From: Alkalimarinus alittae
Lineage (GTDB): Bacteria; Pseudomonadota; Gammaproteobacteria; Pseudomonadales; Oleiphilaceae
DNA length: 64,000 nucleotides
Direction: 5' to 3'
Assembly: GCF_026016465.1 (NCBI RefSeq)
Contig: NZ_CP100390.1
Location: 2,208,001-2,272,000, forward strand
Every line of letters starts with the position of its first letter. The stretch's first letter is position 1. Positions 1 to 64,000 of the stretch are shown here, one piece after another. The position numbers and the translations under genes were made by a program. The notes beneath the pieces were generated by a model. The model was not told where the DNA came from and made no database searches. It saw only the letters and a list, made by a program, of their open reading frames with translations.

Positions 1-204
1 TCAAAAGCAGACCATCACCATGAACTGGAAGAAGTTTCAGACAAGACTCGCTCAAATGCACGTTTAGCTGTTTTTCAAATGATGCGCCAGTGCGAGCTGC
101 TCAGTGAATCTAATCAGATGATGCCTCAGATGGTTTCTAGCGCGCTTCAAAACAGTTCACCAGAGTCTGATTTAGCCTTTATTCCCGGAGCGATTCGTTT
201 ATGA
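1..204 (+). CDS. brxA: BrxA (DUF1819), C-terminal fragment
   Basis: The reading frame is open from base 1 and ends at TGA 202-204, giving the last 67 residues. The fragment has the helical character of the BrxA C-terminus (RLAVFQMMRQCELL, then a segment ending in FIPGAIRL). BrxA is a small DNA-binding BREX protein of about 200 residues, normally encoded directly before brxB. Its stop overlaps the brxB start (ATGA), so the two are translationally coupled. The assignment rests mainly on position in a canonical BREX-1 order; the start and the operon promoter lie upstream of the window. Confidence 0.8.
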   Translation, partial: SKADHHHELEEVSDKTRSNARLAVFQMMRQCELLSESNQMMPQMVSSALQNSSPESDLAFIPGAIRL

Positions 205-839
205 GTCAGGTTTCAAACACCCCAACAAGACTGAACACAGTATCAGCCAAAAACTTAGCTGAAGTTCAGAGCCATCTGCTCAACGTGATCGCAAGCCAAC
301 GTTTTCTCAAAAATGAAGGGCTCAATAATGAAGTGCCTTTTCATATTTGTCCGTTTGAGCCAGATATCAGCCAAGACATGAGTCATGCAATTAAGCAGCT
401 CAAAAATGAACTAAGAGACAAAGACGTCGGTGTACTTGAGATCAACCTGTACGATCTAGTGATTGAAATACTCAAGGATGAAGGCGACTGGGAATGGCTG
501 ATGGAAAACGAGACAAGCCTATCTCGCAACGAGCTCAAAGAAGAACTTCAGGGGATATTGGATACCGAAAGCGTGTTAATACCGGCCATTGTCACCAAAA
601 TGAAGGCCGCTAGTTATGACGTTATTTTTATTAGTGGAGTAGGTGAGGTCTTTCCATATATTCGCTCCCATAACATTCTTAACAACCTGCAGCGTGTCGC
701 TAAAGAGCAGCCCACTTTGATGTTTTTCCCGGGCAAATATCAGCACTCTTTAGCAAGTGGCGCTTCACTGCGCCTGTTCGACAAGCTGACAGACGACAAA
801 TACTACCGTGCGTTCAATATACTCGACCGAGCGAACTGA
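201..839 (+). CDS. brxB: BREX protein BrxB (DUF1788)
   Basis: This 212-residue protein matches the usual BrxB length of about 200. A helical N-terminus (about 15-45) is followed by an alternating alpha/beta region with the hydrophobic strands VGVLEINLYDLV (about 75-87) and SYDVIFISGVGEVFPYIR (about 138-155). The family has no known enzymatic activity; it is an essential component of type 1 BREX and is thought to act in complex with BrxC, PglX and PglZ. The ATG overlaps the brxA stop, and brxC begins 21 bases downstream after an AGGAG ribosome site. The ordered neighbours make the call firm. Confidence 0.93.
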   Translation: MSQVSNTPTRLNTVSAKNLAEVQSHLLNVIASQRFLKNEGLNNEVPFHICPFEPDISQDMSHAIKQLKNELRDKDVGVLEINLYDLVIEILKDEGDWEWLMENETSLSRNELKEELQGILDTESVLIPAIVTKMKAASYDVIFISGVGEVFPYIRSHNILNNLQRVAKEQPTLMFFPGKYQHSLASGASLRLFDKLTDDKYYRAFNILDRAN

Positions 840-860
840 TCAGATTTTTTAGGAGCTATT

Positions 861-3800
861 ATGCAGTTGGAACAACTATTTACCAAGCCTGTTGATCGCG
901 CCATTGAGGGCGTTATCAAGGCCGATGACGATGTCAGTTTGTATATTGAACTCGATGAATACGTCATCACCAATGAAGTTGCCAAACGTCTGGACGGGTT
1001 TTTAGATGCCTACCTCAACTACGCTGGCGCTAACGGGGTTTGGGTTTCAGGCTTCTTTGGCTCTGGTAAATCTCATCTCTTAAAAATGTTGGCGTTGTTA
1101 CTGCAGAATAAACCAATCGAAGGTGAATATTTCCCCCTTGATCTTTTTCTTAGCAAACACCCGTTCAACGAAGGCGGAATGCAGGCTGAAGACCTAAAAC
1201 GTGCAGTTGCGATTCCTTCAGAAAGCATTCTGTTTAATATCGACCAAAAAGCTGATGTAATTTCAAAGGATGAGCTTGATGCTTTGGTTGCCGTTTTCGT
1301 CAAGGTATTTGACGAGCACTGCGGTTACTACGGCAAGCACCCCTATATCGCACAGTTCGAGCGTGAACTCGATGTCGACGGACAGTTTGATGCCTTTAAA
1401 ACGGCTTTCGCAGAACAGGCAGGCAGAGACTGGGAGTCAGGACGTCAGCGTGCCAAACGCATGGCGCAGTATATTGATCAGGCTTATTCAAAGGTAACCG
1501 GTACCACGGTAAGTAATATTCTCGACAAATATCGCGATGATTATAGGCTCTCTATCGAAGATTTTGCTGAGCAGGTCAATGATTATGTAGAGTCTAAAGA
1601 TGATACATTCCGCCTTAACTTCTTTGTCGATGAAGTGGGTCAGTATATTGCCGATAACATCAAGTTGATGACCAACTTGCAAACGGTTGCAGAATCTTTG
1701 GCAACCAAGTGTAAAGGCCGCTCCTGGGTCGTCGTTACGGCTCAAGAAGATATGTCTGCAGTGTTGGGCGATGGCGCACAACAGTCTAATGATTTCTCGA
1801 AAATTCAGGCGCGATTTAAAAACCGCATGAAGCTCAACAGTCAAGACGTGGCAGAAGTCATACAGAGGCGCTTGCTAGCCAAACGTCAAGAGTACATCAA
1901 CGACCTCTCTGACTTGTTTCACAAGCAAGAAAACAACTTTAAAACCTTGTTTGACTTTGCCGATGGATCAGCCTCGTATCCAAACTTTAAAGATCGCGAA
2001 CACTTTATTCAAAGCTATCCGTTCATTCCGTATCAGTTCACCTTGTTCCAGTCTGCTATTCAGAACCTCTCTCGTCATAGTGCCTTTGAAGGTAAAAATA
2101 GCTCTGTTGGTGAACGTTCAATGCTAGGCGTATTCCAACAGGTAGCGATTGGCATCAAGGGGCATCAATTAGGTGACTTAGCCACCTTTGATCTGATGTT
2201 CGAGGGCATTCGCACAGCGTTAAAAGGGGCTATACAGTCATCCATTCTGCGAGCAGAAAATACCTTAACCAATGACTTTGCCCTGCGCGTTTTAAAAGCG
2301 CTGTTTCTGGTTAAGTACGTCAAAGAGTTCAAGCCGACCGTCCGTAATATCTGCGTGTTAATGCAAACCAATTTTGAAACGTCGATTACGGCATTGAAAG
2401 CAGACGTTGAAGAAGCCTTGGCATTGCTTGAGAATCAGACGCTGATTCAACGTAATGGCGAACTGTATGAATACCTCACCGATGAAGAGCAAGATGTCGA
2501 GGCCGAGATCAAGAACACCGATATCGATACGCAAGCGGTTGCAGCAGAGCTTGAAAAACTGGTCTTCGATGGCGTTATCAAAAATCGAAAGATCCGCTGG
2601 GACGAGAGCGGTCAGGATTATGCCTTTACCCGTAAACTAGATGAAAACCAAATAGGTCGTGAGCATGAGTTGGCGATTCACGTAATTACATCATTTCTCG
2701 ACTATCGTGATGCCTTCGAAAAGCACAAAACCGATACTGTTTATAACGACGAACTGCGAGTTGTCATGCCAGATAACGATCGCCTGATTCGTGATCTGAT
2801 GCTTTACAAGCAAACCGAAAAGTATATTTCTCATGAGACGCGCACCACCCAGCAAGATACGGTTAAACGCATCCTGGCAGAAAAGGCCGCGCAAAACGGC
2901 GAACGCTATAACCAGCTGAAGACCCTTATATCGTCGCTGATGGGCAAGGCTGTCTATTTTGTTGGCGGCAAAGAGATCGAATTAGCGGGTGAAGACGGTC
3001 AAACCAAGGTATTTCGTGCGTTTATTGAGTTGGCGAAACAGACCTATCCCAATCATAAAATGCTTCGCGGGAAGCAATACCAAGAGAGTGAAATCGCAGG
3101 TATTTTGGCCAAGGGTGAGCAAGGCTTATTTGGTGATGAAACCATTCTGCCTGAAGCGCAGCAAGAAATGTTCTCTCATATTCAGAGTAACCATAGAGGA
3201 GGTATTCGCACCACGGTTAAACTGTTATTAGAGAAGTTCGAACGCAAGCCTTATGGCTGGTCGTACGCGGCAGTGCTTTGCACCCTAGCGCATCTCTGTG
3301 CTCGTGGAAAAATAGAAGTGCGCGAATCCACTAACTTGCTCGACGACTCAGAACTCGCCCGAGCGCTAATTAACTCGAATGTGCAGGGTAATCTCATACT
3401 CGACCCTCAAGTGGAGTTTACCCCAGGGCAAACCAAAAAGCTTAAAGCGTTCTTCAACGACTACTTCGACAAAGTCGCACATGCAACCGAAGCAAAGGCA
3501 CTCGCTAAAGAAACCCAAGAGGCATTTTCGAACCAGAAGAGAGAGCTTGAACGACTTCACATGCAAGCAGAGCGTTATCCCTTCTTGCGAGCGCTCACTG
3601 TTGTTATCGATGAACTCGCAGGCTTAGACGCTAAGCCGTACCCATGGTTTGTGACCGAGCTGGTGCGCGATGAGGACAAATGGCTCGACGATTACAAAGA
3701 TCGGGTAATCGACCCGATTGTGAGCTTTATGAAGGGTTCGAACAAAACTCAGCTTGATGACGCCAGCGGTCTGCTCAATGACCATAAAGCCAACCTGAGC

Positions 3801-4445
3801 TATGTGCAAACCGAAGAGCTAGAGGCCATCAACGCCACTTTGGTCGACCCCGCTATCTACAAAGGTAATGCGATTCAAGTGCTGATTAGCAACATGAAGA
3901 CGCTAAAATCCAAGCTTGAAACAGCCATCGGTGACGAAAAAACAGCCGCTATCGGCAAAATAGAAAGCCTTGAGAGCAAGCTAACGCAATACAATGGCTA
4001 TACAGAACTCAATGACGCGCATAAAGCGGCAGTGCAAGCAACGTTCGATACCGCCAAGAAAAAGGTGAACGATGAAAGCCTGATTGCCATGATTCGCGAT
4101 ACCGCGAACAATTTTGAAAATACCCAGTACATTGAGCTGCTGCAACAAATTGAAGACTGGAGTGCCCCCAAACCACAAGAGGAAGAACCTAAACCAACAA
4201 GCGGTAGAGGCGCAGGTTCAGGAGAGGGGACAGGAATCGGAGCTGGAACGGGAGGCACAACAGAACCAGATCCAGTGCCTTACGTAGCACCCAAACCTCA
4301 GGTGAAAATAGTAGGAGCGAGGGATTTAACGGTATCGTTCAGTAAACCCTTGCTAGAAACCGAGGCCGATGTAGACGCCTATCTCGAAAGCTACAAGCAA
4401 GCGCTTATGGACACCGTCAAACAAGGCAAGAAGGTACGTGTTTAA
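861..4445 (+). CDS. brxC: BREX ATP-binding protein BrxC (PglY-like)
   Basis: The protein has 1,194 residues, the usual size for BrxC. It is a large P-loop ATPase of the BREX core, required for both host methylation and phage exclusion. The Walker A motif GFFGSGKS is at residues 64-71 and a Walker B-like FVDEVGQ at 254-260. The second half is largely helical and charged. Near the C-terminus, at about 1112-1137, lies a Gly/Ser/Thr-rich linker followed by a short conserved tail. AGGAG stands 8 bases before the ATG. The stop is directly followed by the pglX ATG with no gap, so expression is coupled. Codon use is G+C-richer than in the genes downstream of pglZ. Confidence 0.95.
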   Translation: MQLEQLFTKPVDRAIEGVIKADDDVSLYIELDEYVITNEVAKRLDGFLDAYLNYAGANGVWVSGFFGSGKSHLLKMLALLLQNKPIEGEYFPLDLFLSKHPFNEGGMQAEDLKRAVAIPSESILFNIDQKADVISKDELDALVAVFVKVFDEHCGYYGKHPYIAQFERELDVDGQFDAFKTAFAEQAGRDWESGRQRAKRMAQYIDQAYSKVTGTTVSNILDKYRDDYRLSIEDFAEQVNDYVESKDDTFRLNFFVDEVGQYIADNIKLMTNLQTVAESLATKCKGRSWVVVTAQEDMSAVLGDGAQQSNDFSKIQARFKNRMKLNSQDVAEVIQRRLLAKRQEYINDLSDLFHKQENNFKTLFDFADGSASYPNFKDREHFIQSYPFIPYQFTLFQSAIQNLSRHSAFEGKNSSVGERSMLGVFQQVAIGIKGHQLGDLATFDLMFEGIRTALKGAIQSSILRAENTLTNDFALRVLKALFLVKYVKEFKPTVRNICVLMQTNFETSITALKADVEEALALLENQTLIQRNGELYEYLTDEEQDVEAEIKNTDIDTQAVAAELEKLVFDGVIKNRKIRWDESGQDYAFTRKLDENQIGREHELAIHVITSFLDYRDAFEKHKTDTVYNDELRVVMPDNDRLIRDLMLYKQTEKYISHETRTTQQDTVKRILAEKAAQNGERYNQLKTLISSLMGKAVYFVGGKEIELAGEDGQTKVFRAFIELAKQTYPNHKMLRGKQYQESEIAGILAKGEQGLFGDETILPEAQQEMFSHIQSNHRGGIRTTVKLLLEKFERKPYGWSYAAVLCTLAHLCARGKIEVRESTNLLDDSELARALINSNVQGNLILDPQVEFTPGQTKKLKAFFNDYFDKVAHATEAKALAKETQEAFSNQKRELERLHMQAERYPFLRALTVVIDELAGLDAKPYPWFVTELVRDEDKWLDDYKDRVIDPIVSFMKGSNKTQLDDASGLLNDHKANLSYVQTEELEAINATLVDPAIYKGNAIQVLISNMKTLKSKLETAIGDEKTAAIGKIESLESKLTQYNGYTELNDAHKAAVQATFDTAKKKVNDESLIAMIRDTANNFENTQYIELLQQIEDWSAPKPQEEEPKPTSGRGAGSGEGTGIGAGTGGTTEPDPVPYVAPKPQVKIVGARDLTVSFSKPLLETEADVDAYLESYKQALMDTVKQGKKVRV

Positions 4446-7400
4446 ATGGATACAGCTAACCTAAAAAAATTCGCCCAAACCGCCCGCCAAGATTTAATAG
4501 AACAAGTCGGCAGTAAACTGGCATTTGTATTAAAACCAGAAAGCCCCGCGCGACGTGAATACCCAGGGGTGGTGAACGAGCTTGAAAAAGCCATGGCCGT
4601 ACAAGGTAAAGCAGGCTTGATCGAACAGGTCGCCTACACCTGGTTCAACCGTTTCTGTGCACTGCGTTTTATGGATGTAAACGGCTATAACCGTGTCGGT
4701 GTGGTATCGCCCTCAGAAGGGCAAGTTCAACCCGAAATACTCGCCGAGGCGAAATCGGGTGTGATCGACGACACCCAAATTAACACGCGCACGGTTGAGC
4801 AGATTCGTGGCTTACTAAACGGCACCATTTCAAGCCAAGATGCGCAGAGCGAGGCTTACCGCTTGTTGATTGTTGGTTCGTGTAATGCGCTGTATGGCCG
4901 AATGCCCTATCTGTTTGAACGCATTCAAGACTTTACCGAACTTTTAATGCCCGACGATCTGTTATCAGAAAACTCGATCCTCGCTAAAATGCGCGGCGTG
5001 ATGACGGCAGAGTCTTGCCAAGACGTTGAGGTTATCGGCTGGCTCTACCAGTTTTATATCTCCGAGAAAAAAGATCAGGTGTTTGCCGGGCTCAAGAAAA
5101 ACCAAAAGATCACCGCAGAGAACATACCCGCAGCCACTCAGTTGTTCACCCCGCATTGGATTGTGCGCTACCTGGTTGAGAACTCGCTCGGCCGCCTGTG
5201 GATGCTGAATCGCCCTAACTCAAAGCTCACGGAGCAGATGGAATATTACATTGCGCCAGAAGAACCCGAGTCTGATTTTCTAAAAATCAGCAGTCCAGAA
5301 GAGCTTAAAATAGCCGACCCCGCAGCAGGTTCAGGCCACATGCTAACCTATGCCTTTGACTTGCTTTACGCCATCTACGAAGAAGAGGGCTACGACCCCA
5401 ACGATATTCCCAGTTTAATTCTAAACAACAACCTCTATGGCATCGAGATCGATGAACGCGCAGGTGCATTAGCAACTTTCGCGCTAGAAATGAAAGCCGC
5501 CGAAAAGCTTGGTCGTCGTCGCTTCTTCCGCATGGATGCGAAACCCAATGTCTGTGTACTTGAAGATGTGAGCTTTTCAGAATCCGAGGTAGATGACGTA
5601 ATCTCCATCGTGGGTAAAGATCTGTACACCGCCGATCTGCGAGAAACCCTCACACAATTTGAGCAGGCCAAAAACTTCGGCTCGCTGATCGTGCCAAAAT
5701 TAAAAGACCCGGCTGAAACCGCACGGCTTATCGAAGCCAAGGATTTCTCGGGCGATCTGTTACTGAGTGAAGTGCATGCGCGTTTAGTCAAGTTACTACG
5801 CATGGCAGAATACTTATCGCCTAAATACCATGTGGTGGTGGCGAATCCGCCCTACATGGGAGGAAAGGGGATGAACGGAGTCTTGGCGAAGTGGCTTAAA
5901 GACAACTATCCAGATGTTAAGAGTGATCTCTTCTCGGCGTTTATCGTTCGTAATACACGGCTAACACTTCCATCTGGGCAGCTTGGATTTATGACACCAT
6001 TCGTTTGGATGTTTATTTCGTCCTACGAAAAGCTGCGCGGCTTTATACTTAAACAGAAAACACTAACTAGCCTGATTCAGTTGGAGTACTCTGGATTCGA
6101 TGGAGCTACAGTGCCAATTTGTACTTTCACGATGCAAAACAGTCACATGCCTACATTTCGAGGCGGCTATGTGAAACTATCGGATTTCAAAGGCGCTAAG
6201 AATCAAGCACCGAAGGCGCTTGAAGCCATCCAAAACCCAGACTGCGGCTGGTTCTACCGCGCCTCTGCCGAGGATTTTGGGATGATTCCGGGGAGTCCCA
6301 CTGGTTATTGGCTGTCAGATGCTTCAATAATAAATTTTGAAAAGAAAAAGTCTTTAGGTGATGTATGTGAACCAAAGTCTGGTATGTCTTCATGCAATTC
6401 AGAGCTATTCTTGCGCCAGTGGTTCGAGGTTTCACTTAATGGGGTATTTAAGGATTGTAGCGGCCATGAAGAGTCACAAGACTCTGGGCTGAAATGGTTT
6501 CCTTACAACAAAGGTGGAGGAAATCGGAGATGGCATGGCTACAATCAAACGGTAATAAATTGGCACAATAATGGTTCAGAAATCAAACGATTTGTGGTCA
6601 ATAATCCTAAAGACCCAAATACTACGCATTGGTCCCGTAGGTTGTTTAACTTAGAGTACTTTTTTGAACCTGGACTAACATGGTCAGCAGTTACTTCTAG
6701 TCGTTTTTCTTGTAGAGGTGTAGATAAAGGAGTCATACCTGGTACTGGTAGTAAAAGTATCTACAACCTTCCAAAAGATGTTGACCAAGGACGTTTGCTT
6801 TCGTTTCTCAACTCGAAGGTCGTTGACGAGTACCTCACAGTATTTTCACCAACACTTAACTTCGAAGCTGGTGATGTCGCAAAAGTGCCTATTCCGACCT
6901 CTGGACCAGTAGGGTGTCACGCTGTGCTAAGTAAAATATCTAAATCCGACTGGGACTCTCATGAGACTTCTTGGAACTTCAGCGCTGCACCGTTGCTTTC
7001 TCCCGACCATAGGGGGGAGATTCTAAAATGCACATACGAGTGCCTTCGAAGCTGCTGGCAGGGTATGACGGATAAAATGTATATATTGGAGGAAGAAAAC
7101 AACCGTATCTTCATTGATGCTTACGGCTTGCAAGACGAACTCACGCCCGAAGTCTCTATCGAGGATATCACGCTGACCTGTAACCCCGCATACCGCTATG
7201 GCATTAAGGGAACAGAAGACGAACGCGAGGCGCGTTTAATGGCCGATACCATGGCCGAGTTCTTGTCCTATGCCGTGGGTTGTATGTTTGGGCGTTATTC
7301 ACTTGATGAGCCGGGTTTAATTCTCGCGAATCAAGGCGAAACATTGGCCGATTATCTCGCTCGTATTCCAGAACCCACCTTTATGCCAGACGATGATAAC

Positions 7401-7970
7401 GTCATCCCCATGATCGATTTTGAAGGTGACTGGTTCGAGGATGACATTAGCGAACGCTTCAAACAGTTTTTACGCGTGACCTTTGGTGATGAGCACTATA
7501 CCGAGAACGTGGCGTTTATCGAAGAGGCTTTGGGTAAAAGCATCCAAAGATACTTCGTCAAAGACTTTTACAAAGACCATGTGCAACGCTATAAAAAACG
7601 TCCGATCTATTGGTTGTTTTCCAGTTCGAAAGGCACGTTTAATGCGTTGATTTATATGCACCGTTATACGCCTTCAACCGTGAGTGTGGTGTTGAACGAA
7701 TACCTGCGTGAGTTCCGAACCAAGTTAGAAGCGCGTAAAGCCAACTACGAACACGTATCGATCAGCGCCAGCGCCTCGCAAAAAGAGAAGACCCAAGCAC
7801 TTAAGATGATAACCAAACTGGACAAAGCCATTGACGAAGTGAACGACTACGAGCGCGAAGTGCTGTACCCACTGGCAGGTCAAAATATTTCAATTGATCT
7901 AGATGATGGAGTGAAGCACAACTACCCACTCTTTGGCACAGCGCTTAAGAAAATCACAGGATTGAGCTAA
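4446..7970 (+). CDS. pglX: BREX-1 adenine-specific DNA methyltransferase PglX
   Basis: This 1,174-residue N6-adenine methyltransferase marks host DNA at the BREX site and sets phage specificity. The SAM-binding motif DPAAGSGH is at 291-298 and the catalytic NPPY at 467-470, the order of gamma-type amino-methyltransferases. Target recognition should lie downstream of NPPY. The DNA for about residues 610-880 (bases about 6,300-7,080) is clearly A+T-richer than both flanks: 19 of 60 bases are G or C at 6,301-6,360, against 33 of 60 at 7,201-7,260. This suggests an exchanged specificity segment. The ATG follows the brxC TAA immediately; pglZ starts 21 bases after the stop. The recognised sequence cannot be read from the protein. 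Confidence 0.95.
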   Translation: MDTANLKKFAQTARQDLIEQVGSKLAFVLKPESPARREYPGVVNELEKAMAVQGKAGLIEQVAYTWFNRFCALRFMDVNGYNRVGVVSPSEGQVQPEILAEAKSGVIDDTQINTRTVEQIRGLLNGTISSQDAQSEAYRLLIVGSCNALYGRMPYLFERIQDFTELLMPDDLLSENSILAKMRGVMTAESCQDVEVIGWLYQFYISEKKDQVFAGLKKNQKITAENIPAATQLFTPHWIVRYLVENSLGRLWMLNRPNSKLTEQMEYYIAPEEPESDFLKISSPEELKIADPAAGSGHMLTYAFDLLYAIYEEEGYDPNDIPSLILNNNLYGIEIDERAGALATFALEMKAAEKLGRRRFFRMDAKPNVCVLEDVSFSESEVDDVISIVGKDLYTADLRETLTQFEQAKNFGSLIVPKLKDPAETARLIEAKDFSGDLLLSEVHARLVKLLRMAEYLSPKYHVVVANPPYMGGKGMNGVLAKWLKDNYPDVKSDLFSAFIVRNTRLTLPSGQLGFMTPFVWMFISSYEKLRGFILKQKTLTSLIQLEYSGFDGATVPICTFTMQNSHMPTFRGGYVKLSDFKGAKNQAPKALEAIQNPDCGWFYRASAEDFGMIPGSPTGYWLSDASIINFEKKKSLGDVCEPKSGMSSCNSELFLRQWFEVSLNGVFKDCSGHEESQDSGLKWFPYNKGGGNRRWHGYNQTVINWHNNGSEIKRFVVNNPKDPNTTHWSRRLFNLEYFFEPGLTWSAVTSSRFSCRGVDKGVIPGTGSKSIYNLPKDVDQGRLLSFLNSKVVDEYLTVFSPTLNFEAGDVAKVPIPTSGPVGCHAVLSKISKSDWDSHETSWNFSAAPLLSPDHRGEILKCTYECLRSCWQGMTDKMYILEEENNRIFIDAYGLQDELTPEVSIEDITLTCNPAYRYGIKGTEDEREARLMADTMAEFLSYAVGCMFGRYSLDEPGLILANQGETLADYLARIPEPTFMPDDDNVIPMIDFEGDWFEDDISERFKQFLRVTFGDEHYTENVAFIEEALGKSIQRYFVKDFYKDHVQRYKKRPIYWLFSSSKGTFNALIYMHRYTPSTVSVVLNEYLREFRTKLEARKANYEHVSISASASQKEKTQALKMITKLDKAIDEVNDYEREVLYPLAGQNISIDLDDGVKHNYPLFGTALKKITGLS

Positions 7971-7991
7971 GGCACTAATTAGGTATAAAGA

Positions 7992-10541
7992 ATGACACAA
8001 AACCGTATTCAACACGCACTGGCTCGACTGTTTGAACGCCATCGAATCGTATTTTGGTATGACGACAAGCAGGAGTTTCGCGACACCTTTGAAAGCCTCA
8101 AGATGGACGGCATCGAAAAGGCTGAGGTGAAGGCCAACGAGTTTACGCTTAAACACCGCATTTTGCGTGAGGCACCGAAGCAAAGCTTTTTACTGTATTG
8201 TGAGTATAAAGAGCCTGAGTTCATCAATAACTGGTTGTTAGATGTGCAGCTGGGTAGTGAGGTGTTTCGTACCGACCAATCCGCTATCTGGCTCAGCGAG
8301 CTGAACCTGCCACCCGAGTTTTCTGATGTTGTCACCGAACACCAGGCCTTTTTTGATGCCGGGCGCGCGCCTAAGCAAGCAGAAAGCCGCAAACAGCGGC
8401 TGCTCGCGTTACTCAAACCCGATGATCTAAAACAGCAGGTACGGCTGAAGATGCTTGCAGTTTGCGCAGGTCTGAACCAGTTAGCCGATGTGCGCCTGGA
8501 TGTGATTTGCGAAAGCCTGTTCGGTGAGCTTGTTGAAGACACTCAGGCGCGATATGCGCTGATGGAGCGCTGCAACCTGACCGGTGTGTTGTGGGAACAA
8601 ATTGAACGCCACTATGCGTATGTCTCTGACTCTCCGTCCGTTAAAGATTTCTCCATTGAGTTATTTAAGTCATGTTACGCGTTATCCATTACCAACCCCA
8701 AAGCACAGGATAAAGCGTCACTCAATAACGATGCCTTAGTGTTGTTTAAGCGCTGGAAAGAAAGCCGCAAGCACGAAGCCGTGTTTGAGTCGCTCTCTGG
8801 CAGCTATGCAGCGTTGCTCGATATTGAGAGTGACCTGAACAGCCGAGATTTACGTGATGTTATTGAAATAGATTACTACCGCCTTATTGATCAGAAGATT
8901 ATTGTCGACCTGGTTAACGCAGTAAGCCAACGCACCTTATCTGAGGGGGAAGTCACCAAATACTGCCGCGAACGCCGTCAGAGCCATTGGTACAATGATT
9001 TCAAATACCTCTATACCGCCATTGAAGTCGCGAGTCAGTTCTTAGCTAAGTTAGATACTGTGCAAATGAATATGAGCAGCAGCTCGGCTGCGGTTCATGG
9101 TTACGTTCGCCACTGGTTCAAAATCGACCAGATGTACCGTAAATTTATTTATGCGCTTAAAGCATCTGGCCAGATGACGCTGTTAAGTCGTCTGGTCGAT
9201 ACCATTGAAAACCTCTACAACAATAGCTACCTAAGCCCATTGGCGACGCAATGGCAAGGGCAGGTTGATGCAATGGATACGTGGACGGTACCCGATGTGA
9301 CGCCACAACGCCAATTCTATAGCCGTTGGGTGAAGCCGTACACGAATAAGGGTAACAAGATCTGCGTCATTATCTCAGATGCCTTTCGCTATGAAGCCGC
9401 TGAAGAGATGATTGGTCGCATTAATCGTGAGAAGCGTTATCAGGCATCACTCGATCATATGTTGTCAGCACTGCCAAGTTATACGCAGTTGGGCATGGCG
9501 TCGCTGTTACCAACGAGTAATGGTGAGGTTACGATCTCAGAAACCGATAGCACCGTCTTTATTGATGGTGTCTCTACCCAGGGCACAGCCAACCGCGACA
9601 AGCAGATTAAATCAGTTTTGGGCGAAACAGCCTGTGCTCAGCAAGCAAAATCGATATTAGAGATGACTCAAACTGAAGGCCGAGAGCTGTTTAAGAACCA
9701 CGATGTTATCTACATCTATCACAACCGTATAGATCATGCGGGTGACAAGATGCAGTCGGAGGGTGAAGCCTTTGACGCGGCTGAACGCGCCTTCGAAGAT
9801 CTTCTGGTGCTCATTAAGAAGCTTGCTGCTTACAATGCATCCAACGTACTGATCACTGCTGATCACGGTTTTATCTACCAAAACCGTCCGCTCGCCGAGA
9901 GTGATTTTCTTTCTGCAGATGTGAGTGGTGATGTGCATTATCGCGACCGTCGTTTCTTGTTGGGTAAGGGGCTAACGGTACCGGATTCTATTAAAGTATT
10001 TAGCCCCGAACAGCTTGGCTTGGCAGGTGGCGTTCACGCCGCTATACCAAAAGGGATTCAGCGCCTGCGCTTAAGCGGTTCTGGCAGTCGCTTTGTGCAC
10101 GGCGGAGCCAGCTTGCAAGAGGTGATTGTTCCGGTCATCTCTGTGAATAAGAGTCGCCAGGATGATGTAGCAACCGTTGAGGTGGATTTATTACGGGGCG
10201 GTACCAACGTGATTACGGCTGGCCAGTTGTCTGTCACGCTCTACCAAACCGAGCCCGTTATCGATAAGCTCAAACCACGCGAGTTGCGTTGCGGTATTTA
10301 CACCGGGGCGGGTCAGTTGATTTCAGACGTGCATACCGTCACGATGGATCTGACCGCAGAGAATGCACGCGAGCGTGAGTTGAAATTGCGCTTTGTTTTG
10401 ACGCAAGGTGCAGACGGTGCCAATAACCAGGAAGTGAGCCTTAAGCTCGAAGAGCCAGTTGCAGGCACGAATCAATACACCGAATACAAACACTTGAAAT
10501 ATACCATTCGACGTTCGTTCACGAGTGACTTTGATTTTTAG
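7992..10541 (+). CDS. pglZ: BREX-1 phosphatase-domain protein PglZ
   Basis: PglZ here has 849 residues, typical for type 1 BREX. The N-terminal half is helical; an alkaline-phosphatase-superfamily domain follows. Its metal-site signatures are visible: VIISDAFRYEAAEEM near residue 458-472, a YHNRIDHAGD segment near 574-585, and LITADHGF near 619-626. A beta-rich C-terminal domain closes the protein. PglZ is needed for BREX function and interacts with BrxB and PglX; its physiological substrate is unclear. It starts 21 bases after pglX. It is the last gene of the G+C-richer block: 33 of 60 bases are G or C at 10,261-10,320. Confidence 0.95.
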   Translation: MTQNRIQHALARLFERHRIVFWYDDKQEFRDTFESLKMDGIEKAEVKANEFTLKHRILREAPKQSFLLYCEYKEPEFINNWLLDVQLGSEVFRTDQSAIWLSELNLPPEFSDVVTEHQAFFDAGRAPKQAESRKQRLLALLKPDDLKQQVRLKMLAVCAGLNQLADVRLDVICESLFGELVEDTQARYALMERCNLTGVLWEQIERHYAYVSDSPSVKDFSIELFKSCYALSITNPKAQDKASLNNDALVLFKRWKESRKHEAVFESLSGSYAALLDIESDLNSRDLRDVIEIDYYRLIDQKIIVDLVNAVSQRTLSEGEVTKYCRERRQSHWYNDFKYLYTAIEVASQFLAKLDTVQMNMSSSSAAVHGYVRHWFKIDQMYRKFIYALKASGQMTLLSRLVDTIENLYNNSYLSPLATQWQGQVDAMDTWTVPDVTPQRQFYSRWVKPYTNKGNKICVIISDAFRYEAAEEMIGRINREKRYQASLDHMLSALPSYTQLGMASLLPTSNGEVTISETDSTVFIDGVSTQGTANRDKQIKSVLGETACAQQAKSILEMTQTEGRELFKNHDVIYIYHNRIDHAGDKMQSEGEAFDAAERAFEDLLVLIKKLAAYNASNVLITADHGFIYQNRPLAESDFLSADVSGDVHYRDRRFLLGKGLTVPDSIKVFSPEQLGLAGGVHAAIPKGIQRLRLSGSGSRFVHGGASLQEVIVPVISVNKSRQDDVATVEVDLLRGGTNVITAGQLSVTLYQTEPVIDKLKPRELRCGIYTGAGQLISDVHTVTMDLTAENARERELKLRFVLTQGADGANNQEVSLKLEEPVAGTNQYTEYKHLKYTIRRSFTSDFDF

Positions 10542-10606
10542 CTTCGTTTTTTGACTTGTGTTTTAAACTTAACAGATTGGAAAACGGAATTTCCAAGGGA
10601 ATATTT

Positions 10607-12673
10607 ATGAGTGAACTGGATACTAAAATTTGTGATGTCTTTGCAGGCTTAGTGGTCCGTAAAGATCTAGTGAAGACCGTGAAGGGCAACGCGATTGTTC
10701 CTTCTTATGTTCTTGAATATTTACTCGGACAATATTGTGCGACTAACGATGAAGATAGTATCGAAAGTGGTATTCAGACCGTTAAAGAAATATTAGCCAA
10801 GCATTATGTGCATCGTAACGAGGCTAACCTAATCCGTTCGGAGATTTCACGAAAAGGAAGTTTAAAAGTAATCGATAAGATAGAGGTTACTTTTAACGGT
10901 GATAAAGGTGTACATGAGGCGGCATTTGATAATTTAGGTATCTCAAAAGTGTTGGTTGATGGTGATACGGTTAAAAAACACTCTAAGTTACTGGTCGGTG
11001 GTGTTTGGTGTATTTCGGATGTCCAGTATTTTTCATCAGAAGAAAAAGATGTCTGCCCTTGGATTCTTAATTCGATAAAGCCTATCCAGCTCTCTAGTTT
11101 TGATTTTGAGCAGTACTTAGCCTGTAGAAAGCAATTTTCTAAGAACGAATGGGTCGATTTACTTATTCAAAGTATTGGGTTTAATCCTGATGCATTGAGT
11201 TGGAGAAGTAAATTGACGCAACTTATTCGCTTAATTCCATTCTGTGAGAGAAATTACAACCTTATCGAGCTAGGGCCAAAAGGTACGGGTAAGTCTCATA
11301 TCTATTCCGAATTTTCGCCTCACGGTACTTTAGTTTCGGGCGGTGAAGCGACATTAGCAAAGCTCTTTATCAATAATACGACGGGGAAAATAGGCCTAGT
11401 GGGTTATTGGGATGTCGTCGCGATGGATGAATTTGCAGGTAGAGGAAAGAAACCAGACATTAAGCTTATTGATACCTTAAAGAACTACATGGCTAATAAG
11501 TCATTCAACCGCGGTACAGGCCCCCAAGGTGCAGAAGCTTCTATGGTGTATATAGGTAATACCTCTCATAACGTGCCTTATATGCTTAAAAATGCTGACC
11601 TGTTTTACGATTTACCTGACTCGTATCGAAATAGTGACGGGCAAGCAGTACTTGATCGCTTGCATTATTTTATACCTGGTTGGGAAATGGAAAACCTTCG
11701 AAGCGATATGTTTACATCAGGCTATGGCTTTGTTGTTGATTACCTTGCTGAAGTATTGCGTTCATTAAGAAATAAAGATTACGGCGATGGTTTTACTAAA
11801 TACTTCACCTTGTCTAGTGATATATCAACACGTGATAGAGATGGTATAACTAAGACATTCTCTGGGCTAATGAAGATCATTTTCCCGAGCGGTGAGGCCA
11901 CTCAAGCTGAAATGGAAGAGCTTCTAAATTTCTCAATTGAAGGGCGTAAGCGAGTTAAAGATCAATTAATGCGAGTTGATGCGACTTACAGTGCTGTTAG
12001 TTTCGGATATAGCGATGGTGCTCAGAAATTCCATTCTGTTTTAACTTTGGAAGAGCAAGAATTTCCCCAATATTATGGGACAACTAGCAATACAGATGAA
12101 CCTCAAAGTCAATTACTGGATGACCTGCCTTTAGAGAATGGTTTGGCAGATGCTACTGCTAAACAAGACCTAGTTGAAGAAACTGAATTAAAAGAACAAC
12201 ACCTCACTTTTCTGGAAAACCAAAGAGGCGTTTGTTATGACGACTTATTTGGCCCGTACTTAAAAGGCGCCACTCATATCACCATAACAGACCCCTACAT
12301 TCGTTTGTTTTTTCAAGCTAGAAACGTAATGGAGCTCCTTGAAACCATCGTTAAAGGCAAATCAGAAGCGGATGAAATTGTTGTTAATCTCGTTACCGTC
12401 GAAGATGAGTTTAAAGGAGAAGAACAGCGCAACTTTTTTGAACAAATGCAAAGTTCAATGCTCGCCGTAGGTATTAAGTTTGACTGGACGTATGATAATT
12501 CAGGCGCACAGCATGCACGCCATATTGTGACCGATACTGGCTGGAAAATATCTTTAGATCGTGGTTTGGATATTTATCAACAGTACGATATGAACGATAC
12601 ATTCCAGCTAGCAAACCGCATGCAAAAACAACGTGCGTGTAAGGCGTTTGAGGTGACTTATATTAAGGTGTGA
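10607..12673 (+). CDS. brxL: BrxL AAA+ protein with C-terminal MITD1-like (MIT_C) domain
   Basis: Start chosen at the ATG preceded by AAGGGA; an upstream TTG at 10,556 lacks a ribosome site. The 688-residue product has a BrxL N-terminal region (1-200), Walker A GPKGTGKS at 223-230, Walker B VVAMDEFAG at 270-278, and the conserved tail of the AAA core near 420-455. After a variable acidic linker (about 490-535) comes a domain at about 540-688 with DPYIR at 562-566 and GWKISLDRGLDIYQ at 645-658. These closely resemble the PLD-like C-terminal domain of MITD1 (MIT_C). I see no Lon protease-like segment. BrxL is a DNA-binding AAA+ ring needed for phage exclusion but not for methylation. The gene is A+T-rich compared with brxB-pglZ. 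Confidence 0.88.
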   Translation: MSELDTKICDVFAGLVVRKDLVKTVKGNAIVPSYVLEYLLGQYCATNDEDSIESGIQTVKEILAKHYVHRNEANLIRSEISRKGSLKVIDKIEVTFNGDKGVHEAAFDNLGISKVLVDGDTVKKHSKLLVGGVWCISDVQYFSSEEKDVCPWILNSIKPIQLSSFDFEQYLACRKQFSKNEWVDLLIQSIGFNPDALSWRSKLTQLIRLIPFCERNYNLIELGPKGTGKSHIYSEFSPHGTLVSGGEATLAKLFINNTTGKIGLVGYWDVVAMDEFAGRGKKPDIKLIDTLKNYMANKSFNRGTGPQGAEASMVYIGNTSHNVPYMLKNADLFYDLPDSYRNSDGQAVLDRLHYFIPGWEMENLRSDMFTSGYGFVVDYLAEVLRSLRNKDYGDGFTKYFTLSSDISTRDRDGITKTFSGLMKIIFPSGEATQAEMEELLNFSIEGRKRVKDQLMRVDATYSAVSFGYSDGAQKFHSVLTLEEQEFPQYYGTTSNTDEPQSQLLDDLPLENGLADATAKQDLVEETELKEQHLTFLENQRGVCYDDLFGPYLKGATHITITDPYIRLFFQARNVMELLETIVKGKSEADEIVVNLVTVEDEFKGEEQRNFFEQMQSSMLAVGIKFDWTYDNSGAQHARHIVTDTGWKISLDRGLDIYQQYDMNDTFQLANRMQKQRACKAFEVTYIKV

Positions 12674-12771
12674 TTTTAGGGCGCTGAATGATAGAGGCTT
12701 GTTTTAGTTGTCTCTTAGTATTAGTAAGTAAAAAGAATAGCAATAATAAACGAGTTATTAAGGACGATTTG

Positions 12772-14031
12772 ATGTCACAGGAGCCTTTTTTCAGTCATTT
12801 GGACTCATCTACAATGGCTGATTTTATCAGTATTGCTAAACGAGCCGTTGTTTATGCTGGGCCAGGTATTCACATGATGGCCGTACAAGCAATGATCATC
12901 GTGGCAGAACAGCTTGGCAATGAGATGGTCACCGTTAACCTGGATGTTGATGAGCGTGTGATACGTATGGGATATGGTGATTTTGAGGCCATTAAGCTTC
13001 TTCAGGAAAAGGGTATTACCGTAAATCACACGCCTGAGTTACGAAGCGCATTGCTTGTTGTGGACGATAACGGGTTTAGCTTTAGCCCCACGGCACTCTA
13101 TTTGGAAGCTGAATCAAACACACCAACGGCTTTCAACGCTATACGGCTGACGAGCGAGCAAGTGAAAGAAGCACTAGCGCGTTTGTCTCCTGTTGCGAAG
13201 GTGATTGCAATTGCTCAATCGGAGAACGACGTTGAAAAACAACGCCTAGAGGAGTTGTCGCTCGACATTATATCTCAGCCCGTTTCAGAGGATAAGCTTG
13301 CTAGCGTTGAGCTTAGTTTAAATCAAGCACCCCCTGTTAAATTTGATGTAGCTCGTCAAGTACGTGTGTATGAGAGCTACCTGCAATATATTGAAATGAG
13401 TCTTTCTGGCGTCGCGATTCAGCGGCATCGTCTAACTATTCCGCCATCACTACAAAAACTCGGGGAAGGTAATAAAGAAATTGAGGGTCGATTACGAACA
13501 ACCTTTGATTTAGTCGAAAAAGATGGACCATTATCTTCAAAACAGCTTGAAGATGCGCTGAATGAAATTCGAAAAAACTTTACCCCTTCGCTAGGAAAAG
13601 ATCATGGAAGAGTGTTACTCAAAGCAGCAAAAAAACATTTTGAAGAACGAGTTAAAGAATTTAGAGGGAAGCTAACCAAATATGAGGTGAAGGTAAAAGA
13701 AACACTTCAATCTGAGATCGATAAATCGCGGTCAGCAGTTTCTGATTATTACTTGCCTTTGGTGAAGGAGAACCCACCTGATGAATTATTGGGCGGTTTG
13801 TTGAGCCCCCCATCTGACCAAGACTTGTTATGTTGGATAAAATATCAGTTGGATAAGGTGTTTCCTAATGCTGAGGACCTAATAAAAACCATGAAATTGG
13901 AAATCCATTACAAAGATGTGACATTTGAAACTCTGAACAGAGGTGATTTTTTAGATTCAGTAAAACAGGCGTTCCCAAATGTTGACTGGGACAAAGCGCA
14001 TGAAGAGTTTACAGCGGCTTCAGAAGGGTAG
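12772..14031 (+). CDS. PLD-like domain protein next to brxL (no HKD motif)
   Basis: The start is the ATG after AAGGACG; the longer frame from 12,688 has no ribosome site. The 419-residue protein has an N-terminal alpha/beta region (about 8-115) built like one phospholipase D repeat: a hydrophobic strand around VVYAGPGIH, a helix, a strand around MVTVNLDVD, then the pair GITVNHTPELRSALLVVDDNGFSFS. No HxKxxxxD motif is present, so it should not be an active PLD. The remainder is helical, with a charged coiled-coil-like stretch near 270-340. It sits 98 bases after brxL, which itself ends in a PLD-like domain, so a role linked to BREX is plausible. The fold is inferred by eye. Confidence 0.6.
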   Translation: MSQEPFFSHLDSSTMADFISIAKRAVVYAGPGIHMMAVQAMIIVAEQLGNEMVTVNLDVDERVIRMGYGDFEAIKLLQEKGITVNHTPELRSALLVVDDNGFSFSPTALYLEAESNTPTAFNAIRLTSEQVKEALARLSPVAKVIAIAQSENDVEKQRLEELSLDIISQPVSEDKLASVELSLNQAPPVKFDVARQVRVYESYLQYIEMSLSGVAIQRHRLTIPPSLQKLGEGNKEIEGRLRTTFDLVEKDGPLSSKQLEDALNEIRKNFTPSLGKDHGRVLLKAAKKHFEERVKEFRGKLTKYEVKVKETLQSEIDKSRSAVSDYYLPLVKENPPDELLGGLLSPPSDQDLLCWIKYQLDKVFPNAEDLIKTMKLEIHYKDVTFETLNRGDFLDSVKQAFPNVDWDKAHEEFTAASEG

Positions 14032-14119
14032 TTTGGTTTCTCGCAGCCTAACACTATTTAAATTTGAACCCAAAAGCATCGATATAGTTATAAGACTATA
14101 GGTTAAGGAGCATTATTTC

Positions 14120-16483
14120 ATGCCAGATAAAACACAATACGAGTTTAATGGTAAAACACTGGGTAAAGGGCCATTAGCTTTAGCGGTTATCAAGTATTTG
14201 GTGGAAGAGCAGGAGCATAGTTTTGAAGAACTGAATAAACTGCTTGATGGGTTCAAATTTAGGTCTGGTGGTGTGTTGCTTGATGCCCAAGAGTATCTCA
14301 ATAGGCTCACAGTAAAACCTGATACTAAAAACCGCTTTTTTAAAGATGACTCTATTACCGACAAAAAGGGGCAAGAATTTCTTGTCAGCAGTCAGTGGGG
14401 TCTTGGTAATATTGATAAGCTTGTTGTTTGGGGTAGAAATTTTGGCCTGGAAATAAAAATTCTTGTTGATGAGTCTAGCATTTTATTCAAGAAATTTAGT
14501 GCTTATAAGCAAGGCCCTATGCCTCCATGGATTACCACATGGATTAACAGCTATAACGATCTTTGTACATATATTAAGTCAATTGACCCTGATGCTTTTG
14601 ACTATTCTGAGCAGAGCTTTTTAGAGCGCTACTGGCGTGATGCATCTAATGGCATAAGTAGTGTTAAACCCGGTTTCTTGAGTAATGATGAGTTTTCAGC
14701 TTTAAAATCAGAGTTCCCTGATATTAGCAAAAAAATACTACAAGACCCTTCTTCAGAAACTCTTGATAATGTTATTGCCTGGGCAAAACAGGCAAAGCAG
14801 AGTGGTAAGTTTAACACTATTAAATATGGCGTTATACATCGCTTTTTTTGTGCATGCGCTCCACAGCAGTATTGTTCGATTCTTAATCTCGATCACCTGA
14901 AAGCGTTTATTCATAAGTGGAATGAACAAAAACTAGGTCCTAAAATTGAGCCTAAGGGAAATTGGGCAGACTTAAACCAGAGTATTGTTCAAACTATCAA
15001 GTTACGCGGTTTTGAAGATGAAGACCTCTATTTACTTAATACGTTTATTTACAGACTTAAAGAAGACATTCTGGGTGAAATTGATGATGTATTTGGTATT
15101 GGGAGTGTAAATGCTGATGGATATAACTCAACCCAGAACAGATCTCTAGAAGGCCTTGAGACTATTTCATTAAACACTATTCTCTATGGTCCACCAGGAA
15201 CTGGCAAAACCTATCACACGGTTGATATGGCGGTGAGAACTGCTGATCCAGATTTTTCCGGAAATCGTGAACAAATTAAAAAACGTTACGATGAGTTGGT
15301 GCTTGAGAAGCGTATTCGGTTTGTAACTTTTCATCAAAGTTTTAGCTATGAAGAATTTATTGAAGGGTTAAAAGCAAGTACTGATAGTGGAAGCATTAGT
15401 TATCAGGTTGAGCCGGGTATATTTAAAAAACTTTGTAATGATGCAGCAGTAGGAAGCACCAAAGTTACTAACTCTTTAAATCTAGCTATTGAGTCATTTA
15501 AGTCGACTTTAGATGAAAAAGAGACTTTTGCTTTGAAGACATTGAAAGGTAAACCCTTCAATATTGAGTACCATGGCAATTCCACTTTTCGAATATTCCC
15601 CTCAAATTCAAAACACGATGATTTGGGTCGTGGTTACCCTGTATCTATTGAACATATTCATGAGCTATATCGTAACCCTGAAACTGATATTGTGTATAAC
15701 CGCTCCTACGCAAAGAGCATACTTTTATATTTGAAAAGTAAATATGATGTAAAAGATTTTGTTCATCCCACTACGCATACGCAAGAAAACTATGTGCTTA
15801 TTATCGATGAAATAAATCGCGGTAATATCTCTAAGATATTTGGTGAACTTATCACGCTTATAGAGCCTTCTAAACGAGCAGGGCAGCCAGAATCTTTGAC
15901 TATTCGTTTACCTTATTCTAATGAGCCGTTCTCTGTGCCAAATAATCTTCATATTATTGGCACCATGAACACCGCCGATCGTTCATTGGCTATGATGGAC
16001 ACAGCGCTACGCCGTCGCTTTGACTTTGTTGAGATGATGCCCGATTACGGAGTGCTAAATGGAACTGAGGTATGTGGGGTTGATTTGGCCGAGCTTCTGA
16101 AGTCTATGAATGACCGCATCGAGTATTTATATGACCGTGAACATATGCTGGGGCACGCTTTTTTTATTCCAGTAAAAGAGGCTGCTTTAGAGCATAAGCA
16201 AGAGGAACTGATTTCGGTGTTTAAAAACAAAGTCATTCCTCTGTTAGAAGAATACTTCTATGAAGATTGGGCGAAGATTCGTCTCGTACTAGGTGATAAC
16301 CAAAAAAATGATACGGACCATCAGTTCGTGACGGAAGTGACCGATGCCAGAGGGGCTAAAGCCTTGTTTGGTAATGCCTATGAAGACAATCAATATGAAG
16401 GTGAAACCAAACGGTATCAACTCAATGAAGATGCATTTGCTGAGCCTGAAAGTTACCTAGGTATTTTAGGTAAATCTAATTAG
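14120..16483 (+). CDS. mcrB: McrB-like AAA+ GTPase of a type IV restriction system
   Basis: This 787-residue protein has an N-terminal specificity region of about 345 residues and a C-terminal McrB motor. The P-loop GPPGTGKT is at 357-364, Walker B IIDEINRGNIS at 561-571, the McrB signature GTMNTADRS at 614-622 (E. coli McrB uses MNTADRS for GTP), and the arginine-rich RRRFDF at 631-636. McrB translocates DNA and drives McrC cleavage of DNA carrying modified bases. The N-terminus is not the E. coli methylcytosine-binding domain as far as I can tell; residues 1-130 look like a small helical module and 130-320 is helical, so the recognised modification is unknown. The ATG follows TAAGGAG. mcrC begins just after the stop. 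Confidence 0.9.
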   Translation: MPDKTQYEFNGKTLGKGPLALAVIKYLVEEQEHSFEELNKLLDGFKFRSGGVLLDAQEYLNRLTVKPDTKNRFFKDDSITDKKGQEFLVSSQWGLGNIDKLVVWGRNFGLEIKILVDESSILFKKFSAYKQGPMPPWITTWINSYNDLCTYIKSIDPDAFDYSEQSFLERYWRDASNGISSVKPGFLSNDEFSALKSEFPDISKKILQDPSSETLDNVIAWAKQAKQSGKFNTIKYGVIHRFFCACAPQQYCSILNLDHLKAFIHKWNEQKLGPKIEPKGNWADLNQSIVQTIKLRGFEDEDLYLLNTFIYRLKEDILGEIDDVFGIGSVNADGYNSTQNRSLEGLETISLNTILYGPPGTGKTYHTVDMAVRTADPDFSGNREQIKKRYDELVLEKRIRFVTFHQSFSYEEFIEGLKASTDSGSISYQVEPGIFKKLCNDAAVGSTKVTNSLNLAIESFKSTLDEKETFALKTLKGKPFNIEYHGNSTFRIFPSNSKHDDLGRGYPVSIEHIHELYRNPETDIVYNRSYAKSILLYLKSKYDVKDFVHPTTHTQENYVLIIDEINRGNISKIFGELITLIEPSKRAGQPESLTIRLPYSNEPFSVPNNLHIIGTMNTADRSLAMMDTALRRRFDFVEMMPDYGVLNGTEVCGVDLAELLKSMNDRIEYLYDREHMLGHAFFIPVKEAALEHKQEELISVFKNKVIPLLEEYFYEDWAKIRLVLGDNQKNDTDHQFVTEVTDARGAKALFGNAYEDNQYEGETKRYQLNEDAFAEPESYLGILGKSN

Positions 16484-16500
16484 CGCTTGGGATGCTTGTC

Positions 16501-17862
16501 ATGAAACGCGATATGAATAAAATTAAAGGCTTCGCTTCTAATTCTGTGACTATTTTTGAGTATGGCTACCTCAGCGCCGATTTAGAAAATGCATATTGCG
16601 CTAAAATAAGTGCTCAGTCGTTTTACTACCTTGAACGTCTTGCGTTAACTCAAGACAATAAAACTAATGAGCTTTTACGATTGTGTGACTACCAGGGGGC
16701 AAAAGCCATTAAGGTGATGAATTACGTAGGGGTAATTCAAACTCCGTTTGGTGAGCATATAGAGATCTTACCTAAAATTGCGCGTAGGTTGCCTGATGCC
16801 AATGCATCGAGTACAGGTGAGGCTTTAGCACGAGAAGCCTTGCTCAATATGCTGAAACACCTTAAACACTTTCGGCACATTGAATCATCTGACTCCCAGG
16901 TAGCCGCTTTGAAAATGCCGCTGTTGGAAGTGTTTATTCGCCAGTTCCTACAAAGCGTTAACCAACTGGTTAAGCGTGGGTTAAGATCTGACTATGTACG
17001 AAGAGAAGATAATCAATCGTTCCTCAAAGGCAAGTTGTTAACTTCCAAGCAACTAAAACATAACTTGATTAACCAACATTGTTTTTATGTGGAATACGAC
17101 GAGTACCTTCAAGATCGTCCTATTAACCGCCTGATTCATACAGCCCTTAACAAAGTAGCAGGCCTGGCGCAGTTGAACTCGCATCAAAAATTATGCCGCG
17201 AGTTGTTGTTTGCTTTTGCAGACATACCCCTTAGCAAGTGTATTAAAAATGACTTTACATCTTTGCGCTTAGATCGTGGCATGGATTACTACCATACTCC
17301 GTTGGCATGGACGCGTTTAATTCTGGAGGGAGACAGCCCCATATCCATGCAAGGAAAGGCCAATGCCTTATCATTACTTTTTCCAATGGAAGCCGTATTT
17401 GAAGCGTACGTTGGCAGTATTTTAAAAAGTGTGGTGCGCCAAGAATATCGGTTGGAAGAACAAAGGTCTTTCAGATCATTGGTTGTTCATGAACACAAGA
17501 AGTGGTTTAAATTAAAACCGGATTTTTTGGTGTTAAACCAGAAAGATACCGTATTGGTAATGGACTCTAAATGGAAGCTTCTTAATAGCAGCAAAGCCAA
17601 TGGTTACGAGAAATACGGCTTATCCCAAGCCGACTTTTATCAAATGTTTGCTTATGGTCATAAGTACCTTGAAGGGCAGGGGCAGCTTGTTCTTATTTAT
17701 CCTGTTAGCGAAACCTTTAAAGAACCCATTCAAGCCAGCTTTGATTATGACTCAAATCTAAAACTCTGGGTCGTACCTTTTGATATCGACCCTGCAGTTA
17801 AGGATGTAGACAGACTGAAACTGCCTGATGGGTTAGATTTAGATGTTTTCAGAGATTGTTGA
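16501..17862 (+). CDS. mcrC: McrC-like nuclease subunit
   Basis: The start is taken at the ATG with GGGA eight bases upstream; an in-frame ATG at 16,492 is also possible. The product of about 453 residues is normal for McrC. The N-terminal part binds the McrB ring. The C-terminal PD-(D/E)XK nuclease shows KPDFLV near residue 340 and VMDSKWK near 354-360, giving the D...DxK catalytic pattern. It lies immediately downstream of mcrB, as in all McrBC systems. An island carrying both BREX and McrBC could stop unmodified phage by BREX and modified phage by McrBC; that division of labour is inference. Confidence 0.9.
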   Translation: MKRDMNKIKGFASNSVTIFEYGYLSADLENAYCAKISAQSFYYLERLALTQDNKTNELLRLCDYQGAKAIKVMNYVGVIQTPFGEHIEILPKIARRLPDANASSTGEALAREALLNMLKHLKHFRHIESSDSQVAALKMPLLEVFIRQFLQSVNQLVKRGLRSDYVRREDNQSFLKGKLLTSKQLKHNLINQHCFYVEYDEYLQDRPINRLIHTALNKVAGLAQLNSHQKLCRELLFAFADIPLSKCIKNDFTSLRLDRGMDYYHTPLAWTRLILEGDSPISMQGKANALSLLFPMEAVFEAYVGSILKSVVRQEYRLEEQRSFRSLVVHEHKKWFKLKPDFLVLNQKDTVLVMDSKWKLLNSSKANGYEKYGLSQADFYQMFAYGHKYLEGQGQLVLIYPVSETFKEPIQASFDYDSNLKLWVVPFDIDPAVKDVDRLKLPDGLDLDVFRDC

Positions 17863-17863
17863 G

Positions 17864-17926
17864 ATAGAAAGCTTGGTGGAGAAGACCGCGGCAAGTCCCT
17901 ATTTTCGTGGACACTTCTCGTTCTAT
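17864..17926. repeat. Nested inverted repeat after mcrC
   Basis: Three nested complementary pairs share one axis: ATAGAA 17,864-17,869 with TTCTAT 17,921-17,926, GAGAAG 17,879-17,884 with CTTCTC 17,914-17,919, and GTCC 17,895-17,898 with GGAC 17,909-17,912. It begins two bases after the mcrC stop. No T-run follows, so it is not a textbook intrinsic terminator, but it could end or protect the mcrBC mRNA. Confidence 0.45.
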
Positions 17927-17960
17927 AACTAATTGCTAAGTATGGTTCGCCTTAAAAGAT

Positions 17961-17988
17961 TGTCCTTCATTTTGTCCTCTAGATGCCC
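17961..17988 (+). promoter_or_regulatory. Phased TGYCC direct-repeat element upstream of the DUF2130 gene (copy A)
   Basis: Three direct repeats TGTCC, TGTCC and TGCCC start at 17,961, 17,973 and 17,984, with steps of 12 and 11 bases, about one helical turn. The core from 17,973 reads TGTCCTCTAGATGCCC. Near-identical copies lie before two other genes of the island (19,395 and 25,328). Helically phased direct repeats are typical of activator or repressor operators; the binding protein is unknown. The gene start is about 140 bases downstream. Confidence 0.55.
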
Positions 17989-18129
17989 CTTACTCATTTA
18001 ACACATCCTCCTTAACATACTCAGCATAAATGGTGCTGATTTTTTGTTTTTCAGCTGACAGACGAAAGATGTACTGCTGATGGTATGCCTGGCATACAGA
18101 GCTGTATGTATAAATGAGGAACTCTTATT

Positions 18130-19389
18130 ATGAACAACAAAATCATTATCAATCCATTAGAGCCTATTACATGCCCTGATTGCGGTCATGACTTCCCCCT
18201 GAGTGAAGGAATTACTCGTCAAATGATAGAACGCTATGAAGGTGAGTATTCAGAAATGCTTACGGAGGAGCGAGGTAAACTGGAAGCAAGGCTGGTTCAG
18301 GACATAGAAAAGAAAGCGTTAAAAAACTATCAAGAAAAGCTAGAGGTGATCAGTGAAAAATTAGCAGACAGTGAGGCTGCGAATAAAAAAGCGGCTGCTA
18401 AGTTGAAAAGCGCCAAAGAAAAGGCCGCTATAGAAGCTCGCAAAGAGTTAATTGAAGAAGCAAATAACCTTAAAGAAGAGCTAGAAGCAAAAGACTCTAA
18501 ATTAGAAGAGTATCGTCGCGCAGAGTTAACGCTTCGAAGCGAAAAGAAACAACTGGAAGATCAGAAAAGGGACATGTCCCTTGAGATCGAACGTCGTCTG
18601 GATAAAGAACGTCAAAAAATTGAATCGGATGCCCATGAAAGCTACAAACTTCGGGATGCTGAATGGCGTAAAAAAATTGAAGATGCACAACGTGCGAATG
18701 AAGACCTAAGGAAAAAGTTAGAGCAAGGGTCACAGCAATTACAGGGCGAGGTGCTCGAGCTTGAAATTGAAAACCTATTACAGGCTTCGTTTTCGTCGGA
18801 CTCTGTTAAGCCTGTACGCAAGGGCGCAAGAGGTGCGGATGTAATTCAAACGGTGATGTTGAGAAACGGGTCAGTCTGTGGGCAGATTATATGGGAGACC
18901 AAGCGTGCTGAGAATTGGTCGAATAGCTGGATTCCTAAACTTAAAGATGATCAACAAGCTGCGGGTGGTGAGATTGCAGTCTTAGTTAGTTCGGTATTTC
19001 CTGCTGGACTGAAAGCCCCTTTTGTACAGCAAGATGGTGTCTGGTTGGTTAAACCTGAATTTGTTAAGCCCTTTGCAGAAGCTTTACGTACTGTTTTAAC
19101 TGAGTCTTATAGGCAGCGTGCAGCGACTATTGGCAAAGGTGAAAAAATGGAGGCTCTCTATGACTATATCTGCAGTGCTCAATTTGCTCAAAAAGTAAGA
19201 GCTATAGTTGATACTTATCAACAAATGAGGGATGACCTTGAGAAAGAAAAATCAGCTATGCAGCGCCTCTGGAAAAAACGTGAAGGGCAATTAACGCGCA
19301 TTACCACAAATGTTATGGGAATGTGTGGTGAGTTACAGGGAATCTCCTCGAGTACTTTACCCCAATTAGAGGGTGTTGCAGAACTGTAG
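18130..19389 (+). CDS. DUF2130 protein: zinc ribbon half, coiled coil and PD-(D/E)XK-like domain
   Basis: The 419-residue protein begins with a CPDCGHDF motif (15-22), half of a zinc-ribbon-like element. A long charged coiled coil (about 40-205) follows, then a DUF2130 domain with the pattern of a PD-(D/E)XK nuclease: LELEIENLL at 209-217, RGADV with Asp237, and IWETKRAE with Glu256 and Lys258. A second helical region (about 340-395) closes it. The family is widespread and uncharacterised; nuclease activity is inferred from the residue pattern. A good TGAGGA ribosome site precedes the ATG. Position between McrBC and the helicase, and the shared upstream element, suggest it belongs to the helicase group. 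Confidence 0.75.
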   Translation: MNNKIIINPLEPITCPDCGHDFPLSEGITRQMIERYEGEYSEMLTEERGKLEARLVQDIEKKALKNYQEKLEVISEKLADSEAANKKAAAKLKSAKEKAAIEARKELIEEANNLKEELEAKDSKLEEYRRAELTLRSEKKQLEDQKRDMSLEIERRLDKERQKIESDAHESYKLRDAEWRKKIEDAQRANEDLRKKLEQGSQQLQGEVLELEIENLLQASFSSDSVKPVRKGARGADVIQTVMLRNGSVCGQIIWETKRAENWSNSWIPKLKDDQQAAGGEIAVLVSSVFPAGLKAPFVQQDGVWLVKPEFVKPFAEALRTVLTESYRQRAATIGKGEKMEALYDYICSAQFAQKVRAIVDTYQQMRDDLEKEKSAMQRLWKKREGQLTRITTNVMGMCGELQGISSSTLPQLEGVAEL

Positions 19390-19394
19390 GGATC

Positions 19395-19410
19395 TGCCCT
19401 CCAGTTGTCC
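19395..19410 (+). promoter_or_regulatory. TGYCC direct-repeat element upstream of the helicase gene (copy C)
   Basis: TGCCC at 19,395 and TGTCC at 19,406, 11 bases apart, within TGCCCTCCAGTTGTCC. This matches 12 of 16 bases of copy A and 14 of 16 of copy B. It begins six bases after the DUF2130 stop and lies about 135 bases before the helicase start. No third repeat is visible here. Confidence 0.45.
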
Positions 19411-19530
19411 GTTACTAAAAAATACGCAGAAGCGTAGTCTAATCATACGGAAATACAGCGTCTCAATGGTTTGGAACGCTGCACTCCTCACTATCGAGCT
19501 GAGCTAAATAAATATAGGACTGGTTTTCAA

Positions 19531-22500
19531 ATGAATGCACCTGAAAAAATAGAATCTGGAATAGAAATTTTTCAAGATTTTAACTTTGATTTAAAACCAG
19601 AGCCTTCTGCCCTTGACCGTCTTTTGACTAAAATTTTAGTCGCGCCTTATCTACGAGAGCCTGAATCTGGAGGTTGCCTAGTTCCCCTTCCATTTCAAAC
19701 GGGAATTGGCAAAACCTATACTGCGCTAAATTTGATACTGGAAGAGGTCTTACACCAAATAAAGTGTGAGATTGAGGGGGATGGTCAGCCGTGTAAAAAA
19801 GGAAAGATAATCTATATAACTGACTCTGTTGATAATGTACTCAATGCCTACTCGGACCTGCATAAGCTGATTGATGATCAAGAAGTTGACGGGACAGCAC
19901 GTTTTACAGATGAGCAAGCACAGTACTTAAAGCAAAAAATACTGTATTTACCAAACCAGGCGACTCAGTTGCTGAGTTGTTCAGCTGAAGACATTGCACG
20001 GATACTTGAGGCGTTTGAGCTTGATCAATATCGTGAAATTAGTCGTGAAGTGACTAGGCTTTTTAATTTGCAACGTCTTATTAAAGATAAGCCAGAATCG
20101 AAACCCATTTTGAATGCGGGTTTAGAGAACGATGCAAGTAAGCTCTATAGTAAAATCGCTGACTCTATTCGAAGCCGCCAACGAAGTGATCAACCTGTTG
20201 TAATAGGTCAATCATTAATGCAGGTGTTAGGGCGGTTTTTACCGGGCGAGTTAATACAGACAGATGCATCTAATGTAATGTTTATGACGACTCAAAAATA
20301 CCTTGCGGGTTGTCATCATACTAAAGGCAAGTATCGGCCACTAAGGGATCTTGAGAATCAGTTACTGATAATTGACGAGGTTGATAAACAGAACCTTGAA
20401 ATATTAGGTGTTTTAACCAAGCAACGAGCTAATGATTTGGTGAGTTCGTTACGGACGTTAGAGCGGAACCTTAATCGTTACCGTCTTGAAAACGCCCAAC
20501 GATACGATGGTATTGATTCATTCTTTGATGAGCTGCGTAGCGAACTTTTAGCGTTTGATGCTCGCTGGCATATTGAGTATGCCTTCAATACAGATGGTGA
20601 TTCACTTCACGATAAACCCTTAAGTCTTTTCTCTGATCGTGCCGCTACACACGTACACACGATGAGCCACCGTTTGAGCCTTCAGTGTCGTCATGAGTTG
20701 AAGAAGAACTTAATTGTGGCAGAAGAAAAGCTAGGTAGTGGGTCATTCGAAGATAAACCAAGTAATCAATTAACTCAGTTTGTTAACGAAGCCGACAGGC
20801 TTTACCAACGCTTTTTCCAAGTCATGCAAAAATCCGTGAGGCAATACCAAACGAATATTGCTATGTCTTCCCGTATGGGTAATAGCCGCTTAGATAAGTT
20901 GGTTGAGGGTACTCAGCAAGAGGCTGTGTTGTCTATTTTGGCACATTACAACCTAAGTGAATTTGCTTACCGAGTACTAGAGGCGTTTGATCGACAAGGT
21001 TTAGGCCGGATTAAAAGTGGAAGCGTGATGACTAGGGCTAGTTATCACCAACGCGGCTTAAAGTTAGTGGATGTGGGCCGTAATCAAGGTACTCACGATA
21101 CAGTTCACTGTAGTTTTTATGGGTTTCAGCAGACGCCTTCAGCATTACTGCTTGATATGGTTAATAGTGGTGCGCGTATCCTTGGTGTGAGCGCTACGGC
21201 TGATGCTCAAACAGTTTTGCATAATTTTGATTTCAAATATCTTAATGAGTGTTTAGGGGAGCGCTTAGTAACGCTTAATAAAGACCAGCGTAAATTAATT
21301 CACGATTACTATGCCGCCAAAAGAGATTACGTTAATAGTGGCGTTAAATTATCGGTTAACTCGTTTAGAGCGTCGGAAGCGTTCTTGGTTAACTGCATTG
21401 AAGAGTGGATGCCTGGAGTTCGTACCCCGGGAGTTGTTCTTCAACAGCTTTTTAATGGCGATGGTGATTCGTGTAACTATGAGAAGAGCTGGTTATCTAA
21501 ACTTTTGCAATCAATTAAACACTTTTGCTCCACTCAAGATAACCGTTATATGGTAGCGATGCTAAACCGGACGGTGAGTGCTGACAAGTATCCAAAACTC
21601 ATTCCGTTTTTAAATGGATGTATTAATCGATGGCTAGAAGCCGTAGGTCAGACTGGGAGGCTTTTTGTTGGCGTCAATGCAACCTTCATGAAGGATGGTG
21701 GATACCGGGATGAAATTCTTCAACAGTTAGAGAATGAAAAAGGGAAAGTCATTGTTCTTAGTACGTATGCCAGTATGGGGGCTGGGAAAAACCCTGATTA
21801 TTGTTTTAACCCAGAGAATGAGAATGACTCCCTTGTATATGTCAGTGATAGGCAGGTAAATCAATGCCGGACTGATATCGATGCTATCTATCTTGAAAGA
21901 CCTACTCAACTATTGCCGTCTATTGATGACACTTCGAAAATACAAAGTAAGTTAGTGCAGTTTCATAATATTTTATCGCTCCAGGAAACCGGTGAAATAT
22001 CACCCGTTGAGGCTAAGTCTTGGTGTTTGGCGATATTAAATAATCAACCTCGGCCAGCTTTATTGAAGCGTTATTACCAGACAGATGATTATCGACACAC
22101 AGTGTGTAAGTTAATTGAACAAGCGGTTGGGCGTACTGCAAGAACTGCTTTTAAACGACGCGAAATCCATTTATTTGCTGACCACGAGCTGGTTGAATTC
22201 ATGTCAGAAGATCATCGAGATACCGCTTTATTTTCTAATGAATATACCGCTCTTGTTGATTACTCTAAGCAATATCAAGTGCCAGATAACAAAGACAGAA
22301 TGAAACATCGTCAGCAGAATCTTGCTATTCGTAATAATAAAGAGTCGGCACTCTATATGTTTAACTTATTGGCTCGCTTGATGAAACATCCTGATGTTAA
22401 GGGTATACAGAATTGGGAAGCGATTAGAGAGCAATTGTTGGAGTTTCCAACGGGTGAGGAGAGTCACTCAGATTGGTCAAGGTTTTACGTCGAGAGCCCT

Positions 22501-23163
22501 TTACCGTCAAGCTATCGCTATGACGGTGATCTCGATAATAGAAATAGACTGAATGATTTTCATTTTTTTGACTTCGCAAATGAAGCTAATGAAGTGAGTG
22601 AACACGAATCGGGCCTCACTTCGATGGTTAAAAACGACACGGTGAGGCAATGGTTTATTGAGCATGGTTGGGCTACTTGCTGGAAAAACAGCAAACGCTT
22701 AATGACGCCGGTAATGTTTACGAATATCTATAAAGGAGCGCTGGGTGAGCAAGCCTGTATAGCGTTGTTAGATTCTGTAGGACTTGAAGTGGACCGCGTG
22801 CCAATTGAGTTATATGAACACTTCGACGGTGTTATAAAAAGCGATTTTGGCGATGCCTTTGTTGATTTTAAACACTGGCAGGGCGTTGGCCTTGGTGACC
22901 CACAAAAATTAATTAAAAAATTAGAAAATATATCAACTAAGAGTGAGATTAAAAGGTTTGTGTTTTGTAATGCGCTTGGGACGCCAGGTACTGTTAGCTA
23001 TTTAGACTCTACGTTATTAGAAACAAGTAAAAGTAGAGCGCAAGTGATAACCATCCCAGCTTTGATTGATAGCGAGTCTGGAGAAACGATTATAAGTGTG
23101 CTTGAAGAGTTAGCACAGTGGCTATGTCTACCAGTGGAAGGGTTAAACAGTGAGTATTGTTAA
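19531..23163 (+). CDS. Large SF2-type helicase with C-terminal PD-(D/E)XK-like domain, candidate defence effector
   Basis: The start is the ATG after TAGGAC; the frame is open from an ATG at 19,471 but without a ribosome site. The 1,210-residue product has helicase motifs: Walker A QTGIGKT at 56-62, motif II IIDEVDK at 280-286, SATAD at 554-558, a motif V-like STYASMGAG at 744-752, and motif VI EQAVGRTART at 863-872. The 270 residues between motifs II and III are unusually long and may form an inserted domain. The C-terminus has GALGE at 1069-1073, HFDG with Asp1099, and VDFKHW with Asp1111 or Asp1112 and Lys1114, the layout of a PD-(D/E)XK nuclease. I cannot match it to a named system; a distant DinG-like or Cas3-like relation was considered. 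The next gene overlaps it by 14 bases. Confidence 0.7.
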   Translation: MNAPEKIESGIEIFQDFNFDLKPEPSALDRLLTKILVAPYLREPESGGCLVPLPFQTGIGKTYTALNLILEEVLHQIKCEIEGDGQPCKKGKIIYITDSVDNVLNAYSDLHKLIDDQEVDGTARFTDEQAQYLKQKILYLPNQATQLLSCSAEDIARILEAFELDQYREISREVTRLFNLQRLIKDKPESKPILNAGLENDASKLYSKIADSIRSRQRSDQPVVIGQSLMQVLGRFLPGELIQTDASNVMFMTTQKYLAGCHHTKGKYRPLRDLENQLLIIDEVDKQNLEILGVLTKQRANDLVSSLRTLERNLNRYRLENAQRYDGIDSFFDELRSELLAFDARWHIEYAFNTDGDSLHDKPLSLFSDRAATHVHTMSHRLSLQCRHELKKNLIVAEEKLGSGSFEDKPSNQLTQFVNEADRLYQRFFQVMQKSVRQYQTNIAMSSRMGNSRLDKLVEGTQQEAVLSILAHYNLSEFAYRVLEAFDRQGLGRIKSGSVMTRASYHQRGLKLVDVGRNQGTHDTVHCSFYGFQQTPSALLLDMVNSGARILGVSATADAQTVLHNFDFKYLNECLGERLVTLNKDQRKLIHDYYAAKRDYVNSGVKLSVNSFRASEAFLVNCIEEWMPGVRTPGVVLQQLFNGDGDSCNYEKSWLSKLLQSIKHFCSTQDNRYMVAMLNRTVSADKYPKLIPFLNGCINRWLEAVGQTGRLFVGVNATFMKDGGYRDEILQQLENEKGKVIVLSTYASMGAGKNPDYCFNPENENDSLVYVSDRQVNQCRTDIDAIYLERPTQLLPSIDDTSKIQSKLVQFHNILSLQETGEISPVEAKSWCLAILNNQPRPALLKRYYQTDDYRHTVCKLIEQAVGRTARTAFKRREIHLFADHELVEFMSEDHRDTALFSNEYTALVDYSKQYQVPDNKDRMKHRQQNLAIRNNKESALYMFNLLARLMKHPDVKGIQNWEAIREQLLEFPTGEESHSDWSRFYVESPLPSSYRYDGDLDNRNRLNDFHFFDFANEANEVSEHESGLTSMVKNDTVRQWFIEHGWATCWKNSKRLMTPVMFTNIYKGALGEQACIALLDSVGLEVDRVPIELYEHFDGVIKSDFGDAFVDFKHWQGVGLGDPQKLIKKLENISTKSEIKRFVFCNALGTPGTVSYLDSTLLETSKSRAQVITIPALIDSESGETIISVLEELAQWLCLPVEGLNSEYC

Positions 23164-25216
23164 AACGACTAAAGTAAAAAATATTGCGTTAGACCGAGTC
23201 GCTATACAAGATAAATTTAAAGTTTATCAAATTAGTTATAGAGGTCTTGAGAAATCAGAACGTAGAACGAGCTATAAGAACATTGTAAGATCGCTTTATG
23301 GTACAGGTAAGGTATTGAGCCTGGTGCAAAATTGGAAGTTTAGCTGTTATTTGGTTCTATTACCTGCCAATTCGTCGTGCCAATTAGATGATCAGCGGTT
23401 AGCAATCACAGAAGTTCCCATTGATGGCGCTAGCAACTTACCTGACTGGCAGTTGGCGCGCTTGTTAATCAAAGCGATGCCTCACTTAATTAAAGGCGAT
23501 GATGTAAGTTCAGGTATGAGTCGTTTTGAAGCAGAAGGGCTATTTTATGTAGTCAAAGCGGTTAAGACACCTAAAAAAGGGATTAAAGAGACCACGCTAG
23601 TGACACTAGAAGTGGACCTTCAGCCATGTTTGCTTAACCAAGGACAGCGCTTGGCACTTGGAGTCAAAACGTTTACTCCTGTTTCCTATCACACTGCTCC
23701 TGACGGAGCGCTCTATCGAGATGTCCAGAACAGTACTCGTTATAGTTTTGATCAGTGGGCTCAGTTAGTCGCTAAGAGTGCCAAGGGGGATTACATCAAA
23801 CGTAGCTTTAGAGGCGGTAGAAAGAACACCGTGGCTATGGTGGATGTGACCAGCGATTCTTATATGAATTTTCAGATGAGTAAATTGGGTATTCTGGCTC
23901 AGTTTATAGATGATCTTCAGTCCTGCTATGAGGGGGCTTTAGAAATCGAGTTTGATGAAATAGAGAGTAGTGTACGAGAGGAATGGCGTAACGCTACAAA
24001 GTCAGTCGAGCAATGTTATAACAAAATTTTCGAGCATCTACGGCAATTCCCCATTGCATTAATTGATTACGGTAAGAATAGAAAGGCAAGTGTGTTATTT
24101 GAAAGCTACTTATTAAGAGAAGGCTTTGTGGTTGAACACACCAATATCCCCACAGAAGGTGGCTTAAATCTGCTTTTGGTTGAAAATGTTGATAGCTACG
24201 AGACAGACGAGGATGACCCATATAAGCGGATCAAACGTCAGCACCCTAACGCAGTCATTCAATCCTCTGAGGCAGAAAACCTAATTCTTTTAAAGAAAGG
24301 TGAAACGTTGCTTAATCGCAGTGTGGCTGAAGTATTACTTAAAGAGCTTTTCATTAAACATGAAGTGCAATCTAGACGTTTTTTACTTTCAGACTATCAA
24401 CCTCCAGAAGGGTGGATTTTCGGTCTGCCTGAAGTAAATTGGAAAGACCGCTCATATAAGTTGAATGTCATGAAAGTCTGTAACGAACTCTTGGAATTTG
24501 ATACTTACAATGAGCTGGAGTCAGATGACTTGTTGCTTGATTTTGGAGAGCATAAGCACCTAATAGATGACAAGTCCGCCCCGTTTTTACTAGATGAAGC
24601 TTCGGGTGATTACTATATATTTATGGATACAGGAGTCGTTGCACTCCCTGAATTTGAGGCGCTCAGTGAAACGCTTAAAGAAATTCATCATTGCAGAAGT
24701 AAAGGTATTGAAAAATATTGGATACTTGAGTTTATCGAGCAAGTAGCCCCAAATATTGATAAAGCCGGTATTTTGGTAGATCAGTTGCAAACGGTTTTGG
24801 CGGCTAATCAAAATGAAAAGTCGATCGCTTGGTCTGATCTTTCTCAAGTTCATAACAAAGGTGCAGGCAAACACTTCTATGAATGGTTGATGAGCGAGAA
24901 AGGATTCAAGCTTAAAGACTCTTTACGTAGTTGGGACAGCGGTCACTTTGAAGCAACGCAAGGCTTTTTCTATAATGCTGAGAGCAAGCAGTATTATGTT
25001 GGCGCTATAGGCAGTGTTCGCAGTTCAATACCTAAATTTTGCCAAATTCGTCAGATCGTCACTAATCGTGAAGACGTACCTAAAAAAGTACTCGACCTGC
25101 TGTCTGCACTTCATATTCGGCACCGCCAGCTAACAGTTATGCCATATCCGTTTAAACATTTAAGGGAGTATGTAGCTAGACAGGCTTTGGCGGAAAAACT
25201 TGGGAGTGAAATATAG
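23150..25216 (+). CDS. Unassigned 688-residue partner of the helicase; possible PIWI/Argonaute-like fold
   Basis: It starts at GTG, seven bases after GGAAGGG, inside the helicase C-terminus (14-base overlap), so the two are made together. I do not recognise the family. Residues 1-220 look beta-rich. Residues about 298-375 form an alternating unit around FPIALIDYGKN (300-310), NLLLVENVD and DPYKRIKRQHPNAVIQ (356-371), which recalls an Argonaute MID region. The C-terminus has YYVGAIGSVRSSIPKF (615-630) and RHRQLTVMPYPFKHLREYVA (658-677), which recalls the end of PIWI domains. A convincing DEDX catalytic set is not visible. pPIWI-RE proteins are known to travel with DinG-type helicases and nucleases, which would suit the context. 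This is a hypothesis only. Confidence 0.45.
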   Translation: MSIVKTTKVKNIALDRVAIQDKFKVYQISYRGLEKSERRTSYKNIVRSLYGTGKVLSLVQNWKFSCYLVLLPANSSCQLDDQRLAITEVPIDGASNLPDWQLARLLIKAMPHLIKGDDVSSGMSRFEAEGLFYVVKAVKTPKKGIKETTLVTLEVDLQPCLLNQGQRLALGVKTFTPVSYHTAPDGALYRDVQNSTRYSFDQWAQLVAKSAKGDYIKRSFRGGRKNTVAMVDVTSDSYMNFQMSKLGILAQFIDDLQSCYEGALEIEFDEIESSVREEWRNATKSVEQCYNKIFEHLRQFPIALIDYGKNRKASVLFESYLLREGFVVEHTNIPTEGGLNLLLVENVDSYETDEDDPYKRIKRQHPNAVIQSSEAENLILLKKGETLLNRSVAEVLLKELFIKHEVQSRRFLLSDYQPPEGWIFGLPEVNWKDRSYKLNVMKVCNELLEFDTYNELESDDLLLDFGEHKHLIDDKSAPFLLDEASGDYYIFMDTGVVALPEFEALSETLKEIHHCRSKGIEKYWILEFIEQVAPNIDKAGILVDQLQTVLAANQNEKSIAWSDLSQVHNKGAGKHFYEWLMSEKGFKLKDSLRSWDSGHFEATQGFFYNAESKQYYVGAIGSVRSSIPKFCQIRQIVTNREDVPKKVLDLLSALHIRHRQLTVMPYPFKHLREYVARQALAEKLGSEI

Positions 25217-25230
25217 CTGCTTGTGAAGAT

Positions 25231-25278
25231 GCAGAGCTTGGTAACGGTGAATGGTACCAATTCAGCTTAAAACTCTGC
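25231..25278. repeat. Nested inverted repeat after the helicase partner gene
   Basis: GCAGAG 25,231-25,236 pairs with CTCTGC 25,273-25,278, and inside it TTGGTA 25,238-25,243 pairs with TACCAA 25,255-25,260. It lies 15 bases after the stop codon. No T-run follows. Its position, between a stop codon and the next TGYCC element, mirrors that of the repeat after mcrC. Confidence 0.4.
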
Positions 25279-25315
25279 GCCTGCGGTCATGAACGTCATT
25301 GTTCCTTATGTTTCA

Positions 25316-25343
25316 TGGCCTCACTTTTGTCCTCTAGTTGTCC
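25316..25343 (+). promoter_or_regulatory. Phased TGYCC direct-repeat element upstream of the DUF4145-like gene (copy B)
   Basis: TGGCC at 25,316, TGTCC at 25,328 and TGTCC at 25,339 have steps of 12 and 11 bases, the same spacing as copy A at 17,961. The core TGTCCTCTAGTTGTCC differs from copy A at two positions and is also preceded by TTT. The gene ATG is about 70 bases downstream. Confidence 0.55.
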
Positions 25344-25411
25344 TTTTTATCCTTTCAAGAATATCGCCATCATAACCTTCTGAATTTCTCATAAATTAGA
25401 AGGATCAAGCC

Positions 25412-27010
25412 ATGACACAAGTAGCCTATTTATCTAACGCAACAACACTTAAATCCACCGATAACTACGCATTCTTACAGCATACCTTCCCCGAACTATA
25501 TCGGGTAAGCAGTGAGGCAGATAAATATTATGCAACTGATCATTCGTGCTGTTTATTAAAAGCACGGTTATTTGTGGAGTTGTGGTGTCACGAAGTGAGC
25601 GACAGGTTAAATCTCACTCCACCTATTTCAGGTGACTTGGTCGATAAGATCAACCAGATATCGATTTGTGGCAAAGTACCGCCTTATATTATTGAAGCAT
25701 TAAATGAGGTTCGACGAGAAGCCAATAAAAGCGCACATATAACGCAGTGTTTTGATGGTCAGTGGACTAGCGATACGTCTGTAAGTAAAACTAGGCTGAA
25801 GCGTTTAATGACTAGTGTGTTTGAGCTTGCCCAATATTTGGCTTTTAAACTAAACAATCAAGCTGAAGACAACAAACAATGGCAAGAGCCTGTCGTTTCA
25901 GAGCTGGCTGAACAAGTGGTTGCCTCGTTGTCAGGTAATAAAGACGCCACATTTTCTTTAGCCGAGCGCGCTTCGTCATTAATTGAATTAAGTGTTAAGC
26001 AGGGAGAAGTCACAGGCAACGAAAAGAAAGAGCATATAAAGCTGCTGCAGCGAGATTTAAGTTATTGGTTAGATAAAGCGCACCGCCAAGGGCATCATGA
26101 AACATGGTTAATGTACGCTAATGTGTATATAAAAAAGCAACTGATGCTGCCAGAAAGTCAAACTATTGATAGCTGTTTTAAACATGCTTTAAAAGTCGAC
26201 ACAACAGGCGAGGCGGCCTATCAGTTTGGCATGTACTTGATGGCTCGGTCGCAATATAAGCGAGGTCTTGATTTAGTTCTGGAAGCGGGGGGCATGGCGC
26301 ACCATCAAGCAATTAGAATTCTACAAGAAATATTTTACAAGAAAGACCATCAACAATACTTGGCCTGGGTAAGTGCAGGGGTTGATGCACTTGAAAAACG
26401 TTCATTTACGTTAGACCTTGAAAATAAGATATCGCAATGGGAGCAAGACGTTAACAATGACGTACTTAAGAAAAAAGCCAAAACTGCGCTTATTAGTGCT
26501 GAATCTAGACAGTCCGATGGGGCACTATATTATCGAGGATATTGCACGCTTAAGGGTTACTGGGGGAAGCAACCTGAGACTGAACTAGGTCTAAAGAGTA
26601 TGGTTGATCATTACCCGAATCTACCTCAGTTTCTTCATTATGAGCATCAACTATTTAACCTGATTAAAAGTAAATCCGAATACATAGATGAGGCATTATC
26701 GGTATCAGATAGAGCTTTAAAAGCGTGCGAAACCACTGAAGAAAAAGCACAAGTTAAATTTGATATGGCGATGATAATCTGGGAAAAGCTGCGCGAGTGC
26801 AACAAAGTTAAATCACCCCATAGCATGAAACAGCTAATAAGGGATGCTGCACGAGAAAGTTGTAGTGATGCGATTCAATTTATTAAATCACCCAAGGGTA
26901 AAGCATTAATGCGTGATGGAAGTTATGCATGTGTTAAAACTAAACACAGTAGTGTTGACCGTAAGAAACAGAAACAAGCTAAAAAGTTAGCAAGAAAAGC
27001 GAGACGGTAA
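25412..27010 (+). CDS. DUF4145-like N-terminal domain with helical repeats
   Basis: The 532-residue protein starts after AGAAGGATC. Residues about 20-160 resemble the DUF4145-type helical domain also seen at the N-terminus of some HsdR restriction subunits: ARLFVELWCHEVSDRL, then a helix pair with NEVRREANKSAH. Residues about 210-500 are amphipathic helical repeats of SEL1/TPR character (EAAYQFGMYLMA, GALYYRGYCTLKGYW). The C-terminus is strongly basic (KKQKQAKKLARKARR). No catalytic motif is visible. It probably serves as a binding or scaffold protein. The TGYCC element upstream links it to the DUF2130 and helicase genes. The family assignment is tentative. Confidence 0.6.
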   Translation: MTQVAYLSNATTLKSTDNYAFLQHTFPELYRVSSEADKYYATDHSCCLLKARLFVELWCHEVSDRLNLTPPISGDLVDKINQISICGKVPPYIIEALNEVRREANKSAHITQCFDGQWTSDTSVSKTRLKRLMTSVFELAQYLAFKLNNQAEDNKQWQEPVVSELAEQVVASLSGNKDATFSLAERASSLIELSVKQGEVTGNEKKEHIKLLQRDLSYWLDKAHRQGHHETWLMYANVYIKKQLMLPESQTIDSCFKHALKVDTTGEAAYQFGMYLMARSQYKRGLDLVLEAGGMAHHQAIRILQEIFYKKDHQQYLAWVSAGVDALEKRSFTLDLENKISQWEQDVNNDVLKKKAKTALISAESRQSDGALYYRGYCTLKGYWGKQPETELGLKSMVDHYPNLPQFLHYEHQLFNLIKSKSEYIDEALSVSDRALKACETTEEKAQVKFDMAMIIWEKLRECNKVKSPHSMKQLIRDAARESCSDAIQFIKSPKGKALMRDGSYACVKTKHSSVDRKKQKQAKKLARKARR

Positions 27011-27015
27011 TTGAT

Positions 27016-27147
27016 ATGAAAACGTATATAGCGATAGATCAATATGGCAACACTGTTCATGTGTCTGCTTATACAGAGTCTGATGCGAGACAAAAGGCGG
27101 AAGAAGCGCTTGGGTGGGGGAATGTGATTAAGTTTTATGAGGTGTAA
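27016..27147 (+). CDS. Small hypothetical protein (43 residues)
   Basis: ATG at 27,016 to TAA at 27,145-27,147 encodes a 43-residue protein beginning MKTYIAIDQYGN and ending NVIKFYEV. It begins five bases after the previous stop. The beta-turn-beta, helix, beta pattern (YIAIDQYGNTVHV, then a helix ARQKAEEAL, then NVIKFYEV) looks like a real small fold rather than random sequence. The ribosome site is poor (GGTAATTGAT), so it may be coupled to the upstream gene. No function can be given. Confidence 0.45.
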   Translation: MKTYIAIDQYGNTVHVSAYTESDARQKAEEALGWGNVIKFYEV

Positions 27148-27184
27148 CCTTTAGGAACGAGATTAAAGAGAGGTTAAGTACATT

Positions 27185-27227
27185 GTTGGTTTGATTCATT
27201 AATAACGACATTTAGTGTCGCACCAAC
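27185..27227. repeat. Nested inverted repeat before the PcfJ-like gene
   Basis: GTTGG 27,185-27,189 pairs with CCAAC 27,223-27,227, and inside it CGACA 27,206-27,210 pairs with TGTCG 27,216-27,220. It lies in the 133-base gap between the small ORF and the PcfJ-like gene. It could be a transcript end or part of a leader; no T-run follows. Confidence 0.35.
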
Positions 27228-27280
27228 CAGTTAGCATAGCGCTTGTAGTTTGGTAAGGGTTTAAAGATTTAGGATGTTTT

Positions 27281-28459
27281 ATGGTTAACAATACAAGAGA
27301 CCTGCTACAGGTTGAGGTCGACAACAATAACAGTCTGGTCATTAACTTTTCTCAGTATTTTGGATATGAGTGCGTAGTAACAATTACGTCATGGGCTAAA
27401 GGTATTTCTTGGTCTGGCGTTGCCGACACAGAAGATCAAAGGATGTCTGCACTTAGTGATTTAGGGGTACCTTTTGCGACGCTTAATGGAACAGAAGATG
27501 CGGCCCCATGGTTATCAACTTTTCCAGAAGGGCTACAAGATGAGCTAGTAGCGTATGAATCAAAGTATCGAGGTACGTTATATCCACTTCTTTGGTGTAT
27601 TAGCCGGTCTGTGTATGCTCGGGAGTTGTTTGAAAGCACACCTCAGTTGGTATGGTTGGTATTAAAAACAGCACATTTGAAACATTGGGACTCTAGTTAT
27701 GTCTTGAGCCTCTTTTCAGCTAAAAGAACAGACATTATATCTGCATGTGGTTTAGGTGATAGCAAGGCTGTTTTAAAACTCATCTTAAAGCTTAAATTTA
27801 ACTATTTTAGCGATTATGAATATGAGTTAATGACCACTTATGACTGGGCTAGTGATGCTCGACATTTAAGTCATTTACCTTATCTTGATAGCCACATTCT
27901 GGAACTTTTACAGCGCTTCCCTGATTTGAAATCATCCAAACTTATACAAAAATATGGAGAGGGGTGGAGCTGGAAAGAATTTGATATGATTTTTGAAGAT
28001 ACGTTAAATATGGCGGCAGAGTTGGGTATTAGAAACATTACTCGCCGCATAAGTATCTGTAAAGACATGCACCAGCTGACTAATCTTCATGATAAATTAG
28101 CTGAAGTAATTAACGAGAAAAGTTGTGAAAAACTACCCTTACTCACATACAGCGAGCCACCAATAGCAGGTACACCGCATATTATTCCTATTACCAATAA
28201 TCATGACCTTCATCGGGAGGGAAAGGCACAGCATCACTGTATTGCCAGTTATCATGCGCGTATATTTCGAGGGGAATATTATGCTTATAAAGTATTGGAG
28301 CCAGAAAGGGCAACGTTAGGTCTTAAGCTTGTTTGTGGACGCAGTTATTCAATTGATCAAGTCCACCTGAAATATAACAAAAGGGTAAGTGGAGTTACAT
28401 TAGAGTCTATTAAGGCTTGGTTTAATGGTGCTGTTATAAGTAATAAAAGGGCAATTTAG
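27281..28459 (+). CDS. PcfJ-like domain protein
   Basis: The 392-residue protein has an uncharacterised N-terminal region (1-295) and a C-terminal PcfJ-like domain (about 300-385). Its hallmarks are visible: a histidine-rich LHREGKAQHHCIASY with the conserved HC pair, a following strand with G-E-Y-Y, and the terminal segment YSIDQVHLKYNKRVS. PcfJ proteins are found on plasmids, phages and defence or mobile islands; their function is unknown. It is preceded by AGGATG and a 133-base gap, so it is probably a separate transcription unit and may be island cargo. Confidence 0.65.
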   Translation: MVNNTRDLLQVEVDNNNSLVINFSQYFGYECVVTITSWAKGISWSGVADTEDQRMSALSDLGVPFATLNGTEDAAPWLSTFPEGLQDELVAYESKYRGTLYPLLWCISRSVYARELFESTPQLVWLVLKTAHLKHWDSSYVLSLFSAKRTDIISACGLGDSKAVLKLILKLKFNYFSDYEYELMTTYDWASDARHLSHLPYLDSHILELLQRFPDLKSSKLIQKYGEGWSWKEFDMIFEDTLNMAAELGIRNITRRISICKDMHQLTNLHDKLAEVINEKSCEKLPLLTYSEPPIAGTPHIIPITNNHDLHREGKAQHHCIASYHARIFRGEYYAYKVLEPERATLGLKLVCGRSYSIDQVHLKYNKRVSGVTLESIKAWFNGAVISNKRAI

Positions 28460-28521
28460 TACTGGTTTATCATTTCGAATAGTATGGGCGATAGTTTAAT
28501 TCAGATGAAAGTGGAATCTTA

Positions 28522-28908
28522 GTGGCGAAAAATCCCCAGTTAACACTTACGCTCATTCGTGGGCTTCCTGGCAGTGGAAAATCAACGCTAGCGAAAGAGA
28601 TAGACGCCATTCACCTTGAAACAGATCAGTTTTTCATGTGGCAAAATGGTGCCTATCAATTTAACCCTAAACGATTGAGTGAAGCTCATCAGTGGTGTCA
28701 GAAGATGTGCTCATCACATTTAGAGAAAGGTCAAAGTGTTGCTGTATCCAATACCTTTATCAAACGTTGGGAAATGGAGGCATATATAAAGATGGCTAAA
28801 CAATTCAATGCTGAATTGGTGACAGTTGTTTGTAATGGGAATTACAAAAGTATTCACGATGTCCCCGAAAGTACCATTGCAAAAATGCGTAAAGCTTGGG
28901 AACCCTGA
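28522..28908 (+). CDS. Small P-loop ATPase / polynucleotide kinase-like protein
   Basis: It starts at GTG with GTGGAA upstream. The 128-residue protein has the Walker A motif GLPGSGKST at about 14-22, followed by the strand AIHLETDQFF, where the acidic residues match the substrate-binding Asp of AAA_33/zeta-toxin-type kinases. A second strand VAVSNTFIKRWEM follows, then LVTVVCNGNYKSIHDVP, which resembles the lid region. Such small kinases act on nucleic acid ends or small metabolites; the substrate cannot be told. It is the last recognisable gene of the island. Confidence 0.7.
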   Translation: MAKNPQLTLTLIRGLPGSGKSTLAKEIDAIHLETDQFFMWQNGAYQFNPKRLSEAHQWCQKMCSSHLEKGQSVAVSNTFIKRWEMEAYIKMAKQFNAELVTVVCNGNYKSIHDVPESTIAKMRKAWEP

Positions 28909-29073
28909 CCTTAGCTATATGGCTCTGTTCACTTGATCGTATCTTCCGATATGCTGAACTTGTAACATGTCTTGTAAACTGGTTTTAAAAGTATTAAATT
29001 TTACATCTACATTGATTCACGGCTCCTACGGGCCTGACAGTAATACTAATGATTAAGTCTTCGTGAGAGGGCG

Positions 29074-29132
29074 ATCAAGGCTGGCAGCCTCTATTACTCG
29101 ATACAAATTTAGTTTGTATAGTGAGTCTTGAT
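29074..29132. ncRNA. Three-way-junction-like structured element
   Basis: An outer stem ATCAAG (29,074-29,079) pairs with CTTGAT (29,127-29,132). It encloses a small hairpin GGCT/AGCC (29,079-29,082 with 29,086-29,089) and a long hairpin in which ATACAAA (29,101-29,107) pairs with TTTGTAT (29,113-29,119), extended by ACTC (29,096-29,099) with GAGT (29,123-29,126). The fold works on both strands, so it could be an RNA or a folded DNA recombination site. No known family was recognised. Confidence 0.35.
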
Positions 29133-29284
29133 AGAACAAGGTACGCTTATCCTATATTGTCTCAACGACCTTATCTAATTTAAGGTTAAGGAGCCTATTT
29201 TAACCAAAAGTGGTAACTTACTGGTAACAATTAAGATTAGAATAAAATATTATAACTATACATCATTGATATTATAGAGTTTTC

Positions 29285-29410
29285 AAAAAAACCCGGATAC
29301 CTGGGGAAGGCAGCCGGGAAGAGTGTGAGTAGTATCCATGAAAGACTTCCTACTAGACAGGCAGCAGGGTTATGCAAACCTGTCACATCTAAGTATTAAC
29401 TAAGATGTCG
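29285..29410 (-). ncRNA. Candidate minus-strand structured RNA ending in an intrinsic terminator
   Basis: Read on the minus strand there are four consecutive hairpins: ACATCT/AGATGT with an inner AGT/ACT (29,410-29,387), GACAGG/CCTGTC (ending near 29,358), TAGTA/TACTA with GGAAG in its loop, and a terminator CCCGG/CCGGG with inner CCT/AGG, closed by seven T's (29,291-29,285). This is either a discrete sRNA or the 3' UTR of the minus-strand gene ending at 29,503, about 210 bases upstream of the terminator. No strong promoter was found just upstream; TATTAT and TAATAC are weak -10 candidates. Confidence 0.45.
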
Positions 29411-29502
29411 ATAATACAACTGAATATTGTATGTTTTTTAATCACATTTACGCATATATTAATCGCCTGCTAGCCGTTAATGTGCTATCAAAATTGAGCT
29501 AT

Positions 29503-30378
29503 TTACTCTTTATTTGATGTATCTTTTTCTGCTGTTTCAATTTCTTCTTGTGTATCAGTAATGTACTGACCTTCTTCAGTACCTTTAAGTACACCTTCTC
29601 GCGTCCAAGGCATTAAACGGTAATGCGGTTTGCTCCGAGAGAAGTCAATGAACGGGTATTTTACAATATCGAAGTAAGGGGAGTAATCGAAGTCACTCGG
29701 TGTGCATAGCTTTGGGTTTCGTCTATATACCTTTACTTCGTTTTTATCGTTGCGTTTAACCAGAGGAAGAATAGGGTACTGAATCGATGCAAATGCTTCT
29801 GCGATCATGGTTGAGCACACGGTTTTGGTTGCTAAACCAATGTTGTGTTGAAATATGCTAGAGCGCCATCGGCGAGGCATTATCCACCATGGGAATAAGA
29901 ATCGCGCTAAATCAAATATTTGGCGTATATCATACCCTGTCCCTAATCGACTGACGGCATAGTTAACGACACTTTGCATATCTCTGTAGGTAAGGTCTCT
30001 TGGCCTACAGATGCGTATATGGTCACGATCATATACTGTGAGAGGGCGAACAACGGTGCCTTTACCAAGTTCACTTTCTACAATGAGCTGGACGTCGGGC
30101 TGGCCGTCAAAAAATGACTTTACGCGTTCACGACTCATGGGGTGGTTTATTTCGTGTAACCGTCCTAAATAAAGGGCGGCATGAGACCAGCGGCTTTGTG
30201 TAAGTAATTTTATTACGTCACTTACGCGCGTTCGGCCTTCCACCAGAATGACGTCACCTGGCTTGATTTCATAGCGAACTTGCTCGAAGTCGCTGAGAGG
30301 TATTTCTCTTGGAGGGTGTTCGCGATTTAGCCACTTTACTAATAATTCAATGAGAGTATATTTTGCTCTCATTCCCAT
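29503..30378 (-). CDS. YiiX-like permuted papain-fold (NlpC/P60-type) protein
   Basis: The 291-residue protein starts at ATG with AAAGGG seven bases upstream. The circularly permuted papain-fold pattern is visible: GDVILVEG at 41-48, the catalytic-type His66 in SRWSHAALYLG, acidic ESELGKG at 101-107, and Cys188 in KTVCSTMIAEAF. No signal peptide is evident, though the N-terminal helix is amphipathic; a hydrophobic FLFPWWIMP stretch near 160-168 may touch the membrane. YiiX/YaeF-like proteins are predicted amidases or lipid hydrolases. The acidic C-terminal tail of about 30 residues looks disordered. The gene is monocistronic. Confidence 0.8.
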   Translation of the reverse strand: MGMRAKYTLIELLVKWLNREHPPREIPLSDFEQVRYEIKPGDVILVEGRTRVSDVIKLLTQSRWSHAALYLGRLHEINHPMSRERVKSFFDGQPDVQLIVESELGKGTVVRPLTVYDRDHIRICRPRDLTYRDMQSVVNYAVSRLGTGYDIRQIFDLARFLFPWWIMPRRWRSSIFQHNIGLATKTVCSTMIAEAFASIQYPILPLVKRNDKNEVKVYRRNPKLCTPSDFDYSPYFDIVKYPFIDFSRSKPHYRLMPWTREGVLKGTEEGQYITDTQEEIETAEKDTSNKE

Positions 30379-30589
30379 GGTGAGACCCTTTTATTGGTTT
30401 ATGTTATTTTTATGTCGTTATCTAAATTTATAGTTAATAAATAGAAATAGACCAATTTATTTGTCTTAAACGAGACATAAGAGGTAAATTCGAGTCGTTT
30501 TTAGTGAGAAACGCGATCGCTTGATTTAGAATACCTTAAATAAGTTATTTTATGGCCTAACGTTTATATGCACTGAGGTTTGGTTGGTT

Positions 30590-31003
30590 ATGTCCGATAA
30601 AGAAAATATTGAAGATACGCACTCAGAAGCGCTTTCAGATGAAAAGCAACTGTCGAACAAAATAAAAGACTCTGCTCGCCAAATTTGGTTGGCCGGTTTA
30701 GGTGCGTATAACAAAGCCGAAGAAGATGCAGGCAAAATCTTCGATAAGCTTGTTAAAGAAGGCGAAGAAATTGAGCATATGACCCGTGGTGTGGTCGAAA
30801 AACGTATTAAGGTTGTTGAAGATACGGTTGAAGGCGTTAAAGAAAAAGCCACCGGTACTATCGGAAAGCTTGAAAGTGTTTTTGATCAGCGTGTATCGAA
30901 GGCTCTGCAAAAAATGGGAATTCCAAGTCGCGCAGAGATTAAAGCGTTAGAGGCGCAGATCGCTGATCTTAAAAAGCAGCTTGAAGCGTCAAAGAAAGGG
31001 TAA
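30590..31003 (+). CDS. PhaF/PhaI-type phasin (polyhydroxyalkanoate granule protein)
   Basis: Start is the ATG (MSDKEN); TTG at 30,584 is less likely. The 137-residue helical protein has the phasin signature ARQIWLAGLGAYNKAEEDAGKIFDKLVKEGEEIE (about 26-59, recognised as a pattern), then amphipathic helices, and a short C-terminal leucine-zipper-like segment IKALEAQIADLKKQLEA. Phasins coat polyester granules and can affect nucleoid segregation; many hosts without PHA also keep them. It is a single gene with its own terminator, and a TetR regulator lies convergent downstream. Confidence 0.85.
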   Translation: MSDKENIEDTHSEALSDEKQLSNKIKDSARQIWLAGLGAYNKAEEDAGKIFDKLVKEGEEIEHMTRGVVEKRIKVVEDTVEGVKEKATGTIGKLESVFDQRVSKALQKMGIPSRAEIKALEAQIADLKKQLEASKKG

Positions 31004-31042
31004 AGCACCGACTTATAGATAGCCTTAAATACAAAACTATAG

Positions 31043-31085
31043 CCTTGATGAAAGGAGGGACAGCTGGCATCAGGGTTTGGTTTTT
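31043..31085 (+). terminator. Intrinsic terminator of the phasin gene
   Basis: CCTTGATG (31,043-31,050) pairs with CATCAGGG (31,068-31,075), with one T-G wobble, and is followed by a T-rich tract at 31,076-31,085. It lies 40 bases after the phasin stop. Confidence 0.65.
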
Positions 31086-31135
31086 ACAGTGTTTGTTTTT
31101 ACAGGGTTTGCATTTACGATTTGTTCAGTTTTAGC

Positions 31136-31750
31136 TTAAAGGTACGACTCACCCACTTCTCTCAATAACGCGCGTTCTTCTTCTCTTAAATAAGGTAATA
31201 CCAGGGTCATGACTTGGTATACGCCTTGATTCAACGTATCGTCACTTTGTTCGCCGTCAATGACGGTGGAGAAACTTATCCAGTAGGTTGCCGTTAATAC
31301 GATGCTTTTACAGAGGGCGTCTATTTCTTTGGGGTTGGCGTTTAAAATACCTTGTTCCGCCAGGTTTTGGCATATTAGGCGGGATGCGTTAGTTTTTTTA
31401 GTGATGATTTTTTTAAATTTGTTGGCCAGTCTTTCATGTCTAGACATGACGTTAACGAGGTCTTGATATAAGAACCGATAGCGAGCGATGACTTCAAAAA
31501 TAAGGTGTAAGAATAACCATTGGTCTTCTACATCTAAACTTGTTTCAGGGACGTCTAGAATTTCACCGATTTCTCTCTCGTACCAATCAAATAGCTCGCT
31601 TAGGATCTCAGTTTTGTTTTTGAAATGATAATAAAGATTACCCGGACTAATATCCATTTCATCGGCTATTTGCAGGGTGGTGACATTAGGTTCGCCACAC
31701 TCATTAAATAGCTCTAGTGTGGTATGTAGTATTCGATCACGGGTTTTCAT
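31136..31750 (-). CDS. TetR-family transcriptional regulator (PhaD-like N-terminus)
   Basis: The 204-residue protein has a TetR helix-turn-helix at about 5-50: TRDRILHTTLELFNECGEP, VTTLQIADEMDISPGNLYYHFKNK. The N-terminus resembles that of Pseudomonas PhaD, an activator-type TetR protein of PHA operons, but this start is shared by other TetR proteins, so no symbol is given. The C-terminal ligand-binding part is helical. It is convergent with the phasin gene and downstream of xthA. Its target and ligand are unknown; control of the phasin is a reasonable guess. Confidence 0.85.
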   Translation of the reverse strand: MKTRDRILHTTLELFNECGEPNVTTLQIADEMDISPGNLYYHFKNKTEILSELFDWYEREIGEILDVPETSLDVEDQWLFLHLIFEVIARYRFLYQDLVNVMSRHERLANKFKKIITKKTNASRLICQNLAEQGILNANPKEIDALCKSIVLTATYWISFSTVIDGEQSDDTLNQGVYQVMTLVLPYLREEERALLREVGESYL

Positions 31751-31902
31751 TGTTTAAAATACGTCCTGTCACTTTGGAGGTATAATACCCTGTTTAAATT
31801 GCTGAATACAAAGAGCTTGTGCAAAGTAGCTCCAAATAGGATAACTACTTCACATCATAAAGCCTTTTTATCAATGGCTGCGCTAATTATAAACGTTAGC
31901 GG

Positions 31903-32715
31903 TTACAGGCTAAAATCGGACCATATTGGGCAGTGATCTGATGGCTTGTCCATGGCTCTTATATCATAGTAGATTCCCGAGGCATCAAGCTTTTCTACCA
32001 ACGGTGGCGTTGCCCAAATTTGATCTATTCGTAAGCCACGTTTTGGTTCTCGTTGAAATGCTCTACTGCGGTAGTCAAACCAGCTGTAGTACTCAGTTGA
32101 CGTTGGATAAAGCTCGCGGTAAGTATCTTTAAGCCCCCAACCTTTAAGTCGTGCTAACCATTCACGCTCTTCTGGCAAGAAACTACATTTTCCGGTTCTT
32201 AACCAGCGCTTTGCGTTATCCGCGCCAATGCCGATATCTATATCTTCTGGAGATATATTCAGATCGCCCATTACGATAAGATTTTGATCGTTTGAATAGT
32301 CTTCAACTAATAGGTTTTGTAGGTCTTCATAAAACGTTTGTTTTGCCGGAAATTTAGTCGGGTGGTCGCGGCTTTCACCTTGAGGAAAGTATCCATTCAT
32401 CACGACGAGTTCTTTTCCGTCAACGTCAAAGTGTCCAATGATCATTCGTTTTTGAGATTCTTCGTCATCGCCGGGAAAGCCTTTTATAACGTTTGTTGGC
32501 GTTAGCTTTGATAGCATGGCTACGCCATAGTGACCTTTTTGGCCAAAATACTCTACGTGATAGCCGAGTGCTTCCATTTGCTCAAGTGGGAATTCAGGGT
32601 CGTGCACTTTGGTTTCTTGTAGGCCTATGATATCGGGAGAGTAGGTCGATACGAGGGCTTCCATTTGGTGCAGTCTTGAACGAAGGCCATTGACGTTAAA
32701 TGATACAATTTTCAT
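31903..32715 (-). CDS. xthA: Exodeoxyribonuclease III
   Basis: This 270-residue AP endonuclease / 3'-5' exonuclease repairs abasic sites in DNA. It starts [14 protein letters not shown], with the active-site segments DIIGLQETK (about 29-37), [23 protein letters not shown] (about 148-160) and the C-terminal [10 protein letters not shown]. Length and motifs are standard. It is a monocistronic housekeeping gene. Confidence 0.95.
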
Positions 32716-32771
32716 AAAGTAAGATTCTTAATTTTTAAGCGAGTTAATTTAAATTCTGTTCATTATTTTAT

Positions 32772-32794
32772 ATGGCGTTACCTTGTAACGCCAT
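32772..32794. terminator. Perfect hairpin between xthA and the HD gene
   Basis: ATGGCGTTAC (32,772-32,781) and GTAACGCCAT (32,785-32,794) form a perfect 10-bp stem with a 3-base loop. It lies 55 bases past the stop of the minus-strand HD gene. No T-run follows on either strand, so termination would be imperfect; a transcript-end stabiliser is also possible. Confidence 0.4.
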
Positions 32795-32848
32795 TTGAGC
32801 CGTGTGGTTTATACGGTGATAGTAAACCTAAAAATGCCATCACTCACG

Positions 32849-34306
32849 TTACCCTAGTCGTTTAGGCTTGAGGTAAAAATGCGTAATAGTACCATCAGTA
32901 AATTTATTAAAAAACGTGCTGACCTCGGGTATTAGCTTTAGTCGATGTTTATGAGTGATGGCGTCTTTTACCAGTACCTTCATCTGATCAAAGTCTTCTC
33001 TTATTTTTGAGAACTTTGCATTCATGGTGCAAGACACTACCGCTGTTTTATCTAGTTTTAATTGGTCCGCAAGGGCTTGTTTTCGACGTTCAATTTGATC
33101 AGGTGGTAAATCATATTGTGTATCGATATGTTTAAGCTTTACGCGATTAATAATGCAATATGAATAGCTGTCAGGATGTTTTCTGGCGTGATGTCTAAAA
33201 CATTCCCAGAAGTAGTTATCGGTTAGGTGTCTGAATTCATCTAGATCCGTTAAACATTGCTCTACATAATCTGAGATATCATTCTCTTCGAGCACTTCGT
33301 TAATGGCTTCTCTTAATAACCAGTCAAAACCAAGTGCTGTTTTATGACCGTAAACGTTTCGGTACATCTGGTTTCGGCTATACACAAAGTCTTCAAGTGC
33401 GCTTAGGCCTTTGGATGTAATGGCAAGTCCTAACCACGGTGTTTGTGGGTCCCAACCAAACCTTAAGTTGCTAAGTAGGTGGTCTAGGTTAAACCCGCCA
33501 ATGGTGACCGATGAATGGAACCCGTCGCGTAGCATGTAATCGGCTCTGTCTGCATCGACTTCACCTGAGATAATTGAGGATAATAATTCCGCAACGAGCT
33601 GTGGGATAGTGGTTGAGGTTTTCCACTCTACTTCTTTGCTGCCGGTGATAAATTGCCAGAAATATTCTGCATGCTTATTAAATACAGCGCTAGTGGTCGC
33701 AGACGTGGTTTCCATAATGGCCAGCACGTCAATTAGCTCAATGCCTGACGCTTGCACGCCTGTATCAGTGAGTAGTTGATGAGCGCAGCGACTTGAGTAG
33801 TGTTCGTGCTCGATAATCGTCGGTGTCGCGTCGTAAAGGTCTTGGGTGTCTATGCCTGCCCAGAGTTTCTGAAATAATCCTGATGACTCCATCATGTCTT
33901 TAATTTTAGATGTTTTGGTAAATTGATGAGAAAAACTAGAGTGGCCACAGTCATGAAGCAGGCAGGCCAGTCTGATGACTTTGTTGAAGTAATCGATTGC
34001 AAAAAACTGTTCTTGGGTGGTGCTCACCTTTGCTTTGTAGCGGCGTGATTCTAAATAACTCTTAACCATCGATAAAAATATGCGCTCACCCACGTGCATG
34101 ACACCGATACTATGCAAAAAACGAGAATGGGTTGCGCCTGGGAATACCAGAGACAAAATATCGTTTTGACATATGTTTCGTAAGCGTTGAAATAGAGGGT
34201 GATCTAATATGGCAACTTCATGGGGGAATAACGGTATGCCTCCATGAACAGGGTCCATAATGAGTTTACTGTGAGCGCCTAATAAGTCTTCGGGAAAGTA
34301 ATCCAT
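32849..34306 (-). CDS. HD-superfamily phosphohydrolase (COG1078, dGTPase-like)
   Basis: The 485-residue protein has the COG1078 N-terminus IMDPVHGGIPLFPHE and QRLRNICQ, with the HD metal site in LACLLHDCGHSSFSHQF (His-Asp near 117-118) and a later conserved DADRADYMLRDG segment (near 256-267). Relatives include SAMHD1-like and dGTPase-like triphosphohydrolases; the nucleotide substrate is not certain. The gene stands alone, upstream of xthA on the same strand and divergent from the response regulator gene. Confidence 0.85.
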   Translation of the reverse strand: MDYFPEDLLGAHSKLIMDPVHGGIPLFPHEVAILDHPLFQRLRNICQNDILSLVFPGATHSRFLHSIGVMHVGERIFLSMVKSYLESRRYKAKVSTTQEQFFAIDYFNKVIRLACLLHDCGHSSFSHQFTKTSKIKDMMESSGLFQKLWAGIDTQDLYDATPTIIEHEHYSSRCAHQLLTDTGVQASGIELIDVLAIMETTSATTSAVFNKHAEYFWQFITGSKEVEWKTSTTIPQLVAELLSSIISGEVDADRADYMLRDGFHSSVTIGGFNLDHLLSNLRFGWDPQTPWLGLAITSKGLSALEDFVYSRNQMYRNVYGHKTALGFDWLLREAINEVLEENDISDYVEQCLTDLDEFRHLTDNYFWECFRHHARKHPDSYSYCIINRVKLKHIDTQYDLPPDQIERRKQALADQLKLDKTAVVSCTMNAKFSKIREDFDQMKVLVKDAITHKHRLKLIPEVSTFFNKFTDGTITHFYLKPKRLG

Positions 34307-34752
34307 GTTGTTTCACGCTACCTATCTAAAATTTTAAATTAGAGTGCTTTTTATAACTAAATACGATGTCGGTGTTATCTGTTTATTCTAAAAAACTAAA
34401 CAGGCCTCATACAAATTAAACGCGAGTGTGGCTATAAGTACAAAGCCTTAGAGATAAATTAGTATGCATGCTCTAAATTAACAGCTTAACCTCTGATTCA
34501 TTAGGTTTCACCACAAATTTATAATAAAAAAGTATCGGTATTGGCATGGTATTTTCTAAACAGTCGACTTTAATGCAAAACATTGTTAACTCGTGTGATG
34601 TTAGAGTGAGTTGTGACGCTTCGCACGGTTTTAACCACCGTGAAGGTTAACCTGTACAAACAATTTAATAGCGTTAGACTAGTTATAGGTGTTTCCTATA
34701 ATGAAACGTATAAAAACCCGATACTTAACTACACGTTTGTGGTTGTTTAGAT
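34307..34752. other. Divergent promoter region between the HD gene and the response regulator
   Basis: This 446-base A+T-rich region has no credible coding frame. A TATAAT at 34,697-34,702 is a possible -10 for the rightward response regulator gene, without a good -35. A short hairpin CACGG/CCGTG sits at 34,624-34,642. No recognisable operator was found. Confidence 0.4.
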
Positions 34753-36021
34753 ATGTCAATACATGCTGAACGGATGTTAGTCATCGATAAAGACGAAAGT
34801 TGTCGGCAATATTTGTCGAGTGGCCTTCTGCGTATCGGTTATTATGTTGTGTCTGTGAGTAGTATAAAAGAAGCGCTTGTGAGCATTGCTAACGGTCGGC
34901 CTGATATTATTTTTGGCGATTTGACGGCTGATGAAATCAGTTTACTGTCGACGCTTAGAGATCCCGACTTTCCGCCTTCTCCTGTTATTGCATTTTCACA
35001 CACAGAAGACGCATCAGATGTGGTGACCGCTTTAAGGGCGGGTGCGTCGGATTTTATTATTAAGCCGTTTAATGATTTTTCGGTAGTGCAAGAAATCATT
35101 AAACGGATATCTGAAAAAATTCGATTAGTTAAACTCAATCAGCGCTACAGTATTGAGCTTGAAGATGCTAACCGGGAGCTAAAGGCCGGTATATCTGAGC
35201 TTAAAGCTGACCAGAAAGCCGGTTTGAAGATTCAAATGAAAATGCTACCGGAGCGGGAGAAAAAGTTAAAAGGTTTAAATTGTGATTATATGATTAAACC
35301 GTCGCTTTATTTAAGCGGAGATTTTTTAGACTTTTTTAAGATTGATAGTCAGCGATCTATATTCTATATTGCTGACGTTTCTGGGCATGGCGCTTCGTCT
35401 GCGTTTGTAACGGTTTTATTAAAGAACCTTTCAAATCGTTTGCTTAGAAATTTTAAACGAGGGTCAACTGATGAAATATTGTACCCTGACCGTATGCTTC
35501 ACCGGATTAACCGTGAATTACTTGAAACAGAGTTTGGTAAACATCTAACGATGTTTGTGGGTATTCATGATAATACGACCAATACACTCACGTACTCAGT
35601 TGGTGCCCATTTTCCAATGCCTATATTAGTGACAGACGGTCATGCAGAGTATCTTGAGGGGACAGGTATGCCGATAGGTCTGTTCGAAGCCCCTACCTTT
35701 AGAGTGTATGATAGGGTGCTGCCTAAGAAGTTTGACCTATGGTTATTTACTGATGGCATACTGGAAGTGTTAGACGCTAAAAACTTAGCCGAAAAAGAAC
35801 AAATGTTATTGAAGCTAGCTGAGCGTAGTGTTATTAGTACTGACAACGGTACTGATAATGATGCTAGTAGTGATAGTGATGTTAATGCTGGTGTTGGCAA
35901 TGTGAATGGTAATAGTAGTATTAGGGAGTTAGTTGAGGCATTAAAACTCAACGAGATACATGAACTTCCTGATGATATCGCAATTTTGACTGTTTCTGGA
36001 GTGAATGATCAAGATGGCTAG
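34753..36021 (+). CDS. Response regulator with PP2C (RsbU-type) phosphatase output
   Basis: The 422-residue protein has an N-terminal receiver domain (about 7-125) with the phospho-acceptor Asp56 in IIFGDL and Lys in FIIKPFND, a coiled coil at about 130-165, and a SpoIIE/RsbU-type PP2C domain (about 175-415) with SGDFLDFF, IADVSGHGASSAF and a terminal DDIAILTV. It should dephosphorylate the STAS protein encoded next, with which it overlaps, in a partner-switching pathway like RssB/RssC of pseudomonads. Residues near 363-395 are a low-complexity Asn/Asp/Ser/Gly insert inside the phosphatase domain. Confidence 0.88.
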   Translation: MSIHAERMLVIDKDESCRQYLSSGLLRIGYYVVSVSSIKEALVSIANGRPDIIFGDLTADEISLLSTLRDPDFPPSPVIAFSHTEDASDVVTALRAGASDFIIKPFNDFSVVQEIIKRISEKIRLVKLNQRYSIELEDANRELKAGISELKADQKAGLKIQMKMLPEREKKLKGLNCDYMIKPSLYLSGDFLDFFKIDSQRSIFYIADVSGHGASSAFVTVLLKNLSNRLLRNFKRGSTDEILYPDRMLHRINRELLETEFGKHLTMFVGIHDNTTNTLTYSVGAHFPMPILVTDGHAEYLEGTGMPIGLFEAPTFRVYDRVLPKKFDLWLFTDGILEVLDAKNLAEKEQMLLKLAERSVISTDNGTDNDASSDSDVNAGVGNVNGNSSIRELVEALKLNEIHELPDDIAILTVSGVNDQDG

Positions 36022-36526
36022 TTATAAGATTTTGCAAGCCGAGCAACAGGGTATCTATGTATTAAAGTTCATAGGAGAGATTCGCCTCTACCTTTGTTCT
36101 ACGCTTGATCTTATTATTGATGCAATGTCATCTAACCCTCTGTTTAAAACAGTGGTGGTTGACCTTTCTGAAACGACGATCATAGATAGTACAACACTGG
36201 GCTTGTTAGCAAAAATAGCTGTTTTAGCTCGTAAGAAAAGTTCATTCCTTCCTACCATTATTTCGACCAACCCTGACGTTACTCGCATCATTCAAACCAT
36301 GGGGTTTGGTGAAATATTTATCATCATGAAAGAGCCTGCTGTCGAGCTATCTGAACTTGAAGAAATTCCTATTCTTAAAGCGACTGAGCAGCAAGTTCGA
36401 GAGAAAGTTCTGGATGCACACCAAACGTTAATGGCGCTTAATGATTCAAACCGCGAAGAGTTTGAAGACTTAGTTCAAGCGCTTGAATGTGAAAATAAAT
36501 CTGAGCAGACAGCCCTAACTCATTGA
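36005..36526 (+). CDS. STAS-domain anti-sigma factor antagonist
   Basis: The 173-residue protein has a STAS domain (about 5-105) with the phosphorylatable Ser-Thr site in VVDLSETTIIDSTTLGLLAK, and an extra charged helical tail of about 60 residues. It overlaps the phosphatase gene by 17 bases. ATG 36,005 and ATG 36,014 are both possible; GGAG at 35,998 is too close to the first and far from the second. It is the likely substrate of the PP2C partner. No cognate kinase/anti-sigma gene is in the window. Confidence 0.85.
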   Translation: MIKMASYKILQAEQQGIYVLKFIGEIRLYLCSTLDLIIDAMSSNPLFKTVVVDLSETTIIDSTTLGLLAKIAVLARKKSSFLPTIISTNPDVTRIIQTMGFGEIFIIMKEPAVELSELEEIPILKATEQQVREKVLDAHQTLMALNDSNREEFEDLVQALECENKSEQTALTH

Positions 36527-36673
36527 AATAATCACGATACTTCTAGATACTATTGATGTGCTAAGTACCCTGCACACATTAATATATTTTTTGTAGGTAG
36601 AGCTAACACGCTATTTTAATACTTTTTTCTTTCGTGCTAGCTCTCTTCTTATAATTTTGACTCTGGTTTATAT

Positions 36674-37702
36674 ATGTCAGTTACAAGAACAGTTACAGTT
36701 CTCGGTGGTGGTAGTTTTGGCACCGCAATAGCTAATATCGCTGCCACTAATGGTCATCGTGTCTTTTTGTGGATGAGAGATGCAAAACGAGCTGCTAAAG
36801 TACAAGAAACCCGCGAAAATGAACGTTACATGCCGGGTTATGATCTTCATGAAAATCTTATAGCGACCACCGATATTGAGCAAGCTATCAGCGAAAGTGA
36901 TATTATTTTTGTCTCTATTCCGAGTAAATCTTTTCGCGCTGTTGTCGAAAAAGCTCAAACACTTATCAAGCCTCATCAGATTGTGGTGAGTACGACCAAA
37001 GGAATTGAGAGTGGTACATTTTTGTTAATGAGCCAAATTCTTCAAGAAGTGCTGCCTAACAATCCTATTGGTGTGCTAAGTGGCCCTAATTTGGCTAAAG
37101 AAATCGCTCAAAAAACACTAACGGCAACAGTTATTGCCAGCGAATCCCCTGAAGTGCGTAGCTGTATTCAAGAGTTGTTAGGATGTAGCTATTTTCGTGT
37201 TTATGCCAATCTTGATATCTATGGGGTTGAACTAGGTGGGGCATTAAAGAATATATATGCCATTATGTCGGGCTTAGCGGAAGCCTATGGCATGGGTGAG
37301 AATACCAAGTCGATGTTAGTCACCCGTAGCTTGGCTGAAATGAGCCGATTTGCGGTTTGTCTAGGTGCAAACCCGATGACCTTCTTAGGTTTGGCCGGTG
37401 TAGGTGATTTAATGGTGACATGTAATTCTTCACTAAGCCGTAATTACAGAGTAGGGTATTCAGTCGGTAAGGGTAAGAAGCTTGAGGACGCCATAGCGGA
37501 ACTAGGTGAAGTGGCTGAGGGTATTAATACACTTAAGTCTGTTAAAGCGAAAGCCGATGAATTAGAAGTGTACATGCCGCTTGTGCAAGGGCTTTATTCT
37601 ATTTTGATTGAGCAAAAAGAAATTAAAAATATTATTAGTGGCATGATGCTCGCTCAGCAGAGTACCGATGTTGAGTTTATCCTGCCAAGACATGAAGTAT
37701 AA
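36674..37702 (+). CDS. gpsA: Glycerol-3-phosphate dehydrogenase [NAD(P)+]
   Basis: The 342-residue enzyme reduces dihydroxyacetone phosphate to sn-glycerol 3-phosphate for phospholipid synthesis. The Rossmann motif [12 protein letters not shown] is at 9-20, VSTTKGIE and GPNLAKEIA follow, and the catalytic Lys lies in [13 protein letters not shown]. Length is standard. It leads the gpsA-DUF4389-sixA group, the same order as in Pseudomonas. Confidence 0.96.
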
Positions 37703-37740
37703 TTGTTTATATAAGTTTACCCGTTTAAAAAGAGAACGTT

Positions 37741-38013
37741 ATGTCAGACAATAGTGAATACGATAAAGAAGGTCATTGGTTAAGAATTTTATATATGGTG
37801 ATGTTTTACATCGTTTATAAAATTTCTGATCTTGTGGTGATTGTTATGGCAATATTACAAGCCGTCGTCACCACTTTTGGTAATGGTCCAAACGAAAGAC
37901 TAACAGCGTTCGGAGCATCGTTAGCGACCTATGTTTCACAGATTGTTCGTTTCTTGAGCTATGCAGACGAGAAAAAACCTTATCCGTTCTCTGAGTGGCC
38001 AAAGGGAAAGTAA
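37741..38013 (+). CDS. DUF4389 membrane protein
   Basis: The 90-residue protein has two hydrophobic segments, at about 14-40 and 62-74, with a polar N-terminus and a C-terminal KKPYPFSEWP motif typical of the DUF4389 family. It starts after AGAGAACG, 38 bases past gpsA. Function is unknown; the gene is commonly found between gpsA and sixA in pseudomonad-like genomes, which supports the call. Confidence 0.85.
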   Translation: MSDNSEYDKEGHWLRILYMVMFYIVYKISDLVVIVMAILQAVVTTFGNGPNERLTAFGASLATYVSQIVRFLSYADEKKPYPFSEWPKGK

Positions 38014-38068
38014 TCTACGTATCAACTAAACCTATTAAGGATGGGCTGATACATAAGGGGAACGTAGT

Positions 38069-38533
38069 TTGGACGTATTTATAATGCGCCACGGCGAAGC
38101 ATCGTTTAACGCTGATAGTGATATTAATCGCGAGTTGACGCTTCGTGGCCGAGAAGAGGTCTTGCGCTCGGTTAAAGCGTTGGCTAATCAGTCATGCCCA
38201 ATTAACGCTATCTACTCTAGCCCTTATCTTAGAGCCAAACAAACAGCGGAAATTGCAAAGACTGAACTTGGACTGTCGATAAACATTCAGCCTCGTTTAA
38301 CGCCTGACTATAACCCGTCAAAAGTGACGGACTGGCTCTATACCCTGAGCGAGTCTCATCACTCAGTTCTTATAACGGCTCATATGCCGCTGGTGGGTAA
38401 GTTGATCAGCTTAATGGTTGATGGGGATTTACTACACTCTATTAATTTTTCTACTGCGATGGTGGTTCACCTTCATGCTGAAAATCCGTTTGATGGCTGT
38501 TTTACTTTAAAGGCTGTGCTTCCTTCTGCTTAA
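38069..38533 (+). CDS. sixA: Phosphohistidine phosphatase SixA
   Basis: It begins at TTG after AAGGGGAA. The 154-residue protein has the histidine phosphatase catalytic motif MRHGEA at 6-11, the second-site arginine region YSSPYLRAKQTAE, and the second catalytic His in ITAHMPLVGKL. SixA removes phosphate from histidine phosphotransfer proteins such as ArcB or NPr. It is the last gene of the gpsA group. Confidence 0.92.
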   Translation: MDVFIMRHGEASFNADSDINRELTLRGREEVLRSVKALANQSCPINAIYSSPYLRAKQTAEIAKTELGLSINIQPRLTPDYNPSKVTDWLYTLSESHHSVLITAHMPLVGKLISLMVDGDLLHSINFSTAMVVHLHAENPFDGCFTLKAVLPSA

Positions 38534-38548
38534 TGGGTTAGAAGGTCT

Positions 38549-38663
38549 GGATCCCCGCATTCGCGAGGATGATATATATTTGTTGTTTGTGTAGGGATGA
38601 CGAGTGTTTGTCATTTACGTGAGAGTGACAGGTGTTGAGTGTTTGTTATTCACGTATGAGTGA
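38549..38663. repeat. REP-like hairpin and short tandem repeat between convergent genes
   Basis: ATCC-CGC (38,549-38,556) pairs with GCG-GGAT (38,561-38,568) in a small imperfect hairpin resembling the common CCCGC-ATTCGCG-GG intergenic repeat. It is followed by two imperfect copies of GAGTGTTTGTCATTTACG (38,602 and 38,637), 35 bases apart; the second copy runs into the last codons of the minus-strand aminotransferase gene. Confidence 0.4.
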
Positions 38664-39783
38664 GGCTCTTTACCTTTTTAATCGCATTATCAATCACGTG
38701 TTTTTGTGTATAAAAATGGGGTGAGAATCTAACGCCGCCGCCTCTGCATGCGCATATTACGCTTTGCTGCATTAGCTCAGAATATAGTTTATTAGAATCT
38801 ACCCCTGCTATTTTGAAAGTTACGATGCCTGCTCGGTCAGCTTCTTTGATGGGTGATAGTATCTCAACATTAGGCAGTGTTTTAAGTTGCTCTATCAGGT
38901 ATGCAATATTGCTTTGTAGTTGTTGCTCGATGGTTTTTATCCCCATGTCTTCTATAAGCGATAAACTTGCATTTAACGCATGTATTCCTAGCATGTTTGG
39001 ACTACCGCATTCGAACCGCGTGGCATCTGATGCGGGTTCCCAGGTCTTACGTGTATAGTCTCCTCGGTGCTCAACCATGTGCCAGCCGTATTGTTGAATC
39101 GACAGAGTGTCGCGAATTGTCGGCTTTACATAAAGCAGTGCTAACCCTTCAGGTCCCATCATCCATTTATGACCGTCAGCCACGACAAAATCTGCATGAT
39201 TCTTATTAATATCAAAGTCGATAGCCCCAAGACTCTGGATGGCATCAATACAATATAGAATATCTTTAGAATGACATATTTTACCTAGACGATTAATATC
39301 AACCTTGAGCCCTGATGCATATTGAACCGAGCTTATAGAGATTAATTTAGTATTTTCGTTAATTTCAGCGGCTATTGCCTCCACTGCGTCTTGGTGTTCA
39401 ATGTCGTCAATGTCTGCAATTCTTAGTTTTACACCTTTAGACGCAAGAGACTCCCACACAATACGATTGGATGGGAATTCTTGATTGCTAATGATGATCT
39501 CATCACCTTCGGACCATTCAAGGCCATAGGCTATGATTGATAGTGCTTCTGAAGTGCTTTTTGATAATGCAATATCAGCGGAGGAGGGTGAGCCTATTAA
39601 ATTTGCGAGTCTTTGTCTTAATGACGCTTCTACTTTAAGCCAGTCGAGATAATAAGTGGCGCCATACTCAGTATTTTGAGCTGCAAATTTAGACACGGCG
39701 TTTTGTGTGCGCTTTGGCCAAGGTGATACAGCCGCATGGTTTAAATAGCAAATGTCTGCATGAAGTGGGAATTCATCATTCAT
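38650..39783 (-). CDS. Class V aminotransferase (cysteine desulfurase-like, PLP)
   Basis: The 377-residue PLP enzyme starts MNDEFPLHADICYLNHAAVSP, typical of the group, with the ISSVQYASGLKVD region, the cofactor Asp in YCIDAIQSLGAID, and the Schiff-base Lys in DGHKWMMGPEG. A CACRGGGVRFSPHFY segment near the C-terminus binds the substrate carboxylate. It could be a selenocysteine lyase-like or isopenicillin epimerase-like enzyme; no isc or suf genes are nearby, so the substrate is open. It has its own promoter, divergent from the radical SAM gene. Confidence 0.82.
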   Translation of the reverse strand: MNDEFPLHADICYLNHAAVSPWPKRTQNAVSKFAAQNTEYGATYYLDWLKVEASLRQRLANLIGSPSSADIALSKSTSEALSIIAYGLEWSEGDEIIISNQEFPSNRIVWESLASKGVKLRIADIDDIEHQDAVEAIAAEINENTKLISISSVQYASGLKVDINRLGKICHSKDILYCIDAIQSLGAIDFDINKNHADFVVADGHKWMMGPEGLALLYVKPTIRDTLSIQQYGWHMVEHRGDYTRKTWEPASDATRFECGSPNMLGIHALNASLSLIEDMGIKTIEQQLQSNIAYLIEQLKTLPNVEILSPIKEADRAGIVTFKIAGVDSNKLYSELMQQSVICACRGGGVRFSPHFYTQKHVIDNAIKKVKSLTHT

Positions 39784-39993
39784 GGTGGTGGGTTCCTTAT
39801 TTATAATGCGCTGACTTATAACGTTTTAAGTGTTAATCCGTTGGCTGTTCTGGCATCAACATAAACAATCAGTTTATCGGTTATATTGTACTTTCTACAA
39901 GGGTAATTATGCAGGGCTCGAAATTTTATATACGTGTTATAATCGGCTAAATAGCTGTCTTTTCAATGTTTATATTAGTGAGTTAATAAATCT

Positions 39994-40890
39994 ATGAATT
40001 ATTTACCTATTGACTACATAGAACCTGTTTTTCGACCGCCTTCAGAGGCGAAGTCACTCATACTTCAGGTCTCTAACGGCTGCTCTTATAATAATTGTAC
40101 CTTTTGTGAGATGTACACAGCGCCTCAAAAAAAGTTTAAGCCAAAGGCAATTGCTGAAATTGAAAAAGAAGTGAGGGCAGTTGCAGCTAAGATGCCGGGT
40201 ATGCGCCGTTTCTTTTTGGCTGATGGCGATGCAATGACGCTTTCATTTAGGCGCCTTAAAGAAATACTTGAATGTATTAATACGCACTTTACTCACCGAG
40301 AACGCGTCACCGCATACTGCCTGCCTAGAAATATCAAAAACAAGACTGTAGAAGAGTTGGCTGAACTGCAATCTCTCGGCCTAAGTATGGTGTATGTCGG
40401 CTGTGAATCGGGTGACGATAAGGTGCTTGAGTGCGTGCAAAAAGGCGAAACGTTTGACTCATCTAAAGCTGCACTTTTAAAGTTAAAGGCGGCGGGTATT
40501 AAGTCATCGGTGATGATTCTAAATGGTTTGGGTGGTCGAACGTTTTCTGAACAGCATGCGGTTAATACGGCGCGATTAATGAATGAAACTCAGCCTGAAT
40601 TTGTGTCGACGTTAGTTGTTTCTTTTCCTATGGGGGATGAGCGATTCCGTGATGGATTTAAGGGTGATTACGAGCCGCTTCAGCAAACTGAGTTATTTGA
40701 AGAGATTAGGACATTTATCGCTAATTTAGAATTAACAGATACGGTCTTTCGCTCTGATCACGCTTCAAATTACCTTGTATTAAAAGGAAACTTAGGCGCA
40801 GATAAACAGGCTATGTTGGATAAGATTGATCTGGCATTAAATAAGCCCGGGGCGATACCTTTACGCCAGGAGTGGCAAAGAGGGCTATAG
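39994..40890 (+). CDS. Radical SAM protein (COG1032-like)
   Basis: The 298-residue protein has the cluster motif C30-SYNN-C35-TF-C38, i.e. CX4CX2C rather than the usual CX3CX2C. The wider context NGCSYNNCTFCEMYT is as I recall it from a conserved proteobacterial subfamily, so this is probably normal for the group. GDAMTL and CESGDD segments resemble the SAM-binding strands. There is no B12 domain. Function is unknown. It stands alone between divergent and unrelated genes. Confidence 0.82.
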   Translation: MNYLPIDYIEPVFRPPSEAKSLILQVSNGCSYNNCTFCEMYTAPQKKFKPKAIAEIEKEVRAVAAKMPGMRRFFLADGDAMTLSFRRLKEILECINTHFTHRERVTAYCLPRNIKNKTVEELAELQSLGLSMVYVGCESGDDKVLECVQKGETFDSSKAALLKLKAAGIKSSVMILNGLGGRTFSEQHAVNTARLMNETQPEFVSTLVVSFPMGDERFRDGFKGDYEPLQQTELFEEIRTFIANLELTDTVFRSDHASNYLVLKGNLGADKQAMLDKIDLALNKPGAIPLRQEWQRGL

Positions 40891-40959
40891 TTAACACATT
40901 CTCAGAATGTTGGCGCGTAAACGAGTTTATCAACGTATCGATCAAAAACAGGTGTTCAC

Positions 40960-41538
40960 ATGACGGCTAAAAAGTCTAACGACCAGCTTGAAGACACGAT
41001 GAAGGTCTTGGCTGACATTAAAGATAGCAAGACAAAAAATGGCTATCCGCCTGTTGATCAATGGAATCCAGACGTCGTGGGTGAGATTGATATTCGAATT
41101 GATAGGGAGGGTGATTGGTACTATCAAGGGGATAAAATGGCGAGAAAAGCCATGGTTAAGTTGTTCTCCTCGATTCTACGTTTAGATGAAGGTGATGGTT
41201 ACTTTTTAGTAACCCCTGTTGAGAAGATGAAAATTTCGGTCGATGTGGCGCCATTCTCGATAGTGGATTTTCGTGTTGATGATGTCAGCGGAAAGCCTAC
41301 TCTCATTTTTAAAGATAGTGTGGGTGAAGATGTGATGCTGAATCAACAAGATCAGTTTGTCGTAAACGAATCTGAATCGGGTGAACCTGTCCCATTACTC
41401 ACTGTCAGACGAAACCTAAAAGGCTTGATAAACCGAAATGTATTTTATCGCTTGGTAGAGATAGCAGAACACCATAAGGTAAACGGCAAAGAGCATACAG
41501 GGGTATGGAGTAACGGCTTGTTCTTCCCGCTTCAATAG
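40960..41538 (+). CDS. DUF1285 family protein
   Basis: The 192-residue protein has the DUF1285 core: PPVDQWNPDVVGEIDIRID, then RDGDWYYQGDKM-like WYYQGDKMARKAMVKLFSSIL, EGDGYFLVTPVEKMKISV and VWSNGLFFPL at the C-terminus. The structure-only family has no known function. It ends in a bidirectional terminator shared with the convergent ETF-QO gene. Confidence 0.85.
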   Translation: MTAKKSNDQLEDTMKVLADIKDSKTKNGYPPVDQWNPDVVGEIDIRIDREGDWYYQGDKMARKAMVKLFSSILRLDEGDGYFLVTPVEKMKISVDVAPFSIVDFRVDDVSGKPTLIFKDSVGEDVMLNQQDQFVVNESESGEPVPLLTVRRNLKGLINRNVFYRLVEIAEHHKVNGKEHTGVWSNGLFFPLQ

Positions 41539-41582
41539 GGGAGGCTCATAAACCCTGATTTCGTTACTAGATAGCTGAAAAC

Positions 41583-41617
41583 AAAAAAGGGCTTCATGAA
41601 ACCATGAAGCCCTTTTT
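41583..41617. terminator. Bidirectional intrinsic terminator
   Basis: GGGCTTCATG (41,589-41,598) pairs perfectly with CATGAAGCCC (41,603-41,612) around a 4-base loop, with six A's before and five T's after. It serves the convergent DUF1285 (+) and ETF-QO (-) genes. Confidence 0.92.
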
Positions 41618-41633
41618 GCTAAGCAGCTGTTGC

Positions 41634-43289
41634 TTACATATTGGGATAGTTAGGACCGCCGCCACCTTCTGGTGTTACCCAGGTGATGTTTTGTGCAGGA
41701 TCTTTGATATCACATGTCTTACAATGTACGCAGTTTTGTGAGTTGATTTGGAACTTCTTAGAACCGTCATCATTTTCAACAACTTCATATACGCCAGCAG
41801 GGCAGTATCTTTGCGCTGGCTCATCATACATTGGTAAGTTATCACGAATCGGAATGGCAGCATCTTTAAGCTTAAGGTGACACTGCTGATTTTCTTCGTG
41901 GTTTGTATTTGAGATAAATACAGATGTTAAGCGATCAAACGTTAATACGTTATCGGGCTTATCGTAAGTGATTTTCTTACACTCTGCAGCAGGCTTCATT
42001 TGAGCATAGTCGTGATGTCTGTCGTGTAGCGTAAAGGGTAAGCTGCCACGTAAGATGTTCTGCTCGAAGAATGCAACTGCGCCACCGATCATGCTACCAA
42101 ACTTATGCATAGCAGGGCCGAAGTTACGCGAGTCATAAAGTTCTTTATAAACGCTTGAAGCTTTATACTTGTCTGCATATGCAACAAGATCTTCGCCGCC
42201 AGTAGAACCTGCTTTAAGTGCTTCAAATACTGTTTCAGCACCTAACATACCGGTCTTCATTGCGGTATGAGAACCCTTAATCTTAGAGAAGTTAAGTGTT
42301 CCTGCATCACAACCAAGAATTAAACCACCAGGGAATGTCATCTTAGGAAGTGCGTTAAAGCCACCTTTAGTAATCGCTCTTGCGCCGTAAGATACGCGCT
42401 TACCGCCTTCTAAATATTTCTTAATTTCAGTGTTGGTTTTCAAGCGCTGAAATTCTTCAAACGGGCTTAGATGAGGGTTAGAGTAGTTAAGGTCGGTAAT
42501 AAGGCCAACGTAAACTTGATTATTCTCTAAGTGGTATAGGAATGAGCCACCACTTGCACCATTTTCATCTAACGGCCAGCCAGCTGTATGTACAACAAGA
42601 CCAGGCTCGTGTTTAGCGGGGTCGATATCCCAAAGTTCTTTGATACCGATACCGTAATGCTGAGGGTCTGAGTCTTTATCTAGTTCAAACTTTTCGATTA
42701 ACTGCTTGCCTAAATGACCGCGACAACCTTCTGTAAATAGCGTGTATTTAGCAAGTAGTTCCATGCCTGGCATGTAAGAGTCTTTAGGGTTGCCTTCTTC
42801 GTCAACACCCATGTCGCCAGTTAAAATACCGCGAACACTTCCGTCTTCGTTATATAAAACTTCTGATGCAGCAAAGCCAGGGTAAACTTCTGCGCCCATG
42901 CCTTCAGCTTGTTCAGCCAACCAACGGCATACATTACCTAAACTGACGATGTAGTTGCCATCGTTATGCATGTTTTTAGGTACAAATGCGTTAGGCACTT
43001 TAACTGCTTTCTCTTTGTTTTTAAGAACAAAGATATCGTCACGCGTTACGGGGGTGTTTAAAGGTGCGCCAAGTTCTTTCCAGTTCGGGAATAACTCATT
43101 CAATGCGCTTGGCTCAAAAACAGTACCCGCTAGGATGTGAGCGCCAACTTCTGACCCTTTTTCCACAACACAGACGGTTAATTCGTCACCAGATTCCTGT
43201 GCAAGTTGTAGTATTCGACAGGCAGCAGATAGACCTGCTGGGCCGGCGCCTACGATTAGGACGTCAAATTCCATTGATTCACGTTCCAC
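41634..43289 (-). CDS. Electron transfer flavoprotein-ubiquinone oxidoreductase
   Basis: The 551-residue inner-membrane flavoprotein passes electrons from ETF to ubiquinone. The FAD motif VGAGPAGLSAA is near 10-20; the C-terminal 4Fe-4S ligands are visible in RYCPAGVYEV and NCVHCKTCDIKDP. It starts at GTG with GAGGAG seven bases upstream; ATG 43,274 is an alternative. It is divergent from etfBA across a region with a PsrA-type palindrome, so the three are probably co-regulated with fatty acid and branched-chain amino acid breakdown. Confidence 0.95.
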   Translation of the reverse strand: MERESMEFDVLIVGAGPAGLSAACRILQLAQESGDELTVCVVEKGSEVGAHILAGTVFEPSALNELFPNWKELGAPLNTPVTRDDIFVLKNKEKAVKVPNAFVPKNMHNDGNYIVSLGNVCRWLAEQAEGMGAEVYPGFAASEVLYNEDGSVRGILTGDMGVDEEGNPKDSYMPGMELLAKYTLFTEGCRGHLGKQLIEKFELDKDSDPQHYGIGIKELWDIDPAKHEPGLVVHTAGWPLDENGASGGSFLYHLENNQVYVGLITDLNYSNPHLSPFEEFQRLKTNTEIKKYLEGGKRVSYGARAITKGGFNALPKMTFPGGLILGCDAGTLNFSKIKGSHTAMKTGMLGAETVFEALKAGSTGGEDLVAYADKYKASSVYKELYDSRNFGPAMHKFGSMIGGAVAFFEQNILRGSLPFTLHDRHHDYAQMKPAAECKKITYDKPDNVLTFDRLTSVFISNTNHEENQQCHLKLKDAAIPIRDNLPMYDEPAQRYCPAGVYEVVENDDGSKKFQINSQNCVHCKTCDIKDPAQNITWVTPEGGGGPNYPNM

Positions 43290-43804
43290 TATAGGTCTCC
43301 TCGGTCATCTCTCTCTAGTTTATGTAATATAAGTAGCTGACTAGCAGATAGGCTACTTAAGATTTTTATAAAATCGTATTAGCTTCTGTTGGGATGGTAA
43401 AATAGAAACCCAATTTATGGACGCGGATTATAACGCCCTAGCCATTAAAAGGATATACTAAAACCGATTTCAAACAAACGTTTGTTTGAAATGAACCCAT
43501 ACATACTTCATGTTTTATTGAAATAAATTTAATATCAATAGGTTATAGCATGGCAGGTGGGTGGTTATTTCTTGTTAAGTGAGATTATGTCTCACTTTTT
43601 TTGCTTAAAAATGGCCATTTTTTACTCGGTTTTGACTGTTAAGTATTGACCGAGACGCATTTTATAGTCAGTATTAGGTCGCTTTGCGTAGGGTGGAGGG
43701 TTTCTGAACTCATCCTTTTTGCATCTCTTGCAATGGATGTGTTGCTTTTTCTACCTCATTCGTAAGAGCCAACAATCAATCAATCGCTAATAAACGAGGA
43801 ATCT
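43290..43804. other. Divergent control region of the ETF-QO and etfBA genes
   Basis: This 515-base region has no gene. Its main feature is the 26-bp palindrome at 43,467-43,492. The right half contains TTGACT (43,632) and TTGACC (43,646) as possible -35 boxes for etfB, without clear -10 partners. AGGAA at 43,798 is the etfB ribosome site. Confidence 0.5.
43467..43492. promoter_or_regulatory. 26-bp perfect palindrome, PsrA-type operator
   Basis: The left half ATTTCAAACAAAC is exactly mirrored in the right half, centred on 43,479/43,480. It contains the CAAAC...GTTTG pattern reported for PsrA, the TetR-type regulator of fatty acid oxidation and ETF genes in pseudomonads. On the minus strand its outer TTGAAA could serve as a -35 for the ETF-QO gene, with TTTAAT 18 bases on, so binding would block transcription. 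Identity of the regulator is inferred. Confidence 0.7.
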
Positions 43805-44554
43805 ATGAAGGTTCTGGTCGCTGTTAAACGTGTAATCGACTACAACGTCAAGGTTCGAGTAAAACCTGATAATACAGGTGTTGATCTGACAAATGTCAAG
43901 ATGGCAATGAACCCCTTTTGTGAAATCGCAGTTGAAGAAGCTGTTCGATTGAAAGAAAAGGGCGTAGTCAGTGAGATCGTAGTTGTCTCAATCGGTCCTA
44001 AAGTTGCTCAAGAGCAAGTTCGTACTTCTCTTGCTTTAGGTGCAGACCGCGGTATTCTTATCGAAACTGACGAAGATGTGCAGGCACTCGATGTTGCTAA
44101 ACTTCTTAAAGCTGTTGTTGAAAAAGAACAACCTAACCTAGTTATCCTTGGTAAGCAGTCTATTGACTCTGATAACAATCAGACAGGTCAGATGCTTGCT
44201 GCCTTAACGGGTATGGCTCAGGGAACATTTGCTTCTGAAGTTGCTGTAGATGGCGACAAAGTAAATGTTACTCGTGAAATCGATGGTGGTTTGGTAACTG
44301 TAGCGCTTAACCTGCCTGCAGTCGTTACTACTGACCTTCGTTTGAATGAGCCACGTTATGCTTCACTTCCTAACATCATGAAAGCTAAGAAGAAGCCATT
44401 AGAAATGACTTCTCCTGCTGATTTGGGTGTTGAGCTTAAGCCAAGACTTACTACGCTGAAGGTTGAAGAACCTGCTACGCGTCAGGCAGGTATTAAAGTG
44501 GCTGACGTTGCTGAACTTGTAGATAAACTGAAAAACGAAGCGAAGGTGATCTAA
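43805..44554 (+). CDS. etfB: Electron transfer flavoprotein beta subunit
   Basis: The 249-residue subunit starts [20 protein letters not shown] and has the ETF-beta signature region [31 protein letters not shown] (recognised as a pattern near 158-188). It binds AMP and forms, with EtfA, the soluble carrier that takes electrons from acyl-CoA dehydrogenases such as LiuA. AGGAA precedes the ATG; etfA begins at the next base after the stop. Confidence 0.97.
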
Positions 44555-45484
44555 ATGAGCATTCTTGTTATTGCTGATCATGAAAATGGTAGCTTAAAAG
44601 CTGCTACTTTAAACGTCGTTTCTGCAGCTAAAGCTATGGGTGGTGACGTAGAACTTCTTGTTGTTGGTGAAAACTGTGGTGCAGCCGCAGAAGCCGCAGC
44701 AAAAGTTGAAGGTGTAAGCAAGGTTTTAGTTGCAGACAATGCAGCCTACGGTCATCAATTGGCTGAAAATCTTTCTTTATTAGTTGCTGATCTTGGTAAA
44801 GGCTATAGCCACATTGTTGCTTCTGCAGGAACAACTGGCAAAGACTTCTTACCACGTGTTGCAGCGCTTTTAGATGTAGCACAGATTTCTGACATCGTAA
44901 GTGTTGAGTCTGCTGATACATTTAAGCGTCCAATTTATGCAGGTAATGCTATTGCGACTGTTCAGTCTTCTGACAGTGTTAAAGTTATTACTGTACGTAC
45001 AACAGCATTTGATCCAGTATCTGCCGAAGGCGGTTCTGCATCAGTTGAAAATGTTGATGGCGCGCAAGACGCTGGCATTTCTGCATTCGTAAGTGCTGAA
45101 ATTGCTAAATCTGATCGTCCTGACCTTACTAGCGCAGAAATTGTTGTGTCTGGTGGTCGTGGTATGCAGAACGGTGAAAACTTCAAGATGCTTGAAGCAG
45201 TCGCTGATAAGCTTGGCGCAGCAGTAGGTGCATCACGTGCCGCTGTAGATGCTGGCTTCGTACCAAACGATATGCAAGTTGGTCAAACAGGTAAGATTGT
45301 AGCACCAAACCTTTACATTGCAGTGGGTATCTCTGGTGCGATTCAGCACTTGGCAGGTATGTCTGGAAGTAAAGTTATTGTTGCTATCAACAAAGACGAA
45401 GAAGCACCTATTTTCCAGGTTGCAGACTACGGCTTAGTTGCAGACTTGTTCGACGCAGTACCAGAGCTTGATAAAGCACTGTAA
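44555..45484 (+). CDS. etfA: Electron transfer flavoprotein alpha subunit
   Basis: The 309-residue FAD-binding subunit has the C-terminal signature [20 protein letters not shown] and the [10 protein letters not shown] loop, both FAD contacts. It starts directly after the etfB stop and ends before a strong bidirectional terminator. It works with EtfB and the divergent ETF-QO to feed dehydrogenase electrons into the quinone pool. Confidence 0.97.
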
Positions 45485-45493
45485 TTACTGTTT

Positions 45494-45534
45494 ATAGTTA
45501 TAAGAAACTACTTTAGTAACGTCTTATAACTATT
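45494..45534. repeat. 12-bp inverted repeat after etfA
   Basis: ATAGTTATAAGA (45,494-45,505) pairs perfectly with TCTTATAACTAT (45,523-45,534) around a 17-base loop, immediately before the intrinsic terminator. It may stabilise the etfBA mRNA 3' end. Confidence 0.5.
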
Positions 45535-45536
45535 TG

Positions 45537-45564
45537 AAAAAGCCCGATTTATTCGGGCTTTTTT
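45537..45564. terminator. Bidirectional intrinsic terminator after etfA
   Basis: AAGCCCG (45,540-45,546) pairs with CGGGCTT (45,554-45,560), with an A-run on the left and T-run on the right. It serves etfBA (+) and the end of the liu operon (-), whose last gene stops at 45,630. Confidence 0.92.
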
Positions 45565-45629
45565 GTGCTTTATATTTAGCTAAAGGCGGCAAAATATAGT
45601 TGTCTGTTGGTTTTACACCTTAATGACCT

Positions 45630-47606
45630 TTAAGACGTTAGCGCGTCTAGCCCTTCGAATAACGTTAACGCTTCTGGGTTGGCCAGTGCGTCTTGGTTCT
45701 TTACTGTCTCTCCATGCACCACATTTCTAACCGCTAACTCTACGATTTTGCCACTGATGGTTCTGGGTATATCTGTTACTTGTATTATTTTTGCGGGTAC
45801 GTGTCTGGGCGTTGTATTGGCTCTGATGGTGTATTTAATTTTTTGAGTCAGTGTGTTGTCTAGTTTTATACCGGGTTTTAATCTTACAAATAAGATTACT
45901 CTTACGTCGTCTTCCCATTGCTGACCTATGGCAATGGATTCTAATACGTCGTCTATTTTTTCAACCTGTCGGTATATCTCTGCTGTTCCAATCCTGACTC
46001 CGCCTGGGTTTAGAACGGCATCGGATCTGCCATGTATGATGATGCCTTGTTGAATTATTTGGCCTGTCTTGTCTCTATGGTTAATAACTTCGCCATAATC
46101 CCCATGTGCCCAACAGTTCTCAAAGGATTCGAAATACGCTTTTTTATATTTTAAACCTCCTTTATCGTTCCAGAAGCCTGTGGGCATTGAGGGGAAGGGA
46201 GTTTGGCATACAAGTTCACCTTTACCTTCTTGTAAGGTGTGTCCACGTTCATCATAAAATGCTACGTCCATACCTAATCCGGCACATTGTAATTCTCCGC
46301 GATAAACGGGGAGTACGGGATTACCCAAGGCAAAGCAAGACACGATATCTGTTCCACCTGAAATGCTAGATACACACATATCTTTTTTTACTTTTTGGTA
46401 GAGGTAATCAAAGGTTTCGTGCGCAAGTGGGGAGCCGGTTGATAGTAGGGTGTTGAGTGTTGTTAGGTTATGTGTTTTTAAGGGGTGAAGACCTGCCTTA
46501 TCGCAGGCAGCGAAATATTTCGCGCTCGCACCGAATATCGATATCTGTTCTTGTTCTGCAATATCAAACAAAGTGCTGGGTGTTGGGTGAAATGGGGAGC
46601 CATCAAATAACGTGAGTGTTGCGCCTTGAGATAATGAGCTGACCACCCAGTTCCACATCATCCAACCGCAGGTCGTGTAATAAAATATGTTATCCGATTC
46701 ATTAAGGTTCGTATGCAGTGCTAGTTCTTTAACGTGCTGCAATAGTGTGCCGCCTACGCCATGAACAATACACTTTGGTACTCCTGTTGTTCCTGAGGAG
46801 TACATAATATATAGGGAGTCGGAGAAGTGGACGGGGGTGAATGTTAATGGTGTTGGTGTGTTAGGGGTGAAGTCTTGCCAAGCACTAGTTTTAACGCCGT
46901 AATTTAGTTTTGGTTCGTCATCAATATACTCAACTACGACGAGCTGAGTTAACGCGTTAAGCAACTGAACAATGCTTTTAACTCTTTCTGTCGTGCTAAT
47001 GCGCTTACCTGCATAGTGGTAACCATTGGTGGCAATTAACAATTTGGGTTGTATCTGGCCTAGGCGATCTATTACACCGTTAATACCAAAGTCTGGGGAG
47101 CACGATGACCAAACTGCGCCGATACTGGTTGTTGCTAGCATGGCAATAATGGATTCACTGCAATTGGGTAAAAAACCTGCGACGCGATCACCTTTAGTTA
47201 CGCCTAACTCACGCATAGAGGCTGCCACTCGTTCTACTTCATCATAGAGCTGGGCGTAGGTTAGTGTTTTACGGCCACCGTTTTCATTACGATCAATGAT
47301 TGCGATATCGTCATTACGCTTAGGTAATAGGTTCTCGGCAAAGTTTAGAGTCGCGTCTGGAAACCATTGAGTCTGTTGAAAGATTTCACCTTCAACCAAT
47401 ACCGTTGATGCTTCAAACGAGCCTTTCAAATTGAAATATTCAACGATGCTAGCCCAAAAGTGTTCTTTATATTCGATACTCCATTGATGAAGTTCTGGGT
47501 AGCCTGCGAACGTTCGTCCATATTTTTCTGCTATAAATGACTCAAACTGTGTCAGGTTGGCTGTTGATATGTGCTTTTTATCGGGCGCCCAAAGTAATTC
47601 ATTCAT
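45630..47606 (-). CDS. Acetoacetyl-CoA synthetase (acetoacetate-CoA ligase)
   Basis: The 658-residue ANL-family enzyme activates acetoacetate, the product of HMG-CoA lyase, with ATP and CoA. The AMP-binding P-loop YSSGTTGVPK, the GWMMWNWVVS segment typical of acetoacetyl-CoA and acetyl-CoA synthetases, and the C-terminal RTISGKIVE with the catalytic Lys are visible. It is the last gene of the liu operon, 12 bases after the lyase, so the pathway ends at acetoacetyl-CoA for thiolysis. The N-terminus is longer than in acetyl-CoA synthetase, as expected. Confidence 0.93.
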   Translation of the reverse strand: MNELLWAPDKKHISTANLTQFESFIAEKYGRTFAGYPELHQWSIEYKEHFWASIVEYFNLKGSFEASTVLVEGEIFQQTQWFPDATLNFAENLLPKRNDDIAIIDRNENGGRKTLTYAQLYDEVERVAASMRELGVTKGDRVAGFLPNCSESIIAMLATTSIGAVWSSCSPDFGINGVIDRLGQIQPKLLIATNGYHYAGKRISTTERVKSIVQLLNALTQLVVVEYIDDEPKLNYGVKTSAWQDFTPNTPTPLTFTPVHFSDSLYIMYSSGTTGVPKCIVHGVGGTLLQHVKELALHTNLNESDNIFYYTTCGWMMWNWVVSSLSQGATLTLFDGSPFHPTPSTLFDIAEQEQISIFGASAKYFAACDKAGLHPLKTHNLTTLNTLLSTGSPLAHETFDYLYQKVKKDMCVSSISGGTDIVSCFALGNPVLPVYRGELQCAGLGMDVAFYDERGHTLQEGKGELVCQTPFPSMPTGFWNDKGGLKYKKAYFESFENCWAHGDYGEVINHRDKTGQIIQQGIIIHGRSDAVLNPGGVRIGTAEIYRQVEKIDDVLESIAIGQQWEDDVRVILFVRLKPGIKLDNTLTQKIKYTIRANTTPRHVPAKIIQVTDIPRTISGKIVELAVRNVVHGETVKNQDALANPEALTLFEGLDALTS

Positions 47607-47618
47607 TTTCTAGTACCG

Positions 47619-48512
47619 TTATTTCGTCGGATGTGCGATGGCGACTTTTGAGCCATTTTGGCGGTTAAGCTGCTGGCAAATATAACGTCCTGCGTCGATC
47701 AGTTGATTGAGGTCTACACCTGAGTTGAGGCCTAATCCGTTTAGCATATAGACGACATCTTCAGTGGCTACATTTCCTGACGCACCTTTGGCATACGGGC
47801 AACCCCCGAGTCCTGCGGCGGAAGCGTCGACCGTTCTTATGCCGGTTTCCAACGATGCATAGATATTTGCTAAGGCTTGCCCGTAGGTGTCATGAAAGTG
47901 AACAGCTAATTGAGAGACGTCGATTTCGTTGGTTAGGCCTTTAATCAGTGCTTTAACGTTATGTGCTGTGCCCACACCGATGGTATCGCCTAGGGATATT
48001 TCATAGCAGCCAATATTGACTAATTGCTTTACTGTGTCGGCCACTTGTTTATGGCTTATAGCGCCTTCATAAGGGCAGCCCATGACGCATGACACATAAC
48101 CTCTTACTTTTAAGTTATGTGCTTTTGCTAATGCCATTAGGGGGATGAATCGTTCAATGCTCTGTTCGATACTGCAATTGATATTCTTTTGGCAAAACGT
48201 TTCAGAGGCGGCCGTAAAAATAGCTACTTCATCTACGCTGGCTGTTATTGCTTGCTCTAAGCCTTTCATATTAGGCGTTAAAGCAGAGTAGGTAACACCG
48301 GCAGTTCTTACAATAGATTGGAATACCTCGTGACTGGTTGCCATTTGAGGCACCCATTTAGGGGATACAAAGCTACCCGCTTCAATTGTTTTAAGCCCTG
48401 TTTTCGATAAAAGGTCTATAAATTGTACTTTCTGGGCTATCGAAAGCACTGTTGTTTCATTTTGTAGTCCGTCTCGCGGACCTACCTCAATCAGCTTGAC
48501 GTTATCAGACAT
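47619..48512 (-). CDS. liuE: Hydroxymethylglutaryl-CoA lyase
   Basis: The start is ATG 48,512 (MSDNVKLIEVGPRDGLQNE), after AAGGACAG, overlapping the liuD stop by 8 bases; the frame extends further upstream without a better start. The 297-residue TIM-barrel enzyme splits HMG-CoA into acetyl-CoA and acetoacetate. Metal and catalytic motifs are seen: VGPRDGLQ, SCVMGCPYEG, LAVHFHDTYGQA with the His-x-His pair, and the GCPYAKGASGN loop with the active-site Cys. Confidence 0.95.
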   Translation of the reverse strand: MSDNVKLIEVGPRDGLQNETTVLSIAQKVQFIDLLSKTGLKTIEAGSFVSPKWVPQMATSHEVFQSIVRTAGVTYSALTPNMKGLEQAITASVDEVAIFTAASETFCQKNINCSIEQSIERFIPLMALAKAHNLKVRGYVSCVMGCPYEGAISHKQVADTVKQLVNIGCYEISLGDTIGVGTAHNVKALIKGLTNEIDVSQLAVHFHDTYGQALANIYASLETGIRTVDASAAGLGGCPYAKGASGNVATEDVVYMLNGLGLNSGVDLNQLIDAGRYICQQLNRQNGSKVAIAHPTK

Positions 48513-50529
48513 TTTTTTGACTGTCCTTAGAGGAGGTTTTAAGCACTTCAAACTCAATCAATTGATTTTCTGCATCGACTAAATCCTGTGTTTTGCAGAA
48601 AACCTCTTTAATAATACCTGCATCTGGTGCAGAAATAGTGTGCTCCATTTTCATCGCTTCGATGATAATTAGCGCATCGCCTTTTTCAACGTGCTGGCCA
48701 GTGTCTACTTCAACACTTACAATTTTTCCGTGGATAGGTGCAAATAATGAGCCTTCTGGTTGCGGTTCTTCATACTGATAATTGCTAACTGGCAGCGAAA
48801 ACTGCAATGAGCAACCCTCTGTAAAGAGGTGGATACTGTCTTCCGAAATGTAGAACTGATTCGATGATTTAGTCCCGTTAATACGAGTGGTGATCTTATT
48901 CGCATCAACGCTGTAGGCAATTTCATAGGTCTGGCCTTCATAGTTGATTGATAACTGCTCATAGCGACCTTTTGATACGTTGAATATAAAAGGCTGATCT
49001 GCACTCACTAAGGTGAATGTGCTTGTTTGGCTTCCATTCAAATGCCATAAATCAGTGTTATCCCAAGGAGATGCGATATGAGATTGGTTGTTTTGTCGTA
49101 ATGGTGCTCGATTAGTGATTAGATGAATGTACAGTGTAGCGGCCATCAATAAGTCGGTTGTTTTGACGATCGGTGATGCAAATAACGTTGTTGAGTGCTG
49201 CTCAATAAACTCGGTGGTAATGTCTTTTTTTAGAAATGACGGATGAGTGATGACTGACTTTAAAAAGTCGCAATTTGTCTCGACCCCCGATATATGAAAG
49301 CTATTAAGCGCTTGATTCATTTTACGCGCTGCAATTTTACGGTTGTCGCCCCATGTAATAAGTTTGGCGATCATAGGGTCGTAAAATACGCTGATGGTAT
49401 CGTTCTGCCTTATGCCTGTATCTATCCTTATGTTGTCGTTTGGTTTAGGTTGGCTAAGGTAGCGAATCGTACCTGTTGCAGGTAAAAAATCATGTGCGGG
49501 ACTTTCAGCATAAATACGTGACTCAAATGCATGGCCTACACAGGGTATTTCTTGTTGTGAAAGCGGTAAGGGCTCACCATTGGCAATACGGAACTGCCAT
49601 TCCACAAGGTCGACTTGGGTGATCATCTCTGTCACGGGGTGTTCAACCTGAAGCCGGGTATTCATTTCCATAAAGTAAAATTGTTCATCTTTATCGAGCA
49701 AAAACTCGACGGTTCCAGCGCCGACATAATTGATTGCTTGAGCGCAGTCTAGTGCAGCCTTACCCATGGCCGCTCGAGTCTCGGGCGATAACCCAGGAGC
49801 AGGGGCTTCTTCTATTATTTTTTGATGGCGGCGCTGTATTGAACAGTCTCGATCATATAAATACACGCCATTGTTATTTTCATCGCAGAATATTTGAACT
49901 TCTATATGCCTAGGTTGCTCAATGTATTTCTCGATGAGTAACTTTTCGTCGCCAAACGAAGACAGTGCTTCTCGTTTTGCAGCGCGTATTGAGGATTCCA
50001 CTTGCTGAATGGATCGCACGATTCGCATGCCCTTACCGCCACCACCCGCAGAAGCTTTTATGAGTTGAGGAAAACCAATGGTGAGTGATTCTTCTGTCAA
50101 TATTTCAATTGACTGGTCATCGCCATGATACCCCGGAACCAGTGGTACACCGGCCTTGCTCATAATCAATTTTGCTTGGCTTTTTGACCCCATCGCCTCG
50201 ATGGATTCAGCGGGTGGCCCAATAAACACGATATTGTTTTGCTGACACTGTTTTGGGAGGTTAGGGTTCTCGGAAAGAAAGCCATAACCTGGGTGTATGG
50301 CTTGTGCACCTGCCGTTTTAGCAATTTCAATGATGGACGCTAACTTTAAATAACTTTGCGCAGGTTCGGCGCCGCCTAGGTAGTATGCTTCGTCTGCCAT
50401 GTCGACAAAAAGGGCCTGTCGGTCGGCATCTGAATATACCGCTACAGTCTTGATGCCCATTGCCTTGGCCGTTTTTATGATTCTACAGGCAATTTCACCA
50501 CGGTTTGCTATGAGTATTTTGGTAAACAT
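48505..50529 (-). CDS. liuD: Methylcrotonyl-CoA carboxylase biotin-carrying subunit
   Basis: The 674-residue protein carries biotin carboxylase (about 1-450; ANRGEIACRI, HPGYGFLSEN, the Gly-rich ASAGGGGKGMR and the EMNTRLQVEHPVTE ATP-grasp motif), a linker/BT region, and a C-terminal biotinyl domain with the biotinylated Lys in EAMKMEHT (near 640). It charges biotin with CO2 for transfer by LiuB to 3-methylcrotonyl-CoA. It starts three bases after the liuC stop. Confidence 0.95.
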   Translation of the reverse strand: MFTKILIANRGEIACRIIKTAKAMGIKTVAVYSDADRQALFVDMADEAYYLGGAEPAQSYLKLASIIEIAKTAGAQAIHPGYGFLSENPNLPKQCQQNNIVFIGPPAESIEAMGSKSQAKLIMSKAGVPLVPGYHGDDQSIEILTEESLTIGFPQLIKASAGGGGKGMRIVRSIQQVESSIRAAKREALSSFGDEKLLIEKYIEQPRHIEVQIFCDENNNGVYLYDRDCSIQRRHQKIIEEAPAPGLSPETRAAMGKAALDCAQAINYVGAGTVEFLLDKDEQFYFMEMNTRLQVEHPVTEMITQVDLVEWQFRIANGEPLPLSQQEIPCVGHAFESRIYAESPAHDFLPATGTIRYLSQPKPNDNIRIDTGIRQNDTISVFYDPMIAKLITWGDNRKIAARKMNQALNSFHISGVETNCDFLKSVITHPSFLKKDITTEFIEQHSTTLFASPIVKTTDLLMAATLYIHLITNRAPLRQNNQSHIASPWDNTDLWHLNGSQTSTFTLVSADQPFIFNVSKGRYEQLSINYEGQTYEIAYSVDANKITTRINGTKSSNQFYISEDSIHLFTEGCSLQFSLPVSNYQYEEPQPEGSLFAPIHGKIVSVEVDTGQHVEKGDALIIIEAMKMEHTISAPDAGIIKEVFCKTQDLVDAENQLIEFEVLKTSSKDSQKNV

Positions 50530-50532
50530 ACG

Positions 50533-51378
50533 TTAGTCTGCCTTGCTAGGTGGCGTATCATTATTTGTTTGTTCTGGCCAGACGGGAGAACGTTTCTCTA
50601 AAAATGCAGTTAAGCCTTCTTGGCCTTCTTCTGAAACTCTTAATGCCGCTATCAACTCGCAGGTATAGTCTGTTAACGCTTGGCCTTTTACCGAGTTGCT
50701 GACTTTGCTGATTAACCTTTTCGACTGGGTTAGGGCATTGGGTGCATTTTTGAGCAGCATTGAGATAATGTTATTGGTTACTTCATTGATTGAGTCGGGG
50801 TCTACGATTTCACTAATTAAGCCTAGTGATAGTGCTTTTTCGGCATTAAACACTTCGCCGGTTAAAAATAAACGACGGGCAGGGCGTGCGCCTATAGCAT
50901 CAATAACAAAAGGGGCGATAGTGGCGGGACTTAACCCCAGTTTTACTTCACTTAGCGCAAAACGAGATTCATTTTCAGCTATTACAATGTCTGAGCATGA
51001 GAGTAATCCGATGCCACCACCAAAAACAGACCCCCTTACTTTTGTCACAACAGGTTTACAGCACTGGTTAATCGTTGACATGAGCTTTTCAAGTTGTCGT
51101 GCGTCGGCAAGGTTCTCATCGTAGCTGGCATTGGCCATCGATTTCATCCAGTTTAAATCGGCCCCCGCTGAAAAGTGATCACCACTTGAGCTGAGTAAGA
51201 TAACCTTAACCTCAGAGCTTTGATCGGCATGATTAAAGGCGGCCGTTAGGTTTAGAATTAATTGGCTATCAAATGCATTTCTGACTTCAGGTCTATTTAG
51301 CGTGATGCGTGCAACGCCATTTGACGTTACTTCGTAAATAAGAGTGGTTTCTGCTGCTGTTGTGTGATGTGTATTCAT
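50533..51378 (-). CDS. liuC: Methylglutaconyl-CoA hydratase (enoyl-CoA hydratase family)
   Basis: The 281-residue crotonase-fold enzyme hydrates 3-methylglutaconyl-CoA to HMG-CoA. The oxyanion-hole segments SAGADLNWMK and GSVFGGGIGLLSCSDIV are present, and NRPEVRNAFD is typical. Position between liuB and liuD fixes the specific role. The ribosome site (GGATAAG) is weak but close to the ATG. Confidence 0.93.
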   Translation of the reverse strand: MNTHHTTAAETTLIYEVTSNGVARITLNRPEVRNAFDSQLILNLTAAFNHADQSSEVKVILLSSSGDHFSAGADLNWMKSMANASYDENLADARQLEKLMSTINQCCKPVVTKVRGSVFGGGIGLLSCSDIVIAENESRFALSEVKLGLSPATIAPFVIDAIGARPARRLFLTGEVFNAEKALSLGLISEIVDPDSINEVTNNIISMLLKNAPNALTQSKRLISKVSNSVKGQALTDYTCELIAALRVSEEGQEGLTAFLEKRSPVWPEQTNNDTPPSKAD

Positions 51379-51453
51379 GGTCTTATCCGTTAAACGCTGT
51401 ATAGAAAAGTGTTTGCTGTTAGTAGACCCATTTAAAGGGCGTGAACATCACGA

Positions 51454-53061
51454 TTACATGCGGAATACGCCAAACCGAGTCTCTTCTGCTTTAGTATTAA
51501 ATGATGCGGAAATCGCTAAACCTAACACTCTTCGAGTGTCTGAAGGCTTAATGATGCCATCATCCCAAAGACGGGCACTGGCATAGTACGGGTCAGATTG
51601 TTTATCGAACTGGTCAATAATGGGCTGCTTAAAATCGCGCTCTTCTTGCTCAGTCCAATCAATGTTTTTTCGCTCAAAATTGGTACGTTTAACTTGTGCT
51701 AAAACACCCGCTGCTTGCTCGCCTCCCATCACTGATATTCGGGCGTTCGGCCACATCCACATAAAGCGAGGGTTGTAGGCACGACCACACATGCCGTAGT
51801 TGCCTGCACCAAAGCTACCGCCAATCACAACGGTGTATTTAGGTACCTTTGCACACGCTACAGCCGTGACCATTTTCGCGCCATGTTTAGCGATTCCGCC
51901 TTCTTCATATTTTTTACCTACCATAAAACCAGTGATATTTTGCAGAAATACGAGGGGGATATTTCGTTGACAGCATAGCGCTATAAAATGTGCGCCTTTT
52001 TGAGCAGATTCAGAAAATAACACGCCGTTATTGGCAATGATGCCGACGGGATACCCCATAATACGCGCAAAGCCACAGACTAACGTGGTTCCAAATAATT
52101 GCTTGAACTCGTCAAATTCAGAGCCATCGACTAACCTTGCGATCACCTCTCTTGCGTCGTAGGGTGTTTTTAAATCCACTGGCACAACGCCATGTAATTC
52201 TTCGGGTGAATAGAGTGGCTCTTCAGGTACGCTGTAACTGGGTACAGGCTGTTTTTGGTGATGGGTGTTTTTAATGCATTGTCTTGCTAGGTGAAGTGCA
52301 TGTTCATCATTTTGAGCATAGTAATCAGCTACCCCCGACTTTTTGCAGTGAACATCTGCGCCCCCGAGCTCTTCTGCTGATACCTCTTCGCCTGTTGCCG
52401 CTTTCACTAATGGTGGGCCTGCGAGAAATATAGTGCTTTGATCTTTGACCATGATGCTTTCGTCTGCCATGGCGGGTACATAAGCGCCGCCAGCAGTGCA
52501 GAGCCCCATAACAACGGCAATTTGAGGTATACCTTTAGCGGACATATTGGCTTGCCGATAAAATATATGACCGAAATGCTCAGCGTCAGGGAACACTTCG
52601 TCTTGCTGGGGTAAATTTGCACCACCTGAATCAACTAAATAGATGCAGGGTAAGCCATTTTCCTCGGCAATGGTTTGTGCTCTGATATGTTTCTTAACTG
52701 AAAGAGGGTAGTACGTCCCGCCTTTTACGGTTGAATCATTGGCGACGATCATGCATTCGATGCCTTCTACTCGACCTATGCCTGCTATTACACCTGCAGC
52801 GGGCACTTTATCTTGGTAGACGTCATAGGCTGCTAGTTGGGCTATTTCGAGAAACGGTGTTCCTGGGTCAAGTAGTTTGGCAACACGCTCACGAGGTGGA
52901 AGTTTCCCTTTTGCTAGGTGTTTTTTTAGGGCTGTTTCACCGCCACCTAACTTTATTTCATCAACAACTAAATCGAGTTTACTGACTAACTCAGCCATTG
53001 CTATTTTTCGTTGCTTAAACGCGTCAGAGTGAGTGTTAACTTTACTCTTGATGATGGCCAT
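51454..53061 (-). CDS. liuB: Methylcrotonyl-CoA carboxylase carboxyltransferase subunit
   Basis: The 535-residue carboxyltransferase has the CT signatures [31 protein letters not shown] and the C-terminal [20 protein letters not shown] CoA/biotin site. It accepts carboxyl from biotin on LiuD. AGGA lies six bases before the ATG. It is 71 bases downstream of liuA and 75 upstream of liuC, consistent with one operon. Confidence 0.95.
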
Positions 53062-53132
53062 GGTTTTTCCTGATCGGTGACAAATTATAATGAGCGCTTA
53101 TGTTTGGGTAGCTCGATGCGCTAAAACGCGCG

Positions 53133-54302
53133 CTACTTTGATTCTAGAAACACTTCTCGACCAATTAACATTCTTCTTATCTCTGATGTTCCTGCGCCTA
53201 TCTCGTATAACTTGGCGTCTCGTAATAAGCGGCCTGCTGAAAACTCGTTTATATAGCCGTTTCCACCTAATATTTGTATCGCATCGAGCGCCATTTGTGT
53301 GGCAGCTTCTGCACAATATAAAATTACGCCAGCGGCATCTTTACGGGTTGTTTCACCGCGATCACAGGCATTGGCAACCGCATACAAGTAAGCTCTACAT
53401 GCATTAAGTGTAGTGTACATATCTGCGACCTTGCCCTGTATTAGCTGAAATTCACCTATGGATTGATTAAATTGTTTACGTTCATGTATATAAGGTACAA
53501 CGATGTCCATACAGGCTTGCATAATGCCGACGGGGCCGCCTGCTAGTACGACACGTTCATAATCTAAGCCGCTCATCAGCACTTTAACGCCATTGTTTTC
53601 GCCGCCTAGTATGTTTTGTTCTGGTACTTCGCAGTCTTGGAAGACTAATTCACAGGTGTTAGAACCTCGCATGCCTAACTTGTCTAGTTTTTCAGAGCGG
53701 CTAAAGCCTGGGGCGTTTCGTTCAACGATAAATGCAGTAATGCCGTGTGGGCCTTTTTTAATATCGGTTTTAGCGTAGATCACATAGGTATGTGCATCGG
53801 GGCCATTGGTAATCCACATTTTGCTACCGTTGAGGATATATTTATCGCCTTTCTTTTCGGCACGTAATTTCATGCTCACCACATCGCTACCGGCATTGGG
53901 TTCGCTCATGGCTAAAGCGCCAATATGCTCACCTGAAATCAACTTGGGTAGGTACTTTTTGCGTTGATCATCGTTACCATTTCTAAATATTTGATTGACG
54001 CAGAGGTTTGAATGGGCGCCATAGCTGAGGCCTATAGATGCAGATGCTCGGCTAATTTCTTCCATAGCGATGGTATGTGCAAGATAGCCCATGCTGGCCC
54101 CCCCCAATGACTCATCGACGGTTATACCGAGCAATCCCATATCTCCTAATTGTTGCCAAAGCTCATTAGGGAATGCGTTGTCTTTGTCAGTTTTGACTGC
54201 AATAGGGGCTATTTGGGTATCTGCAAACTGCTTTACTTGATCCCTTAGCATGTTGATGGTTTCGCCTAAACCAAAGTTGAGTGTGGTGTATTGGTTAGCC
54301 AT
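53133..54302 (-). CDS. liuA: Isovaleryl-CoA dehydrogenase
   Basis: The 389-residue acyl-CoA dehydrogenase oxidises isovaleryl-CoA to 3-methylcrotonyl-CoA and passes electrons to ETF (encoded at 43.8-45.5 kb). It shows [32 protein letters not shown], the [22 protein letters not shown] region and the C-terminal [16 protein letters not shown]. The catalytic Glu of isovaleryl-type enzymes would lie in the [12 protein letters not shown] segment. AGGAAAC precedes the ATG. Confidence 0.95.
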
Positions 54303-54322
54303 TGTTGTTTCCTATCTTTTTA

Positions 54323-54703
54323 TTATTTGTTGGCGTTCGAGAAGGCTTCTCGGCAGCGTATTTCGGCTTCGTCTAGTTCTACTTGCATCAATTCTATATC
54401 GACTAATTGCTGTGCGAGCAGTGAACGTTGTTGTTCGATTTTTTCGAGTAATGTCGAAAGTTGTTTAGCATTGCCTGATGCGGGGTCATACAACTCGATG
54501 AGCGCTTTTGATTCTGACAGGCTAAACCCTAATCGTTTACCTCTTAGAATAAGCTTGAGGTTGACTCTATCTTGATCAGAATAAATTCTTTTTTGTCCAT
54601 CTCGAGTCGGTGCCAGTAAGCCTTCTGCTTCGTAAAAACGAATGGTTCTTGTGGTGACATCGAACTCTTTTGATAAATCGCTAATAGAAAAGGTTTTAGT
54701 CAT
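54323..54703 (-). CDS. liuR: MerR-family regulator LiuR
   Basis: The 126-residue MerR protein has the N-terminal winged helix FSISDLSKEFDVTTRTIRFYEAEGLL and a C-terminal dimer coiled coil (about 75-110). It leads the liu operon, 20 bases before liuA, and should control it together with its own gene from the palindromic promoter just upstream. LiuR represses leucine breakdown genes in many gammaproteobacteria. Confidence 0.93.
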   Translation of the reverse strand: MTKTFSISDLSKEFDVTTRTIRFYEAEGLLAPTRDGQKRIYSDQDRVNLKLILRGKRLGFSLSESKALIELYDPASGNAKQLSTLLEKIEQQRSLLAQQLVDIELMQVELDEAEIRCREAFSNANK

Positions 54704-54753
54704 TTAATTAGTCTATTTCTGTCATGAGGGTTGATGCTGGATATCAATATATT

Positions 54754-54784
54754 GAATTACGTTGACGTTAACGTCAACTGTCAA
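54754..54784 (-). promoter_or_regulatory. liuR operon promoter with palindromic MerR-type operator
   Basis: On the minus strand a consensus -35 TTGACA (54,784-54,779) is followed by the 18-bp perfect palindrome GTTGACGTTAACGTCAAC (54,778-54,761) and a -10-like TAATTC (54,759-54,754). The spacer is 19 bases and is filled by the palindrome, the classic MerR arrangement. The liuR ATG lies about 50 bases beyond the -10. Confidence 0.72.
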
Positions 54785-54829
54785 TTGTGAAAAGTTGATC
54801 ATGGATGCTTAGTTGATTGGGAGGAGAGA

Positions 54830-55501
54830 CTATTGAAGACCTTTTAATAACCGTGAGTTTAGGTCTACCCAGCGAGAAAGTTTTCCGGCTTCACCGATTC
54901 TTTTTCCTTGCCCTCGCTGCTTAGAAAGCCATAAACCATCACCATTAAAGCTATACACCGGTACAAGGTCAGTGCGTTTAGAGGCGGGTTTAATAGAAGA
55001 AATTAAGTTGTCGAGTATTAAGGGCTCTGAGCTTGGTGTTTCATAGTAGGCTAGCACCATGTGTGCCTGGTTAAGCCTAATGGCTTTAACGTATGTAATG
55101 CGAAGCTTTTCGACAGGTACGCCCATTGTTTTGAGGGTGAAGTACTTTGCAATAGAGTAATCTTCACAGTCGCCGGCATTGGTGGCAAGAAGCTCTACAG
55201 GAGTCGCCCAATAATCTTCTTCGCCCCAATGTTCTAAATCAGATTTAAAATTCGCACGATTAAAGAATGTGTTTACTTGGTCTAGTTTATCTTGGGTAGA
55301 AAGCTGGGTAGGGGTGGTAGCCAGTCGCTGCCATAGCATTAGACGGCTTTTGGCGGGTTGACCGTATTTGTTCTCGATAAAATCGAGCAGCTTGTCACTT
55401 AGTTCGAAGGCATAAAGCAGAGAGACGCTCAGCGACAATGCGAGTATCAGAGTATTACGGACATGAGTCTTGGCAGTGTGTGATAAATGCATTATTCCCA
55501 T
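54830..55501 (-). CDS. LapG-like periplasmic cysteine protease (BTLCP family)
   Basis: The 223-residue protein has an N-terminal signal-like hydrophobic segment (about 15-32) and a transglutaminase-like catalytic triad: Cys112 in GDCEDYS, His147 in NQAHMVL and Asp164 in LILDNL. LapG proteases cut large surface adhesins such as LapA under control of the c-di-GMP receptor LapD. No LapD or adhesin gene is in the window, so the partner is unknown. ATG 55,501 and ATG 55,492 are both possible. It lies 37 bases after gspC on the same strand. Confidence 0.8.
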   Translation of the reverse strand: MGIMHLSHTAKTHVRNTLILALSLSVSLLYAFELSDKLLDFIENKYGQPAKSRLMLWQRLATTPTQLSTQDKLDQVNTFFNRANFKSDLEHWGEEDYWATPVELLATNAGDCEDYSIAKYFTLKTMGVPVEKLRITYVKAIRLNQAHMVLAYYETPSSEPLILDNLISSIKPASKRTDLVPVYSFNGDGLWLSKQRGQGKRIGEAGKLSRWVDLNSRLLKGLQ

Positions 55502-55538
55502 CTAGCCAGTTGCGTCTCTAATCACTAATGTTAGCTGT

Positions 55539-56213
55539 TCATTGTTGTGATTGCTTCATTTTCTCTCTGAGTTGTTCAAGGCGGTGCTTGATCTCATTTT
55601 TACGTTCTTCGCTAAGAGTGTCTAAGTCAACGGTGGGTCGTTGATAGCTTTGAGGTACTGGTATGGGTTGTGGTGACTGAGCTGTTTGCGAATTTGGCGT
55701 GCTGCCTTCCGCGTTGTTGTTTCGAACGATCCCAATATTGGTATCTTCTGGGAAGTACAGATTTTCGAGTCGGCCATTGCGCTGTATGACAATTCTTTTT
55801 TCATGAACGCTTTTAAGTTTAGCGCTGCCGGGTAACTCGTCGTTTATTGAGTATTTTAGGGTTTCTTTGTCTGGCCCTTCGATTAAAGCACTGACTCGTT
55901 CTACTTCATTGGATGCAGAGACGCCTCGTAGAACAAGTCGTAAATTCGTTTTTGGTAAATTTTCAGTGGTTACTATCGCTTCTTGTTGTTCGCTGTCAGC
56001 AGGATTGCCAAATAATTCAAATTGATCAATCTCTCTTTGCGGACGAGCGGTTTGAATAGGCTTTATTTCTTTCTTTTGTGCCAACGCTATCGCTTGATCG
56101 TTAGGTGGCATAAAAAAGTCATATGCTTGAATCGCTAAAGTGAAAAGCATAGCTGCAACCAATATAATTAAGATGATAACAGGTGCTTTTTGTTGTAGTG
56201 CTAATTTGTTCAC
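55539..56213 (-). CDS. gspC: Type II secretion protein GspC, short form without PDZ domain
   Basis: The 224-residue inner-membrane protein has a transmembrane helix (about 11-33), a proline-rich linker, and the homology region (about 66-160) with FELFG and LRLVLRGVSAS followed by ALIEGPDKETLKYSINDELPGSAKL, typical of GspC. After about residue 160 there is only a Gln/Pro-rich stretch and a terminal coiled coil (about 195-222), not a PDZ domain. GspC links the inner-membrane platform to the secretin GspD. It is divergent from gspE, an unusual arrangement. Confidence 0.82.
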   Translation of the reverse strand: MNKLALQQKAPVIILIILVAAMLFTLAIQAYDFFMPPNDQAIALAQKKEIKPIQTARPQREIDQFELFGNPADSEQQEAIVTTENLPKTNLRLVLRGVSASNEVERVSALIEGPDKETLKYSINDELPGSAKLKSVHEKRIVIQRNGRLENLYFPEDTNIGIVRNNNAEGSTPNSQTAQSPQPIPVPQSYQRPTVDLDTLSEERKNEIKHRLEQLREKMKQSQQ

Positions 56214-56492
56214 GGGGCGAGCTAACCTTTGTTCTTATTGGGTGAATTTTTATATTAGAACGCTAACAAAGATAATTATAGTATTGTTTGCGATGACGAG
56301 CCCCTTTAATTAACGTATTGTTAATAAAATAAATTTTGCGTTAGACGTAATTAACATTCAAAATGTGCTGAATACCTTATAAATTTAGTTTTATTTCAAG
56401 GATAATTCGCTACTACTTTAATAGGGACGACTATAATAAAAAATGTTAACGATTAATGCTTTGCTCAAATCAATTCATTTAGGGAGCTCGCT

Positions 56493-58010
56493 TTGAACTT
56501 CGAAACTAGCTCAGACCTCGTTCTTTCAGAACCAGAAACTATTCATGGCAGACTGCCTTTTGGTTTTGCAAAAAAACACTCTGTCGTGATCGCAAAAGAT
56601 CATACAGGTGAACTTTGCGTCCTTCACGCTCAATCGCTTAACAATCGCTTATTTTGTGAGTTAAATCGAATTACTCAAGGTGTTTTACGTTTTGAGCAGG
56701 TTTCTAAAGAGGCGTTTGAAGAGTCTTTATCATTTGCTTACCAAAACGACTCGGCTGAAGCTATGCAAATGGTTGAAGGGCTAGGTGACGACATGGACTT
56801 AGCCAGTCTTGCAGACTCAGTGCCTGAAACAGAAGATTTGTTAGAGCAAGAAGATGATGCACCTATTATACGCCTGATCAACGCCATCCTTACCGAAGCG
56901 GTCAAAACCGGTGCATCTGATATACATATAGAGACATTTGAAAAGCAATTAGTTGTTCGCTTTAGAGTAGACGGTGTATTACGTGAAATCGTTCAACCAA
57001 AACGCGCATTAGCACCGCTGTTGATTAGTCGTATCAAAGTTATGTCTAAACTGGATATCGCAGAAAAAAGAATTCCTCAAGATGGGCGTATATCCCTCAG
57101 AGTGGGTGGTCGTGAAGTGGATATTCGTGTATCAACGATGCCATCTGCCAATGGTGAGCGTATCGTACTGCGTTTGCTTGATAAGCAAGCGGGTAGGTTA
57201 AAGCTTGACTCGCTAGGGATGTCTCATCGCGATCTAAAGACCCTGAAAGGGCTTGTGACAAGGCCGCACGGCATTATTCTGGTGACGGGCCCGACCGGTT
57301 CTGGTAAAACCACCACGCTTTATGCTGGACTGTCTGAAATAAATGATAAAAGCCGTAATATCCTGACCGTAGAAGATCCTATCGAGTATAACTTACCGGG
57401 TATTGGTCAAACTCAAGTTAATACAAAAGTCGATATGACCTTCTCAAGAGGGTTGAGAGCAATACTTCGTCAAGATCCAGATGTGGTGATGATTGGTGAG
57501 ATTCGAGACCTTGAGACTTCAGAAATTGCGGTTCAAGCGAGTTTAACCGGTCACTTGGTATTATCTACGTTACACACCAATAGTGCCGTGGGTTCCATTA
57601 CTCGCCTAATTGACATGGGCGTCGAACCGTTCTTGATCTCGTCCAGCATGGTGGGCATTATTGCTCAACGGTTAGTGAGAGTACTTTGCCAAACCTGTAG
57701 AGAACCTTATCAGCCAGATCAAGAAGCCTGTGAGTTTTTGCAGCAAGACGTTGAAACTAGACCCACTATTTATCGTGCAAAAGGGTGTACTGAATGTAAC
57801 CATTTAGGATACAAAGGCCGAATGGGTATCTACGAAGTCGTCGACATTGATGATCAGATGCGTAACCTTATTCATAGTAAGGCAGGCGAACTTGAACTAG
57901 AAGCTTATGCCCGTAAATGTGGCCCGAGCATTCATGCTGATGGTGTCGCTAAGATTCTAGCGGGTGTTACATCGGTTGAAGAAGTTCTGCGCGTCACGCA
58001 TAGGGAGTAA
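56493..58010 (+). CDS. gspE: Type II secretion ATPase GspE
   Basis: It starts at TTG, six bases after AGGGAG. The 505-residue ATPase has the N1E region (1-120), Walker A GPTGSGKT near 265-272, the Asp box and Walker B in VVMIGEIRDLETSEIA, the His box TGHLVLSTLHTN, and a CxxC...CxxC zinc element near the C-terminus (CQTCREPY and CTEC). It drives pseudopilus assembly and contacts GspL and GspF. It is the first gene of the gspE-L operon. Confidence 0.96.
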   Translation: MNFETSSDLVLSEPETIHGRLPFGFAKKHSVVIAKDHTGELCVLHAQSLNNRLFCELNRITQGVLRFEQVSKEAFEESLSFAYQNDSAEAMQMVEGLGDDMDLASLADSVPETEDLLEQEDDAPIIRLINAILTEAVKTGASDIHIETFEKQLVVRFRVDGVLREIVQPKRALAPLLISRIKVMSKLDIAEKRIPQDGRISLRVGGREVDIRVSTMPSANGERIVLRLLDKQAGRLKLDSLGMSHRDLKTLKGLVTRPHGIILVTGPTGSGKTTTLYAGLSEINDKSRNILTVEDPIEYNLPGIGQTQVNTKVDMTFSRGLRAILRQDPDVVMIGEIRDLETSEIAVQASLTGHLVLSTLHTNSAVGSITRLIDMGVEPFLISSSMVGIIAQRLVRVLCQTCREPYQPDQEACEFLQQDVETRPTIYRAKGCTECNHLGYKGRMGIYEVVDIDDQMRNLIHSKAGELELEAYARKCGPSIHADGVAKILAGVTSVEEVLRVTHRE

Positions 58011-58013
58011 TGT

Positions 58014-59228
58014 ATGGCTGCGTTCGATTATAAAGCGCTAGATGAAAAAGGACGCCAAAAGAAAGGTGTTATAGAGGCGGATAGTTCAAGGCAGGTACGT
58101 CAGCAGTTGCGCGAAAAAGGGCTTACCCCGCTCTCTGTCGAAACGACTGTAGCCAAGGAGGGAAAGACACGTTCATTCACCTCTCAAGGTAAGAGTCTAA
58201 GTGTTAAGGATTTAGCACTCATTACGCGACAAATAGCAACATTAATTCAAGCCGGTATTCCCATTGAGGAAGCGCTAAGCGCTGTGTCTGACCAAAATGA
58301 TAAGCCTCGTATTCGAAGTATTATGCTTGCCATTAGAGCAAAAGTATTAGAAGGGCACACCTTGGCCGATAGTATGGCTGAATTTCCGAACGCGTTTCCT
58401 AAGCTTTACCGTTCAACGGTTTCTGCCGGTGAACATGCGGGCCACATGGATTTAGTCCTTAATAGATTGGCTGATTATACAGAGTCACGCCAGCAAGCTA
58501 GGCAAAAAATACAACTGGCTGCTATTTACCCGGTAATATTGTCGGTTGTTGCCATTTCTATTGTTGTATTTCTTCTCACTTATGTCGTACCTGACATAAT
58601 CGAAGTATTTGTTAACAATGGGCAGGAGTTACCTTCGTTAACCCAATCGATGCTAGTAGTGAGTAACTTCCTTAGTAATTGGGGAATGTATATTCTTATT
58701 GCGCTTATCATTGGCTTTATTATCTTTCAGTATTTTTTGAAGAAAGATGATTTTCGATTTGCGGTTCACAAAAAGATCTTATCTACGCCATTTATTTCTA
58801 AGTTATCTAAGGGGATGAATACTGCTCGATTCGCAAGTACGTTAAGTATATTGAATAGCAGTGGTGTACCGTTAGTTGAAGCCATCCGTATTTCTGGGGA
58901 AGTGTTGTCGAATGACTGTCTCAAGTCATCAATTATGGATGCTGCTGTGATGGTAAGTGAGGGCTCCAGCCTGACAAAATCCTTAGAAAAAACCGGCTAT
59001 TTTCCACCGATGATGCTTCACATGGTCGCAAGTGGAGAGTCGAGTGGTGAGCTAGACCAAATGCTCGAAAGAACGGCAAGAAACCAAGAAAACGACCTCG
59101 AAGGGCTTATTTCAACAATCGTAGGATTGTTTGAGCCTCTGATGTTGTTGGTAATGGGGGTAGTTGTTCTTATTATCGTGCTGGCAATCATGTTACCTAT
59201 CTTGAGTATGAGTAATTTGGTTGGTTAG
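58014..59228 (+). CDS. gspF: Type II secretion inner-membrane platform protein GspF
   Basis: The 404-residue protein has the duplicated T2SSF domain with QIATLIQAGIPIEEAL and the second copy FASTLSILNSSGVPLVEAI, and three transmembrane segments, near 173-195, 223-243 and at the C-terminus (about 375-397). GspF scaffolds the pseudopilus assembly platform. It begins three bases after gspE. Confidence 0.96.
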   Translation: MAAFDYKALDEKGRQKKGVIEADSSRQVRQQLREKGLTPLSVETTVAKEGKTRSFTSQGKSLSVKDLALITRQIATLIQAGIPIEEALSAVSDQNDKPRIRSIMLAIRAKVLEGHTLADSMAEFPNAFPKLYRSTVSAGEHAGHMDLVLNRLADYTESRQQARQKIQLAAIYPVILSVVAISIVVFLLTYVVPDIIEVFVNNGQELPSLTQSMLVVSNFLSNWGMYILIALIIGFIIFQYFLKKDDFRFAVHKKILSTPFISKLSKGMNTARFASTLSILNSSGVPLVEAIRISGEVLSNDCLKSSIMDAAVMVSEGSSLTKSLEKTGYFPPMMLHMVASGESSGELDQMLERTARNQENDLEGLISTIVGLFEPLMLLVMGVVVLIIVLAIMLPILSMSNLVG

Positions 59229-59302
59229 TAAAAAGTGACGTAATGTTATTTAAGCGTCAGTAGAAACAATAGTCTGTATTAATTATTTTCGAGAAAAATA
59301 AA

Positions 59303-59740
59303 ATGGATATTATCAAACAACAACGTGGCTTTACGTTAATCGAAATCATGGTCGTCATGGTTATTTTGGGTCTATTAGTTGCGGTTGTAGCGCCTAATAT
59401 TCTAGGTAGAGGCGAGCAAGCACGTGTAACCGTTGCTGAAACTCAAATTAGAGAAGTGTCTAACGCGCTAGATCTTTATAAGCTAGATAACTTTAGTTAT
59501 CCCAGTACTGAGCAAGGGTTAGAGGCATTGGTATCTAAGCCTAGCGGCTTTCCTGAACCTAAAAACTGGAATAAAGACGGCTACATGAAAACCGTTCCGG
59601 TTGATCCATGGGGTACGCCTTATCAGTACATAAGCCCTGGTGTTAACGGCCCATTTGATCTTTATTCTTTAGGTTCTGACGGTAAAGAAGGCGGTGAAGA
59701 AGAAGGTGCAGATATCGGTAACTGGGATGTTAAAGACTAG
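59303..59740 (+). CDS. gspG: Major pseudopilin GspG
   Basis: The 145-residue prepilin has a short leader cut before Phe10 (QQRG-FTLIEIMVVMVILG), an N-terminal hydrophobic helix with Glu at position +5, and the calcium-binding C-terminal loop (DLYSLGSDGKEGGE). It polymerises into the pseudopilus piston. It is separated from gspF by 74 bases. Confidence 0.96.
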   Translation: MDIIKQQRGFTLIEIMVVMVILGLLVAVVAPNILGRGEQARVTVAETQIREVSNALDLYKLDNFSYPSTEQGLEALVSKPSGFPEPKNWNKDGYMKTVPVDPWGTPYQYISPGVNGPFDLYSLGSDGKEGGEEEGADIGNWDVKD

Positions 59741-59781
59741 CTTAGGCGGCTATTAAATTAGCAAACCTAACGTCTTCTATA

Positions 59782-60327
59782 ATGATTATTCCAAGCCGTA
59801 CTCAAGCGTCAACACAAGCAGGCTTCACACTGATTGAAATTCTAGTGGTCATGGTATTACTAGGGCTTCTTAGTGGCGTTGCTGTTTTCACGCTAGGCAG
59901 CGGAAAACAGCAACGAGAGCTCGCTAACGAGGCTCAGCGACTGCATGCTTTACTTCGAATGGCTTCAGAAGAAGCGATATTATCTAACTCAGAGATTGGC
60001 TTTAGTATTGATGAGGATGGTTATGAGTTTCTTGAATATGATGATGAAGCGCTTACTTGGTCTGGCTCAACTATTGCCGTCTTAAAAAATAGGTCGTTTC
60101 CTGAGTGGGTTGCCATAGAGTTTCGTAAAGAGGGCGATGACCTTAAAATTCTGGGTAAAGACGAAGACGATTTAAAAAGACCCGATATGATGTTGCTATC
60201 GAGCGGAGAAGTGACTCCCTTTACCATTACGTTGCAGGTCAATCAAAATAAAGACGGTCAGTTTGTCATATCCTCAGATGGGCTTGAAGATATTACGTTA
60301 TTAGAACCCGGAAAGGAGGAGGAATAA
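59782..60327 (+). CDS. gspH: Minor pseudopilin GspH
   Basis: The 181-residue prepilin has a leader cut before Phe15 (TQAG-FTLIEILVVMVLLG), and a beta-rich globular domain with the LANEAQRLHALLRMASEEAIL helix typical of GspH. It is incorporated near the pseudopilus tip. gspI starts four bases after its stop. Confidence 0.93.
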   Translation: MIIPSRTQASTQAGFTLIEILVVMVLLGLLSGVAVFTLGSGKQQRELANEAQRLHALLRMASEEAILSNSEIGFSIDEDGYEFLEYDDEALTWSGSTIAVLKNRSFPEWVAIEFRKEGDDLKILGKDEDDLKRPDMMLLSSGEVTPFTITLQVNQNKDGQFVISSDGLEDITLLEPGKEEE

Positions 60328-60330
60328 TTA

Positions 60331-60789
60331 ATGTTGAACCTTCCTTCTTCTGCTTTTACTGCTACAAGCAAAACTACCAGTACAAGTGCATTTACGGGTA
60401 CAAGTGCAACGTCTAAATCTAAAGGCTTTACCCTTTTAGAAGTGATGATTGCGCTGATTATTTTCAGCCTTGTTGCTACAGTCATTCAAAAGGTTACCTC
60501 TCAAACTATTTCGCAGTATGAACGGATACGTTTAAAAACTATTGCTAACTGGATTGCTGAAAATAAAATGGCAGAAGTCCGTTTAAGCGGTGACTTGCCT
60601 CCAGCGAAAGAAAGCAAAGAAGATATTGAGTTCGCCAAAGATCACTGGAAGCTTGTTTCAAAGGTTTCTAAGACCCCTAATGCTAATTTTAACCGCGTTG
60701 ATTTAGTCATTTTTCACAAAGATTCTGATGATCAATTTGATGAAGGGAGCCAGATTCTTACGTATTCAGGCTTTGTAGGACTTCATTGA
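60331..60789 (+). CDS. gspI: Minor pseudopilin GspI with an unusually long leader
   Basis: The 152-residue prepilin has the mature start FTLLEVMIALIIFSL preceded by a leader of about 33 residues, rich in Ser/Thr/Ala with a repeated SAFT and TSK pattern, much longer than a typical type IV prepilin leader. No later ATG/GTG gives a shorter leader, so the long form is probably real. It is a component of the pseudopilus tip complex with GspJ and GspK. gspJ overlaps its stop by 4 bases (ATGA). Confidence 0.93.
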   Translation: MLNLPSSAFTATSKTTSTSAFTGTSATSKSKGFTLLEVMIALIIFSLVATVIQKVTSQTISQYERIRLKTIANWIAENKMAEVRLSGDLPPAKESKEDIEFAKDHWKLVSKVSKTPNANFNRVDLVIFHKDSDDQFDEGSQILTYSGFVGLH

Positions 60790-61571
60790 TGAACCATTCG
60801 AGTAACATGAGCCCGATGAGTAAGAGGGGGCATCAAGCAGGTTTTACACTTCTAGAAGTACTTATTGCCATCGGTATTACTGCTTTGATTGGTCTTGGAA
60901 CCTGGCAGTTGCTTAGCGGAACCATAAGAGCACAAGAAATCACTCAGAAAAATAGTGAGCGGTTTGAAAAGCTTCAAAAAATGATGCTGATTTTATCTCG
61001 TGATATTCAGCAGATTAGCCATCGCTCTATTAGAGATGAATATGGTGACTTTCAACCTGCCGTATCGAACCGTAATGCCTTATATTTTATTGAATTAACG
61101 AGAGCGGGGTGGCGAAACCCTACGGGTGACGCTCGCAGCGATCTGCAACGTGTTTCTTATGAGCTATTAGATGGCGAGTTGCTAAGGCATTATTGGACCG
61201 TACTGGATCGCCCCCAGGATAGCGAAAGTGTTATTCAAACGGTATTGACCGATATTGACACGCTATCAGTGCGCTTTATGAATGATGACAATCAATGGAG
61301 TGAATCGTGGCCTCCAGAGCAAACCAATACAAACAATGTATTAGTAGGTCATCATTTATTACCCAAGGCGATAGAGTTGACGATAGAGCATCATTATTTT
61401 GGAACGCTAGTGCGCTTGTATGACCTACCTCAGTTTATGGATGTTAAGTCGGCTGCTAATGGCGGAAATAGTGGAAGTGGCGGATCGAATGCTGAGGAAG
61501 ACGACAGCCAACAAGAAGGCAGTACACAAGAAAGTAGCCAACAAGATGACGCCGGCTTAAATAATGGATAA
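60786..61571 (+). CDS. gspJ: Minor pseudopilin GspJ
   Basis: The 261-residue prepilin has a leader with cleavage before FTLLEVLIAIGITALIG, the QQISHRSIRDEYGD segment and ELTRAGWRNP typical of GspJ, and a disordered C-terminal tail rich in Gly/Ser/Gln/Asp (about 220-261). It forms the tip complex with GspI and GspK. It overlaps gspI by 4 bases. Confidence 0.94.
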   Translation: MMNHSSNMSPMSKRGHQAGFTLLEVLIAIGITALIGLGTWQLLSGTIRAQEITQKNSERFEKLQKMMLILSRDIQQISHRSIRDEYGDFQPAVSNRNALYFIELTRAGWRNPTGDARSDLQRVSYELLDGELLRHYWTVLDRPQDSESVIQTVLTDIDTLSVRFMNDDNQWSESWPPEQTNTNNVLVGHHLLPKAIELTIEHHYFGTLVRLYDLPQFMDVKSAANGGNSGSGGSNAEEDDSQQEGSTQESSQQDDAGLNNG

Positions 61572-61616
61572 GTTAATTATGACAGCCGGTTGTAGTAACC
61601 CTGAATTATTGGAATT

Positions 61617-62639
61617 ATGCGCTTGATAGCTTACACGGCATTAAACAGAGGCTCTTTACCCCATAAGCAAAAGGGTGTTGCGCTTATGATGGTGCTTTTT
61701 GTGTTTGCACTTGTCACCATTCTAGCCAGTGGGATGATTTCGCGTCAGAGCTTGTTTATAAAAAAAGCGTCCAACAGCTTAATTCAAAGCCAAGCTTATG
61801 AGTATGCATTAGGTGCCGAGCAAGTGGCTCGCCAAACACTTTTTGTTGACTGGGAAGAAGACAAAAAAGAAAAGGAATATATTGATACCCTTAAAGAAGA
61901 TTGGGGCGCTTCAGCTGTCGGTTTTCCCGTTGATTATGGTGTTATTGAAGGGCAGATTGATGACTTACAAGGCAAGCTTAATATCAATAGTCTCATCAAT
62001 TCTAATGGTACAAAAGACCAAGTAGTCATCAATCGATTTGTTAATCTATTCATAGTTTTAGAGATTAATGATCTTAAAATCGAAAAAATTATTGATTGGA
62101 TTGATGAAAATAATGAGGTCGATGGCGCTGAAGGCGCTGAAGACGGCGATTATTTGATAAAAGATAAGCCATACCGAACAGGGAATCAGCCGTTTGCATC
62201 GATATCTGAACTCATGTTAATAGACGGTATGACTCCCGAGTATTATGCACTGTTGCTACCTCATGTATCGGCCTTACCCGTTGGGGTAAAATCCATTAAT
62301 GTTAATACTTGTACAAAAGAGATTTATCGTTCGCTAGCGAAAGGAAAAATACTAACAGATGATGAGGGTCAGGCTATAATCGACTATAGGGTTGACACTC
62401 CGTTTAAAACGTTAGATGAATTTAAAGTATTGCCTGAGTATGCAGGTTTAGAGTTGGAAGGCCGTTTTTCGGTTAACAGCGAATACTTTAGCGTGTCATC
62501 TAAGGTCACGTTATCTGATCGTGTTAGTCGGTTGGTGTCTGTTCTTCATCGAGACGCTAGTGATGGAACGATATCACTACTAGCACGAGATCAAGGTCAA
62601 AAATACATCATCACCAAAGATATGTTAGTGGTGGAATAA
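61617..62639 (+). CDS. gspK: Pseudopilus tip protein GspK
   Basis: The 340-residue protein has a leader and hydrophobic helix (KQKG-VALMMVLFVFALVTIL, cleaved after Gly20; no Glu at +5, as is usual for GspK), DLQGKLNINSLI, and SINVNTCTKEIYRSLA typical of the helix-hairpin-like region. It caps the pseudopilus. The ribosome site (TTGGAA) is weak, 45 bases after gspJ. Confidence 0.94.
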   Translation: MRLIAYTALNRGSLPHKQKGVALMMVLFVFALVTILASGMISRQSLFIKKASNSLIQSQAYEYALGAEQVARQTLFVDWEEDKKEKEYIDTLKEDWGASAVGFPVDYGVIEGQIDDLQGKLNINSLINSNGTKDQVVINRFVNLFIVLEINDLKIEKIIDWIDENNEVDGAEGAEDGDYLIKDKPYRTGNQPFASISELMLIDGMTPEYYALLLPHVSALPVGVKSINVNTCTKEIYRSLAKGKILTDDEGQAIIDYRVDTPFKTLDEFKVLPEYAGLELEGRFSVNSEYFSVSSKVTLSDRVSRLVSVLHRDASDGTISLLARDQGQKYIITKDMLVVE

Positions 62640-62732
62640 AACAAAATTATGGTTAGTCGATTTACACTGCTATGCCTGTAAGGTTAGAGTTAACAAACGC
62701 TAAAGAATTTAAGGGACATAAAGAGAATAATA

Positions 62733-64000
62733 ATGCCAAATAAGTTGTTTATTCGTGCACTTTCGTTGCCCGAAAAGGAAGATGAAGGGCTGTCCAATTT
62801 TGAGTGGGCTCTTTATGCTCGTGCTGGTCAAAAAATTGCAGGAGGGTTTGCCGAGCGATTTGAAGATGTCCAACAACTGCTTGATCAAAATGCTATTGAA
62901 GATGTTCAAATTATCGGTTTGATTCCTGCCAATATTATAAATTCAACTCAGGTCACAATCCCGGGCAAGCAGTCACGGTATGTGCAGCAAGCTCTGCCAT
63001 TTGCGGTTGAAGATCAATTATCAGAAGACATAGATAGCGTACACATTGCATTGGGCGACAAGTTGAGCAATGGTAATTATTCTGTTGAGGTTATTAGCTA
63101 CGATTTCTTTAAACTGTATTTTGATGCGCTCGTGCATACCGGGTTTACTATACATGCGATCTACAGTGATGCCTCGTTACTCCCTATACAAGGGGTTGAC
63201 GCGGTCATTGGTTTTGAAAACGACTGGGCATTAGTCGACATCAAACCCGGTACGGTTAGTCGGGTTAAACGATTTAACCTGGTCAGTTATTTTGAGTCTG
63301 TACTGATCACAGAAGGTACCAGTGAAGGCACCGATAAAAAGAAGGTCAGTTGCTATATACCGCCTGAACAAGCAGATTCACTCAAAATAGTGCTGGCTGA
63401 ACTGCAGCAGACTGAAGGCTTTGAGTGGACTACTCACGACCTTAACGTTCCGATACTCGAGTTGCTATGTGAATCTTGGTTTCAACAAGGTACAAAAGGT
63501 ATAAACCTTTGTCAGGGCGACTTTAAAATTGCAAATGCTAGCGCGCCATCATTTAAAAAGTGGAAGGCCGTAGCTGCAGTTGCAGGCATCTGGTTTTGCC
63601 TTCAAGTGGGTGTCGACCTCGGCAAAGGGTACTACTACCAAGATGAGGCAGAGAATTATTCTCAAGCAGCATTAGACGTGTACAAATCTCTATTCCCTGC
63701 TGAAAGGCGTGTTTCTGTCAATAATTTAAGGCGTACACTTCAGGGTAAACTTAACTCTGCTAATGCCTCGCAAGGTAATACGGACTTCCTTAGTCTTCTG
63801 AGTGAAGCAGGTTATCAATACTCTAAAGTACCCAATAACCAAACCATTGAATTTAAAAGTGTTAACTACAGTGATCAGCGACAAGAGCTAACGATTGAGT
63901 TGAGAGCAGGGTCGTTCCAGCAACTCGATCAACTTAAAAACGGTCTTACCGATGCAGGGTTGGGTGCTAAAATAAGCTCTGCTATTAACGAGCAGAACAG
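62733..64000 (+). CDS. gspL: Type II secretion protein GspL (partial, runs off the window)
   Basis: ATG 62,733 opens a frame that stays open to base 64,000 (about 422 residues). The N-terminal actin-like cytoplasmic part includes VQIIGLIPAN, a QALPFAVEDQLSED segment typical of GspL, and GINLCQGDF; a single transmembrane helix lies near 272-287 (WKAVAAVAGIWFCLQVG). The periplasmic ferredoxin-like domain follows. GspL recruits GspE to the membrane and pairs with GspM, which should lie downstream. Confidence 0.93.
   Translation, partial: MPNKLFIRALSLPEKEDEGLSNFEWALYARAGQKIAGGFAERFEDVQQLLDQNAIEDVQIIGLIPANIINSTQVTIPGKQSRYVQQALPFAVEDQLSEDIDSVHIALGDKLSNGNYSVEVISYDFFKLYFDALVHTGFTIHAIYSDASLLPIQGVDAVIGFENDWALVDIKPGTVSRVKRFNLVSYFESVLITEGTSEGTDKKKVSCYIPPEQADSLKIVLAELQQTEGFEWTTHDLNVPILELLCESWFQQGTKGINLCQGDFKIANASAPSFKKWKAVAAVAGIWFCLQVGVDLGKGYYYQDEAENYSQAALDVYKSLFPAERRVSVNNLRRTLQGKLNSANASQGNTDFLSLLSEAGYQYSKVPNNQTIEFKSVNYSDQRQELTIELRAGSFQQLDQLKNGLTDAGLGAKISSAINEQN

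Follow-up and report, generated by a model that had tools for sequence, protein, structure and literature searches.

A ddmDE operon, predicted to act in DNA-guided plasmid elimination, among defense genes of Alkalimarinus alittae

In the 64,000-nucleotide stretch of Alkalimarinus alittae DNA analyzed here, which we call the window, two overlapping genes on the forward strand follow one another in the ddmD-then-ddmE operon order that is characteristic of DdmDE systems. The first of them lies in a 1230-codon open frame (19471-23163, +) that opens with a TTG, but reading from an ATG at 19531 yields a protein of 1210 aa. This ATG is the likelier start of ddmD: the sequence AGGA precedes it, and in the 1210-aa reading residue 10 is the first to be aligned with solved DdmD chains. 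The gene so delimited (19531-23163, +) encodes a superfamily 2 (SF2) helicase that ends in a PD-(D/E)XK-type nuclease. The second gene, ddmE (23150-25216, +), begins with a GTG and encodes a 688-residue Argonaute-like protein of the long-pAgo type that is probably inactive. The two frames share 14 bases, exactly as the original prediction had it.

Sequence comparisons of both proteins point to the same family. In PADLOC, the helicase scores 1083 bits against the DdmD profile (PDLC04130), with profile positions 4-1187 of 1190 aligned to residues 30-1218 of the 1230-residue reading, while its partner scores 438.7 bits against the DdmE profile (PDLC04131), with positions 15-684 of 687 aligned to residues 6-679 of 688. 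No PADLOC family besides DdmD and DdmE was listed for either protein at a limit of E 1, but HMMER filters discard most matches above about 0.1. A sequence search of the PDB returned five distinct DdmD chains (9khv, 9ezx, 8u0w, 8u0u, and 9bf1) at E values of about 1e-299 and three distinct DdmE chains (8u0j, 8u3k, and 9ezy) at about 1e-122, all covering the same, nearly full-length spans as the profile matches, and the nuclease region of DdmD by itself matched DdmD chains at 1.6e-36. Pfam gave no above-threshold domain in either protein, with DEAD and ResIII appearing below threshold in the helicase. On these scores, which lie far beyond chance, a fortuitous likeness would not account for the matches, and the pair almost certainly is a ddmDE operon, for which DNA-guided plasmid elimination is predicted. 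The original prediction had correctly seen a two-gene module of the defense kind, which PADLOC identifies as DdmD plus DdmE, but it had found no named system to match and had considered the pair possibly undescribed or of an entirely new type; both proposals give way to the nearly full-length profile and PDB hits, which are a clear match to a characterized defense family. The system is therefore one already known, present here in another host and amid defense genes.

Relatives of the operon were found by scanning genome contigs with the DdmD alignment, which returned 12 loci, while a scan with DdmE alone returned no match. In 10 of the 12, ddmE stands directly after ddmD on the same strand, one of these (L037) having a ddmD that reads as two frames; in L036 and L038, both from a single genome, the genes are situated close to the ends of contigs, and a complete ddmDE pair is not seen there. 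DdmD of the window was aligned with its counterparts from 10 genome-contig loci and one viral contig, giving 12 rows that are not all independent, as two from Pseudoalteromonas are closely alike and two from Aliivibrio likewise. Dropped from this set were L036, which is truncated, and L037, which is split between two frames; L019-L024, which came from searches of the order and class, were kept for wider alignments. The window protein is 34-44% identical to its relatives, and its helicase motifs, in 1210-residue numbering, are GIGKT with K61, DEVD at 282-285, SAT at 554-556, and QAVGRTAR at 864-871. K61, D282, E283, D285, S554-T556, Q864, G867, R868, and R871 are identical in 12/12 rows, as are the nuclease residues E1073, D1099, D1112, and K1114, the last two forming a D-x-K motif. 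When three more distant relatives were included, in a wider alignment of seven proteins, K61, the motif II residues D, E, and D, SAT, Q864, G867, R868, and R871 were again present in all seven. The helicase motifs and the PD-(D/E)XK-like C terminus originally proposed are thus there and of DdmD type, and K61, D1112, and K1114 had been placed correctly. The very long stretch between motifs II and III, which had also been remarked upon, is real, since its ~270 residues align with DdmD of Vibrio cholerae.

For DdmE, a structural model was obtained with AlphaFold2 for the window protein together with 11 relatives (mean pLDDT 83.3 and pTM 0.80 for the window protein). Foldseek comparison of this model with the PDB, at E values up to 0.001, gave 31 matches, of which the top six are all DdmE chains (2.1e-61 to 9.9e-28). 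The remaining 25 consist of 23 Argonaute or PIWI chains and two chains from one entry titled only "protein-DNA complex"; their TM-scores by query are low (0.25-0.39), and the kinship of DdmE to these proteins is therefore distant. As modeled, DdmE has an Argonaute-type fold, and we read the strand-strand-strand-helix-strand order predicted in its C-terminal part (residues 422-499) as compatible with a PIWI fold of the RNase H-like kind. Such a fold is also what would be expected of the partner if the pair were, as first proposed, a divergent pPIWI-RE system with its nuclease fused to the helicase and acting on R-loops. In pPIWI-RE systems, a helicase and a nuclease accompany a protein of the PIWI/Argonaute type, and their definition includes a DinG-type helicase next to the PIWI protein. 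The helicase adjacent to our Argonaute-like protein is instead a nearly full-length DdmD (1083 bits in PADLOC), only DdmD and DdmE are among the PADLOC families listed, and DdmE chains head the fold matches, so that, set against pPIWI-RE as generally described, both window proteins match DdmD and DdmE instead. Structure prediction of the 688-residue protein thus bore out the Argonaute fold but not the pPIWI-RE link, and the probability that we attach to this reading is close to nil. Given the PADLOC, PDB, and fold matches, we rejected a new system and, as very improbable, a pPIWI-RE relative.

Conservation within DdmE was assessed in 12 rows, comprising the window and 11 loci (L036, whose DdmE is short at the N terminus, is a partial case; L038 and L040 hold no DdmE, and L019-L024 from the order and class searches were excluded from the count). 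From residue 420 on, an acidic residue is kept in 11 or more of the 12 rows at D493 and E673 only. More conserved acidic positions are expected of an active DEDX tetrad, and their paucity in these sequences is suggestive of an inactive PIWI domain in DdmE. Two other stretches, DPYKRIKRQHPNAVIQ (residues 356-371) and PYPFKHLREYVA (residues 665-676), have parts that are strongly conserved. The former had been described as MID-like in an Argonaute-type partner, which agrees with the AlphaFold2 model and the Foldseek matches, and it carries most of a set of MID-type residues, Y358-x3-K362, Q371, and K403. Across the 12 rows, D356, P357, Y358, Q371, and K403 are invariant, whereas position 362 varies, with K in three rows, R in eight, and Y in one, making K or R in 11/12. 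D356 and K403 persist in 7/7 proteins of a wider alignment that includes three more distant relatives, the most distant of which (L024) is without Y358 and Q371.

This combination of residues bears on a second antiplasmid system. ApsAB from Escherichia coli ST38, according to PMC11096173, has the same architecture, an SF2 helicase with a PD-(D/E)XK nuclease and an Argonaute-like partner, and displays antiplasmid activity; the same paper ascribes the MID motif Y-x3-K...Q...K to ApsB and states that it is absent from DdmE. Architecture and motif would both be in keeping with an ApsAB-type system, related to DdmDE but distinct from it. However, the window partner is a clear DdmE, matched as such at about 1e-122 by sequence and 2e-61 by fold, while ApsB, here taken from its description in PMC11096173, is reported there to be without sequence similarity to DdmE. 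Moreover, Y, Q, and K are invariant in 12 DdmE rows, eight of which have R at the fourth position. The alignments suggest that these DdmE proteins keep Y-x3-K...Q...K, with R tolerated for K, and the MID residues by themselves would not separate ApsB from DdmE. An ApsAB-type identity is, in our estimation, extremely improbable, and we retain DdmDE. The conservation of the guide-pocket Y...Q...K in 12/12 DdmE rows is nevertheless at odds with the statement in PMC11096173 that DdmE lacks the motif and, if borne out, would narrow the gap between ApsB and DdmE. Apart from the MID residues, the operon is ordinary.

The operon can be compared with two DdmDE systems of known structure. With that of V. 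cholerae, encoded on VPI-2, it shares homology of both proteins over nearly their full length, the ddmD-ddmE operon, the helicase and nuclease motifs, an Argonaute-like DdmE, and a site among defense genes, although the two DdmE proteins are only about 34-35% identical. With the DdmDE of Lactobacillus casei (9ix4, 9iw3, and 9ixm), it shares the fold of DdmE (Foldseek 4.4e-29 and 9.9e-28), and DdmD was matched in its C-terminal part at 2.9e-19, but the DdmE proteins are only 14-15% identical, and their sequence match is not significant (E 0.26). In the account of V. cholerae given in PMC12409362, DdmE, a long pAgo that has no catalytic activity, is directed to plasmid DNA by a DNA guide; it recruits DdmD, whose autoinhibited dimer comes apart, and DdmD then engages the non-target strand, along which it moves 5'-to-3', its nuclease domain making the cuts. 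That review leaves open whether the plasmid is degraded in full. One sentence in PMC12904381 swaps the names DdmD and DdmE, but the table there agrees with the scheme of PMC12409362. By analogy, DdmE of the window would bind a DNA guide and target plasmid DNA, the recruited DdmD dimer would disassemble and load on the non-target strand, and DdmD would move 5'-to-3' and cut through its nuclease domain. We infer that the window copy acts in its own host as DdmDE does in V. cholerae.

The surroundings of ddmDE consist largely of other defense genes. Upstream lie the BREX genes for BrxB, BrxC, PglX, PglZ, and BrxL (201-12673, +), a neighboring system outside DdmDE, and a McrBC-like pair (14120-17862, +) of an AAA_5 ATPase (787 aa) and a McrBC-family protein (456 aa), separated from the BREX genes by a gene for a 447-aa protein with no assignment. 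Directly upstream of ddmD is a DUF2130 gene (18130-19389, +; Pfam PF09903, 203.9 bits), which ends 141 bases before ddmD on the same strand. Downstream, a 532-aa protein (25412-27010, +) resembles, in its N-terminal part, the phage-defense candidate PDC-M16A (PADLOC, 54.3 bits, residues 16-210) and found no match in 13 relatives' loci; it is followed by a PcfJ-like protein, a small AAA_33 protein, and, from about 29.5 kb, genes with C92 peptidase, phasin, and endonuclease/phosphatase domains. As ddmDE adjoins the BREX and McrBC-like genes, it is set among defense genes, and it provides one more DdmDE member, in another host and in a BREX/McrBC-like setting. The neighbors in V. cholerae are others, namely type I restriction-modification, TgvAB, and Zorya, together with a WYL gene, VC1772, upstream of the operon (PMC12409362). 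Among relatives, 8 of the 13 loci fetched carry a divergent WYL-domain gene immediately 5' of ddmD, a neighbor that is frequent in DdmDE systems but does not define them, and Pfam WYL was above threshold in four, just below in one, and absent from one of six upstream proteins scanned. No WYL gene was matched among open frames of at least 60 codons in the window, and none stands beside ddmD, which is without a VC1772-like neighbor.

The position of the DUF2130 gene, in a place often taken by WYL, on the same strand and so close to ddmD, could be taken to mean that the operon is inactive or has been repurposed with the DUF2130 protein as a new component. Both frames are intact, however, every catalytic residue checked is present, and DUF2130 occurs in 0/13 relatives' loci (BLAST E 1e-4, frames of at least 80 aa), which makes a third-component role unlikely; we regard this scenario as highly improbable and the DUF2130 gene as probably unrelated to DdmDE. 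Also very unlikely is a DdmDE variant that works without the usual WYL regulator, has the K-type MID pocket described for ApsB (Y358-x3-K362...Q371...K403), and is linked by the DUF2130 protein, through co-regulation or coupling, to the adjacent BREX/McrBC-like genes. The local differences from relatives, no divergent WYL gene and an upstream DUF2130, are minor for an operon that we continue to read as ddmDE.

In the sampled genomes, ddmDE is rare and patchy. DdmE was found, at E values up to 0.001, in 6/390 genomes of the window's order, its own included, and among these the frame is broken in G352, G120 holds no more than a short piece at the end of a contig, and the match in G278 covers the last ~190 residues only. 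DdmD was found in 5/390 genomes of the order (own included; weakly in G383, 1.2e-7) and in 3/369 of the class sample (own included; weakly in G738, 2.6e-4), and its family matched 0/14 control genomes. Within the genus, DdmE was present in 1/5 genomes, namely that of the window. Carriage by plasmids or phages was rejected: DdmE was absent from 72,556 plasmid and 50,697 phage records, and DdmD was matched in 3 of the same 72,556 plasmid records at low identity (20-26%) and coverage (34-56%), with one DdmD relative among viral contigs. The rare and patchy spread would fit a horizontally moved defense module. In the flanks of relatives, 7 of 10 scanned proteins (six from L028, one from L033, and three from L034, a small part of the flanking genes) match PADLOC defense families, four being type I restriction-modification subunits, two of the HEC-06/Orf5 kind, and one PtuA-like.

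The gene downstream of ddmE (25412-27010, + strand) encodes a 532-aa protein whose N-terminal part, spanning residues 16-210, matches the phage-defence candidate family PDC-M16A in PADLOC (54.3 bits); the Pfam match of this part to DUF4145 is sub-threshold, and the remainder of the protein has no assignment. In the BREX/McrBC-like island of the window, BrxL (10556-12673, + strand) carries a C-terminal phospholipase-D-like domain, MIT_C (PF16565, residues 558-704, 140.4 bits in Pfam). Between BrxL and the McrB-like ATPase lies a gene for a 447-aa protein (12688-14031, + strand), which has no PADLOC match up to an E value of 0.1 and no Pfam match up to 0.01, and which is possibly part of this island. 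The same genome has, some 6.7-12 kb before the start of the window, a + strand run of genes for an FtsZ-like GTPase, then a WCX protein, one with both WYL and WCX, and lastly a double-AAA ATPase (L026:7989-13294, corresponding to G000:C1:2195989-2201294). These genes, which are adjoined by IS66 transposase pieces, may form another cluster with a role in defence or regulation.

Among the ddmDE loci of other genomes, ddmD of an Oceanospirillaceae MAG (PBNY01000002.1, L037:9947-13485, + strand) reads as two overlapping frames of 654 and 539 aa, through either a frameshift or an assembly error. Genome G105, suggested to be Paraperlucidibaca baekdonensis, is covered by loci L020 (overlapping L038), L021 (the same as L036), and L025. 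It encodes two different DdmD copies, on contigs C4 and C7, the latter truncated at 903 aa, and two different DdmE copies, on C3 and C7. All of these lie close to contig ends, and the cell may possess two DdmDE systems. Finally, the only DdmD match in the IMG/VR viral collection (L040) occurs, together with a WYL gene, on a contig of 53,777 bases; either this copy is carried by a prophage or an island, or the contig is host DNA that was classed as viral.
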